A stretch of 64,000 nucleotides of DNA from Lichina pygmaea (Eukaryota; Ascomycota; Lichinomycetes; Lichinales; Lichinaceae). The notes under the pieces are model-generated. The model ran no database searches. It saw nothing but the letters and a program-made list of their open reading frames with translations, and was not told where the DNA came from. How positions within the stretch are numbered: the first letter of the stretch is position 1; each line of letters begins with the position of its first letter. Shown here one piece after another: positions 1 through 64,000 of this stretch. The stretch lies in the NCBI GenBank assembly GCA_963422465.1, contig OY730169.1:806001-870000 (forward strand), in the 5' to 3' direction. Both the position numbers and the translations under genes were made by a program.

Positions 1-839
1 GTAGAGTATTGACATGGGCTTCCATGGTGTTTATTGTGCACCGCTCACGCCCGACTGTCGATGAACAAGACAGAAAGTACAAAGCGCTGTTATCGTTGTT
101 CCAGAAGGCAGTCTGGTGATACTCCGCATACGTTGAAGGACAGACGGCATCACAACTGATAATTAAGCTTCAGGGGTATCGACATATTCCATCATCCTGA
201 ACAAGGTGCCTTCGTGATGGTCAAAAGTAGGTTTGCAACTACGCAAGTCTAAGTTAAGGTGATCATTGCAACGCGCCTGGAGTAGAACAAATCAGTCGCT
301 GCTCTAGGAGTACCTGGGAGACGGACTCTCAGTTGATGGAATCACTCGGAACACCCTTCCATTGTCACTCTGCGATACAGAAGCGGACACGAAGGTGTGG
401 CCATCTACCATCAGCCTTCAAAGACTGAGTATATCACCAAGGAAAGTTCAAAGATGACCTACCGACAGGCTGTACTCTCCACACTGAAGCTTCACATCGA
501 AGCTTCACATTTACGAGTTACGCCCCAGTAGTCAGTGGAAAGCCTCTCTTGTTTCACTCCCAAATGAAGAGGTCAGAGCCCAGGACTTTCGCATTTGGAG
601 CCTCTATATCGTGTGGAAAAAGAGTAAGCTGTGAATGAGCGGCTGCTACCTGTAACACCCGACAGAAAAGTCTGATACAAAGAGTCCAAGACCTCTTGAC
701 GCCCAACGCCCCTCATGATCGTCGTCTTTCGTGATGCTAAAGTGCCAGATCTCGGTAGGAGAGGGGAAGCCGTGTACGCCGTGATATGCAATGCCCGGAC
801 GTGCAAGCGGCAGGATGGACCGCTGCAAACAGATAGGCA
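1..839. other. Intergenic, no gene recognised
   Basis: No open frame with coding character, RNA gene or repeat was recognised. The stretch is the 3' flank of the RMD5-like gene that ends at 840. Confidence 0.6.
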
Positions 840-2292
840 CTAGAGGTAGACGCGTTTGGCATCCTTTGGCTGGCTCTCTTGGGGGCAGTAAGGACACTTG
901 AACCGAGTGCCCTTGCTGAGCCGCTTCAGCGATTCCTGCGCGATGACGTGACAGCAGGGCAACATCATGGGCGGGTTCTGCTCCGTGCACTGCTCCTTCG
1001 ATACCGGACAGACGAAGATCGAGTGGAACTGGAAGAATGGCGGAAGAGGAATCTCAACCTGAGCCCCGTCAGCTTCCATGTCGACGCAACCGCGGGCGAA
1101 GAAAGGCTTGAGGGGAAACCAACCGGAAGTTCGTTCTGCGTGGTCCACTCCGTCCTCTTTTCCTTCATGATGCTGGCGAGCTTGAGCAGGTTGGGCAGTG
1201 CGATCGCCCCGGCCGTTGCGGCGACATAAACCGGCGAATCGGCCGCCAAACCCAGAATGGAACAGAATTCACGCGTGAACGACCTTGCGACCTCGTCCCA
1301 GGCCGCACCGGTGTTGAAGATGTGCCAGTATGGTGATTCCATGAGATTCGACTTGTAGGCGATGGCGCCGGACAGTTGCTTGATCTCCCGGAGGTATCTG
1401 CCTTGAAAGTTGCCAAACTCTCGTCGGGCGTAGGCGAGAGCGTCGGAGAGGCCCCGAACGTCGTGCCCGGCACCGCTTCCGCCGAACAGCCAGACGAACT
1501 GTAGCCGTCCGAGCTCAAATTCCAAATTGCTTCCACGAGCTTGCAGCACGTCCCGTTGCGATCTTGCCCACTCGATGGCCGGAAGAAGATTCTTGTTGCT
1601 CCGCAGCTCGTTCAGGATACCGTACATGTGCATAAAATGCTCCTGCAACGATTCCGAGCTCAGCGTTTCGCCATCCAGAGGGCGGTCGGGAGGCCCTGAA
1701 GTGGGCACCGCCTGCGGAGGATTCGCGGCGACTTCGGCCATGAAGGTCGATGCCACCTCGAACTGGCCTTCCCGGAGCAGATGCACGGCGATTGCGCGGT
1801 TGACAAGGTTGGGATGGGAAGAGAGCGCGTCATAGTCGGATGCAGGCAGAGGTATCGGCTTCGCGTGCTGCAAGGGCTCCGTCAGCCCCATGTCCAAGGC
1901 TCGTGGACCGTGTATCCAGCAGTAAGTACCTTATCGAGCGCCTTCTGGTACTTGCCGAGCCCGTTGTGGATCTCTCTCAGGTCGTTGTTGATGGCGTCAA
2001 AGGTCTGCTTGACCGGAGTCTGGAGCTTTGCTAGGGTTATGGATGCAGATGATGGATCTGGTCATCATCGGATCAGCTTCAAAGACGTAACCTGGAGCCT
2101 CTACCGCGGTTCGAACTCGACTCCACCTCGGGACTTCCCTGCCCTCAAGTACGGGGACATACCGGCGGCAATCGAGACCCGAGCTCTTCTCAGAAGGTCG
2201 ATGGCCGTTCCCACATCCTCGATGGTAGCTGACAGGTTGCTCCGCTTAAGGAGCTTGCCGTGTTCGACCAGGAGGGCGTCCATGGCGTGCAT
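840..2292 (-). CDS. RMD5: RMD5/GID2-type E3 ubiquitin ligase subunit of the GID/CTLH complex
   Basis: Four exons are inferred: 2292-2163, 2030-1930, 1867-1124 and 1058-840, giving 397 aa. The introns (132, 62 and 65 nt) have GT..AG ends; the second and third carry CTGAC shortly before the acceptor. Splicing joins the N-terminal helical part to a LisH/CTLH region ([14 protein letters not shown], then the helix around [15 protein letters not shown]) and a C-terminal degenerate RING beginning CPVSKEQ, with PPMMLPC and FKCPYCP. In yeast, Rmd5/Gid2 pairs with Gid9 as the RING subunits that ubiquitinate gluconeogenic enzymes on return to glucose. The canonical MLPCGHVI reads MLPCCHVI here. A second Met nine bases downstream (2283) is an equally good start. 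The family is clear; exon edges rest on splice consensus and reading phase. Confidence 0.9.
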
Positions 2293-3046
2293 GGCGGAAG
2301 CTAATGTGTATGGTGTAGCGATTCTACGCCGTTGTGTCCACCTTCCAAGTGCCTCTGAAATGATGATGGTACTGATCGCCTATTGATATCGGGTCCATTG
2401 TACGTAAGACGAAGGATGGTCGTCCATATATAGTTGGCGTTGCGAACCTCGAGCACTGAGCATGACCTTGATCGACGGAAAGCCTGGGAAGGAGCTGTCG
2501 TCCGCTATTGATCACGGGAAAGCTCGACAGCTTGGGCTGGGTCACAAGTCATGCGTCACGAGTGAATGTGATCTTCAGGCATCATATGCCGTGAGTTACG
2601 CAACCACGAAGGACAAGTCGAACGGCATGATGATCGTTACGGATAGCTACTTGGTCAGTATGTACATGCGTCTTGTTAGATATGATCGTCAACCTCACCC
2701 TGTTCACCTGCCGCTCACATGAGCAGCGCAGTCGCACCACCAAGGAATGACCAGGATAAAAGGACGTGCCTTCGATCATGAGAGGCCATAGGTCATGTGA
2801 TGTACGGTACATCGCTTACCCCCCCCATCACTACCAGAATCTGATACTACTACGATGCCATAAACTATGATCCAGGCTGCGGCTCTTTCTGAGATCCTGC
2901 AGCTTGACCTAACCTTCCCTTCGTTACGTGTCGATCTACCATGTTAGGGCCTATGACAAGCTGTCTCGCCCAGTCGGTCAAGATTGCCGCTGGCGCTTTA
3001 CGCACCTCGAGTGCGGCATGCCATGTCATGGGAGCCGAACCCCAGC
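2293..3046. promoter_or_regulatory. Divergent intergenic region, RMD5-like and STB6-like genes
   Basis: About 750 bp separate two genes transcribed away from each other, so both promoters should lie here. No specific operator was recognised, and the short open frames look non-coding. Confidence 0.45.
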
Positions 3047-5697
3047 ATGGCTGATCCATCGGCCCTGGCTGGTGGCGGTATGGCAGCTATCGACGGTGTC
3101 ACTTCCTCAAGCCAGTCGGACGATCGTGAGGGAGGAGCGTCAGGGGGACGTGGTAGCATCAAACCTACCCATCAGCGCTTTGTCTTCGCCGACCCTGTTG
3201 CGTTTCGGTAAGTCCACCCGCAAGGCGGATGAGCAGAGTTGACGATGCGTCAAGCTACCTCGAGGAGGATCCCTCCGCTACGACCGTCGAACGCCGCCGC
3301 CAGCTGAAGGGCTATGAACTGTACCTCGTCGAACAGTGGGCCTGCTCGCGTAAGGATCCTACATTCGTGATTGTCAACCATACAGGGGACCCATCGCACT
3401 CGGTTCTGGTCAGTGTCCTGAGCATCCCGACGGACGAAAGCGTTTGGTCCCCGAGACTCAGGCTCTACTTTGCCGCAGCGTCAAAATACAAAGGCCGAAG
3501 GAGGGAGACGCCTCTGGGCATCTTGATGGTCACGAACCTTAGCTGGTTCCCGTCTGCGCTGACTGTGGTCTTGGTCCCCGATGGTGATGTCAAAAAGCAC
3601 CGGGAGGACCTGATCGTCAACGAAGACCTCAAGCGGTTGGGATGTTCTGGTCGGGCGGGGCTGTCGCTAGGTCCGCCCAGTGACGCTACGCGAACCAAGT
3701 TCTACCAGCAGTACAAGATCAGCGACCAGATCCCCCTGTTTGGCGCGGTGATCGAGCTCGTGAAGCTGTGTCAGGTGGCTTTGGTTCTCTTCGACAAGCT
3801 GGAACCCAGTTATGCCGACGGCTTGCTGTGTGACGTCACGGAGCAGGCGATAAATGTCTGGTGGACGGAGGTGGGCACGGACTTCTTCGATTTCGAGCCT
3901 CATGACGGCGTCCTGGGGCCGACCACAGTGGCCGCCTTGATAGGGCTGCTTACGGGGGCTCGAAATCGCCTTCACGCCTACGGCGCTCCGGTCACGAAGG
4001 ATCCGTTTGACCTGGACAACCTGAAGAATGGAATTGCACATTTCCAGAAATCTCAAAAACTGGCTCAGACGCGACGGCTGGACCGGCAGACTCTTCACCG
4101 ACTGCAGCGCGCCACGGCCAAGGCGGCTCAGGGGGAAGGCTGGACCGTGCCCAGAGCCGTCAAGTCGACCATGGCAGAGCTGAGCGGCAAGGGAGGGGAA
4201 ATGGTGATGGGCAGGGTCGCCGGACGAGAGAAGGCGGGCATCGCCGACGTCGAGACGCTGGACCTCGAACGATTCGTGCAGCTTGTGCGTGGAGAGAGAT
4301 GCAGATGGCTGTGGTACGGGAGGCCCCGGCGGACTGCAGAGCGCGGAGAGGTCGACAGACCGGCAGCGGTCGACGGCGAGACGGCCTCGAAGCTTGAGAC
4401 AGGTCGAGATACGCCCCGTCGGTCGATGGAGGGAGCCGGCGCAAGAGCACACCTGGAGACCACCGACCAGGCGGAGGCTAGCGCCGATTCGCCCATCGGC
4501 GCCGGCAACGAGGCGTTTGGAGATAGAGAATCTCAGCTCAGACGTGCCGTCTTGAGGAGCGTTGCCAGCAGGAAGAACGAAGCCCGCAGCGGCCTAGGCA
4601 AGATCAAGGACGCCGTCGGTCTGTCTGCAATCCGCGGTCGTCATCAGCAGCCACAGAAGGAGGATTTTGCCGTCGTCGAGAGGGGTCGCAGTCCGATCAA
4701 GAGCTGGGCCGTGGACGGTGCAGACTCGGGCAAGAAGAGGAGGCTGTTACCGGTCTTCTCTGACGTCAGTACCGATCCGGACACGGAGCGGTCGACAAAG
4801 CCAACGCCGATCCGCACGACGATGGAAGCCTTTCGAAGGAAACGGGAAGCCGAAGAAGCGCGAGTCGGCGGCTTGTCGCATGGCAAAGCCATGAGCAGGT
4901 CCTGGTCGATACCGACGGAGAGCCGCGTGTCTCGTGCGGAGCCCCAGCACATCTCCGGCCCGTCCACCCGAAAAGGTTCCGAGGACAGTGGTAAAGGAGG
5001 ACGGTCGGACGAAGAGCCGGCGCATCCTTGTCGTGACGGCGGCCAGCAGGACGCCAAGGCGGCCAGTCTGCTGTTACGGCGCACGGCGAGCTTGCCTCGG
5101 CTCGAAGATCCCCTTGGGCCGAGGCGCAACAGCAACCGATGGCCGCGGCATCTCTCCTTCAGCAGTGCCGAAGACATTGTGCTGGCCTGGGAGGATATCA
5201 CCGAGCCCAGCGACGAGCCGATCGACGACGTGGTCGCAGCCTACACGAGAGAGTGCTGCATGGCCGAGACGGCCAAGCGCAGTTACGCGCACGTGCTTGA
5301 CATGCAGAACCACATGGCGTACTGGGTCGAGCAGCGTCTGGGAAACATCGAGTCGCTGGAACTCGAGGCCGACCAAGACCGGGAAGAGATGGACACGTCC
5401 TACGCGCTCTGCGCGAAGGAGTATCAGACCATGACGACGCGTCTCGGCCGCCTCCTGCCGGACCAACGGGCCACGCTCATGGAGTCGGTCAGGAACGTCG
5501 GTGTCCTGGGCGCGAAGCTCGATTACGAGCTGAACAACCTCGTGATCAAGGTCGAGGACGTCGAGGACGGCGTCGAGAGCATCGAGCGGCACGTGTACAG
5601 CCTCGAGTTGAAGGCGCAGGAGTTCGCCGAGGACGACGGGGCCGAGGAAAGCTGGTGGATGTGGCTCGTAAGGATGGTCGCTGGCATCGGCCGGTAG
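3047..5697 (+). CDS. STB6/STB2-like fungal protein with C-terminal coiled coil
   Basis: Two exons, 3047-3207 and 3255-5697 (867 aa), are joined over a 47-nt intron (donor GTAAGT, acceptor CAAG), which restores the sequence DPVAFRYLEEDPS. The start at 3047 has the context CAGCATGGCT; an upstream in-frame Met at 3023 is possible. Residues about 50-350 form a conserved block (GYELYLVEQWACSR, GDPSHSVLV, ETPLGILMVTNLS, GLLCDVTEQAIN, DGVLGPTTVAALIG) that I match from memory to the N-terminal domain of Sin3-binding proteins Stb6/Stb2. A charged, disordered middle follows, then a C-terminal helical/coiled-coil region (about 690-850) with a Trp-rich last stretch. The biochemical role is unknown to me; the link to Sin3 is by family name only. 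Confidence 0.8.
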
Positions 5698-6079
5698 ACC
5701 GGCATGGTCTGCGTTTCGCAGAATCTGGTCATTGTCTTTGATTGGTATCTCCTATCGCAGGTTGTTCTAGCCGGAGATAGATCTGCGCTAGTCGAGCTCC
5801 AGGGGGGGTGATTCTGAAACAGCGCTTCGATCTTGAGAAATCAGTCTATACAGGTGATATCCAGAGGACCTCTCCTCCCGTCATCCCCATCACCACTAGA
5901 AATACAACAAAGCGGAACCCGTAAGATCCATGTACAGCAGATGTAGTCGACGGCTTGTCAGCAGGGTCGTCTTTCTTTTTCCCCTCTTCTTCTTCTTCGT
6001 CTTCTTCGTCTTGTGCTTCTTCTTCTTCTTCACCCCGCGCGCGCGCAAACTCCTCCATCCAGCGCCAGCCCAAGACAGG
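5698..6079. other. Intergenic between converging genes, with a CTT/GAA-rich tract
   Basis: This is the shared 3' flank of the STB6-like gene and TIM10. A pyrimidine tract of CTT/CTC triplets at about 5968-6033 produces artificial Glu/Lys-rich or Phe/Ser-rich open frames on both strands. No gene is supported. Confidence 0.6.
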
Positions 6080-6521
6080 TCACATTCCAAAGCCCATTCC
6101 GCCGGCGCCCGCGCCACCTTTCGCGCCGCCGGCGCCAGACACCTCCTGCATCTTCTCGCTGACCTTGACGTTGACCTCGAACATCTTGGACACGCATCGG
6201 TCCAGGCACACGGATTCGCCCTTGTTCAGATCAGACTCCCGGTAGTCTGTCGGTATGCATTTCTTCGTGCACGACTGGACGAGCCTGGGGGATGGTCGAG
6301 CCGCGCAGGGAGGTCGGAAGGTTAGTTGAATTTGTTACTCTGATGGATGTTATTTGAGGGGAGAGGGGGAGAAAGGTCGAGAAGGATGAGGGAGAGAAGA
6401 GATGATGGGGGTTTTTCGCTGACCGGTTGAACATGTCGGATATCATCTCGACTTCCGTTTCGGCGGCGTTGATCTTGTCGGCGCTCGACATCTTGGGCTG
6501 ACCCCCGAACAGGAACGACAT
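6080..6521 (-). CDS. TIM10: Mitochondrial intermembrane-space chaperone Tim10
   Basis: Two exons, 6521-6424 and 6284-6080, split by a 139-nt intron (6285-6423), encode 100 aa. The protein opens MSFLFGG, has an amphipathic helix ([19 protein letters not shown]) and carries the twin CX3C signature of small Tims: CTKKC and CLDRC, 16 residues apart. A Gly/Ala-rich tail ends in GMGFGM. Tim10 forms a hexamer with Tim9 that escorts hydrophobic inner-membrane carriers across the intermembrane space; its cysteines are oxidised by the Mia40 relay. The length fits the family (about 90-100 aa). The first exon ends inside the Arg codon just before LVQSC, with donor GTCAGC, which is not the strongest consensus. 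Confidence 0.93.
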
Positions 6522-6945
6522 GGCTGTCGTGTTTTTTGGGGTGGGATGGATGGGAATGGGGTCCCGGCGCTGAATTATGCGGCTTTTGAGCTGTGAAGAG
6601 CTGTCTTGTTGTGCTTGGGCTGTGGCAGTTGAGGTCACTGAACATACGTACAGAAGCTACAAAATCTGCTGCTTGGTTGGATGAAGGCTGCTAGTAACGA
6701 TAGACATGTCTTTAGGCTCCTATAGCCTAGCAGAGACCTAAGCTTTTGGCCTCGGGTCCCTATATGAGTAGCTTAGACAGGTCACTACCTAGGTCGACGG
6801 GTCGGAAAATCTTTTGCCCGCCGTCGTGCGAGTTCAGAGGACATTGTTTTCTCATTGCCAATGAACCGTAGCTGCTAGGGTAAGTCCGTCCTGGCTGATA
6901 TCCACGAGCATGCTTCGTCGCTGACCGACAAGACCGCGAAACAGT
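6522..6945. promoter_or_regulatory. Divergent promoter region of TIM10 and mitochondrial LysRS
   Basis: The two starts lie 424 bp apart and point away from each other. Both products are mitochondrial, so shared control is plausible, but no defined element was recognised. Confidence 0.45.
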
Positions 6946-8858
6946 ATGAAGCCCGAAGGCCTGGTGTTCCTTCGGCCCTACCTATGGAGAGCCCTTGGAC
7001 GTGGTTTCAGCGCGGCCAAGCCGTGCGCCGAGACGTATGCCCGCTTCTATGCGACAGGGACGTCAACACACCATCGAGGCCAACGATTGGACTACGCGCC
7101 CAAGAGTGCCGAGGCCCGCACCCGCATGGAGGAGTTGAAGAGAGCAGGGATGCTCGAATGGCCCAGGCTGGAACATGACCCCAAGGCGATGAGGCTCAAG
7201 ACCTTCATCTCTCGATACAAGAGCCTCGAAAAGGGCCAAGTCGTTCACGATGAGACAGTCACGCTCAGGGGTACGAGTGGCCGTGAGAGAGAGAGAGGTG
7301 CATTCGTGGACCAAGTTGACGTTCGTTGGTCAGGCAGCATAGTCCAAACCCGGGAAGCTGGCCAGAAGCTGGTTTTCCTTGACGTCTCCGCCGACAAGGA
7401 AGTCGTACAAGCTGTGGGTAGTCTGGGTGCGATGGCCGCTGCCCACGTCGACCAATCTGCCTTTAGAAGGGTGTTCCGTCAGCATCGGCGTGGAGACAGC
7501 GTAGGTATGGACGTCCCATTGCCTCTTTGCACGAGCACGACGGTAACTTGGGCGCGCAGCTCTCACCGGCAACCCGTGCCGAACCGCCGCGGGGGAGCTG
7601 TCCGTCAGACTGACGCAGCTGCCAAAGATGCTGAGCCCCTGCTTGCATCAGATACCGACGGTGCTACTCGACGAGCAGACGCGCACGCGCCACAGACACG
7701 TCGACCTTCTGGTGAACCCGAGAGGCATCCAGATGTTGGAGCTGCGCGACGAGATTCTTACGACGCTGCGGTCGACGCTCAAGGCAGAGGGCTTCACGGA
7801 GGTGCAGACTCCCATCATGGGTACGAGGTCCGGCGGCGCCGTCGCGAGGCCGTTCGTGACGACGGCCGTCGAGTTTGGAGATCAGAAACTCGAGCACAGG
7901 ATCGCGCCGGAGCTATGGCTCAAGCGGCTCGTCGCAAGCGGCATGGAACGCATCTTCGAGATTGGCCCTTGCTTTCGAAACGAAGGTCGGTGCTCTCCTC
8001 CGCATGCATCTCACCAGCGGGTCTAATCGAGGGAGAGGGATCGGCAATCGCTGACGTGAGTTCCGTCCTCTGTCTCCGTGGCCACCAGGAATCGACTCGA
8101 CCCACAATCCGGAATTCTACGTCTGCGAGTTCTACGAGAGGTACTCGGATCTCGAGCGGCTGATGCAGCTGACCCAAACGATAACGCATCGGATCTCCTC
8201 CAACCTCCTGAAGGTGACACCGTCTCTGGTACAGCAGTCTGCGCGCCTGCAAGCCCTGCAATCGCCGTTCGACCGGATCGATTTCATCCCGGCCATCGAG
8301 GGAAGCATCGGAAGACCGCTCCCGGATCTCTCCTTGCCAGACGCGAGGGAGAAGGTGCTGCGGATCTTCGGCGAGATGAACATCGCTCTGCCTTCGTCCA
8401 CGTCTCTGCCGCGGCTGCTGGACCGTCTGTCGGCAATCTACATCGAGCCGCGATGCGAGAGGCCGACGTTCGTCATGTACCACCCGGAATGCCTAGCCCC
8501 GCTGGCCAAGTCGTTCGTGGACCCGGCCAGCAAGCAGCGCGTCTCGGCCCGCGCCGAGCTGTTCGTCGACGGCGTCGAACTGGTGAACGCGTACGAGGAG
8601 GAGATCTCGGCGGTCGAGCAGCGCCGGAAGTTCATCGACCAGCTGAAGCACAGAGAAGAGACGGTCCCGGACGGCCAGGTCGACAGAGACGGCCGCGGCA
8701 CGATCGACGAGAGCTACGTCGAGATGCTCGAGTGGGGCATGCCGCCAACGGGCGGCTGGGGCTGCGGCATCGACCGGCTGGCCATGTATTTCTCCGGGTC
8801 GAAGCGGATCAAGGACGTCTTGAGCTTTGGCACCTTGCGCAACGTCATCAATCAGTAG
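6946..8858 (+). CDS. MSK1: Mitochondrial lysyl-tRNA synthetase (class II)
   Basis: Exons 6946-7270, 7334-7504, 7560-7985 and 8089-8858 give 563 aa; introns are 63, 55 and 103 nt, all phase 1. The N terminus (RPYLWRALGRGFSAAK) is Arg-rich without acidic residues, as in a mitochondrial presequence. An OB-fold tRNA-binding part (KLVFLDVSADKEVVQAV, then TGNPCRTAAGELSV) is followed by the class II core: motif 1 around AEGFTEVQTPIM, motif 2 FRNEG..THNPEF (split by intron 3) and motif 3 GWGCGIDRLAMYFSG. It charges mitochondrial tRNA-Lys. Length is close to yeast Msk1 (576 aa). The first intron is a multiple of three, so the unspliced frame stays open there, but the intervening residues do not fit the family. 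Confidence 0.92.
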
Positions 8859-10989
8859 TCAGACCAATTTCGTGGGGACCGGCCAGGCCTTCCAAGCAAG
8901 GGAATCTCTGGCTATCCCCCCCTCCCACATCCAGCCCTCGTTCGTCACCCCTGTGGATTTTCTCGTCGACCGTAAGTGACTTGCGATGTACAGTACTCAA
9001 CCAATCAATTTTTTGGTGGAGAGGAGGGGGGCATTGGGCAATCAGGTATTGAGGTGAAGTGCTCACTTCAGACTAATGACTGCTTGGTGGCCCTATCAGC
9101 TCACTACTGTAGGTGTTATTCCCACAGACTCTAGGTGGTGCTGTCTGCCTGCTACAGCAGGCGGTGCCCTAGGCGGGCAGTCCAGTCCACGAGACAAGGC
9201 ACTCCCACTACTCCCAGAGCAATTCTGTCGCTACGAACAGCACAATCCCCTTACCGCTAGCCTAAGGCTGGCCCCTACCCACCTCCACACGGTACATATC
9301 TAGCTATGCATCAGACCTCTATGGAAGCACTGGTAATTGATCGCTCCCAATCAGCGCCGAGTTGGACTTTTGACTGCGTTGCTGACCACTCGGCACGCCT
9401 GGTTTACAGCACCTCGTACTTCTGTTCGTGGGTTACTGCGAGTACGGGACGAGGCTACCTTACCACACCACCACCACCACCACCACCACCACCATCATCA
9501 TCACCGTCGGCCTTCGCTTTCCGTAAACAGTGGGCTTCTGTGAGTCGGGCATACCGACGTGTCGGCAGATGCTAGCCAAGGTCCCACGGCAGCTCTTATT
9601 ACGGTACTCCGTAGATTGTCTTGGACGAACAAAGGTCGGTTGCCACGCTTCTGTACAGCACGTATCGTGTGCGTATCGTACGTACGGAGGTACGTACGTA
9701 TGTACTACTGCATGTACGAATGGGCTGGAGAGCCTGGCGTGCCTAGAGGGCCTGGAGGGCCTCGACAGCCTAGAGATGGGCACTGAGGGGGCGCTGTAAC
9801 TCGTTCAGTAGGCCTACGAGTAGTGCGAGGTAGCCGAGCCACTAGCCGAGATAGCAGCCGAGTCCTTGCTGTTCAGCCGAGACCTAGGCTACTCTGAAGC
9901 CTCGGCGAATTCCACGTGTCTTTCCTGTCTTTCTGCCTTCTTCCCACTCCCCCCTGCCAATCCCCACACACCCACCCCCTTCCTCCCTCTGTCTCTCTCT
10001 CCCTCCCCCCCCCCCCCCCCCCCCCTCCTCCCCTTATCCCCCACGCCCCAGACCCCACACCGCACATCCGCACATCAGATAACCATAACTCTCATCTGAT
10101 CTATCGTCTCGTCAGTAAAGAAGGAACCTTGAAGATTTCGCATCTTCGGTGCATCAATCTTCAAGGCTCCTTCACTGCGTGTGTGTCCTTTGGGCCTAGA
10201 CTACCTACGATACGTAGAGCTGCTGGTGTACAGTAGCTCCGCCGCAAGGAGCTTCACTATGGCCGTCTCTCCCCTTCTCCCCTTCTCCCTCTCTCCCCTC
10301 CCTCCTTACCTCCTTCCTTCCTTACCTCCCTCCCTCCCTCCCTCTTTCCTACAGCGCCGTGGCACCACGCCCAACGACGCACGACGTCCACGACGGATCC
10401 TCCTTTCGGCCCTCTCCGTCAGCCTCACCAAATCAATGGACGCAACATCTTGCAATGGACCCTTGTGGTGCATCTGCGCGCGTATTTGTACTACAGCATG
10501 TCATGCAGAGCATGACGTTGTCGTTCAGCTCGTCTCGGGCTTCTCTCTCTCTTTTTTTTTTTTTTTTCTTTCTTTGTGGGAGGAGTGGATGGGTTGATGG
10601 CAATTGGTGGTTCGTAGTTACCCCCCTCCCTCCATCCCTCCCTCTCGTGCTCATCCTCGCTTCTCGAAGCGGGCGGGAATCGTATCTGGTCTGGTGGGAC
10701 AACGTGGACCGGGGTCGCCGCTGCTCTTCGAGATCGAGCCCGGCTTTCCATGACAGCCGATGCCCGTCTGTCGCCCCTTCTTCTTCTCCTTCGTTCTTTC
10801 TTTTCCGTCGACGACAGAAGCTTGTTGCCGACTCCGCATCGTGGCTTACTTCCTGCACGACCTAATTACATTCGGGCCGTGACTCCCATACCTGGACGGC
10901 AGGTCAGATCTTGCTCCCCTTTTCTCCATACATAAGCATGTTCGCCCGCCTGCGAGACTCGCGCACGGGGCAAGGTCCACTCAGGCGCG
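8859..10989. other. Gene-poor intergenic with simple repeats
   Basis: No coding gene is supported over about 2.1 kb. It contains a CAC/CAT triplet run (about 9466-9506), a cluster of palindromic TACGTAC steps (about 9675-9705), a C homopolymer of about 21 (10005-10025), TTCC/TCCC-rich tracts (about 10265-10345) and a T run (about 10553-10567). The open frames here follow these tracts. Confidence 0.55.
10120..10173. repeat. 18-bp inverted repeat (hairpin)
   Basis: The left arm at 10120-10137 pairs with the right arm at 10156-10173 with one mismatch around an 18-base spacer. It lies in intergenic DNA. It could form a cruciform or RNA hairpin; no function is assigned. Confidence 0.75.
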
Positions 10990-11784
10990 ATGCGACTTCC
11001 TCAGACCACATCGTCCAGGTCCCGCGGCGCAGTTTCCGCAACGCGCTCTCTCTCATACGACGACGAGCAGTCGCAATGCTGCTCTCCGAACATCTTACCG
11101 TTGAACATGCCCCCAGCGTTACTCTGCCAGATACTCACCCCACCGCAACCGGTCTGCTCCGACTCCAAGATTCCATACGACATCGCGGTTGAGTACCACA
11201 TGGACGGTCTATCGAATCTCCGCAGGCAGGCGGACGGCTCGAGGCACTGCGTGCTGCAGGTCACCGCCTGTGCCTCGGAGACGCTGAAGGTGGATGCTGC
11301 CGCTGTCCGGTCCTGTCGTGGCCATGGTGCGGAGAGGGCTTACGGACGATCCTAGGAGGTCACGACCACCATCGACAGCCTGTCCGGCGAGATTGAAAAG
11401 CAGACGGCCGCGTTCGCCGCCTTGAAGGTCCGCCGCCTCTCTTTCCGAACCCTCATCGTGTTGCGGCTGACGAAAGGAAGAACGGCGTCGACGCTTCGGA
11501 GACCGACTCGGGCGAGAAGGGCGTCGCTCCGATCGAGATCGCATACATAGAGGTACTTTCCGCCGTCGTCGTCGTACGCGTCTCTGCAACGGCCGAAAGA
11601 TGACCCTTTCTGCCCCGTGGCGTTGCAGTACATCCAAGCTGTATCGGACCTCGTACGCGTCGCGCACTCGGCAGCGGCAGCGGCAACAGAAAAGCCAGAC
11701 GGGGTCGAACACAAGCCCGCCGTCGAAGCCTTTCAGAGACTCGACCTCGTCGTCACGGTGAGCTCGGTCCCTTCGGTCCCTTGA
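10990..11784 (+). CDS. Tentative four-exon hypothetical gene
   Basis: I do not recognise this gene. A chain of open segments can be joined at GT..AG sites all in phase 0: 10990-11289, 11356-11427, 11481-11552 and 11629-11784 (199 aa). The later exons read like real protein: EVTTTIDSLSGEIEKQTAAF (helical, coiled-coil-like), then EKGVAPIEIAYIE, then YIQAVSDLVRVAHSAAAA. The last two introns start GTCCGC and GTACTT; the final one ends TTGCAG. The first exon and the start codon are weak, and a further exon after VVT (next bases GTGAGC) is possible. No domain is recognised. It could instead be a decayed gene. Confidence 0.38.
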
Positions 11785-12882
11785 AAAGACAGCCGCAGAA
11801 GTGGACCACGATAGACATGTCACTTGGCTCAAGCTCGAGCCAAGCTTGAACGTGGCCGTTCTCGTCCCAAATCTCCTGTCTCCGGCTCCGTTTCGCATTG
11901 TTTTCGTTCGCTGCTCTCCATCTCGAATCATCCATTGATCTGGAAAAATTTGAAAAAAAAAGGACTACGTCAACCACCTCCTCTCTGCCGACGCCGTCTC
12001 TCCTAGGGCACAAGCGGCCACCGATCGCGCTAGCGCGGCGATCCATCGGGCCGAATTCTCGCTTCAACCTCGTCGGACCCTTTCGCGATCATGACAACGA
12101 TGACGACGATTAGGGTGACGATGAGCGTGACGATGATCATGATTACGATTATGACGAACGCTTCTTGCTGTTGGGGGTGCTGTTTGTTCATTTTTTTTTT
12201 AAAAAAAAATGAATAATGTTTTCCTGGCCATGTCTGATCGGCCTTTTTGGATGCCTAGTGCCTTGGGCCTTGGGCCTTGTGCCCCGCGCCTTATCCTCCG
12301 TGCCCCCATGCCTTGTGGTCTCCGTGCTTGGTGGCCTTGCACCTTGCTCTTCGTGCTTCGTGCCTTGCACCCTTGTTCTTTCGTGCGCTGCACCTCGTTC
12401 GTCGCGTCTTGTGCTCCGTGTCTTTACGCTTCATATGACGGTGGTGTATGACGGTGGGTTATGGCGGTGGTGTATGACGACGGTCTATCGCGGAGGGTTC
12501 GTGGCCAGTGCGTACGACGGAGGGTCTATGGCGGCGAGGGAGGGGTAGCCGGGGGGAGTGGGGAGTGGGGAGTGTGGAGGGGTTGGCTGTAGCGATTGGC
12601 TTGATTGTCGCCTCCGAAAACGGAATGAACATGGCATACGAGAACCGAATGATTGAACTAGCTGGCAACGGGTCTGGGCCTGGCCGAGTTCCTCCAGGCG
12701 TGCCCTAACGTCTGATACATTCCATCGTCAGGGTCCCAGCGGAGCCCTTCTCCACCGACATCACGGCATCATCCTGTTCGGGTCAAAGCAAACGTCCCGG
12801 TCCCACCTCGATTTCCCTCAAGACGGCGTGCCCTCACTCGAGCCAGCGACGCCGTCTGGGATCCGCGGCATCCTTCGGCTGC
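11785..12882. other. Intergenic with degenerate short tandem repeats
   Basis: No gene is supported. It contains a T9A9 palindrome (about 12191-12209), a run of degenerate CCTTGTGC-like units (about 12245-12425) and GTATGACGGTGG-type units (about 12432-12500), which explain the open frames seen there. Confidence 0.5.
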
Positions 12883-13435
12883 TCACTTTCCCTTGCCGCC
12901 GTCGCCGCCGCTCGGCGTGTAGGAAGCGCCGCCCTTGCCGTCGTTGTGGTAGGTCGATCCTGTCGAGCGGGTCACGGCTCGTCAGCTCGCAACGTCCACC
13001 ACGGGCACATACGGACGGTGAAGTACGTACCGTTGGAGTTACTGTAGTAGTAACTGCCGTCCCTGCAATGTACGTCGGCCACAGATCGCCACCCACTGCC
13101 GGACAGAGGCAGCAAGGCCGAGATGAGGTGTACGACGGCCAGCAGAACGTCGGCAACCTACCGGTTCGAATAGTGGTAGCTGTTGCCGTTCGAGGCGCCG
13201 CTGCCATAGTCGCGAGAGCAGTAGTGATTCCCTGGCGAGGCACGAGGCGGCAAAGGCACACAAGTATCGGTCAGCGACATGCGATCCTGTACGTTACACC
13301 TCCGTCGCTCCGCTCTCGTACGCGGCCTCGAGACGGTGCGGCAAACGGCTCGTGTCAAAAACCGAGGGGCATACCCCGGTCGTTCGTCCCGCTGGACTTG
13401 TAGCTGTAATCATTTCCTCGGTTATCTTGAGGCAT
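12883..13435 (-). CDS. Small Tyr/Ser/Asn/Gly-rich fungal protein, paralog A
   Basis: Four exons, 13435-13375 (61 nt), 13231-13162 (70), 13062-13031 (32) and 12959-12883 (77), encode 79 aa. The introns (143, 99 and 71 nt) have GT..AG ends in phases 1, 2 and 1; the last has GCTGAC before the acceptor. The protein begins MPQDNRGNDYSYKSSG, continues NHYCSRDYGSG and SYHYSNRDGSYYYSNSNG, then STYHNDGKGGASYTPSGG and a short basic end. There is no signal peptide or membrane segment; it is very polar and probably disordered. I recall similar short proteins across moulds but no assigned function. A second copy with the same exon lengths lies at 17110-17545 on the same strand. Confidence 0.78.
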
Positions 13436-14281
13436 CGTGACGATTTTGACCCTCTGTCGAACGATCTTGGGATTCGCTGTTATCGGTCAGCTCTGAGGCT
13501 GGGGAGGGGGGGGAGGGGACGAGAGGGGAAGAGAGGGAAACACAGCAGGTGAATAGACGCCCAAGGAAAAGATTTACTGCACCGGACTGGCGGAGTGTGC
13601 TTCTCGGTAGGCTCGAGTCACCGGTCGATGTTGCAGATGCTGAGCTCCGGCGAGTGACGAGCGGTGGGTCTGGGAGAAGGAAAGGAAGAGGTGGCGTGGT
13701 GGGGCCAGGGATGTCGCTCGCTTTTAGTCGTGTGCTGCGGCGTCGATGCATGCGGTGCTCCGTATTCCGGCAGCTGCCTTGTCTGCCGTGCCTGCCGCTA
13801 GCCGTAATTACCAGTAGATCTTAATTGGCACTTCACTTGACTGGTAACGGCGGCTTTCCGCGATCACCGGACCTCGGCTGTACGATAAGCCTACAGAAGG
13901 AGGGGCTGCGTATGTGGCCGGGGGGTGGTCGGTACTTCGGACGGACGGCCAAGTCCTCCTCGGCACAATCTGGGTGGAAGCTACCTTCGTACCGGTCGCG
14001 ACCGACCTGGCTCCGTCCCGACCCTCGTACGAGGCCACCGGACGCTTCTTCCTGCATGGAAGCAACACAGAGTTCATCCCACCCTCCGGGCCGCGCCAAG
14101 AGCTGTGCTGCGAAGGCACGCGCTGGTGGCTCCGGGTACCTCCGTACGGGGTATGATGGGAGTACTCGTACACGATCGTCCGTCTCGGACAAGCCGCGGA
14201 GTTCCGACCCCGTCGACCTTCGCGACCGAGAGTGTGGCCAACGCACGATCACTTCAAGGGTAATTGTTATCGGCACACCAC
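13436..14281. other. Intergenic, no gene recognised
   Basis: This is the upstream flank of paralog A. Open frames in several frames overlap each other and show no family resemblance. Nothing else was recognised. Confidence 0.5.
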
Positions 14282-14867
14282 ACCCTGTTGCGCTAGCGGT
14301 GCACCACAACTTTTGTTGGCAACACACCCCTTTGAAATATGTTAGCAGTACTCCGTACTTCCGTACACCGCTGTTGGAGACGGACTCCAGCTCCGTACTC
14401 ACACGTGTACCCCCCCTGACACATGTCCATACCCCTTCCCTTGCCGCAAGTACCTTCCAACCTGTGGCACTCAGCCGCAGAGAAGATAAGTATCCCTAAA
14501 CTTCCGAGACTTCCACAGCTCCTAGAGTGTCTAACCCCCCCCCTCAAAAAATACTACATATAGCATCACATCTGAGGTTTGTCTACACATTTGAACTGCT
14601 GGAAAAAGATCATGGCTGAGAAATGGTCGAGGTGTGATGTTACTATGACTCATGATAACTGAGACTTTGCGGTACTCCAAAGCCACTCACTGACAGTAGG
14701 AAAACCAACGGGAAGATGGAAGTAGAAAGTATGTACCTCGGTACTCACGCACGATGTTGGTGATCTGGAGTGTGTCTCTAACAGCGCTGAGCTGAGTGTA
14801 CTGCTGACGTATTTCAAAGGGGTGTGTTGCCAACAAAGGCCGGGGTGTACTGCTAGCATGATAGGGT
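14282..14867. mobile_element. MITE-like element with about 120-bp terminal inverted repeats
   Basis: The arm at 14282-14404 recurs inverted at 14748-14867. Both share the core TTTGTTGGCAACACACCCC followed by TTTGAAATA and, near the outer end, GCTAGC. The arms diverge by scattered substitutions and short gaps. About 340 bp of non-coding DNA lies between. Long inverted ends and no open frame suggest a non-autonomous DNA transposon relic; a clear target duplication was not found, so a fold-back repeat of other origin remains possible. Confidence 0.6.
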
Positions 14868-16474
14868 TACTTCAATTATATCCAGCGACCGACTACTCCG
14901 TACAGATGCAGTTGGAGCACGACCGGGACACAGGCACGACAGCATATCGAAACCAAGAGCCGACAGCACCTGGTAACTCTCTCGCCGGCAGCACTAGCGT
15001 CCCGCACCTGCGGCATTGCAGTCTACCGTAACGTGGGGGTCGCCACGCTTTCCGTAGCTTCGTTGCTTTTCGGCAATTTGTTCTTGGGACGGGTGCCGTC
15101 GACACGGCTCGTAGGCCAGGGCCAAGGACCGGGGGGGATCAAAACCCGGGGAGAGGAGACGGCAAGCGGATTGACCGGGCCGATCCGTCCATGGTCTTGG
15201 TGATCGCGGCAGACTAACCAGATGGCGTAAAGCGGATCAAGCTATCGTGTCACGTGCTTCCGTCCCTCCCGCTGTTTAGAGACGGGCGACAGACGACGCT
15301 GTTTCGGGCCTTGTGTCATTCTTACGGTATCCTCGTCTTGGCTTCCTGGGATGCAGCGTGTAGAGCTCACGGTGGTACCGCATGTTCATGTTGAAGCTAT
15401 CCCCGAGATGACGCACATGTCCGATCTCACCAAATCTCTGACCGCGAGTGGCCAGAGTGGCCAGAGTTCTCGGTGCAAGCATCGCTGTGCCGGTCGTACC
15501 TACCCAGGGTCCTAACAGTAGCCATGCCTCCCCATCCTGGATTCCTGAGAGCTACCTGCAGTTCTGGAAACCGTCCACTCCTGAAAGGCCTGACCGATCC
15601 TCGAAGACTGGATCGGTCAGGAGACCCGTAGCCCTGTCGGGGAAAACTCGTTCGAGCAGGACCCAGTCGTGGGAGGGGGGATCAGGTCTCATGTTCCACT
15701 TTACACCTGCTCCCTTATCCCTTCGATTTCCATCCAGTTTCTGTCCGTACCGAACCAGACAACGCTTCTTGTATGAGAGCCGTCTTCTCCGTTCAAAAAG
15801 CGATGATCACGCCTCGATGACGACAGAAACAGGAACCAGACATTTCGATACGCTTCGGAAACCAAACGTGACAAAGGCGGCGACGGTCCTTCACCTTGAT
15901 CTCTCGCACACTGCAGATGACATGGCAACTCCGTACCGTGCCATGGCATGCGAGAGCTTCTCTCAGGTAGCTGGAGTAAAGCTTGTGATCATCTGTCCTG
16001 TGGCCGGAGACCTTGAAGACTCAGCCAGGGACTCGACCGCCTCCAGTATGTCACGAGCCAAGCCACGTGACGCGGGCGGGGACGACTCGGCATCCCGACA
16101 TCTCAACAAGGACAGCGGGAAGAGGAGCTAGAGTGAGCATACAAGAGAGGAGCGAGAGGACTTGTAGATTGGTCGACCGATCAACCGACCATCAAGCACA
16201 CAAAGTAACCCCCTCTTCGTGAAAGACAGGTCCTTGGTGCCTCGAATAACTCCTGCGTCGCGAGACACCGAGAGCCGAGCAGTACCTCGTACTGTACTGC
16301 AGCTAAGAGGTTATCCTGTCCGCCGATATTTCCGTGCTGCTGCTGTCCCCTAAATTGACACCTGTGATTGTTATCGCTCTCTGACCCGTCAGTGGCAGAA
16401 CTTCTCCTCGCTACAGGCATCTATATCTCACTCGCCATGGCCGGCGGCTTGGCAGTACCGTGGTCTTTGCCCGA
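14868..16474. other. Intergenic; one hairpin, no supported gene
   Basis: A 227-codon open frame at 15448-16131 (+) has no recognisable domain and no introns, and is not accepted as a gene. Apart from the hairpin at 15589-15621 nothing was recognised. Confidence 0.45.
15589..15621. repeat. Perfect 12-bp hairpin
   Basis: CCTGACCGATCC at 15589-15600 is followed after nine bases by its exact reverse complement at 15610-15621. Confidence 0.85.
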
Positions 16475-16879
16475 CTACTCGTGGTCATAGTAGTCGTCGT
16501 AGTTAACGTCGTCGTAGTCGTCGGCGTAGTCGTCGGCGTAGCCGTTGACGTCCTCGCTGCGGTCATCGTCATACTGCTCGTGGTGGTCCGCCTTCGGGCA
16601 GTTGCCGTCGTCGTCTTGGTCGTGGCTGTCAATAACCTCGCGGTAATCTTCGTTGCCACGATCCTGGACGCGGTCCTCGACGACCTCACGGTAGCCATCG
16701 TCGCCTTGGTCGCGGCTGTCGACAACCTCGCGGTAGTCGTAGCTACCATGATCTTGGACGCAGTCCTCACGGTAGCCATAAGTCTGCTGACCACGATCAT
16801 CGCTCTTCCGATATTTCCGTCGTCCTTTGGACAGTCGATGTTGTCTCCCTTGTTGTAGCCTGTGGAAGCCACCCGGCCT
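16475..16879 (-). other. Acidic repeat-bearing open frame downstream of paralog B
   Basis: The minus strand is open for 135 codons ending in TAG at 16477-16475, but has no Met. It reads as imperfect repeats such as YREDCVQDHGSYDYREVVD, DGYREVVEDRVQDRG and YREVIDSHDQDDDG, then a very acidic tail (GYADDYADDYDD, YDDYYDHE). Upstream, 17109-16880 continues in the frame of paralog B after its TGA, with Gly/Tyr-rich text (GHSYARGHYERADII). A GTATGT donor at about 16960 and an AAAG acceptor near 16827 would connect the two frames. It may be a separate gene, a longer isoform of B, or decayed coding DNA. Confidence 0.4.
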
Positions 16880-17109
16880 TCACGCCCTTGGCTAGAGCTG
16901 CCTCTCGGGGCGCTTTGCTTGTGGGTTGTCATAGCGCCGCGACCATGGCCCGACATACCCCTGGCAGCGTAGTGATCACTGCCCTCTCCGTCCTGGCAAC
17001 CATAGATGCGCGAGTAGCCCTGATCATCACGGATAATGTCTGCTCGTTCATAGTGACCACGAGCATAGCTATGGCCCGGAGCGTAGCGGCTGCCGTTCCT
17101 CCCGTCCTG

Positions 17110-17545
17110 TCATCCATGACCGAGCCTGCCATGTCGATCGTAGTAGCAGTTGCCCCTGCCATCGTCGTAGTACGTTGACCCTCGTAGACGATCCTCAGCC
17201 ATGTACCGGTGATGCCATGTCGTGGAGGTGATTATGTACCATCGGAGTTGCTGTGATAGAAGCCACCGTCTCTGTATAGCCAGGCATCAGCTACCGCACT
17301 ACAGAGATCTTGTGACACGCAATTGATCAGATCCAGTCGTGCCTTACCGGCTCGAGTGATGGAAAGGATTCGGATTCGGGACATTGCGGCCAGAGTCCCT
17401 AGAATCCCAGCGATTGCCTGATACACGCGCGTCAAGGGACGCCTCCAAGGGCAACTGCACGGCTGATGATAGCAACAACCCCACCCTGGGCGTTGCTCCC
17501 GCGGCACTTGCAGACGTAGGGATTCCCAAAGTTGTCGTACGGCAT
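17110..17545 (-). CDS. Small Tyr/Ser/Asn/Gly-rich fungal protein, paralog B
   Basis: Exons 17545-17485 (61 nt), 17417-17348 (70), 17271-17240 (32) and 17180-17110 (71) give 77 aa. Exon lengths one to three and intron phases 1, 2, 1 match paralog A exactly; introns are 67, 76 and 59 nt. It reads MPYDNFGNPYVCKC, NRWDSRDSG, HHSSRDGGFYHSNSDG, STYYDDGRGNCYYDRHG and stops at TGA 17112-17110. The first donor (GTGGGG) and last acceptor (TACGAG) are weak. It has diverged more than A from the usual YYYSN pattern. Sequence after the TGA stays open in frame for over 200 bases, so a longer ancestral protein is possible. Confidence 0.65.
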
Positions 17546-18413
17546 AATGCGATGGGGGAGCTCTTCTGAGCGGCCGAGCCTGGAAGCGCGAAGGAGGCAG
17601 AGTTTGGTTCCGTAGGCTCACCATGTTGTTGCGTCGACCGTATCGACGCACGGTGGAGATTGGAAGACGCGAGAGTATCGCTGTTGAGACAATCTGCTGC
17701 GGCGCGAAAAGACCATATTGTAGTAGCTGCTGAGCTACTACCCCTCCTGCATTTCGTCAGGCTATCCGAGACTGGCAGGGGCCCTGAGACTCCACAAGGA
17801 ATGAAGTCCTCGCGATCGTGTCTGTCGATCCTCGGCGGTCGGCTCTTCGAGACTGGCTATTCTCTTGGAACATACCGTCCAGGAAGGGCCCGGCCAATCC
17901 TGGAAGACTCCGTCGGTAGGCAGGTCTATGGAGTTGTCGGCACGCTGCTGAAAGCCCTCAAACAGTCATCCGGTCGACGACCGAGCGAAACTAGGTGGGC
18001 TGCATCTGATCGAGACTGCTCATCCCTATTCAGACCCAGAAGTCATCCACCCCGGCTATGAGGCGGAGGCGCCGGAGTCGCTGCTCTTTACTCTGACTTC
18101 CCGCAGTTCGACGGAAGGCCAGGCTCTGACGATGAGCTGTAGTGTTATTGCGCGCCCTCTTGGGCCAGGAACGTAAGCGGGGGTTGTCAGACTCGGACGG
18201 ACAGACCGTGGCAGATATGGGGCTTGAGTGATCATCGTGTAAAATCAGTCGCTATAGTTCATGTATCGATCGGAAGGTGCAAAGAAAAAATCGAGTCGAG
18301 GAATGGTATCGTCAGAACAAAAGAAGAGAAGAGGAGACGACGGGGTCGTCCTCTGGTATTAAAATGCCCACCGGTCGAAAGGAGAACCAGTTCAACTTTC
18401 CAGATTCAGCCCA
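17546..18413. other. Intergenic, no gene recognised
   Basis: It lies between the start of paralog B and the 3' end of the next minus-strand gene. A 133-codon frame at 17660-18061 (+) has no recognisable feature. Confidence 0.5.
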
Positions 18414-20380
18414 TCAAACCATTATCCTCATCCTCGGTTCAGCAGAGGCGTCGATCGTCAGATCGTTGGACGGCTCGCCACGATCCAGCAGTCTCCGCAG
18501 GTGGTCGCCCTCGATCTTTCGGCTGTTCAGCCTGGACGCTTCCAACCTCTCGACACCGCTCTGGATGCTTTCGAGATGTACGTTGAGCGGGAGATCGGAG
18601 CGACCCCGTACAAGCCTTGGTGTGGCCACGCGCTCGCGAAGATCTTCGAGGCCGGCCGCGATCTCCTGAAGCCGCAGCATCGTGGCGGTGACGTGTTCCA
18701 CCGCGGTGCGTCGGTACGTTGCCACATCCTTGAGGAGTTCGATCCTCTGCCCCAGCTGACTGAGTATGCCCCTGTTGTGCCCGAAGAACGCTCGCAGAAA
18801 TGACAGCTTCTCCGCCTTTGACGACACGGCTTCGTGGGTCTCGCGCGTGACGATGCCGTTGATGACGTCAAGACGGTCTTCCATACCCGTGAGCAACAGC
18901 AGCAGCGCTTGCGCTTCGGTAATCAGCCTGTTGATCTCCTCTTCGACGGTGCGCGCATGTCGTATATACTGGTCCAGGACGGCCGTTTCCGTGAATGGGG
19001 TTGTGCCGAAGACCCAGCTAGCAGCGTCGACCATGAGCGACTGCAGAGCACTTTTTGACGCTTCATTCTGGGCGACGGCGGCGAGTACACGCTTGGTCCA
19101 TCGAGTCGTTGCCAGAACGTTGTCAACGGCTCGGCCGATGTGGCTGTTGTACCTTTGGAGGTCGTTCGACGCCGTTCGGGAGGTGTCGATGAAGCCGTCG
19201 AACTCCATCATCATCTCGTTTCTAGCAGGCGACTGGTAAGTACACGCTGCTGCTTGCGCTTTGCTCGACACTGGGAACATTACAACAGCAAAAGCCCGGT
19301 GCTAGACAAGAGATGGAGCCCGGAGATACTCAGACGTAAGAAACGGTCTTACCTTGCGGGCAGGGTACTGAATCGGACTCGCTGTCGCAGGTCTCGGAGG
19401 GCGGTTTCTCCTCGCTTCATGTCCGAGGGCAGGTCTAGGCCGGTGGAGCTGGACTCCAGCACCGACTCGAACTTGGTCTGGAGCTCCATCATCCGGTCAA
19501 ACTCGAGCGGCGAATCTCGCTGCGTCTGAGATGTGTACCTTCCGCAGAATGGGAGATATTGAGCCGGTACCCCTGGCAAGCGGCATACTGGCGACATTGT
19601 GCGCGATATCGAACCTGAGATCGAGTCCAGAGCCGCCGTGACGTAGCTCCGCGTCCAAAGCCCGATGAGTAAAAAGGGAAGGAGGAAAAAGGCGTAGAAC
19701 ACCAGACGCCGTAGGATGCCGCTTCCAGCAAAGCCAGCCCATGACCAAGCCCACGCAAGGCCAGACATCGCCTCTGCGCGAATGATGTCCAAGATGTTTT
19801 CGTTGGTAGCCACCCGTGCTCCCGCTGGCTTTCTCTTACGCTGCCGGGCGCTGTTACTCGAGTCTCTGTAGACTCTCTCGACGTCGGACCGTCTTGCGGG
19901 AACTGAGCGTTCTTCGATTTCGGATTCTGTAAGGGCTTCGGTGTTCCTCCTCGAATGTAGCTCTTTTGTCCTCGACCTCTTCGTCCTCGGCCCCGGAGGC
20001 GTCCATGACGCATCGATGAGAGGCATCACGAGTTCTGGTCCAACAGCCTCTGTACTGCTGCGGTCCGTCTTTCGACGCCGTGTCGCTGGCGTCGCATGCT
20101 GCTGTGGCGCATGCGCTTCCTCACCGTCCATGCGCCGTGGCCTCATGTAACGACCGTCGCTTTCTGTTGTTTCCTCCCTTGTACCTCTGACTTCGTGGGC
20201 TTTGCACCGTTTGCCGGCACTCCCTTCGTCTTCTTCATCCTCGGACGTTTCCTGGATATATAAATCGTCGTCTTCGATAATGCTGTCGACTGCCCAGGAC
20301 TGTCCGAGTCCCAAATCGCGTCGAGGATTCTCGGCTGGCTTAACAGCGCTCCGTTCTCTCTGATATGGCTTTCGTGCCAT
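18414..20380 (-). CDS. Conserved fungal protein with one membrane segment and coiled coils
   Basis: Two exons, 20380-19353 and 19221-18414, joined over a 131-nt phase-2 intron (donor GTAAGA, acceptor CTGCTAG), give 611 aa. The N-terminal third is charged and disordered with basic KRSR/KRKPAG patches. One hydrophobic segment (LVFYAFFLLPFLLIGLWT) lies near residues 225-245. The C-terminal half is helical: FDRMMELQTKFESVLESS, FDGFIDTSRTASNDLQRYNS, LDQYIRHARTVEEEINRL and LESIQSGVERLEASRLN. I recognise it as conserved in related moulds but know no function. A basic N-terminal domain before one membrane helix would suit a nuclear-envelope or ER protein, which is inference. Confidence 0.82.
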
Positions 20381-20698
20381 GTTACAAAAACTGTGTAGTT
20401 AAACTCCCATCTAGCTACTGGAAGTGGATGATATCGGCCTGGTAGCGTCAGTGGATATCCTGCGATTCGGAATGTTGCCGGTTGCGCGATGATGCAGTAT
20501 GACGCAGACGCGACACGCATGGTTTAGTGTACGGTACCGGAACCGTATGGCGTCCAGCGCGTCTAACGCGTCTAAAGCGCCAGTAGCGTCGCGTTGCCAA
20601 CCTTGCTCGGCTGAGACCAATATCGATTTTGCGTCTTGAACATCGATCGACATTCTTCGTCAGAGAAACAGCCAGCCCTTTCTCTCTGGCTGTCTCCG
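20381..20698. promoter_or_regulatory. Divergent promoter region, membrane protein and mitochondrial ThrRS
   Basis: Starts at 20380 (-) and 20699 (+) point away from each other over 318 bp. No defined element was recognised; a short direct GCGTCTAA repeat occurs near 20558-20575. Confidence 0.4.
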
Positions 20699-22225
20699 AT
20701 GCGGTTCTTGCGATCCTCCACCATCCGGCTGTGGACATCCCGTCTTCGACTTACAGGTAACCTCGAGCCGCTCTTCTCCTGCCCGATCAAGTCGACCTGC
20801 AGATTCTCCTCTAGTTTGCCAGGGACCACCGACACTCTCCAGATAACCCACCACGACCATCGGTACCTAGCCAAAGAGCAGGGGCTGTTTGTTTTTTCTG
20901 AGAAGAGCCCTGGCTCTCCACTTTTCTTGCCGCGTGGCGCGCACATCTTCAACACCCTCGTCTCTTTTCTTCGCGCCCAACATCAACAGTATGGATACGA
21001 GGAGGTTATCACGCCTACATTCTACAAGAGCTCGTTATGGATGCGCTCTGGCCACTGGGTCAAGTACCGAAATGATATGTTCGACGTGCTGAGCCCCGGC
21101 GAAAGGTGGAAAGGCAAAGGCGGCCATGAGCACTACGCGCTCAAGCCTATGAATTGCCCTGGCCACTGCCTCTTGTTCCAGTCGAGGCTCCGAGGCTACA
21201 AGGAGTTGCCTATAAGATACACGGACTTTGGCTCACTCCATCGGAATGAACCGTCCGGGACGTTGTCTGGTCTGACTCGACTCAGAAGATTCCATCAAGA
21301 CGACGGACATATCTTTTGCGCGCCCTCGCAGGTCGCACAAGAGATCTCGTCGACGCTGGAGTTTGTCGCAATGGTCTACGACACCTTCAAGCTCCCTTCT
21401 TTCAAACTTGTTCTGTCAACAAAGCCACAGCAAAATTTCATCGGGCAGGATAAGGACTGGGAGATGGCTGAAGCGGCGCTGAAGGAAGCTCTGGTCAGCA
21501 GCGGGCAGGAGTGGTCTGTCGCCGAAGGAGAGGGGGCCTTTTATGGCCCCAAGATCGACATCATCTTGGACGACGTGCGAGGAAGGCAGCACCAGACGGC
21601 CACCCTGCAGCTCGACTTTCAGCTGCCGGGGAGGCTGGGCCTGGAATACTCGACCGCAGATGGGATCGACGTCCCCGTCATCATCCATCGAGCTATATAT
21701 GGTTCCGTCGAGCGGTTCATGGCACTATTGATCGAGCACTACCAAGGGAAATGGCCCTTTTGGCTGAGCCCTCGACAAGCGATCATCCTCACGGTGAACT
21801 CGACGGACGACATCACAAGCTATGCCCGCCAGATATGCTCGTTGATACAGGGCCGAGCAGCCGCAAAGGGCGAAGCCGGTTCCGTGCTACGCCCTCAGCC
21901 TATCTATGCGCCACGCTTCGCTGTCGAGGTGGATGACAGTGCGATGAGTTTGCAAAGGAAGATCAGCAGGGCCAAAGATAGAGGCTACAACATGATCATG
22001 GTCGTCGGCTCTCGCAACCCGCCCCAAGGAACCCTCGAACTCGACATCACGCATACCGCCCGCAAACTCCCGGCCCGCCAGATACTATCAAGCGTTCTGG
22101 ACCCGCATCACGCGGGCGGGGATGTTGCTGAGAACCCAGATGTCATCGGCGACGGCCGCAGTGTGACCATGCGGCCGCAGCAGGTGTATGAGTACTTCTG
22201 CCAACTCTCGGGGGCCTACGAGTAG
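20699..22225 (+). CDS. MST1: Mitochondrial threonyl-tRNA synthetase (class II)
   Basis: A single exon encodes 508 aa from the Met at 20699. An in-frame Met at 20636 exists, but MRFLRSSTIRLWTSRLRLTG at 20699 is a typical mitochondrial presequence. The class II core shows FLPRGAHIFNTLVSFLR, the ThrRS signature ALKPMNCPGHCLLF, motif 2 (SLHRNEPSGTLSGLTRLRRF, then HQDDGHIFC) and motif 3 YGSVERFMALLIEH. PFWLSPRQAIILTVN opens the C-terminal anticodon-binding domain. The cytosolic N-terminal TGS and editing domains are absent, as in yeast Mst1 (462 aa). It charges mitochondrial tRNA-Thr. Confidence 0.94.
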   Translation: MRFLRSSTIRLWTSRLRLTGNLEPLFSCPIKSTCRFSSSLPGTTDTLQITHHDHRYLAKEQGLFVFSEKSPGSPLFLPRGAHIFNTLVSFLRAQHQQYGYEEVITPTFYKSSLWMRSGHWVKYRNDMFDVLSPGERWKGKGGHEHYALKPMNCPGHCLLFQSRLRGYKELPIRYTDFGSLHRNEPSGTLSGLTRLRRFHQDDGHIFCAPSQVAQEISSTLEFVAMVYDTFKLPSFKLVLSTKPQQNFIGQDKDWEMAEAALKEALVSSGQEWSVAEGEGAFYGPKIDIILDDVRGRQHQTATLQLDFQLPGRLGLEYSTADGIDVPVIIHRAIYGSVERFMALLIEHYQGKWPFWLSPRQAIILTVNSTDDITSYARQICSLIQGRAAAKGEAGSVLRPQPIYAPRFAVEVDDSAMSLQRKISRAKDRGYNMIMVVGSRNPPQGTLELDITHTARKLPARQILSSVLDPHHAGGDVAENPDVIGDGRSVTMRPQQVYEYFCQLSGAYE

Positions 22226-22596
22226 CATAAACATGACCATCCAAGCTTAATACCATCAACAGAGTCGCATCGGAAATACGTATATCATCTTGCTGGATCA
22301 TTGGAAGGTCTTCAGTTCAGTGGGCTGTACTCCCTGACTCGTACATACGTAATTGGATGCCATACGGTAGATGACGGCACGTGATTGGATCACAAGCCCA
22401 TAATTAGTGCAGTCACACGCGGCTCCTGGAAATCACGGGGGCTCACAACCTCCAGGCCCCAAAAACACATTAGCGTCCTCGACGCGTTGCGACAGGATAT
22501 CTGTCAGGTGTTGGGGCATGGGAGATGGCTCCCAAGAGTACTGACACCCAAGGCTCCGACACGAAAGTATCGGCTACCGCTGGGGTTTATTGGTTC
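22226..22596. other. Intergenic, upstream of the bHLH gene
   Basis: No gene or repeat was recognised. The in-frame extension 22525-22596 could be coding if the bHLH gene starts at 22525. Confidence 0.4.
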
Positions 22597-23319
22597 ATGA
22601 CGCCGGACTCAGCGTCAGGAAGCTCGCCGCCCACTTCAAGCGCGGAACCGGAAGCCACGATGACGGACTCGGCGGCGGAAAGCTCGCGATCGTCTTCGAG
22701 TGCCGAATCGGGGGAGAACAGGACCAATCAGGACAACGAGGCATACCAGAAGAACGGGGCAGACCAGCAGAACGGCGCCGATGATGACAACGAGGCCGAC
22801 CAAGACAACGAATCCGAGAAGGACAAGCCTCGTCTGACGGACCGCGAGAAGAAGACGAACCACATCTCGTCCGAGCAGAAGCGGCGAGCGTCGATCCGCG
22901 GAGGCTTCGATCGTCTGACCGAACTCGTGCCCGGGATTCGAGGCCAGGCCCGGAGCGAGGCAGTCGTTCTCGCCAAGACGGTGGAATTCGCGCGAGAGCA
23001 AGTGTTGGAGAGACTGTCCCTAATCAGACGGATCGAGGCGCGCGGCGGCATCGTCCCCGATCACTCCAAGGACGCCATTGTCGACTACGAGAGCAAGCAG
23101 GCGAAGGCAAAGAAGGAGGTGGAGGGAGAGAGAGAGGAAGACAAAGAAGCAGAAGGAGCGCGGAAGAAAGTCCAAAAAGGTGAGAGAGTGGCCGAAGCAG
23201 CGGGAGAGGCCATAGGAGAGGGAGAAGCAGAGGGAGACGGCGACGACGAGCAAGAGAACGCAAAAGAGGCACAGGCAGACAAAGCGGGGTGTGATGCGGT
23301 GGACGACAACGCCCCCTAG
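22597..23319 (+). CDS. INO4: INO4-like basic helix-loop-helix transcription factor
   Basis: The frame from MTPDSASGSS (22597) encodes 240 aa; an upstream Met at 22525 would add 24. A Ser/Glu/Asn-rich N terminus has short repeats (NGADQQNGADDDNEADQDNE). The bHLH domain starts KKTNHISSEQKRRASIRGGF: the basic region has the His, Glu and Arg of E-box binders, then helix 1 FDRLTELVPG, a short loop, and helix 2 SEAVVLAKTVEFAREQVL. The sequence and short loop resemble yeast Ino4, which pairs with Ino2 at inositol/choline-responsive elements of phospholipid genes. After the domain comes a long charged Lys/Glu coiled tail. The family is clear; ortholog status to INO4 is inferred from the domain alone. 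Confidence 0.8.
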   Translation: MTPDSASGSSPPTSSAEPEATMTDSAAESSRSSSSAESGENRTNQDNEAYQKNGADQQNGADDDNEADQDNESEKDKPRLTDREKKTNHISSEQKRRASIRGGFDRLTELVPGIRGQARSEAVVLAKTVEFAREQVLERLSLIRRIEARGGIVPDHSKDAIVDYESKQAKAKKEVEGEREEDKEAEGARKKVQKGERVAEAAGEAIGEGEAEGDGDDEQENAKEAQADKAGCDAVDDNAP

Positions 23320-24187
23320 CGATGTGGCCCGGTCTCTGTCCTGTCATCGATAAGCCAGGATAGGAAGCGGGTCTTGATCCTCGAACTCGGCCGCTCGAGG
23401 CCTCACTTGCAGTCGACGCGGACCTTTTCGAAGCACAACAGCACATCTCTACGTCTCACGTCTCCGCGGATATGCGCTCCATTCTGGGGAGAGAAAAAAA
23501 CAGGAAATTTTTGGCCACTGGCCAGGGATTGGTATAGAAAACTCTCTGGGGTGAGTAGCCCATGTCATCCACCTCCCCCCAAGAAATAGATCCTTTGGAG
23601 GGACTATCGGCATGGAAGGATAGTCAGTGGAGAGATGAGGGGTGTGAAGATGACTCACTGACTGATTAACATCAAGTGCAGCAAGCAAGCATGAGAGCAA
23701 GCAAGCAAGGGAGTTAATCGTGCGATTGCACTTACGTCTTGCATTTACGTCCTGCATTTACGTCGTGCATTTACGTTCGGCGCATAGGGATGCATGGCTC
23801 GGATGCATGGCAGCGGAGACCTCCTTCTCCTTCTTTTGTGATGTTTACCTCAAAGAAATCATCTCAATTTCTTTCTTCTCTGAATTGTCACAAACTTTCT
23901 CTTGATTGTCACAAGGGCGAGAATAACTTGTTCACAACAGGGTTCTCTCAGTTGTACATACTGTAGCTTACTTGCATTGGATATTGTACCTGGTCGCAGT
24001 GTGTTTGTTTGTTTGTTTGTTTGTATTCCTACACCATTCTAGCACTAGTGTATCTAGGCTATGCTGGGTCCACTATGAAAACAGGCTAGGAAAACCCCTA
24101 GGGGTGAAAAACCTCCCCCTGCAGCGCTTTGCTAGCGCTATCCTATCGAGTCACTGCGGAACGTGGGGGGGGGGGGGGGGGGGGGGT
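23320..24187. other. Intergenic with small tandem repeats and a G homopolymer
   Basis: It contains three direct TGCATTTACGTC-type units (about 23740-23777), AGCAAGCA repeats (about 23680-23710), TTTG repeats (about 24002-24024) and a G run of about 22 (24165-24186). The last 100 bp may be the 3' untranslated end of the adjacent LINE. No gene. Confidence 0.5.
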
Positions 24188-25125
24188 GGCTGACTAGTAG
24201 CCAGCGGCCAGCTGCTCCTGAGCCCAGGAGAACTGGGGAAGAACACCGTGGCGAAGGATCCATGTTGTAAGGGCGGCGGCGGGCCACGGGTGCGAGATCA
24301 TCACCTGGTAGTCAGTAGTGGAGGCCGCAGCAAAGAGGCTGCAGCGTGCACGTTGCAGCCGAGGGCAGTCCATCACCACATGCCTGGCAGTCTCCCACTG
24401 CGCCCCGCAGCTGCAGGCCGGCGTCGGGAAGTCGGGAGCCCGTCGCTTGCAGAGGAAGGTTGCCAGCCCAATCTTGCCTGTCCGGACTTGTGTCAGAATA
24501 CTGCTCTGAGCCTTCGACAAGCCGGCGCGGAGCCGGAGGGCCGACCGGTATGGCATCTTGTCAGGCTTCCAGTTGTCAACCCCTCCGGGGCCTGGGTCTA
24601 GCAGCTGGGTTTGTGGTGGAGGCCCTCCGTGAAGCTCGTGCCATCGTTCCCAGCACCACTGTTCTGCCAGCAGGCGGGCGTGCCAAACAGTCCGTGGGGG
24701 CGTGCCTGGCGGGGGGGTGGCGGTCCGCCCACGGCGGCAGGCCAAGGCATCCCTTGGTGGATTCTAGGGCCCGCTGGGGCCAGAGAATTGATTTGGCCCA
24801 GTGGTGTCGTGCCTGGCCCGGTGGGATGTGGGTGCGCCGGCGTCGGCCCGGGCGTTGTGTGAGTTGTCGCTTGAGCCGGTCGCAGGCTTCGCGGATTTCT
24901 GCTTGGACTCCGGAGGCCTCCATTCGGGTGCGGGCCTGCAGCTGTAATCGTGCCATGTGTGCGCTTAGTGGTGGGACTGCCGCTTCGCTCTCCAGCTGCC
25001 GCCGGCTTGTCGCCTTAAATCCGCCGGTGACTGTGCGGAGGCAGCGCTGCTGCTGCCGCTCCAGGGCATCCCCGATCCACCGGCGGTGGGCTGGCCGGGG
25101 TCGCAGTGTGTAGTGGTGGCAAGAG
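24188..25125 (-). mobile_element. 5'-truncated LINE (non-LTR retrotransposon) fragment
   Basis: On the minus strand the 3' part of a LINE ORF2 is visible, in two frames. The upstream part (about 25125-24576) reads like the region after reverse transcriptase (RRWIGDALERQQQRCLRTVT). The downstream part (about 24745-24194) has LSKAQSSILTQVRTGKIGLA and the terminal zinc-knuckle-like CSCGAQWETARHVVMDC. A frameshift lies in the overlap of the two frames, near 24600-24740. The reverse-transcriptase core is missing, so it is dead. It is GC-rich and differs from the LINE family at 34-60 kb. Confidence 0.8.
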
Positions 25126-25230
25126 TTGAGTTGATCCAAAGAACGAATTCTCATATACTTGGGAGGAAATCTCCACGACATGGGAATTGTATTCTAATCT
25201 GCACATCTTCCTCGGACAGTTCTACCCAGC

Positions 25231-26195
25231 TCATTCTTCGTCAAGCTCTTCCTTCTCGTCCCCTTCCAAGCCTTCGGCGTCCGTGAGTCCTTCCGACGCC
25301 AGTTCGGTCTGCACCATGATGTTCTCGATCACCTTCAGCGTCGTCCGCAGTGGCAGACCGACGACGTTGTCGTACGTGCCCTCGATCCTCTCGATCAGCA
25401 CCGACCCCGTGCCCTGGATCGCATAACCGCCCGCCTTGTCGACGCCCTCTCTCGTGTTGACGTACGCTCGCAACAGGTCGTCCGTGACTGCGAGGCCGTA
25501 CAAAACAGGTCAGCTCTTTCTCTTGTGGGGGGGGGGGGGGGGGGGGGGGGGGGTGGGGGGTTTCTCGCTGACGAGGTAGAGAACAAACACATTTGGCCGC
25601 TGTGAACAGCAAGACCAAAAAAACATTTTTCTCCTCATTCTACGCACCTTCCTTGTCAAAATGCACAATCGTCTCGTCGACACCCGTCTCAAGAGCGTAG
25701 CCGGGCGAGACGGCGCTCTCGAGCGGGGCCATGCCCACGACGGCGGTGTAGACCTTGTGGCTGAGGCCGTCGCGCAGGACGCGCAGCATGCCGAGGTGAT
25801 CCTTGTCGCTGCGCGGCTTCTCCATGATGGCGCCCACGTGTGAGACGACGACGGTGTCGGCCGCGACGACGAGCGCCGGCTCTCCCGCGCGCGAGTCAAT
25901 CTCCTGTCGGTACACCGTCATGGCCTTCTTCTTGGCCGTCTCGAGCACGTACTCGAACGGCGATAGCGACTTGGACAGGTTCTCGTCCGCGCCGGACGGG
26001 ATAATCTGGGCGTGGCCCAAGCCGAGCTATAGTCCCTTTCGAAAACGCAAATGCTTAGAAGAGAACATGAACGTCTACGGTCTTATAGGAATGGGGGAGG
26101 GAGAGGGGGAGGACGAGCATATTTGATGTCGTCTCTATTCCCATCCCTAACCATAATCGGGACCACTACCGTAGCTCTACCAAAAGCGGATGCTT

Positions 26196-26227
<32 letters not shown>

Positions 26228-26466
26228 AGGTGCTCCGACTGGCTCACGATGAACGAAAATGCCGTACGTACATGTGCCAAGAGCTGTCTCCGTCGCGGCG
26301 ACGCCGACGCAAGGATAACCCGCTTTCCTCTCAGCGCCGTCAGGGCCGGGAGCTCCAATGGCGGCGGAGGGCCCCGCATTCGTGGCCGGACCATCGTCGT
26401 CTGCGCCGCGGCTTCATAAGACGGGGGCGGCTCCGCTGGAACCAGTTCTTCCTTCTTGTCGGCCAT
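25231..26466 (-). CDS. Maf-type nucleoside triphosphate pyrophosphatase
   Basis: Exons 26466-26272, 26026-25648 and 25487-25231 give 276 aa; introns are 245 and 160 nt (phases 0 and 1). After a Pro-rich N terminus, family motifs follow in order: [16 protein letters not shown], the SGADENLSK segment, VVAADTVVV (with the presumed catalytic Asp), [45 protein letters not shown] and NVVGLPLR. Maf proteins hydrolyse dTTP/UTP and modified nucleotides to monophosphates and so keep them out of nucleic acids; yeast YOR111W belongs to this family. A short acidic tail ([10 protein letters not shown]) ends the protein. Intron 1 holds about ten GCT triplets (26198-26227) and intron 2 a run of about 27 G (25527-25553). 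Confidence 0.92.
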
Positions 26467-27640
26467 GCTTGGATACTCGACCGGATTGTAGTCGAAGCGG
26501 AGATGTTCGAGAACAGTTAACGACAGAGTAGCTGAAAGGGCACGCGCGGTTGGAGGGACATGACGAGCTGCGGGTCAGCCTTACCTAAGCTGCAAGACCC
26601 ATGCAGCCTTAAAGTAAGGCTTATCTTACGCCAAAACGAGCATGCTTGTAGGTTACGTAATACTTGGTACGAGCATCAGAGCTCAATTCGAGAACACTGA
26701 CAGATGCGACAGCTAAGTTGCCCAGACCGTGCCCAGACGTACGGAGTACTTCCGTATACGTTCTGGAAGTACGAGTAAAAGTGAGAGGAAAATTCAGGAC
26801 CTTCATGTGGGTCACGTGCACATCCCCACATTAGCCCTAACATTCCTCGGTGATCTACTCGCTATGACGTCATCAAGTCGCTTAGCAAGAGTCACGGATA
26901 TACGTATGTAGATGAAGGATTATTTTGTGACTGTTTTGTGGGCCCCCTCCGGGAACCGCCACCAAAGGGCAAGATCCTTCCAGCTGAGACCGTTTTCTGT
27001 CCGGCGTCAGTGGATTTGCCGGTACTCTAGCAGAAGTTTTAAAGATCGCCGGCCATACGAGATGTAGTGGCTTGTTGCCTCAGGCGGCCTTCATTTCAAC
27101 CCACCGTCAACTGAAAAGCGTCTGCATACATCTGAGATCTCAAGGATCACTTTTGACAGATCAATTAGTCAGCTGCTACCGGCAGTGACCTCACCATCTA
27201 GCCTATGCTCCGCGGACGGAGAAGTCGAGGCACATGAAGTGCACCGATACGTACCGTACACTACGAAGCGGGTCAAACAGTCAGAGGCTACTGGCATGAC
27301 AGCCTGAGAGATGAGAGAGTCCCATCTTTCGGACATCTACGTTTGGTAGATCACCTATTCTAGAGCAATTGAAGCGAATCGAACCTCACTTACATTGAGC
27401 GGCCTGGAGCACTTCCTCACAGGCTGCTGCTCGGCTTTCCTGTCTAACGGCTACGACCGCTCCCCTCTGCGCCGGCAACCACTACCAAACTTATTCTCAT
27501 CAACCTCAACGTTTTGTCTGTGTTGTCAACTCTATAGCCTGAATCTTTCAAATCATCCCTGTTCCCCAAATCGCTCGTCAATCCAGCGGTACCGAGGGTC
27601 GTCTGTGAGGCTGCTGGCCTTACCTCTACTCGCCGTCCAG
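26467..27640. other. Intergenic between divergent Maf and helicase genes
   Basis: About 1.2 kb without a supported gene. A TACGGAGTAC motif occurs near 26740. Both promoters and the helicase 5' leader must lie here. Confidence 0.5.
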
Positions 27641-30600
27641 ATGGTAGCCATGGAAGACGCCGATCTGCTCCGGTGGTACCTCGGACTGCATGCCAGGGCG
27701 CTCGATCTCGTGAGCGACTATGCGGGGAACGAACGTTTCATCATAGAGGGGGACTCGCTGCTGTTGCACTGCTTCGGCGACGACAGGATCGACCTGGATG
27801 GTTAGCTCGCTGCTGCATGCCTTGCTTTCGGCTCTGTCGGTGTGGCTGACTTTGCATGGGGACCAGACGGATTTCAGCTGCTTCATGCGGCGTATACCGT
27901 TGAGCTTTTCTTGCAGGCCCTTGTTCAGAGACATTGTAACTTCCACGTGGTGTTCATCGATGGTCAGCGCTCCGGCTGTGCTTCCCTTGGCGTTCCAGAC
28001 CTACGTGGCGCTGACGAGATCTACAGACAATGCGCTACTGTGTGTTCCGCCCAAGCATATCGAGCTCAAGAATCGGTACCTCTTGGCTCGCTCCGCCATC
28101 ATCCGACATCTCAAGCATCATCTTCCTGGGAGCCATGATGGGCTGGAGATCCACACGTTCGCCTCGGTCCAAGGTCCGGACTTTGGTGACTATCTCGGCT
28201 CCGCCTCTGTGTACTTCATCATGTGCCATGACGGAGCCGAAGCTTCCCAAACAGGCAAGGGTAGCCTTCCCCCGACGAATGCTACCCATGCCGAGGCGCA
28301 GAAAAGAGGCTTCAGGGGTTTAATTCGTCATTTCATCTTGCAAGGGTACGATGTTGCGCTGGTCAACAATTTGGACGTGCGGGATAGCAAGGTGAGCCCG
28401 TGGTTCTTCAATGCCGTGGTATCTGGTATTGTTCTGACTATGGCGCCTTTTACGCAAGGTCATTGCCATGGTGGTGGAGGGAAGACGTGAGGACTTCAGG
28501 GGATCGACTCGGAAGCCGCGTGGAAATTTCAGGCCCAGTCCCGCAGGGATATCTGGCGACTCAAAAATGGCGAAGATCAGCGCCGATGAGAAGTCGGACG
28601 GCTTGAACGGCCATGTGCAGAGTCCGAGATTTCCGAGTTCAAGATACGAGCCCCTTAGGTCTTTGGCGAAGCGACTGGAAGGCACCAATCTGTGCCGACA
28701 ACGCCTTGTCTTCGCCATCTGGACCGTTGCAGAGTTGATGTCCAAGGATTCGGATCAGGATCAGCAGACCATAGCATCCGCCTTTCTGTTGCACGCCGTG
28801 CTGCTGAGCCATCTACAGCTGCATACTCGGCACGTGAAGGAGGCGAGGTTTGCCGATCAACCCTCCAGTCGAGAGTACCGCTCTTTCCTCGACGACTTCG
28901 CGTCTTTGGCGCGATCGGCGATAGATCACGCCGGCTCAGACCAGCTTTTTGATGAATCGAAGGTGCCATGCGACGTCGTGGACCTGATCGATGGACGGCT
29001 CCTCAAGATGGTCATTTCCGCTCTACAGGGAAGGATGGACCCCTCCAATTTACTGCCCAAGGACATCGTCGCGGACTTTAACTTGGCTGCTAGCATGGTT
29101 GAAGCCCGCACCGGAACCCGTCTGAGCCTCGGCAGCGAGCATCATCTAGAGACCCAGATCATACCGGCGCCTTCGGTCAAGAGAAGGCGGGCCGAAGTTC
29201 TACGGTTCTCGAATCCGATTTTCGATCGGCACCTTCAGTCGGTGAATATCGACGTCGTCGTTCAAGACCGCAAAGATGCCGAGAACGCCAAGGGCAGGAT
29301 CTTCAAGGAGATCAGCCACTGGCAGAACCCGAACCGACCCATGGACAGGGTCAAAGCGCTCAGCACCATGGACGATCTCCAGCGAAAACGCGTCCTCAGG
29401 TCGAATCAGCGACGCATGGACGAGATGATGAAGTATGCCGCGAGCCTGACCAACGCCGCTGGAAAGACGCTGAGCCCGCAGACCGTCATCGTCCAGAAGG
29501 AAGGCAAGCCTCAGCCGCCGGCCACGTCCGCCTCGACGACCACGACAAAGCCCGACGCTGCAGCCGGGCAGGCCAAGGGCAAATCAGGGGGAAAGAAGCC
29601 CGTGGCGGGGCACAAGCAGTCTCTTCAAAAGCTCATGGACACCAAAAAGGACGCGGATCTGAAGAAGACCTTCGCTTCGTGGGGTCTCGTGAGGCAGGGT
29701 CTGGACAAGGTGCACGACCCAGAAACGCGATACCAAAGGACGAGGTCCTACCTTCAAGGGCTTGCCGACGAGAAGGCCGACGTTCTGAACGCCGAGGTGG
29801 TGCTGTACAGCGTACAGCCGCTACTATCGATGTGGGCAGGTTACTGCCGAAAAGGTCAAAAGGAGGATGGTTACAGCATCGCTGCGCTCGTCTGGAGCAC
29901 GCTCCATCGTCTAAGCGATCTGCAGGACGGCTTGACCATGGCCATCGCCAAGCACGCTCAGGAGGTCTTTCGGCTACTCGGGCTACGAGCCAGCGACTCG
30001 CTGTCGTCCGTTACTGTCGAACGAGCCCTCACCTTCACGTTCAGCGTCCCGGCCACATCATCCTACAATCTGTCCGTCGAGATGTCGACGCAAGACTTTC
30101 AGCTGCACCACTGTGGCCCGTATCTGGATCGCAACATGGACTCGCAGCCTGACCCTCGCGTCTCGTTCAACCCGGATCGTTGGCAGCGCCAGGTCCTCGA
30201 CGAGCTGGATGCGAACAACAGCGTCTTCGTCGTCGCCCCGACCAGCGCCGGTAAGACCTTCATCAGCTTCTACGCGATGGAAAAGGTCTTGCGGCAAGAC
30301 GACGATGCCGTCCTGGTGTACGTGGCGCCCACGAAGGCGCTCGTGAACCAGATCGCGGCGGAGGTGCAGGCGCGCTTCTCTAAGAAGTACAGGCACGCCG
30401 GAAAGGGCGTCTGGGCGATCCATACGCGCGACTACCGCGTGAACAATCCGGCCGGTTGCCAGATCCTGGTGACGGTACCGCACATCCTGCAGACGATGCT
30501 GCTGAGCGCTTCGAACGCCAGAACCTGGGCTCCACGCGTCAAGTGTATCATCTTCGACGAGATACACTCCATCGCTCAGTCCGAGGACGGGGTCGTGTGG

Positions 30601-33524
30601 GAGCAGCTGTTGCTCCTCGCTCCGTGCCCGATCATCGCGCTTTCGGCCACGGTAGGGAACCCGGAGGAGTTTAACGACTGGCTAGCGGCAACGCAACGCT
30701 CGTCCGGGCTTCACCTGACCATGATCCAGCATCACCACCGCTACTCCGACCTTCGGAAGTTCACCTACGAACCTCCGGAGAGGTTCGGGTTCGCGGGCCT
30801 GCAGAAGCGATGGAAACTGGGGCAGGTCGGCCTCGACGGGATACCTGGCTTCCAGTTCTTCCACCCGGTTGCGAGTCTGCAGAACAAGTCCCGCGGAATC
30901 CCTGCCGATCTTTCGCTCGAAGCGCGAGACTGCCTCACACTGTGGCAGGCAATGGCGAGGCATCAGACCCCTGACTTCCCCGTGCCCAAAAGCCTGGATC
31001 CGAATACCGGCCTCCGAGGACAGATCAAGAAGATCGACGTCATCAAGTGGGAGAGGGAGCTGAAGAAACTTTTGCTCGTGTGGATGGCCAGTCCGCATTC
31101 ACCTTTCCGCGAAGTGTACCAGGATCTGAGCATGCCTCTCGAAGCTCCCCGCTCCGAAGCCGTACAGGTATCGCCCGCCTCGCTGAGCCCCGAGCTTGCG
31201 GAGCCCGTAGATCGAGAGAGTCTCGCCGACACCGCCCTTCCCCTGCTGACAGACCTGTACGAGAGGAATGCTCTGCCGGCGATCTTGTTCAACTTCGACC
31301 GATCGCAGTGCGAAGCCCTTGCTCACGCGGTCCTGCGTCGCCTTGAACAGGCGGAAACGTCGTGGAAGGAGTCGAGTTCGAAGTGGCAGACCCTCGTAGA
31401 CGGTTACGAGAAATGGAAAGCCAGCAAGGCTTCCAAGCCGGCTCGAGCAATCAAAGCCAAGGGGAAGAAAGACGACGGCGCCGAACGTCTGTCGAAAGCC
31501 GATCAGGAGAGAGATTCGGCGGACCAGGAGTCGAATCGCTTCGAGTCATTCGACCCGTCGGCGCCACGTGAAGAATTCAGCTTCGCCGACGTCCCGAAGG
31601 CGGAGAAAGTCGAGATCGAGGACTATTTCAGAGGGCTGACGCGCGAGGGCGTGGATCAATGGCTGATGGCGGCCCTCACCCGCGGCATTGGGGTCCATCA
31701 TTCGGGAATGAACCGCAGGTACCGCCAGACGTAAGTTCCCCTTGGTGCCCATTCCTGTCTCAGGCGGCCACGTGCTAACAGACGGCGTAGCGTTGAGATC
31801 TTGTTTCGAAAGGGCTATCTAAGAGTCGTCATTGCTACAGAGACGCTGGCTCTTGGTATCAATGTTCGTGCAGACCTGTTACCCTTTCCGCTCTCACTTC
31901 TCGCAGCCATCTCCCGAATCTCTTCCGACCTGAAAAATGCCATCTCCTTCCACTCGTTCCGTCATACTAATTTGCCATTTAGATGCCTTGCAAGACTGTC
32001 GTCTTCAGCGGCGACAGCGTTTTCTTGACCGCCCTCAACTTCCGGCAGTGCGCGGGTCGAGCAGGACGTCGAGGCTTCGACATCCTGGGCAACGTCGTGT
32101 TCCATGGACCCTCGTTCGACAAGGCCAGTCGTCTACTGAGCTCGAGCCTCCCCAATCTGAGTGGCCAATTCCCCATGACGACGTCTCTTGTGCTGCGACT
32201 CTTCACGCTGCTGCACGACTCCAAGGACTCGGAGTACGCTAAGCGAATCGTCAGCTCGCTGCTGTCGCAGCCGAGACTCTATCTGGGCGGCGAGATCCTC
32301 AAGGAGCAAGTGCTCCACCATGTCCGCTTCTCGATCGAATATCTCCGACGCCAGCGTCTTCTCGGCGCGCACGGCGAGCCTCTCAACTTTACGAGCTGCG
32401 TCTCGCATCTCTACTACACCGAGAACAGCAGCTTCGCATTCCATGCTCTGCTGAAGGCCGGCTTCTTCCACGCATTGTGCGCCGATGTCAACGAGAAGCC
32501 CGCGATAGTCTTGCGACAGCTGATGCTGGTCATGGCGCACCTGTTCGGCCGGCGCCCACTCCGAACGGCCGACATCGAGTTCATCGAGGAGACGGTCAAG
32601 ACCTCTCCGTCGATCGTCTTCCTGCCCGAGCTCCCGAGGAAGGCCAGGAAAATTCTTCGGGAGCACAACGAGGAGACGCTCGACATCTTCACCACCTACG
32701 TCAAGACCTTTGCCGAGCAACGCATCACGTCCGACGATAGGTCACTACCGCTGACGGGCCTCGAGGTCGGCAGCGCCCAACCGCTATCCGTTGCCGCCCT
32801 CAAACAACTGCCTTCAACGACGGCCCGATCACCCTTCGTTGCGCTGTCCGGTCACTCGGACAACTTCACGTCGATCAGCGATCTCTGCAGCTCCACCCGC
32901 GCAGGCATATTCTTGGAGAAGTCCATCGTTCCCCAGGTCGACGTGCCGTCCGACACGCCGCTCAACGCCTACCTCTACGACTTCTTCATGCACGGATCCG
33001 TAGAGCCGCTCGCAAAAGCGAACGGTATCCGCAAAGCGGACGTATGGTTTGTCCTCAAGGATTTCTCGATGGTGTTGGCCACCGTCGTGATGAGCTTGAC
33101 CAACTTCCTAAAGGGAGGGGGCCTGGACGACGAGGACATCATGAATGTCTTGGACGACGAAGCGATAGCCGAGGAAGAGGCTCAAGCAGATACGCCAAAG
33201 GAGAAGTCGGAGGTGGCATCAAAATCGGAGACCAACAAAGTCCCGGAGCTGAAGAGGGTCTCAAGGAAGAAGAAGGATGTTCCCGACAGCTGGGATACTG
33301 CAGCAGGCGATGAAGACGATGACGACGAGCCGGACGATATGGACCAGGAAGCCGAAGCATCCTCCAGCACCAACAGTTCGAGTGAGGATGGCGATGGTGA
33401 CGAGGTCGATGACGATGACAGCAGCAGCGGCATGGATGCCGAGAAGGGCCTCTCGAACGTGCTCGCGGCCATGAAGCTATTGCAGGCGGACTTTGACCTG
33501 AAGTTCCGCGCAATGTGGGCTTGA
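27641..33524 (+). CDS. DDX60-like Ski2-type DExD/H-box RNA helicase
   Basis: Six exons, 27641-27800, 27867-27962, 28027-28391, 28459-31730, 31791-31863 and 31983-33524, give 1835 aa; introns are 60-119 nt. A second Met at 27650 is possible. The N-terminal 700 residues are the poorly characterised DDX60-type region (YAGNERFIIEGDSLLLHCF, FVVAPTSAGKTF begins the core). RecA-1 has TSAGKT (about residue 800), the DEIH box in IIFDEIHSIAQSEDG (about 907) and SATVGNP. RecA-2 has GIGVHHSGMNRRYRQ, IATETLALGINMP and QCAGRAGRRGFD (about 1345). The C terminus is acidic. The animal homolog DDX60 is an interferon-induced helicase with roles in viral RNA response and translation control; the fungal role is unknown to me. 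Confidence 0.92.
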
Positions 33525-34080
33525 ACTGTGCCTTTTGGGCTAGGCCTTTTTCTTTCCCCGTCTATGTCGAAAGGGCGCAGAGGATCTTTTGCTTGATGCG
33601 GTTCAATACTTTTGCATTTCCAAAAAGTTCACAGAGATTTCAGACTGCGCTGGGGGATACTGTTGTATGAAGAGTTCATCTAGTCAAACAACAGCTCAAC
33701 GATTCATTCTTGCGTGCTTGTTCAAGTTCATGTGCTTTTCGCTGTTCTTCCCCGTCCTTCCGTCAACGTATCTTATCGCTCCTTTCTGCTGGGTGCGAGT
33801 CTAGAGCTGTACACGCGCACGTCCGTACTCCGTACGCTGGAGGAACGAGGGTATCTAGGCTGGAACAGGTTAGGTCTCCTACTCTACACTTCTGCTTGCC
33901 CACCTGTGCCATTCCGGGCCTGGGTTACCGCTATGAGGTCCTTGGAGGTGTAAGGAGCTCACTGATGCCCTACAGTCCAATGTCGTCATTCCGTGCAAGT
34001 AGCTTACAGTAGTGGGAGGGTTACCTCGCTCTTCTCGGAATTGATACAACCAGTTAATGGCTCCGGACAGTTTCCCCCCA
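33525..34080. other. Intergenic between the helicase gene and the transposon nest
   Basis: No gene. One GTACTCCGTAC palindrome lies near 33821. Confidence 0.5.
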
Positions 34081-34923
34081 GCATAATCTAGTCTAGCTAG
34101 AACTCGATGGCCACAACCAGCTTTGTAGAGGAAGCTTGCGCACTCCGCTCAGAGCTACAGCGACTCATAGAAGTAGCCAGTCCCACTGCCGACAAGACCC
34201 AGGTGAACGGGGGACTACTCCGGCAGATCGCCAGACACCTGCAGGCATCAATCACACAGACGGAGACCCCTAACATCAACGCCGCAACACCGCCCACCCG
34301 CCACAACACCACTGAGCCCACCCTGAGGACCATCCTTGAAGTGGTTCAGCACATCAAGCAACAACTAGATACCAGCCCACCACCACCCAATGGTGACAAC
34401 TCCTACACAGTGGTGGCCTGGTGAGGTGCTGGCACACACCAACCCCACAGCAACAACAACAACTGCCTGCACCACCACAGCCTACAGGACTCCCCTGACA
34501 CAAATTCAAAACAGTTATAGTCCATACCAGAGACCTGAATCAGGTGGCAGGCCTATGGCGAGTAGCCTGCAAGGAGCTTCTGGAACACATCCAGATGGCT
34601 GGTGGCCACACCCCACAGATTATTGCGATCTGCCACATGACATGTGGAGACTTGCTTATTGGAACACAGACAGAAGCAGTCCACCAGAGCCTCAAGGATA
34701 ATACAACATGGCTGGAACAGATGGCCCCCTCTGTGACTATCAAGAGGCACACCTACACAGTTGCTGCCCATAGCATTCAGGTCACCAGCATGAACACAGC
34801 ATCACAAAGCTGGGCCATCAAGGCCCTGCTACAGCAAAATCAGTGACTACACCCAGAGCTCCACATTGAACAGCTCACCTGGCCCAAATCTGCAGAAGTC
34901 AAACAATACTCCACACTACACAT
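34081..34923 (+). mobile_element. LINE-1a: N-terminal part of a LINE ORF1 (relic)
   Basis: From ATG 34107 a gag-like LINE ORF1 reads MATTSFVEEACALRSELQRL, then continues with frame changes (about 34400-34550) to MAGLWRVACKELLEHIQMAG and VKQYSTLH. The frame breaks off exactly at the LTR element at 34924. Its continuation (INTYNMAVANHLLDKELI) is found on the minus strand starting at 42107, so the two pieces were once one ORF1. It is degenerate, with at least two frame changes. Confidence 0.75.
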
Positions 34924-37900
34924 TGTCACGGTTCTGGCCCCGTTGCATATCTGGCACAAGTCACGCACCTTGCCGGGAAGTTCCATCTGCACTGTTGCCT
35001 GTTTGCTCCGCCGTTGCCTGATCCCCTGCCTATAAGAACTTCTCCTGCTCCCCCAGCTTCTTCTCTTCTTTTCTCTTTTTCTTCCTTCCTGGTCTTTCGT
35101 CTTGTACATCAATCCAAGTCTCAAGTCTCAAGCCAAGTCAGGTCAAGGTTACTGAATCAGTTAGGCTTGAGTTCTGCTCTGCCATTGCCTTGTCACACTA
35201 CGAAAGACCTACCCAACCATAACACACTTCACCAAGCCACGTTCACGTCCTTGTCATGTCTCAACAACCAGACCAAGCCATGCCAGTTGCTGGAAATGAC
35301 AAGTTCCTTCGCAATATGTTTGCAGAGTTCATGCGAATTCAAGCTACTAACACTACTCCCAAGTCCAAGTCCGAACGTACTGCTGACCCAGAGATCTTCA
35401 GTGGCGATAGTGGAAACACGGAAATCACGCATGAGAAGCTTGAGAGCTTTATCACATCACTGTCACTCAAGATGACGCTCAACGCTGACCGGTACCCCAC
35501 GGAAACATCGCGGATTGCGTACGTCTTTTCACACACGACTGGCACTGCGCAGTCCTACATCTCAGCTAAGATCACAGCTGGCCAGTACATTGACTGGCAC
35601 GACATTGTCCAAGATCTCCGGAACACCTTCTCTGACCCAGACCCAGAGTTCCTAGCTCAGAGAAAGCTCATCGCCTTACGTCAGGCCAACCGTTCCTTTG
35701 CTGAGTTCTTCACAGAGTTCAATCGGTATGCTCCACGCACAGACTTCAACAACAAGGCCTTGAAGTGCCATCTTCGATACACTGTCTCTGAAGAGCTTGC
35801 CAAGCAGCTTGTCAGCATCAACCTCAAGGACATCAGCTATCAGAAGCTTGTTGAGGAATGCCAGCTGCAGGACAACCAGTTACGTGCCACTTCTGCCAAC
35901 TCTCGCCGTCCACGTCAAGCACCTCCCACCCAAGCCTCAGTTCCACAGTCAGGAGCTTCAGTTCTGTGTCCAGGGTTCATCAAGCCAGCCTTCACGCCAC
36001 AGCCACCAAGTCCTACCATGGATCTCAGCCGCTCTAAGCTGACGCCAGAAGAGCGAGAACATTGCCGAAGCAAAGGCCTCTGCTTCTACTGTGGGAACCA
36101 AGGTCATGTCTCAACCTTCTGTCCAGTGAAAAGCATGCCTGTTGTTGCCACCACTACGACCACCACCAAGTCTGCCACTGTTGAGACTACTCCAGAGTCG
36201 GAAAACAAGTAGTCCTTGGTTATTGTCACGCCCAAGGACATGAAAAGGATCTCCATGTTGGCTATCTGTCTCCAGACCAGCAATTGGACAGTAAGTGCTT
36301 GTTTCTTCCTTGTATCCTAGATGGGAAATTCAAGTGCAATGCTCTTATTGACTCTGGCTGTTCAGCATTTGGCTGTATTGGTGCTTTCTTTGCGCAATCT
36401 CTTCACCAAGAACCTCTCCCCTACCCACGCATATTGTGATTGTTCGATGGCAAGACATCACAAACCACACATCTCGCCAAGACAATCATGACCACAGCAC
36501 ATGGCGTGCACCAGGAGGAAGTCTCTCTCTTTGTGTCTCCTGGTCTTCACTATGATGTGATTCTGGGGATGCCATGGCTCCAGAAGCACAGGCCACACAT
36601 TGATTGGACAAACACCTTAATCATGTTCAAGTCAGATCACTGCTGATCTGCATGCCTCAAGTCAAACAATGGCTATCCAATCTCTTTGGATCTTGAAGCC
36701 AAGATGTCTGCTGGAAAGTCTCAGGATCCCAAGCCTCTTTCTGCCACGCCAATCCTCATCAATGCTGCCGCATTTTCTCTCCTTGCTGCCAAGCCAGATC
36801 ACCAGGTGTTCAGTGTTTCTCTGAGAGACATTGAGCAGATGTTGAAGCCAAAGAAGTGCGTGGATCCTGCCACACTTCTCCCTGCTCAGTACCACAAGTT
36901 CCTGGACGTCTTCAGCAAGGATGACGCTGACAAGCTTCCTCCTCTACGCCCAGGAGTTGACCACAAGATCAAGATGGAACCAAGAACCCAGGCACCCTCT
37001 GGACCTCTGTACGGCATGAGCAGAGAAGAACTCGAAGTTCTCAAGAAGTACCTGACAGAGAACCCGAACAAGGGCTTCATTCAAGCATCTTCATCACCTG
37101 CTACTGCACCAGTCCTCTTTGTCAAGAAGCCAGGAGGTGGATTGCATTTCTGTGTAGACTACAGAGCACTCAACGCTATCACCATCAAGAACTGTTACCC
37201 CCTACCACTGATCCGGGAGATGTTGGACCAGCTTTGCAAAGCTGTGTGGTACACCAAGCTTGATATTGTTGGTGCCTTCAACTGTATCCAGATAAAGGAA
37301 GGTGAAGAATGGAAGACTGCGTTCCGCACATGCTCAGGCCTCTACGAATACCTTGTCATGCCCTTTGGTCTTGCCAATACTCCAAGCACGTTCCAGAACT
37401 ACATCAATGATGTTTTGGGACCTGACATTCTTGACGTCTTTGGCACTACCTATGTGGATGACATCCTTGTCTACAGTCAGACACTCAAGAAACACCGGAA
37501 GTACGTCAAGCTTGTTCTCAGTCGACTACGAGATGCAAGCCTGCAAGTTGACATCTCCAAGTACGACTTTGAAGTGTATCAAGTCAAGTACCTTGGCCTC
37601 ATCATTCAGTCTGCCACTGAAGACGGCTGACCCAGATCTGTGAGTATGGACCTAGCCAAGACTGACGCCATCAAGGAGTAGAAGCCTTCTGCCAGTCTCA
37701 AGGAAGTGCGGAGCTTCATTGCCTTTGCAAACTTCTACCACCGGTTCATCAAAGACTTTGCCAAGCTTGCATCCCCGCTCACAGCTCTGACCAAGAAGAA
37801 TGTTGCCTTCAAGTGGGAAACCCCAGAGCAGCGCTTGTTTGAAAGCATCAAGAAGGCGTTCAGCACTGCACCCATCCTGCAGTACTTTGATCCGGAGAAG

Positions 37901-40247
37901 GAGTGTGTTGTTAAGACTGATACTTCTGACTACGTCTCTGGTGCTGTCCTGTCACAGCCAGACCATGAAGGAGTTCTACGCCCTGTTACCTTCTTGTCAC
38001 ACCGCCACCTGCTGGCAGAATGCAACTACGAGATCTACAACAAAGAGTTGCTGGCAATTGTCTGTGCCTTTGAAGAATGGCGAGCAGAGCTTGAAGGATC
38101 TCCAGAACCTGTCAAAGTGATCTCTGATCACAAGAACTTGGAGTACTTCATGTTGTCAAAGTGCCTTTCCTGCCGTCAAGCCTGTTGGAGCGAGTTCTTG
38201 TCACACTTCAATTTCAAGATCAGCTACTGTCCAGGCAGTCAGTGCAAGGCCAACACCCTCACTCGACGTTCCCAAGACCTCCTGTCAGACAGCGATCCCT
38301 GTCAAGACTTCATAGAGCAAGTTGTCCTCAAGCCCAAGAATCTTGCACATTCAGAGGTTCAAGTCAAGCCCATCCAGATCCTGAGACGTTCAGAAGCTGC
38401 ACCAGTTGACACTGAACCTGATACTACACCTCTTTCAGACATCATCCAAGCTGCCTATAACAACCTTGCTGAAGGTGAACCAGTAGCAACAGTGTCACAG
38501 ATACTAAGAGATGGTGTCAGGCACAGTCGAGAAGTGTCTTTCTCAGACTGCAGCTTGGAAAATGACTGTCTCTTCTACAAGAACTGACTCTGGATCCCTG
38601 AGAATGATGAGCTACGCCTACACCTGTTCTAAGAAGCCCATGACCAAGCAATAGCTAGCCACACTGGGATTACCAAGACTCACAATCTCCTGTCTTGTTG
38701 GTACTATTAGCCAAAGAAGGTAAACATCATACGGCAGTACATCAGGAATTGTCATGTCTACTCTTAAGCAATGCCTGCCCGTGATCGCCAAGGAGAGCTG
38801 CTATCTCTTCCTGTGCCTCAGCAACATTGGCAGGATCTGGCTATGGATTTTATTACTGACTTGCCCAAGTCAAGAGATGCCTGCTTCCCTGGTGCCAAGC
38901 ACATCTGGGTTATCACTGACCGTCTTACCAAAGAACACCACTTTGTGCCATGTGCTGAGATGATAACCTCGCATCTTATCCAGATGTTCATCCAGTTTGT
39001 TATCTGTACCCATGGCTTACCCAGAAGTATTGTCTCAGACAGAGGAGATCAGTTTGTCAGCTTATTCTGGAAAGTACTCTGTGCCCATCTTGACGTCATA
39101 CTACGACTATCCTCAGAACACCACCCAGAGACAGATGGTCAGACAGAACAAGAGAATCAGGAGCTTGAACACTACCTGAGATCCTATGTCAACTATCTCC
39201 AAGATAACTGAGTCCAATGGCTTCCTCTGGCAGAGTTCACACAGAACAACCCCCAGTCTGATTCCTCTAGCATGTCACTGTTCTTTGCCAATAAAGAGTT
39301 CTATCCACAGCTCAGCATCACACCCACGAGTGAAGCCTGCAACCAAGATGCTATGGAAATCTCTGGAGAAATAACGCAGATTCTGGAACAGTTGCAAGCT
39401 GAACTCCGACTATCCCAGGAAGCTCAAGCTCACGCCGCCAATTTGCATCAAGTCCTGTCACTGTTCTATCAAACTGGAGATCTTGTTTGGCTGAATACCA
39501 AGAACATCAGGACACACCACCCATGCAAAAAGCTTGACAACAAGTGGATTGGACTATTCAAGGTGTTGAAGACAATCAGAAGCCGTGCCTGCCATCTGGA
39601 GCTTCCACACACTCTCGAGATCCACCCTGTCTTTCATGTTTCCCTTCTACGTCTGACACCTGCTAATCCTATCCCTGGCCAATCAAATGAACACCCTGGC
39701 CCTGTCATTGGTCAAGACACAGACAAAGAGTTCCAGGTTGAAGAAATCCTTGACTCCAAGCTAGCAACGTCTTGACAGAAGTTCAAGTACCTGGTCAAAT
39801 AGTCTGGATGGCCAATTGAAGATGCCACTGAAGAGACTATTGAGCATCTTGACAACACCAAAGACGCCATCTACAACTTCCATGAGAAATACCCAAGGAA
39901 ACCACAGCCACGGAACTACGCCCACGAGCGGCCTGAGGCTCACAGGAGTTCACCATGTGAAGGAGGGGGGTAATGTCACAGTTCTGGCCCTGTTGCATAT
40001 CTGGCACAAGTCACGCACCTTGCCGGGAAGTTCCATCTGCACTGTTACCTGTTTGCTCCGCTGTTGCCTGATCCCCTGCCTATAAGAACTTCTCCTGCTC
40101 CCCCAGCTTCTTCTCTTCTTTTCTCTTTTTCTTCCTTCCTTGTCTTTCATCTTGTACATCAAGGCAAGTCTCAAGTCTCAAGCCAAGTCAGGTCAAGGTT
40201 ACCGAATCAGTTAGGCTCAAGTTCTGCTCTGCTATTGCCTCGTCACA
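34924..40247 (+). mobile_element. Ty3-type LTR retrotransposon E1 (broken)
   Basis: This is a 5324-bp element with 274-bp TG..CA long terminal repeats at 34924-35197 and 39974-40247 and a purine-rich tract (about 39959-39971) before the 3' repeat. Parts in order: a gag region with a CCHC knuckle CFYCGNQGHVSTFC (about 35.2-36.2 kb), protease-like region, reverse transcriptase with YVDDILVYS (about 37.4 kb), RNase H, integrase (about 38.7-39.4 kb) and a Trp-bearing chromodomain-like tail. It is broken, with several breaks. Flanks differ (CACAT left, ACCAA right), as expected after recombination with copy E2. The copies are close in sequence, so insertion was fairly recent. Confidence 0.9.
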
Positions 40248-40845
40248 ACCAATAGGAGAAGAAGAAAAAAAGAAGTTACTCTGGGTGGCAGGTGTTTTGC
40301 CAAAAGCCCCACCACAACAATCTGAAGCTCTACAAAAAGTTACAGAAAGCTGAGGCAAGCCTACTATTACAAACCAGAACTGGGAGAATTAGTCTGGCAA
40401 GTTTTCTATTCAAAGCTGGAGTTCCAGATTTTCCTACTTCTTTATGTATATGTGGTCAAGCAGAAGAGACAGTGAAACATATCACCTCTTCATGCTCTCT
40501 TTACTCAAGTCAAAGACAGCAAGCCTCTTTCAATTCTCAGGATTTCACTTCTATTATTTCAAACCCAGAGCTTCTACAGAAGTTTCTATACTGGTTCATG
40601 TCTTTGAAAAGACTAAACCAGTTTAATCTGGCTTTCAAACTCCACTATTCACACTCTAATATCTAGAAGTTTTCTCTCTACCAGTCACTACAAGATTTCC
40701 TTTTGCTACATTCCCTAGTCACTCCCAGTCTTCAGTTTTTATTCCTTTAAAAGTTTTCTGAAGAAACTCACTCTTAGCTAGAAGATCTGCATGGCTGAAA
40801 CGCTACTATCAGTGTAACAATCAAATAAAATAAAATAAAGTAAAA
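40248..40845 (+). mobile_element. LINE-2a: 3' end of a LINE ORF2 with A-rich tail
   Basis: It starts directly at the E1 LTR with the target repeat ACCAA. It encodes the LINE C terminus (WQVFCQKPHHNNLKLYKKLQ, LLQTRTGRISLASFLF, CICGQAEETVKHITSSC, NQFNLAFKLHYSHSN), stops at about 40666 and ends in an AAATAAAATAAAAT tail (about 40822-40845). Its 5' continuation lies at 51911-52672 on the opposite strand. A premature TAG (NQ-stop-EKKK at the old junction, against NQW in the related LINE) marks it as dead. Confidence 0.8.
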
Positions 40846-42107
40846 TATCAGGAGTAGCTTGAAGGTGCACTGCCAACTTGTTGATCACTGGCACTTCCAT
40901 CACTGTTTGGTGGTGGGGGGAGAGGTTGTAGATGGTGTGAACCTGGATGGTAGCCAGGATGTCTCTGCACATAGTGTGCAGTGAGAGTGTGGTGATGTCA
41001 GGATTGCCAGTGTTGTCTATCTTCCAGCAGTCAGAATCAAGTTGGCTATTGATGTAGAAACAGACTCTGGTGTGAGGTGCTGGTGTGTAGACTAAGTGGA
41101 ACCCACTGTCTGGGGAGTTGAAGAATGTTGGGTGGAAGGGGTTCTGCCACAGTTCCTGTATCATAATAACATCCAGTTCTGCAGCCACTACAGGCCTGTG
41201 GAGCATGGAGGCTATAGTGCTGTTCTTTTCTTTACAGACATTATACTGCAGAATCCAGAGGTGTGGGCTCACAGGTATTTGTCAGTGTGAGGGTGGTGGT
41301 CCTGTGGGGAGATGGTGTCTGTCTGGGAGCTGCTAACACTGCTCTGGCTAAGCAGGAAGGGGAGGGAGAGGGAGCTACCCTGGAGAGTGTCTGGAGAACT
41401 TCTGAGGTCTGCTGATTCCACATTATGGAAGAGCTTGGGGTCCAGCCACTAGGATATTGCTGGGCTGCCTGGCTGCCATGGGAGTGGTGGCTGTGTGGCT
41501 GTTGTCACTGCTACTGCTGCTACTGCTGCAGTCAGGAGAGGTTGGAGAATCACTGTCTTTGTGAGTCTTTTTCAATATCTGCTGGGGGGGGGGGTGGGGT
41601 GTGCTGGATGACTGCTAGTGACTGGGGTGGTGGGGAGGTAGGGGTATAGAGGTGGGGTATGTGGTTGGCTGGGGAGAGGGGAGTTGCTGTTGGTGGCCTC
41701 TGGTGGGCTGGTGACTGGGCACCTGATCATCACTGGCTTCACTCCTGGCTCTTGCAGAACCTTGCTGGAGTGCTTATTTGAATCACCTGGAGTTGTTTCA
41801 TCTTCTGGTCACAGACTGGTCAGGCCTTCATCCAGGCTGAGTGGCCTGCTCTGTGGCAGTTGGCACACTTTGCCTTTGAGAGGTTGTCAGCCTTCCTGCA
41901 CTTCCTGGAGAAGTGCTCTCTGGTGCAGTAGGTATCTTTGGTTGTGTTTCTGCAGGCTCTGGCAACATGGCTGTAGGCCTGGCAGTGAAGGTATTGTGTG
42001 AGGTGGGTGGCTCTGTTGTACACCTCACAGGTGTGGATCTCCAAGTCTTTGATTAGTTCTTTGTCAAGTAGGTGGTTGGCCACTGCCATGTTGTAGGTGT
42101 TGATGTG
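40846..42107 (-). mobile_element. LINE-1b: ORF1 C terminus and start of ORF2
   Basis: Read on the minus strand from 42107, ORF1 continues from INTYNMAVANHLLDKEL through zinc-knuckle-like motifs (CQAYSHVARAC, CTREHFSRKC, CANCHRAGH) to about 41820. A spacer follows, then ORF2 starts with an AP-endonuclease domain (WILQYNVCKEKNS, VIMIQELWQNPF, GFHLVYTPAP) at about 41272. It breaks off at LQATPDI where the A-tail of LINE-2a begins. It is the displaced continuation of LINE-1a at 34081-34923. Confidence 0.75.
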
Positions 42108-45100
42108 TGTGACAAGGCAATGGCAGAGCAGAACTCAAGCCTAACTGATTCAGTAACCTTGACCTGACTTGGCTTGAGACTTGAGACTTGGATTGATGTA
42201 CAAGACGAAAGACCAGGAAGGAAGAAAAAGAGAAAAGAAGAGAAGAAGCTGGGGGAGTAGGAGAAGTTCTTATAGGCAGAGGATCAGGCAACAGCAGAGC
42301 AAACAGGCAACAGTGCAGATGGAACTTCCCGGCAAGGTGCGTGACTTGTGCCAGATATGCAACTGGGCCAGAACTGTGACATTACCCCCCTCCTTCACAT
42401 GGTGAACTCCTGTAAGCCTCAGGCCACTCGTGGGCGTAGTTCCGTAGCTGTGGTTTCCTTGGGTATTTCTCATGGAAGTTGTAGATGGTGTCTTTGGTGT
42501 TGTCAAGATACTCAATAGGCTTTTCAGTGGCATCTTCAATTGGCCATCCAGACTATTTGACCAGGTACTTGAACTTCTGTCAAGACATTGTTGGCTTGGA
42601 GTTAAGGATTTCTTCAACCTGGAACTCTTCATCTGTGTCTTGACCAATGATAGGGCCAGGGTGTTTATTTGATTGGCCAGAGATAGGATTAGCAGGTGTC
42701 AGACGTAGAAGGGAAACATGAAAGACAGGGTGGATCTTGAGAGTATGTGGAAGCTCCAGATGGCAGGCACAGCTTCCGGCTGTCTTCAACACCTTGAATA
42801 GTCTAATCCACTTGTCGTCAAGCTTTTTGCATGGGTGGTGTGTCCTGATGTTCTTGGTATTCAGCCAAACAAGATCTCCAGTTTGATAGGATGGTGACAG
42901 GACTTGATGTAAATTAGTGGTGTGAGCTTGAGCTTCCTGGGATAGTCGGAGTTCAGCTTGCAACTGTTCCAGAATCTGCGTTATTTCTCCAGAGATTTCC
43001 ATAGCATCTTGGTTGCAGGCTTCACTTATGGGTGTGATGCTGAGCTGTGGATGGAACCCTTTATTAGCAAAGAACAGTGACATGCCAGAGGAATCAGACT
43101 GGGAGTTGTTCTGTGTGAACTCTGCCAGAGGAAGCCATTGGACCCAGTCATCTTGGAGATAGTTGACATAGGATCTCAGGTAGTGTTCAAGCTCCTGATT
43201 CTCTTGTTTTGTCTGACTATCTGTCTCTGGGTGGTGTCCTGAGGATAGTCGTAGCATGATGTCAAGATGGGTACAGAGTGCTTTCCAGAATAAGCTGACA
43301 AACTGACCTCCTCTGTCTGAGATAATACTCCTGGGTAAGCCATGGGTACAGACAACAAACTGGATGAACATCTGGATAAGATGCGAGGTTGTTATCTTAG
43401 CACATAGCACAAAGTGGTGTTCTTTGGTGAGACAGTCAGTGATGACCCAGATGTACTTGGCACCAGGGAAGCAGGTATCTCTTGACTTGGGCAAGTCAGT
43501 AATGAAATCCATAGCCAGATCCTGCCAATGTTGCTGAGGCATGGGAAGAGACAGCAGCTCTTCTTGGCAATTACAGGCAGGCTTTGCTTGAGAGCAGACA
43601 TAACAATTCCTGATGTACTGCTGTATGATGTTCACCATCTTTGGCTAATAGTACCAACAAGACAGGAGATTGTGGGTCTTGGCAATCCTAGTGTGGCCAG
43701 CCATTGCTTTGTTATGGGCTTCTTGGAACAGGTGTAGGTGTAGCTCATTGTTCTCAGGGATCCAGAGTCAGTTCTTGTAGAAGAGACAGTCATTTTCCAA
43801 GCTGCAGTCTGAGAGAGACACTTCTTGACTGTGCCTGACACTATCCCTTAGCATCTGTGACACTGTTGCCACTGGATCACCTTCAGCAAGGTTGTTATAG
43901 GCAGCTTGGATGATGTCTGAAAGAGGTGCAGCATCAGGTTTAGTGTCAACTGGTGCAGCTTCTGAACATCTTAGGATCTGGATTGGCTTGACTTGAACCT
44001 CTGAATATGCAAGATTCTTGGGCTTGAGGACAACTTGCTCCATGAAGTCTTGACAGAGATCACTGTCTGACAGGAGGTCTTGGGAACATTGAGTGAGGGC
44101 ATCAGCCTTGCACTGACTGCCTGGACAGTAGCTGATCTTGAAATTGAAGTGTGACAAGAACTCACTCCAACAGGCTTGACGGCAGGAAAGGTACTTTGAT
44201 GACATGAAGTACTCTAAGTTCTTGTGATCAGAGATCACTTTGACAGGTTCTGGAGATTCTTCAAGCTCTCCTCACCATTCTTCAAAGGCACAGACAATTG
44301 CCAGCAACTCTTTGTCGTAGATCTCGTAGTTGCATTCTGCCAGCAGGTGGTGGCATGACAAGAAGGCAACAGGGTGTAGAACTCCTTCATAGTCTGGCTG
44401 TGACAGGACAGCACCAGAGACATAGTCAGAAGCATCAGTCTCAACAACACACTCCTTCTCCAGATCAAAGTACTGCAGGATGGGTGCAGTGCTGAACACC
44501 TTCTTGATGCTTTCAAACAAGTGCTGCTCTGGGGTTTCCCACTTGAAGGCAACATTCTTCTTGGTCAGAGCTGTGAGTGGGGATGCAAGCTTGGCAAAGT
44601 CTTTGATGAACCAGCGGTAGAAGTTTGCAAAAGTAATAAAGCTCTGCACTTCCTTGAGACTGGCAGGAGGATTCCACTCCTTGATGGCGTCAGTCTTGGC
44701 TGGGTCCATGCTCACAGATCTGGGTCAGCCATCTTCAGTGGCAGACTGAATGATGAGGCCAAGGTACTTGACTTGATGCACTTCAAAGTCACACTTGGAG
44801 ATGTCAACTTGCAGGCTTGCATCTTGTAGTTGACTGAGAACAAGCTTGACATACTTCTGGTGTTCCTTGAGTGTCTGACTGTAGACAAGGATGTCATCCA
44901 CATAGGCAGTGCCAAAGACATCAAGGATGTCAGGTCTCAAAACATCATTGATGTAGTTCTGGAACATGCTTGGAGTATTGGCAAGACCAAAGAGCATGAC
45001 GAGGTATTTGTAGAGGCCTGAGCGTGTGCGGAACACAGTCTTCCATTCTTCACCTTCCTTCATCTGGATACAGTTGAAGGCACCAACAATGTCAAGCTTG

Positions 45101-47398
45101 GTGTACCACACAGCTTTGCAAAGCTGGTCCAACATCTCCTGGATCAGTGGCAGGGGGTAACAGTTCTTGATGGTGATGGTGTTGAGTGTTCTGTAGTCTA
45201 CACAGAAACACAATCCACCTCCTGGCTTCTTGACAAAGAGGACTGGTGCAGCAGCAGGTGATGAAGATGCTTGAATAAAGCCCTTGTTCAGGTTCTCTGT
45301 CAGGTACTTCTTGAGAACTTCGAGTTCTTCTCTGCTCATGCTGTACAGAGGTCCAGAGAGTGCCTGGGTTCCTGGTTCCATCTTGATCTCGTGGTCAACT
45401 CCTGGGTGTAGAGGAGGAAGCTTGTCAGCGTCATCCTTGCTGAAGATGTCCAGGAGCTTGTGGTACTGAGCAGGGAGAAGTGTGGCAGGATCCACACACT
45501 TCTTTGGCTTCAACACCTACTCAATATCTCTCAGAGAAACACTGAACACCTGGTGATCTGGCTTGGCAGCAAGGAGAGAAAATACGGTAGCATTGATGGG
45601 GATTGGCGTGGCAGAAAGGGGCTTGGGATTCTGAGGCTTTCCAGCAGACATCTTGGCTTCAAGATCCAAAGAGATTGGATAGCCATTGTTTGACTTGAGG
45701 CATGCAGATCAGCAGTGATCTGACTTGAACATGATTAAGGTGTTTGTCCAATCAATGTGTGGCCTGTGCTTCTGGAGCCATGGCATCCCCAGAATCACAT
45801 CATAGTGAAGACCAGGAGACACAAAGAGAGAGACTTCCTCCTGGTGCACACCATGTGCTCTGGTCATGATTGTCTTGGCGAGATGTGTGGTTTGTGACAT
45901 CTTGCCATCAAACAATCACAATGTGTGTGGGTAGGGGAGAGGTTCTTGGTGAAGAGATTGCGCAAAGGAAGTACCAATACAGCCAAATGCTGAACAGCCA
46001 GAGTCAATAAGAGTATTGCACTTGAATTTCCCATCTAGAATACAAGGAAGAAACAAGCACTTGCTGTCCAATTGCTGGTCTGGAGACAGATAGCCAACAT
46101 GGAGATCTTTTTCATGTTCTTGGGTGCAACGATGACCAAGGACTACTTGTTTTCCAACTCTGGAGTAGTCTCAACAGTGGCAGACTTGGTGGTGGTTGTG
46201 GTGGTGGCAACAACAGGTATGCTTTTCACTGGACAGAAGGTTGAGACATGACCTTGGTTCCCACAGTAGAAGTAGAGGCCTTTGCTTTGGCGATGTTCTT
46301 ACTCTTCTGGTGTCAGCTTAGAGTGGCTGAGATCTATGGTAGAACTTGGTGGCTGTGGTGTGAAGACTGGCTTGATGAACCCTGGACGCAGAACTGAAGC
46401 TCCTGACCGTGGAACTGAGGCTTGGGTAGGAGGTGCTTGACGTGGATGGCAAGAGTTGGCAGAAGTGGCACACAACTGGTTGTCCTGCAGCTGGCATTCC
46501 TCAACAAGCTTCTGATAGCTGATGTCCTTGAGGTTGAAGCTGACAAGCTGCTTGGCAAGCTCTTCAGAGACAGCGCATCGAAGATGGCACTTCAAGGCCT
46601 TGTTGTTGAAGCCTGTGCGTGGAGCATACTGATTGAACTCTGTGAAGAACTCGGCAAAGGAACAGTTGGCCTGACACAAGGTGATGAGCTTTCTCTGAGC
46701 TAGGAACTCTGGGTCTGGGTCAGAGAAAGTGTTCTGGAGATCTTGGACAACATCATGCTAGTCAATGTACTGGCCAGCTGTGATCTTAGCTGAGATGTAG
46801 GACTGCGCAGTGCCAGTCGTGCGTGAAAAGACGTACACAATCTGTGATGTTTCCGTGGGGTACCAGTCAGTGTTGAGTGTCATCTTGAGTGACAGTGACA
46901 TGATGAAGCTCTCAAGCTTCTCATACGTGATTTCTGTGTTTCCACCATCACCACTGAAGATCTCTGGGTCAGCAGTATGTTCAGACTTGGACTTGGGAGT
47001 AGTGTTAGTAGCTTGAATTCGCATGAACTCTGCAAACATGTTGTGAAGGAACTTGTTATTTCCAGCAACTGGCATAGCTTAGTCTGGTTGTTGAGACATG
47101 ACAAGGACGTGAACATAGCTTGGTGAAGTTTGTTATGGTTGGGTAGGTCTTTCGTAGTGTGACAAGGCAATAGCAGAGCAGAACTCAAGTCTAACTGATT
47201 CAGTAACCTTGACCTGACTTGGCTTGAGACTTGAGACTTGGCTTGATGTACAAGACAAAAGACAAGGAAGGTGTTACAACCCAGGGATAGGAGCCACTCA
47301 TTTATAGGCAATCAGGCCGCAGGCCAGGCAAGAGGACACCATGGAAGTCAAGTGACCAACCAACAAGGGGTCACATGACTGTCGAGACACACACGGGA

Positions 47399-47524
47399 GT
47401 CTTGACGCATGATGCATGAAGCATCAAGACAATCTCACCAGTCTCGACGCATGATGCATGAAGCATCAAGACAATCTCACCAGTCTTGACACATGATGCA
47501 TGAAGCATCAAGACAATCTCACCA
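47399..47524. repeat. Three 42-bp palindromic tandem units in the left E3 LTR
   Basis: Units at 47399-47440, 47441-47482 and 47483-47524 each contain CTTGACGCATGATGCATG and GCATCAAG, which nearly pair with each other. The same array occurs in the right LTR. Confidence 0.85.
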
Positions 47525-50500
47525 GTCTTGACGCAGGGTGCATTACATGGTGGGACTGTCGAGACAATCTCACCTGTCTTGACGTCAAGACTGTCAAGAC
47601 AATCTCAATCATCTCGACAGGCTAGCACTATATAGTCCAGCGATAGTTCTCTTATAGAACAATCGTCTTCAACTCATGTTGTGATCCAGACAACTAGATC
47701 TACTTCAATACAATCCTTTGTACGAAGCCATTGATCAGGTGTCACCACCACCATGTTCCACCAAACCCCTTCGCACTCCTTGACACTCCTCTCCTGCGAG
47801 AACCAACCCGCCTTCCACCTCTCGCCCTAATCCTATACTCGGATAGGACAGTACGGTACAGACCGCAACACTTTGAAGACCCTCAAGGATGAGTACCTCA
47901 GAAGCAACCAACCCCAACTTCCCAGATGGAAAGATTAGCATCGCCAAGCCAGACCTGTTCTACAGCGAAAGAAACAAGGTTGATGACTGGCTCATGCAAC
48001 TCCAAGTCTACTTTCAATTCCAACCAGAGACAAAGCTGCCTAAGGAAAAGTGGCCCCTCTTTGCAACCACTTACATGAGAGGCAATGCTTATCGATGGAT
48101 CAAACCCTACGTCAACAAACACCTCTCAGGGAACAGAGACCACGACAGCACAACAGAATGGATGACAAAATAGACACGATTCAAGGATGAGATCAAAAGG
48201 ATCCTTGGACCATCTAACAAAGATAAAGTGGCTATACGAATGATCCAGCACATCAAACAACAACGCTCAGCCGCAGAGTACACCACGCAGTTCAAACAAT
48301 ACTCAGTACTGACTGACTGGGACAACAACACCCTGATGGTCATGTACTGACGTGGACTCAAGGAAAACGTGAAGGATGAAATCACCTTCGACGGACGAGC
48401 AGTCGACACACTGGACGAACTCATCGCACAAGCAATATGTCAAGCATTGATCAACAACATCATCAGAGCACACCTGGACCAAACAGCTATCACCTACCTG
48501 GACGACATTCTTGTCTACTCGAACACGCAACAAGAACATACCAAACATGTGAAGGATGTTCTATGATGCCTACAAGAGGCAGGGCTCAAGCTCAACCCAA
48601 AGAAATGCGAGTTCAACAAACCGGAAGTTGAATTCCTCAGATACATCATAGGGATCAAAGGGATCAAGATTGACTCTGAGAAAATCAAAGTGATTCAGCA
48701 ATGGCCAACACCGACATCAGTTAAGGAAGTACAAGCCTTCCTAGGATTTGCCAACTTCAACTGACAGTTCATCAAGAACTACTCACAGATGGCAACACCA
48801 CTGACAGAACTCACAAAGAAGGACGTGGAGTACCGGTGGACGGAGAGACAACAAAAAGCATTCCAACAGCTCAAGGACACTTGCGCCAAGGAACCAGTTC
48901 TCCTCAACTTCAAGACAGGCCAACCGACACAAATTGAGACGGACGCTTCAGATCAGGCAGTGGGAGCATGTCTATACCAACAGGCAGACGGCAAGTGGCA
49001 CCCAGTTGCCTACTACTCACGAAAAATGACACAAGTGGAACGAAACTATAATATCCACGATAAAGAGCTACTGGCAGTCGTCAACACACTCAAACACTGG
49101 AGAGTGTACGCGGAAAGCAGTTCTGAACTCACCATTCTCACAGACCACAAGAATCTGACAACGTTCACGACAACCAAGAAGCTGAACAGACGGCAAGTCA
49201 GATGGGCTGAACTCCTAGGGCAACACAAGTTCAAGATCTTGTACACCCCTGGACGAGACAATGGGAGAGCAGACGCACTAAGCTGACGAAAAGACCACAT
49301 GGAAGATGATGAACACCAAGGAACAATCTTACAGCAGGACCAGCAAGGAAACCTGGTGCCTCAACCACAGATCAACGAGCTCACAGCAGAAGACACTGAA
49401 GAACTAATAAGGAACTACCATGATAACCCAGCACACAGTCACCCAGGAATCTCCAAGACCACAGACCTTATCCAACAGGCAGGGAACAATGTCATTAACC
49501 TCCGACAACATGTCACAAACTACATCAGCAAGTGTCTACTATGCCAGAAAAACAAACATGGAAGACATAAGCCATACAGAGAAGGACACCCGAACACGAT
49601 ACCGAAAGGCCTGTGGGAAGACGTGTCAATGGACTTCATCACAAAGCTACCCAAGTCCAAAGACCCAGTCACAGGAATCACCTACGACTTGATTATGGTG
49701 ATAGTGGACAGATTCACAAAATATCTAATAGTGGTACCATTCAAGAAGACCCACACAGCAGAACAGTTGGGACACCTCTTACTGGACAGATTGGTCAGAG
49801 ACCACGGAGTTCCGATCATGATCATTACAGACAGAGATAAACTCTTCACATCCAACTACTGGAAGACAATCAGTGCAGCCATGGGAACAAAACCCAAAAT
49901 GTCTACGGCCTATCATCCACGAACTGACAGCCAGACAGAGTGAGCGAACCAAGTCCTGGAGACTTACTTACGGCATTACATCAACAAGACCCACAGCAAT
50001 TAGGCACAGTTATTACTGGTGGCACAGCTGGCAATCAACCAGCACAGATCAGACTCAACAAAGGAATCGCTATTTTTTGCCAATTTTGGACAACATGCGA
50101 ACATCAGGATGCCAAGCAGAGCTTCACCAAACACAGAGAAAGCACTCCAACACGACAAGCTCCTACGACAAACGCACACGATGATGAGGCACTACCTTCA
50201 AGAGACCTCAGAAAGAATGCAACGTCAAATGGACAAGAAATTGAAAATGGCACCTCAGCTAAAGAAGGGGGATAAAGTCTACCTCCTCACAAGAAATTGG
50301 AAAACAAAGAAACTAAGAACAAAGAAACTGGACCATGTCAAGGTCAGACCATTTTCAGTTGAAGAAAAAGCCGGACCAGTCAACATCAGACTGCGACTAC
50401 TGAGAGATGCTCGGGTACACCCAAACTTTCACATCTCAATGATCGAATTAGCCGACCAGAGCACACCCTTGCAGGAAACATTTCATTACCAACCAGAGGA

Positions 50501-50793
50501 AGAACAGGAATTCAAGGCTGAACAGATCCTGAAGAGAAAAGGTCAGCGATACCTTGTCAAGTGGAAAGACTACCCAGACTCGGAAAATACCTGGGAGCCA
50601 CTCAGGAACCTCGCAAACTGCCAGCTCCTCCTGCAGCAGTTCCAGCAGGAGCAGGACTGAACAGCTCGGCCTGCAGCGCGGACGCATCAATAACTGTCAC
50701 CGACAAGTCTTCACCATCTGCCTCCATTTCAGCAACAAGGCACTGGAGCTTCTTCTTTGCTTGACCCTCAGCACCCTCAAGAACCTTTCACTT

Positions 50794-51102
50794 TCAGGAC
50801 ACACAAGCCTGCAGCTTGGCAAGCTGCTCGACAAGAGCATCCCGCTTGGCCTCATCAACAGCCAAATCCTTGCGAAGGTTATCCTGAGTCATGTTCAGCA
50901 ACTCCCAAGAAAGTGACACACAGGACTTTCCCTGGCGAGTGCACTCAGCGCACTTCAACTTATCGTTGTCGTCAGACATTCGGAAGCAGGGCTTGTGGTT
51001 CAAAACACAGAAGTCACACGGAGCAAGCGACACAAAGTTATGATCACGGATCTGGGCTGCCAGTTGGTTTCGGTAAGCAGAGGCACGTGATTTTGCAGAC
51101 AT
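50794..51102 (-). CDS. Antisense ORF in E3 with a Zn2Cys6-type cysteine pattern
   Basis: Opposite to the E3 coding strand, between the chromodomain and the right LTR, a frame from MSAKSRASAYRNQL (51102) encodes about 102 aa. Its cysteines run PCDFCVLNHKPCF, then KCAECTRQGKSC: spacing C-x2-C-x6-C-x11-C-x2-C-x6-C, which fits the fungal Zn(II)2Cys6 binuclear-cluster consensus. A helical C terminus (DLAVDEAKRDALVEQLAKLQ) could be a coiled coil. The frame is also open upstream into the LTR to 51186. I recall similar antisense frames in fungal LTR elements without a described function. It belongs to the element, not the host. Confidence 0.6.
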   Translation of the reverse strand: MSAKSRASAYRNQLAAQIRDHNFVSLAPCDFCVLNHKPCFRMSDDNDKLKCAECTRQGKSCVSLSWELLNMTQDNLRKDLAVDEAKRDALVEQLAKLQACVS

Positions 51103-51273
51103 ACTCAAGAATTCATCAGGATGATGAATGAAGGAGAGGAGGGTAGTGTTACGACCCAGGGATGGGAGCCACTCATTTATAGGCAATCAGGCCACGGGCC
51201 AGGCAAGAGGACACCATGGAAGTCAAGTGACCAACCAACAAGGGGTCACGTGACTGTCAAGACACACACGGGA

Positions 51274-51399
51274 GTCTTGACGCATGATGCATGAAACATC
51301 GAGACAATCTCACCAGTCTTGACGCATGATGCATGAAGCATCAAGACAATCTCACCAGTCTCGACACATGATGCATGAAGCATCAAGACAATCTCACCA
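51274..51399. repeat. Three 42-bp palindromic tandem units in the right E3 LTR
   Basis: This is the counterpart of the array at 47399-47524, with a few substitutions. Confidence 0.85.
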
Positions 51400-51910
51400 G
51401 TCTTGACGCAGGGTGCATAACATAGTGGGACTGTCAAGACAATCTCACCTGTCTCGACGTCGAGACTGTCAAGACAATCTTGATCGTCTCGACAGGCCAG
51501 CACTATATAGTCCGGCGATAGTTCCCTTATGGAACAATCGTCTTCAACTCATGTTGTGATCCAGACAACTAGATCTACTTCAATACAATCCTTTGTACGA
51601 AGCTATTGATCAGGTGTCACCACCACCACGTTCCACCAAACCCCTTCGCACTCCTTGACACTCCTCTCCTGCGAGAACCAACCCGCCTTCCGCCTCTCGC
51701 CCTAATCCTATACTCGGATAGGACAGTACGGTACAGACCGCAACAGAAGGAAGAAAAAGAGAAAAGAAGAGAAGAAGCTGGGGAAGCAGGAGAAGTTCTT
51801 ATAGGCAGGTGATCAGGCAACAGCGGAGCAAACAGGCAACAGTGCAGATAGAACTTCCCGGCAAGGTGTGTGACTTGTGCCAGATATGCAACAGGGCCAG
51901 AACTGTGACA

Positions 51911-52672
51911 TTGGTTTTCCCACTCTTTAACAAAGAGTTTCTGTAGTTCTTTCTTTAAACTAGCCTGGTTAGTAGTTATTTAGTTTAACCAAGTGAACTT
52001 CCAGTAGGGAGAGATAGTTGAGAATCTCTTTAATAGTATCTTCAGAGAAGAGGTATAGTGGGTGATATTAGAAAAAATATTGTCCAGAAGTGATTTCAGA
52101 GAGGAGGTTTGAATAGAAAAGAGGAAACAGACTGTGCAAAATTTGAAATAGAGATCTAGAGGTAAAAGAAAAGGCTCACTCTCTAATAAGAAAGATGGAG
52201 TGGCTTTGAAGGCATCTCCAATAAGTCTCAGATATTTGTTCTGGAATATGATAAGAGGAAATATTAGAAGATTTTCTTAGAGGATTGAACCAGATCCCCA
52301 CTGTATAACTCAGTAAGGATCTGAGTATTGCAGTATACACAAGACATGATGTGAGGACTTGGCAACTCCAAGTAGAATAAGAAGTTCTGGAGAGAGAGGA
52401 GAGTGCTTTCTGAGCTTTTTGAAGGATAATTCTCTGGTGCTTATGTCAGTGGAGTTTTGCATCCAGGTACACTCCTAATACTCACACTTCTTCTTTTAGT
52501 CTTAGAATCACATTCCCCAGTCTGAGCTTAAGCTGAAGATTGTCTGATCTTCTTCTGGAAAAATGAAGTATTTTATATTTCTCAGAAGAGAAAACTATTC
52601 CATGTCTTGCAGTCTATGATAGACATTTGAGGTGTGTGTTCTTCAACTTCAGAAGGTTGCTTTTTAGCCACA
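51911..52672 (-). mobile_element. LINE-2b: reverse-transcriptase part of a LINE ORF2
   Basis: On the minus strand it matches the LINE at 56115-59504 from LKSNLLKLKNTHLKCLS (52.67 kb) to LQKLF..EWENQ, where E2 begins. It carries stops and frame changes (for example a TAG in place of the Trp codon in the SWAA segment). Its 3' continuation is LINE-2a at 40248. The 5' truncation point is at about 52670. Confidence 0.75.
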
Positions 52673-53820
52673 GTTGTACTATGCCAGAACATAGCGCAGA
52701 GTTCCAACCCCCCTGCAGAGTCTCTGCTACACTTCCCCACAGTTCTGAGGCCTGTTGCACTCTGCCATGCACACTCACCTCTAGATACTGCTTCGGAGTG
52801 CTGGGTACCCAGCCTGGAGCCCACACTCCAACTGTAGTTTGCACCTTGAGCTTGTAGTTTGCAGCCCAAGCCTGCACTCTGTACAAACCAGCATGCACAT
52901 CCATCCTCTTGGGCTATATAGACAGTCTTGTAGTAGGCCCAGACCCTACATCTGTCACTGCCATTATATACCACACCTTGCAGCTCTTGCTGTTTCACAT
53001 TACCTCTGCAGATCTCTTATACAGAGGCTGACCATGCCTCACAGGTCTTACAGACCCTGCAGGCCTTGCCAGCATCTGCAGGACCAACTTTCCAGTCCAC
53101 TAACCAAGTAGGGAGGAGTCTCTATCTGCCCACTGTCACCTGTGGGGCTCTGGTTGTGTGTGGTGACCTACTGGAGAGTCTCCAGTACTGGAGAGTCTCT
53201 GGTGCCCCAGCCCCAGTCTGCAGGTGGTCTGAAAAGAATCTGTGGCAAGACCTTAGGCAAAACCATCAAGCCAGCACTTTGACTATCACACAGCTCTTGG
53301 GTACTGGAGTGGCAGAAACTCTTCACACCACCTGCTTACCTTCTTGAACACACAGTCCCTATTTGATTAACAATACTATGGTGCAGATATCACTTCTCTC
53401 CTAGAACAAGATCCTTGACACATTAGCTGCTGGAGACTCTGCTAGAAAGGGGGTGTGTGATAAGAACTCCTCTCAACTACTCCAGAGGTGTCCTGTCAGA
53501 TGCCTAGACTTCACATCCACTAGCTGCAGGGCTGGCTTCAGACTGTAGTGTACACAGTAGACATCTGTCAGGTGGTTTTCATCTTCCAGTTTTGGTCGCA
53601 GTTCTCTGTTCTGCTGACACTGCTTCACAGGAGTGTCCAGGGTGCCTGTGTGATGCCTCCAGTGGCTTGTCACTCTGCTAGCACCAGCAGCTTGACTGGT
53701 GACTCAATTAGCTATTGGTGCAACAACAGCAAGCAGCTTGGGAGACTGCCTGCCATCACTACCCCGAGGTTCCCAGCCTGCACCACATGGAGGTTTGAGT
53801 TGTCACAGGCCCCACCCCTG
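52673..53820. other. Unassigned sequence within the transposon nest
   Basis: About 1.15 kb between two LINE pieces. CpG-poor, with short open frames on both strands, and no similarity that I recognise. It forms the left half of the target into which the LINE at 53833-55581 inserted, so it is probably older transposon DNA. Confidence 0.5.
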
Positions 53821-53832
53821 ATATACTGCATG

Positions 53833-55581
53833 TTTTTTTTATTTGTTTTTATTTGATTCTTACACTGATAGTAGCTTTACAGCCATGCAGATCTTCTAGC
53901 TAGTAGTGAACTCCTTCAGAAAACCTTTAAAGAAATAAAAACTGAAGGCAGGGTGTGACTAGAGGATGTAACAAAAAAGATCTTGAAGTGTCTGGTTGGA
54001 GAAAAAAGATCTAGGTATTAGATTGGGAATAGTGGAGTTTGAAAGCCAGGTTAAACTGGTTTAGTCTTTTCAAAGACATAAACCAGTACAGAAACTTCTG
54101 TAGGAGCTCTGGGTTTGAAATAATAGTGGTGAAGTCTTGGGGATTAAAAGAAGCTTGTTGTCTTTGTCTTGAATAGAGAGAACATGAAGAAGTGATGTGT
54201 TTTGCAGTTTCCTCTGCTTGGCCACACATGCATAAAGAGGTAGCAAAATCAGGAACTCCAGCTTTGAATAGAAACCTTGCCAGACCAATTCTCCCAGTTC
54301 TGATTTGTAGTAGCAGACTTGCCTCAGCTTTCTGTGGCTTTTTGTAGAGCTCCAGATTATCTCTGTGTGGCTTTGGGCAGAAAGTCTGCCAACCTGGGTG
54401 GCTTCTTCTTTCCTTCTCTTCCTATTGGTTTTCTCACTTTTTAGTAAAAAGCTTTTGTAGTTCTTTTTTTGAACTAGCCTGGTTAGTGGTTATTTGACTT
54501 AACCAAGTGAATTTCCAATTTGGAGAGATAGTTGATGATTCCTTTAAAGGTTTCCTCAGTGAAGAAGTATAAGAAGAAATAGTAGAAGAGGTACTGTCAA
54601 GAAAAGTTTTCAGAGAGGAGGTTTGGATGGAAGAGAGAAAACAGGCTGTGTGGAATTTGAAATAAAGATCTAGAGGTAAAAGAAAAAGCTCACTCTCTAA
54701 TAGAAAAAAGAGACTGGCTTTGAAAGCACCTCCAATAAGTCTTAGACATCTGTTTTGGAATGAAACAAGAGAAGAGATATTAGAAGATTTTCTTAGAGGG
54801 TTGAACCAGATCCCCACTGCATAGCTCAGAAGAGATCTGAGTATAGCAGTGTACACAAGACATGATGTGAGAACTGGGAAGCCCCAAGTTGAGTAGGAAG
54901 TTCTAGAGAGAGAGGAAAGTGCTTTCTGTGCTTTTTGAAGAATAATCCTCTGGTGTTTGTGCCAGTGGAGCTTTGCATCTAGGTACACTCCAAGTACTCG
55001 CACTTCTTCTTTTGGTTTGAGAATCACATTCCCCAGTCTGAGCTTGAGCTGAAGATTGTCTGATCTTCTTCTGGAAAAATGAAGTATTTCATATTTCTTG
55101 GGAGAGAAGACCATCCCATGTCTTGCAGCCCAGGACAGACATTTGAGATGTGTGTTCTTCAACTTCAGAAGGTTGCTTTTCAGAGAGTGACCAAAAGCAA
55201 GCAGATTGGTATCATCTGCAAATCCCAGAGCAGAAACACCAGAAGAGGGAGTATGCACTGTTTCATGCAGTTCAGAAATATAAAATAGAAAAAGAATAGA
55301 GAATAGAGAAGAATCTTGGGGAACTCCACAGTGAATAGAAATAGGGAAAGACTCAGAGTCATCAAAAACAAGAGTGGTAGAGTGCTTGGTGCAGAAACTG
55401 TAGATCCAAGAAGTTAGCCAGGAAGAGATACTTTTTCTTTCTAGAATTTGCTGTAGAATCTCAGGTAGAACTCTGTCATAGGCTTCTGCGATATCCAGAG
55501 AGAGAAGAGATACAACCATGCCTGCCTTCCAGACTTTCTCCATTTGGGAGGTCAGGAGGAAAAGTGCTGACTCTGTTGATT
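53833..55581 (-). mobile_element. LINE-4: 5'-truncated LINE with 12-bp target duplication
   Basis: Flanked by ATATACTGCATG at 53821-53832 and 55582-55593. The A-rich tail lies at 53833-53855 (minus strand). Coding runs from within the reverse transcriptase (MEKVWKAGMVVSLLSLDIAE at 55543, then FADDTNLLAFGHS) to LQKLFTKK at 54434, after which a stop interrupts it; the C-terminal knuckle CGQAEETAKHITSSC and the end FKLHYSQSN follow to 54011. The 5' end lacks the endonuclease domain. It is very close to the LINE at 56115-59504. Confidence 0.88.
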
Positions 55582-55806
55582 ATATACTGCATGTAGTGGT
55601 GGGAGACTTTAACCTACACCACCTATTGTGGGGAGGCCACTGATACCTCACACAACACATGGTGGTGGACAGATTTCTTGACATAGCTGCAGAAACAGAT
55701 CTTCACCCCACCCTACCCCTGGGCACTATCACATGGAGAGCACACTACCTGGAGAGTACAATTAACCTCATCTTTGTGTCTACAGCACTCACTGTCAGGT
55801 GCTAGT
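55582..55806 (+). mobile_element. Older LINE relic: endonuclease-domain fragment
   Basis: The plus strand reads VVVGDFNLHH, DLHPTLPLGTITWRAHYLES and INLIFVSTALTV, the second half of an AP-endonuclease domain, with an internal stop after WGGH. It is the right half of the target of LINE-4 and the left half of the target of the miniature LTR element that starts at 55807. Confidence 0.7.
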
Positions 55807-58800
55807 TGCCTGACCAGGCAGTTAGTTATAGTCGCCTCTGACTAAGCAGGCAGGTGCAGCCACACTTATCTATCACTAGTATAGAGATGTTGGGCACTAA
55901 GCCCAGACATAGTAGTCTTTTGGCTCAGTTCCACTTTAGCCTACTCTGTACAGCACTGTGTGACAGTATGTCTGGGCTTAGTCAGTACTCCACTCCTTGA
56001 GCAATGTAGACTGGCTGATAGTTCAGTCACAAGTTTGACTTGGTCTAGTGCATAGTGTTGACAAGGTTTTCATACATCTTCAGGTTTGATACCCAGAAAG
56101 TATGGAAGTACATATGTGCAAAAAAGCCAATCAGTCCAAGAGCTACTGCTAGCAACCTCAGCTCTCCAAGAGGTGGACATTATTGCACTTCAAGAGCCCT
56201 GGAAAAACCCTCACCTAGAAACAAGCACCTCAACTGTTTTCTCTTCCTTTCTTCCTCTCTACTGTTCAGAGATTGGCAGAACACTTTTTCTTATTAATAA
56301 AAATCTGAAACTCTCTTCTCTTCATCCTACCTTCTGGAATAAAGACTTTGTTTCTCTTGAAATCTACTTGGAAAACTCTCCTACTTCTCTTTGGGTACAT
56401 AATCTCTACTTCACCCCATCAAGTCAAGAAAACTACACAGAGGCATCAGAAGCTCTTCTCTGTTTACTCCAAAATGCTTTACAAGAACAAGGACAACATA
56501 TTCTTCTCACAGACTCAAATCTTCACCACCCAGACTGGTCAAAGAAAAGAAGACTGTACTCTGAGACTGCAAACAAGTTTCAAGACCTAATGAAAGATTT
56601 AAATCTGGATTTAGCTATTGCACCTTTCACCCCTACCAGAGCAAGATCTCTTTCTGAAAAACCATGTTCTACTATTGATCTGTCTTTTATTTCTTCTTCT
56701 CTTTCTAACTCTCTGATTTTCTCTAAAGTGGCTCTTCAGTTCTTTCATGGGTCTGACCACAGACCTGTACTAACCTGCCTGGACCTGGATCCTCCAAGGA
56801 AAATCTGGAAACCAGAAAGAAACTGGAGAACACTGGACTCAAACCTTGCAAGAGTAGAGTGTGAGAAGCTACACCTGCCCTTCCACTTCCAAGACAAATA
56901 TGAAGTGGATGAGTACTTGGAGTATCTTGACAACTTTCTCCAAGAAATAGCAAGCAAATCCACACAGCTCCAGAAGCAATCTGGCCACTCAGTTCCCTGG
57001 TGGAATCAAGAGATCCAAAACAAGGTTAAAGAGGAAAGAAGAGTAAGAAGAAAAGTACAAAAAAGGCAAGCAAGTCAAGAGGAACTTGAGCAAGCAACTA
57101 AGCTCAAGAAAAAGGCAGTCAGAGATGGAAAACAGAACACTTTCAGACACCAAATCCATGAGCTGGCCAGCTCTTCAAACTTCTGGAAGCTTGCAAAGTG
57201 GGGAAAGTCCAAAGCCAACAAGACTCCTGATCTTCCTCTGGTTCCTGACCTGGAAACACAAGAAGGAATAGCCAAAACCTTTGAGGAAAAGACTAAAGCC
57301 TTCTCACAGCAGTTCTTTCCAAAAGCTCTAGTTCCAGAACCAGGCTCAGAAAGCTCCCAGACTATCTCTGAGATACAGCTCTCCCAGGAGGTAACATGTG
57401 AAGAAGTGGAGCAAATTCTGGCCAAGAAGAAACCTTTCACAGCAGGAGGGAGAGATAAGCTGCCAAATGGATTTCTGAGAGCTCTGGGGCCTAGGTTCTG
57501 CCAAGCTCTAGCTATTCTGACTTCAACATGCTGGAAACTAGAGTACTTCCCTGAAAGATTTAAGAGTGCAAAAACAGTCTGCTTGAGGAAACCTGGCAAG
57601 GGAACCTACAATCAAGCTAAAGCCTGGCGCTCTATAGGTCTGCTAAACACAACAGGCAAGCTGATGGAAGCTATTGCTGCAGCCAGACTAAGCAAGATAG
57701 CAGAAGAAGCTGGACTATTGCCAGATATCCAGATGGGCTTTAGGAAAGGAAGATCCACAGAAGCAGCACTTTTCCTTCTAACCTCCCAAGTGGAAAAGTC
57801 TGGAAGGAAGGCATGGTTGCATCCCTATTCTCACTGGATATCTCAGGAGCCTATGACAGAGTTCTCCCCAAGATACTACAGCAAATTCTGAAAAGAAAAG
57901 GAATACCTGCCTGGCTAGCTTCCTGGATCTACTCCTTCTGTGATAAGCGCTCTACCACTCTTGTCTTTGATGATTCTGAGTCTTGTTCAATTCCTATTCA
58001 TTGTGGAGTTTCTCAAGGTTCTCCATTATCCCCTATTCTTTTTCTATTCTACATTTCTGAATTGCATGAGACTGTGCATACTCTCTCTTCTGGTGTATCT
58101 GCCCTGGGGTTTGCAGATGATACAAATCTGCTTGCTTTTGGTCACTCCTTGAAAAGTAACCTTCTGAAGTTAAAGAACACACACCTCAAATGTCTATCAT
58201 GGGCTGCAAGACATGGAATAGTCTTCTCTCCTGAGAAATATGAAATACTTCATTTTTCCAGAAGAAGATCAGACAATCTTCAGCTCAAGCTCAGACTGGG
58301 GAATGTGATTCTCAAACCAAAAGAAGAAGTGCGAGTACTTGGAGTGTACCTAGATGCAAAGCTCCACTGGCACAAACACCAGAGGATTATTCTTCAAAAA
58401 GCACAGAAAGCACTCTCTTCTCTTTCTAGAACTTCCTATTCTACTTGGGGCTTTCCAGTTCACACATCACGTCTGGTGTACACTGCTATACTGAGATCTC
58501 TACTGAGCTATGCAGTGGGGATCTGGTTTAACCCTCTAAGAAAATCCTCCAATATCTCTTCTCTTGTTTCATTTCAAAACAGATACCTAAGACTTATTGG
58601 GGGTGCCTTCAAAGCCACTCCTTCTTTTCTATTAGAGAGTGAGCTTTTTCTTCTACCTCTAGACCTCTACTTTAAATTTCGCACTGCCTGTTTTCTTTCT
58701 TCTATTCAAAACTTCCCTCTCAAATACTTTCTTGACAGTATCTTTTCCACTATTTCCAGCTATGCCTCTCTCTTGAAGAAACCTTTAAAGGAATCCTCAA

Positions 58801-59729
58801 CTATCTCTCCTAAGTGGAAATTCACTTGGTTAAGTGAAATAACTACTAACCAGGCTAGTTCAAAGAAAGAACTACAAAAGCTCTTTACTAAAGAGTGGGA
58901 AGACCAATGGGAAGAGAAGAAAAGAAGAAGCTATCCAGGCTGGCAGACTTTCTGTCAAAAGCCACACAAAAACAATCTGAAGCTCTACAAAGAGTTACAG
59001 AAAGCTGAGGCAAGTCTGCTACTGCAAATCAGGACTGGAAGAATTGGTCTGGCAAGTTTTCTTTTCAGAGCTGGAGTTCCTGACTTCCCTACCCCACTAT
59101 GTGTGTGTGGCCAAGCAGAAGAAACTGCAAAACATATCACCTCTTCATGCTCTCTTTATTCAAGACAAAGACAACAAGTCTCTTTTAATCCCCAAGACTT
59201 CACCACTATTATTTCAAACCCAGAGCTACTACAGAAGTTCTTGTACTGGTTTATGTCTTTGAAAAGACTAAACCAGTTTAATCTAGCTTTCAAACTCCAC
59301 TATTCCCAATCCAATACCTAGATTCTCTTCTCTTACCAGAAACTTCAAGATTTCTTTTGTTACATTCCCTAGTCACACCCTGCCTTCAGTTTTTATCCCT
59401 TCAAAGGTTTTCTGAAGGAGTTCACTATTAGCTAGAAGATCTGCATGGCTGTAAAGCTACTACCAGTGTAAGAATCAAATAAAAAAATAAAAATAAAAAT
59501 AAAAATGGAAGTACATACCTTGGGGGCTTGTGATTGGTGAACAGAGTCCAGCACACTTGTACTTGTGTGCCTGAGCTAGTAGCTAGCAAGACACAGTGGC
59601 ACAAGAGCTGTAGCTAGCAAGAACACTAGTCTCAGAAGGGGAGTGATGTCAGAAGGTAGTTGCCTGACTGGGCACTTAGTTATAGTTGCCTCTGACTAAG
59701 CAGGTGAGTGCAGCCACACTTATCTATCA
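55807..59729. mobile_element. TRIM-like miniature LTR element, split by a LINE
   Basis: Two direct 69-bp repeats (55807-55875 and 59661-59729) begin TGCCTGAC and end CTATCA. The outer flanks are CTAGT at 55802-55806 and 59730-59734. Without the LINE at 56115-59504 and its duplicated target, the element is only about 520 bp and has no coding part. This fits a terminal-repeat retrotransposon in miniature, an LTR element moved by another element's proteins. A purine-rich stretch precedes the right repeat. The repeats differ at several sites, so it is moderately old. Confidence 0.75.
56115..59504 (+). mobile_element. LINE-3: non-LTR retrotransposon, 5' truncated, nearly whole ORF2
   Basis: Flanked by ATGGAAGTACATA at 56102-56114 and 59505-59517, with an AAATAAAAAT tail at about 59479-59504. 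ORF2 holds an AP endonuclease (IIALQEPWKNP, LTDSNLHHPDW, FFHGSDHRPVLTCLD), a reverse transcriptase (GGRDKLPNGFL, MGFRKGRSTEAALF, LSPILFLFYIS, GFADDTNLLAF) and a terminal zinc knuckle (CVCGQAEETAKHITSSC), stopping at 59319-59321. Compared with LINE-4, one A is missing in the A run at about 57793-57796, which shifts the frame; otherwise ORF2 is open from 56115 to the stop. ORF1 and the first residues of the endonuclease are absent. Few changes and an intact target duplication indicate a young insertion. Confidence 0.92.
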
Positions 59730-59734
59730 CTAGT

Positions 59735-60117
59735 CTCCACTGTCTTCTGTTGATTCTGCAGGATCCGCCTCATGCCTTCTAGAGTCTTCTATAAGCTCCA
59801 AGGCAAACATATAGATGATTAGCTAGTTCCCTCTAATCAATCTATCAGTTGTGACACTCATCTTCTTCTCCTACTACTTGCTGTAGCATTCACAGTCAAA
59901 CATTCACAACTGTAGTCCACTGCCACTCTTACCACATGGATTCTCTGCCAGTGTTCTTTCCCAGTTCTCCTGGACTTAGGAGTAGCTGGAAGCTGGCTGC
60001 TAAGTAGCCACCCCCCCCTATATTCAACAGTGACTTGACAGGATAGTGCTGGTGAGGCACTGCAGGGAGAGAGTTTTTACTTGTTTCAAGTTTTCCTAGT
60101 CTAGTTATATAGAAGAC
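59735..60117. other. Probable LINE relic, no open frame
   Basis: CpG-poor DNA to the right of the TRIM-like element. It should be the continuation of the older LINE relic ending at 55806; no reading frame longer than about 60 codons remains. Confidence 0.4.
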
Positions 60118-60492
60118 TGTTAAAGGCCGGGCCGGGTTCACACAGAAATCGGTACGGTCTGTTGCTTCGCAGGGCGGATTCTAGACAGGGACTCGATAGG
60201 TGAATAGACAGGTGGGTAGCTCTCCCTGTACTATTGTTCTAATACGATGTTCAGCCTGGAGAGCTAATCCCTCTAGGCTTTTGGGGCGGTCTTTATACAG
60301 ATGCCCAAGGGGGGGGTCTTCCTTGAGGGGTATCGTCCCTTCGCGTGGTCGAGCTCCTCGCTTAGCTCCTGCTCGTCCTCTGGTCGAGCTCCTCGCTTAG
60401 CTCCTGCTCGTCCTCCGGTCGGTCGGACGTTGTTCCGTGTGACTAACACACCTCCCTCGCTTACCTAGGCTGTTCCGGCCTAGGCCTTAACA
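60118..60492. mobile_element. Solo LTR of a further LTR-retrotransposon family
   Basis: The 375-bp unit begins TGTTAAAGGCC and ends GGCCTTAACA, and is flanked by AAGAC at 60113-60117 and 60493-60497. Unlike its surroundings it is CpG-rich. A tandem pair of about 36 bp (GGTCGAGCTCCTCGCTTAGC start) lies near 60347-60417. It is the product of recombination between the two LTRs of a lost element. Confidence 0.85.
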
Positions 60493-60497
60493 AAGAC

Positions 60498-60665
60498 CCA
60501 GCATAGTCTAGTTACACTAGCACTAGAATAGTGTAGGAATTCAATCAATCAATCAATCAATCAAAACCCCGGTCTCAGTTTTTATTCCTTGAAAGGTTTT
60601 CCAAGAAAAGAAGTATGTACTTAGAAGTTCTGCATGACTCACCAGGTAAATCAGAGTACCAAACA
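60498..60665 (+). mobile_element. LINE 3' tail fragments
   Basis: A TCAA/CAAT microsatellite (about 60538-60563) resembles the tail of a LINE. It is followed by a piece similar to the 3' untranslated end of the LINEs above (CAGTTTTTATTCCTTGAAAG), at 60576-60665. Confidence 0.55.
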
Positions 60666-60729
60666 GCTTATTGCCCAACAGCTGGCCCTTGGTCTGTGTC
60701 ATCATGTATGTATGTACACTGACCAACAT

Positions 60730-61683
60730 CTATTTTCTATTGTAAGCGAAATCTGTGCTATTTGCGAACGTCTCAACTAATGGCCTCAACTCCTCCAACA
60801 CCTCGATCTTGGCTGTCAAGGCTTTGAATGAGTCGCTTCCAAGGGGAACTCTCAAAGCCTTTCCGTAGCCTTTTCCTGTCAAGTCCTTGGCCAGTCCGGT
60901 GCCGTCGACAAGCTCAACGATCCGCTTGGCAGCCTGGACCGGATCGCCCGGCTGCTTACCAGCCAGATCTTGCAAGAACGACACGGTGGCATCGACGGCG
61001 CCTCCTACGTAAGCCTCTCCCATGCCAGCCGTGGGCTTTTGGAAGCTGTGGAGAAAGTTTGTCCGGAAGATGCCGAGGTTGATCAGCACGACGCGGATCC
61101 CCGCCGGTCCCACGTCCATAGCGAGAGCCTCTGACAGGCCGTCGACGGCCAGCTTGGATGCCGAGTAGGCCGTGCAGGAGGCAAACGGGGCGAGACTGAC
61201 AAGGCTACCGATATTGACCACGGTAGCGCCTCCTTGCGGCCCGAGGGAGCGGAAGTGCGGCAGCACGCCCTTGATGCATCGCATCGTGCCCAGTGTGTTG
61301 GTGTCCATCTGTGCCGTGAATTCATCTTCACTACGGTACCCCCCAAGGTCTGTCAGAGGCCAACAAAGTTATTTTTAGAAAGAAGGGTGAACCAGCCTCA
61401 TGTCCTCCAGGCTTCCCATGAGACCGTAGCCAGCGTTGTTGACCAGCACATTGATCCCCTTCTCCTGGACCACTGTGGCCACACGTTCTTTGGTATCGGG
61501 ACACGTCACGTCTAGCTGGATCCAGCTGCCACCCAGGAATTCAACCTCGGGATGGTCGTGCGCCGCAGAGACCGGGTTGCGCGCTGTGGCGACGACAGAA
61601 TGACCGGACCTCAGAGCCTCCGTAGCCAGTTGAAGGCCGAGTCCCGAGGACGCTCCCGTGATGAGAAGAGAATATTTTGCCAT
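60730..61683 (-). CDS. Short-chain dehydrogenase/reductase
   Basis: Exon 1 61683-61397 and exon 2 61330-60730 give 295 aa. Classical SDR features are present: the nucleotide-binding TGASSGLG near the N terminus, NNAGYG, a Ser in VVNIGSLVSL and the catalytic YSASK. The conserved join EDMSEDEFTAQMDTNTLG needs a splice with a GC donor (AG then GCTGGT) and acceptor CCGTAG, a 66-nt intron; the nearby GT donors do not keep the frame. Either the intron is of the GC-AG type or the model is imperfect. The substrate is unknown. It is divergent from the reductase at 62076, which suggests a shared pathway. Confidence 0.85.
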
Positions 61684-62075
61684 GATAGATGGATTCGAGT
61701 GAAGGATGTTCCGGGAGTCAGGAATCCGAAAACGAGCCCGGCGAAACCCTCTGATCTAATAAGCTGTGCCTGCAGTGGGCTCAACGGTGCTCAGCTCAGC
61801 CTGTCGGGATCACGCCAACACACCAGTGCAGAGGGCGGGGATGTGTCAGCGGACTGTATGCTTACGGTAGTGCTTCCGTAGTAGGTGCATCTCCCATCCG
61901 ACAGCCACACCTAAGCGTAAACGTAGGCGCTTGATGGTTCTACACATACAGTAAGTCTCTTGGATTCCCGTCGCTCCCCCGCCCACCCCACCTGTACCTC
62001 GTACGTACAGGACTGGTCATCATCATCATCCCCCCACGGCTGCCTCACACCAGATCTGAAAAAAGCCCCTTCCCG
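61684..62075. promoter_or_regulatory. Divergent promoter region, SDR and thioester-reductase-like gene
   Basis: About 390 bp lie between two divergent starts. No factor site was identified with confidence. Confidence 0.5.
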
Positions 62076-63425
62076 ATGCCGGCCATCACCGTCACCGCCG
62101 AGGCCGATGGTGCCATGACCGTTCTTCTCACAGGAAGCACCGGCTCTCTGGGCTCATACCTGCTGGACTCGCTCGTTCGCCAGCAGCACGTACGGAAGAT
62201 CTACTGTCTCAACCGCGCCGAGGACGGCCTTGCGAGGCAGAAGATGGCGAGCGACGACCGACGGCTGGACACGACCGCTTGGGGCGAGGAGAGGGTCGAG
62301 TTTCTCCACGTTGACCTGTCGCTGCCGATATTTGGGCTGAGCAGGAAGAAGTACGACCAACTGCTCCAAGAGAGCACCCACATCATCCGTGAGTCTGGGT
62401 CCCCGTTCCTCTGTCCTTGTCTCTCGCGACTGACCACTCACCACACCACGCAGACAACCAGTGGCCAGTTAACTTCAACTGGGACCTCTCCTCGTTCGAG
62501 CCTTCCATACGCGGCGTCCGGCATCTGCTGGACTTCTGCGTCGACTCGCCACAGTGCGTCGAGTTCCTGTTCGTGTCCACGATCGGAACAGTCAGCGAGG
62601 TGGCAACGGAGCCGGTGGCCGAGAGCGCCAACCACGAGCTATCGCCGCGGCTCGGGGGCTACAGCGCGTCCAAGCTCATATGTGAGCTCATCATCGAGGA
62701 GCACGTCAAGTCCACCGCCGGCCAGCAGCGAGCGGCCATCTGCCGGGTCGGACAGATCGCCGGACCGGCGCTGACGAGCGTTGGTATGTGGAACAAGCAG
62801 GAGTGGCTGCCTACGGTGCGTTTCTCTCCTCGTTGGCTACCGTCTACCGTCGCGGTGGTGCGTACCGGACAGCTGACGAGATGTTACGCTGTGACAGATC
62901 GTCGCGAGCTCGAAGCGCATGGGCCTGCTGCCATCCAGTCTTGGATCCTTGGATGTGGTCAACTGGGTTCCGGTGGATCTTCTGTCCGACATCATCTTGG
63001 AGCTTGCCCGTGTCGTCGTGCATCCTGATAGGCCTTCTGGCCAGAGCGGCTCGGCAGAGGTTGCCATATACCACGCCGTGAATCCGCATGGCGTCAGATG
63101 GGCAACGCTAGCCCCCACCGTCGCGGATATCATAGGTATCGAGCCCGACAACATCGTGTCCTGGAGCCAGTGGGTGGATGCGTTGCGACTCTCAGGGCAA
63201 GAGAAGGCGAGACCGGAGACGAACCCGGGCCTCAAGCTGCTGGACTTCTTCGAGTCGCTCGGCGGCGCAGGCCGACAGGGCGAAAAGCAGAATGGCAGCG
63301 GCGCCCCGGCGATGATGCCTCTGCTGGCGACCGAAATTTCTGCGGCCAGGAGCAAGACTCTGGCGTCGCTAAAAGCTGTAGGAACAGAGTGGATGGCCTT
63401 GTGGGTCAGGCAGATGGGGGTTTGA
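62076..63425 (+). CDS. Free-standing thioester-reductase-like NAD(P)-binding protein
   Basis: Exons 62076-62388, 62454-62815 and 62898-63425 (introns 65 and 82 nt, GTGAGT and GTGCGT donors) give 400 aa. The protein has the extended-SDR Rossmann start TVLLTGSTGSLGSYLLDSL, then VEFLHVDLSLPIFGLS, HNQWPVNFNWDLSSFEPSI, FLFVSTIGTVSEV, the catalytic-type YSASK in LGGYSASKLICELII, and ICRVGQIAGP. This is the reductase (R) domain normally found at the end of fungal NRPS-like adenylate-forming reductases, where it releases a carrier-bound acyl chain as aldehyde or alcohol. No adenylation or carrier domain precedes it; the protein starts about 14 residues before the Rossmann strand. It may act on a substrate from another protein or be a remnant of a larger enzyme. 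Confidence 0.87.
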
Positions 63426-64000
63426 AGGTGCCTGCGACCAGTACTCCGTATTAGTCACGAGGACGCTAAGCACAGTGGCCAGTAATATCCACATACGACA
63501 AGCTGACTACAGTATGGCTACACTGAACTATGACGGGGCTTACTACGAGGAGACACCGGACAACTGCCTAAGTTTTAGTCCCTGGTTCAATAAGAATCCC
63601 GCGTAGCTAGGAAGCGAAATCACTTTCGTGCGTCTACGGAGCAACTTTTTTCCGCTCCGAGGGCTGTCTAGTGTTCCACCCCCGAACAGTACGTACGTAA
63701 CCTACGGAGTACATACTGTACTTCGTACGTACTGCAACAAGTCCTGGTGGCTCTGCACCAGGCTGCGTGGGCCGAAGCTATTAGTCCAGGTAGCGAGGCA
63801 GACCAGGGCAGAAAAATTTCAAGTTAAACCTGACCTGAAAATTGCTTCTTCTCAGCAGTTTCAGCCGCTTAGTCTCTAAGTACGTTACGTACTTCCATAC
63901 CGGTGCGGGAGTACTCTGGAAGAAATCATTCACCAGGCCTTTTTAATGTTTTCACATTTTGTTTACCCAGTTGCTTGTACTCCACTGGGACCTCAGCCCT
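63426..64000. other. Intergenic, no gene recognised
   Basis: It contains TACGGAGTAC-type palindromes near 63439 and 63703 and an imperfect inverted repeat of CAGTACGTACG (63688-63735). No gene. Confidence 0.5.

Follow-up and report, generated by a model that had tools for sequence, protein, structure and literature searches.

How did two neighbouring copies of one retrotransposon family come to carry each other's target repeats? In the window (the whole stretch of 64,000 nucleotides that was analysed), elements E1 and E2 are opposite-facing copies of one Ty3-type family, separated by about 1.9 kb and 94% complementary over 5164 nt, with differences at 297 of 5324 aligned positions. E1 is flanked by CACAT and ACCAA; for E2, taken in its own orientation, the flanks are ACCAA and then CACAT. 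The preliminary description had already stated that neither element has matching flanks and that the flanks match exactly crosswise, and this was reproduced to the base; all flank and element coordinates were exact. For two given elements, the chance of such a crosswise match is about (1/1024)^2 if equal base frequencies are assumed. We propose, with a probability of about 0.87, that ectopic homologous recombination between the inverted copies flipped the DNA between them. The parts of the locus are as follows.

34847..34923, plus strand: LINE A ORF1, left piece of the join-spanning frame, ending with target repeat CACAT
34919..34923: target repeat CACAT left of E1
34924..40247, plus strand: E1, Ty3-type LTR element of 5324 bp, decayed, assigned by its LTRs and domains
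34924..35197, plus strand: E1 5' LTR (CACAT side), partner of the E2 3' LTR by the shared rare G168
36506..36718, plus strand: candidate crossover tract in E1, 213 bp identical to E2 (longest identical run)
39974..40247, plus strand: E1 3' LTR (ACCAA side), partner of the E2 5' LTR by the shared rare G190
40248..40252: target repeat ACCAA right of E1, reverse complement of the TTGGT right of E2
40253..42102: X, non-element DNA between the copies, defined by the empty-site joins
42103..42107: target repeat ATGTG left of E2 (CACAT on the minus strand)
42108..51910, minus strand: E2, Ty3-type LTR element with E3 nested in it, assigned by similarity to E1
42108..42381, minus strand: E2 3' LTR (CACAT side)
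45637..45849, minus strand: candidate crossover tract in E2 (longest identical run)
47158..47271, minus strand: E2 5' LTR, inner piece
47272..51745, plus strand: E3, nested LTR element, ends read directly, domains found in two ORF pieces
51751..51910, minus strand: E2 5' LTR, outer piece
51911..51915: target repeat TTGGT right of E2
51916..52165, minus strand: LINE B ORF2, outer piece, used for the empty-site test

The LTRs of E1 and E2 are 274 bp each, with the ends TGTCAC...GTCACA. In E1 the domain search covered four ORF pieces, which matched models for gag, reverse transcriptase, RNase H and Tf2-1 SH3 but none for integrase; E2 was assigned by its similarity to E1. Judged by the LTRs, the 5-bp repeats and the Ty3-type gag, reverse transcriptase and RNase H, both copies can be classified as Ty3-type LTR retrotransposons. 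E3, which carries integrase and chromo domains, interrupts the 5' LTR of E2 and has the target repeat GAAGG on both sides (47267-47271 and 51746-51750).

In the proposed history, a Ty3-type element (Ea) would have inserted into a plus-strand LINE and produced the CACAT repeats, and a second copy facing the opposite way (Eb) would have inserted into a nearby minus-strand LINE and produced the ACCAA repeats. An exchange within the inverted Ea and Eb would then have flipped the whole segment between the points of exchange, with a length of 2.1 to 12.0 kb, or about 9.1 kb if the exchange fell in the 213-bp identical tract. E1 would be the product Ea-left + Eb-right, and E2 the product Eb-left + Ea-right. 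A crossover of two inverted copies predicts that target repeats, LINE sites and LTR partners should all match crosswise. The same history, two insertions followed by a crossover of the inverted copies, had been suggested in the preliminary description, and all three of these features support it.

To obtain a base rate for mismatched repeats, the 5' LTR junction pattern was searched with up to 3 mismatches, which gave 219 matches, 100 of them listed. Among the listed matches 79 were exact, E1 and E2 included, and the survey table held 76 of the 77 other exact ones (40 as whole copies, 36 as end pieces); the 77th, L050, stayed outside the survey, and L049 was added but dropped because no junction motif lay near its start. 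Copy ends were located by motif, and the mismatched ones were only partly checked by eye. Both ends were located in 31 of the surveyed copies, only the 5' end in 40, only the 3' end in 2 and neither in 3. The 5-bp repeats of the 31 two-ended copies were identical in 22, differed by one base in 1 and differed more in 8. Among the 76 surveyed copies from the matches listed plus E1 and E2, E1/E2 was the sole reciprocal crosswise pair. Two other one-way repeat matches were seen, one of them between the ACCAA of E1 and the 5' flank of another copy. The segment X is flanked by two homologous copies in opposite orientation, and their target-site duplications are exchanged.

Each insertion interrupted a LINE, so LINE paralogues can be used to check what either site looked like beforehand. 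The left end of X is the end of LINE B ORF2 on the plus strand, and its right end is the continuation of LINE A ORF1 on the minus strand; the empty-site joins indicated that X is inverted relative to both outer flanks. When the left flank of E1 was joined to reversed X, ORF1 resumed in frame as previously described (...VKQYSTLH|INTYNMAVANH...), and an open stretch of 119 residues ran across the join, about 25 of which are supplied by the left flank; an in-frame TGA lies just upstream of this stretch (34844-34846). The claim that the ORF2 cut at E2 resumes beside E1 also held, and the frame reads EWENQ at the join. An in-frame TAG, absent from the preliminary description, follows directly after the Q. 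At that codon the matches listed (100 of 231 LINE sites) include both TGG and TAG, so the position is variable and the stop does not count against the join; for the same reason we gave up the idea that the LINE has a conserved stop or a readthrough there.

The 500-nt query across the first join had 10 matches in the genome. Three of them cover positions 3-500 of the query (498/500 positions) with 83-85% identity and are ungapped for 60 bp on either side of the join, three shorter ones also span the join (87%, 67% and 66%), a further two, at 100%, are the two halves in the window itself, and the last two are short and stop before the join; the six join-spanning matches are only 66-87% identical. 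For the second join, all 40 scored matches (677 candidates) span the join with 92-94% identity, and 34 of the 40 do so without net length change. The two that were inspected are ungapped, which makes 5/5 ungapped among the inspected matches over both joins. Crosswise joining restores the pre-insertion sites with no added deletion or duplication.

The pairing of LTR partners is a test beyond those of the preliminary description. A single template gives rise to both LTRs of an insertion, so a crossover inside the elements must swap the partners. The four LTRs grouped crosswise (E1 5' with E2 3', and E1 3' with E2 5') at 3 parsimony-informative sites (168, 190 and 260), with 0 sites for within-element and 0 for same-end grouping. 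The CACAT pair differs at 6 positions, the ACCAA pair at 13 and the remaining pairs at 12-14. The E1 5' LTR has 6 differences from the E2 3' LTR vs 13 from the 3' LTR of its own element, and the E1 3' LTR has 13 from the E2 5' LTR, which is not below its 13 from the E1 5' LTR. As controls we used 45 pairs from 10 copies with matching repeats: crosswise pairing scored below the normal one in 42, equal to it in 3 and above it in none, same-end pairing beat normal pairing in 1/45, and the summed control sites were 247 normal, 9 crosswise and 24 same-end. For the E1/E2 LTR quartet, the AU test rejected both alternatives (p=0.025), and the KH and SH tests gave p=0.096. A 45-LTR tree placed the members of the CACAT pair as sisters with a support of only 0.39 and did not make sisters of the ACCAA pair; the LTR closest to the E1 5' LTR belongs to another copy (1.5% vs 2.2%).

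Two of the informative sites are rare transversions. G168, which marks the CACAT pair, was found at 5 of 192 genome places with the surrounding motif, the others being one further element at two places and one further place, and G190, which marks the ACCAA pair, at 3 of 477, with one further place elsewhere. The copies carrying G168 (L049, L050) and G190 (L051) gave no help in locating the switch, since internally they share 93-95% identity with E1, which puts them no nearer to it than other copies. The LTRs pair crosswise, in modest numbers and weakly in the 45-LTR tree, and both copies are chimeric at their ends. The earlier claim that both copies are chimeras thus stands for the ends, on swapped LTR partners at 3 sites vs 0.

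The LTR markers bracket the crossover between 35183 and 40141 in E1 and between 42214 and 47172 in E2. This bracket yields the inverted length of 2.1 to 12.0 kb, in agreement with the roughly 2 to 12 kb estimated before. Within the bracket, the 213-bp identical run (element positions 1583-1795) is a candidate for the exchange site; its nominal chance is 0.0015, and runs with p<0.005 occur in 20/300 copy pairs. Change-point tests of E1 vs E2 with three reference sets gave p=0.057, 0.13 and 0.30, and 5/105 null pairs reached p<=0.01. When E1 was compared with 15 other copies, its affinity changed along the length with p<=0.01 in 6/15, and the change points of all 15 tests fell mostly at internal positions 3071-3480 (element 3345-3754), outside the 213-bp tract; for E2 the count was 1/15. 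The two-subfamily split gave p=1.0. In the two-subfamily comparison, 18/20 discriminating sites from element position 317 to 1235 were E1=A/E2=C, and beyond 1298 they were mixed (27 against 20). Only 1 of the 22 private substitutions of E1 lies in the first 1600 internal bases, and E2 has no opposite trend.

The preliminary description had recommended aligning E1, E2 and other copies to find a switch point. This brought out the change in E1, but one-subfamily diagnostic sites, change-point tests and the two-subfamily comparison gave no single consistent switch. E1 looks mosaic, the hints disagree on the place, and E2 has no complementary change; the copies of this family are probably mosaics themselves. 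Among the 297 differences between E1 and E2, 279 are C/T or G/A, 234 of them at CpG or CpA/TpG sites. With such a pattern no simple clock can give a date in years.

Swapped repeats, continuous LINEs and swapped LTR partners could also arise if the assembler had switched between the inverted copies and placed the 1.85-kb X (40253-42102) backwards, in which case the true molecule would have normal repeats. Such an artefact would yield the identical repeats, LINE pieces and LTR partners, and the 213-bp exact stretch common to both elements could have served it. However, E1 and E2 differ at 297/5324 positions, the assembly of 32.47 Mb in 8 contigs suggests long reads, and one long read could span X together with one element (about 7.2 kb). 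Since the copies are diverged and the contigs few, an assembly artefact is unlikely, and we infer that the exchange took place in the cell rather than in the assembler. Another explanation is a somatic flip-flop, with both orientations of X present among nuclei and the assembly showing one of them. Inverted copies of 5.3 kb with 94% identity and about 1.9 kb apart would be a plausible substrate for it, but the assembly holds a single version of the locus (no second version was found in it, and each half of the first-join query has one 100% match), and between copies that differ by 5.6% recombination should be suppressed; we regard this as very improbable. It is likewise unlikely that the locus is a live switch, with X still flipping in some nuclei and such exchanges perhaps frequent in this genome. 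They may be frequent because 8/31 other two-ended copies have mismatched repeats and the genome is rich in Ty3-type and LINE copies.

The same 8/31 mismatched copies (from the matches listed), and the fact that long identical stretches are not unusual when copies are compared, could speak for an account with no inversion at all, in which two insertions coincided, their repeats decayed and gene conversion followed. Such an account would not jointly explain the pair of exact 5-mers that match crosswise, the restoration of both LINE sites and the crosswise LTR partners, and it is hardly credible. A hybrid-element model requires cut-and-paste ends. This model, discussed for the transposon Galileo in the available passages of PMC2775673, was discarded as unsuited to a retroelement. 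Returning to recombination between the inverted copies, homologous recombination on one chromatid agrees with all three features (repeats, LINE sites and LTR partners), and replication template switching would be expected to give the same product. The exchange may have been mitotic, meiotic or replication-associated.

The best-matching known system is the Drosophila buzzatii inversion 2z3, made by Galileo copies (Delprat et al. 2009, PMC2775673). According to the passages available, 2z3 and E1/E2 share opposite copies, exchanged target-site duplications, chimeric copies and an inference of ectopic recombination, but Galileo is a transposon with long terminal inverted repeats and E1/E2 belong to a Ty3-type retroelement. 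Moreover, 2z3 was known cytologically, its breakpoints were compared with those of non-inverted chromosomes, and the switch was placed within 141 bp, whereas the E1/E2 stretch of 2.1-12.0 kb was inferred from one genome. The same passages state Ty-mediated inversions in yeast as known; there, as here, recombination between dispersed LTR elements makes inversions, a likeness by statement and not base by base (PMC2775673). In Podospora anserina, 7/150 full copies of the LTR element crapaud have disparate 5' and 3' ends, ascribed to gene conversion or ectopic recombination (PMC10787394). Crapaud is likewise a fungal LTR element, but the passages available describe no exchanged partner or restored empty site, unlike E1/E2 (PMC10787394). 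Among open-licence papers, we found none on this locus or on Lichina together with retrotransposons.

The E1/E2 inversion is a well-supported further case of a known signature, in a fungal Ty3-type element, and provides a compact and checkable retroelement-driven inversion in a lichen-type fungus. LTR partner swapping adds a test that is workable in one genome without a relative, and if such exchanges are frequent, swapped repeats and LTR partners together could reveal the rearrangement history of the genome. An effect on host genes would not be expected, as the segment between the copies appears to be LINE DNA as far as examined.

A 1088-residue DDX60-like helicase ORF sits left of the locus. 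Its nearest named protein match, with 93% identity along the whole ORF, comes from a metagenome assembly of Lichina confinis, a lichen fungus of the class Lichinomycetes.

Between E1 (34924-40247, plus strand), a Ty3-type LTR element, and its inverted copy E2 (42108-51910, minus strand), most of the differences were C/T or G/A changes, and the majority of these lay in CpG and CpA/TpG contexts. The observed/expected CpG ratio was 0.39 in E1 and only 0.16 in E2, a strong depletion, while positions 1-34000 of the window gave 1.03. This pattern of substitution together with the CpG depletion of E2 looks like what is left after RIP or methylation decay.

Mismatched 5-bp target repeats were also found at eight two-ended copies of the same family elsewhere in the genome (L017, L018, L026, L038, L045, L059, L079 and L105), and no copy with reciprocally crosswise-matching repeats was found for any of them among the surveyed copies. 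These eight may represent additional rearrangements, or their ends may have been mis-called. Another copy, L050, which lay outside the survey, carried the 5′ part of the element twice, head to tail, in the order LTR and 1172 bp of internal sequence, then a second LTR and 3737 bp.

C4:2856850-2862450, L050

The proposed inversion was adjoined by a pair of opposite-facing LINE copies within 51916-59323, and LINE pieces at 51916-52664 resembled both of them. An 88-bp direct repeat was also present, with its units spaced 3854 bp apart and a plus-strand LINE stretch in between.

54009-55537, LINE copy, 89% complementary to the next
57795-59323, LINE copy, opposite orientation
55793-55880 and 59647-59734, 88-bp direct repeat, 89% identity between units

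The stretch 28468-33524 contained a DDX60-like helicase ORF, whose top named match was a Lichina confinis metagenome protein (93%); helicase-like residues suggest an extra exon piece reaching 33524.

28468-31734, DDX60-like helicase ORF
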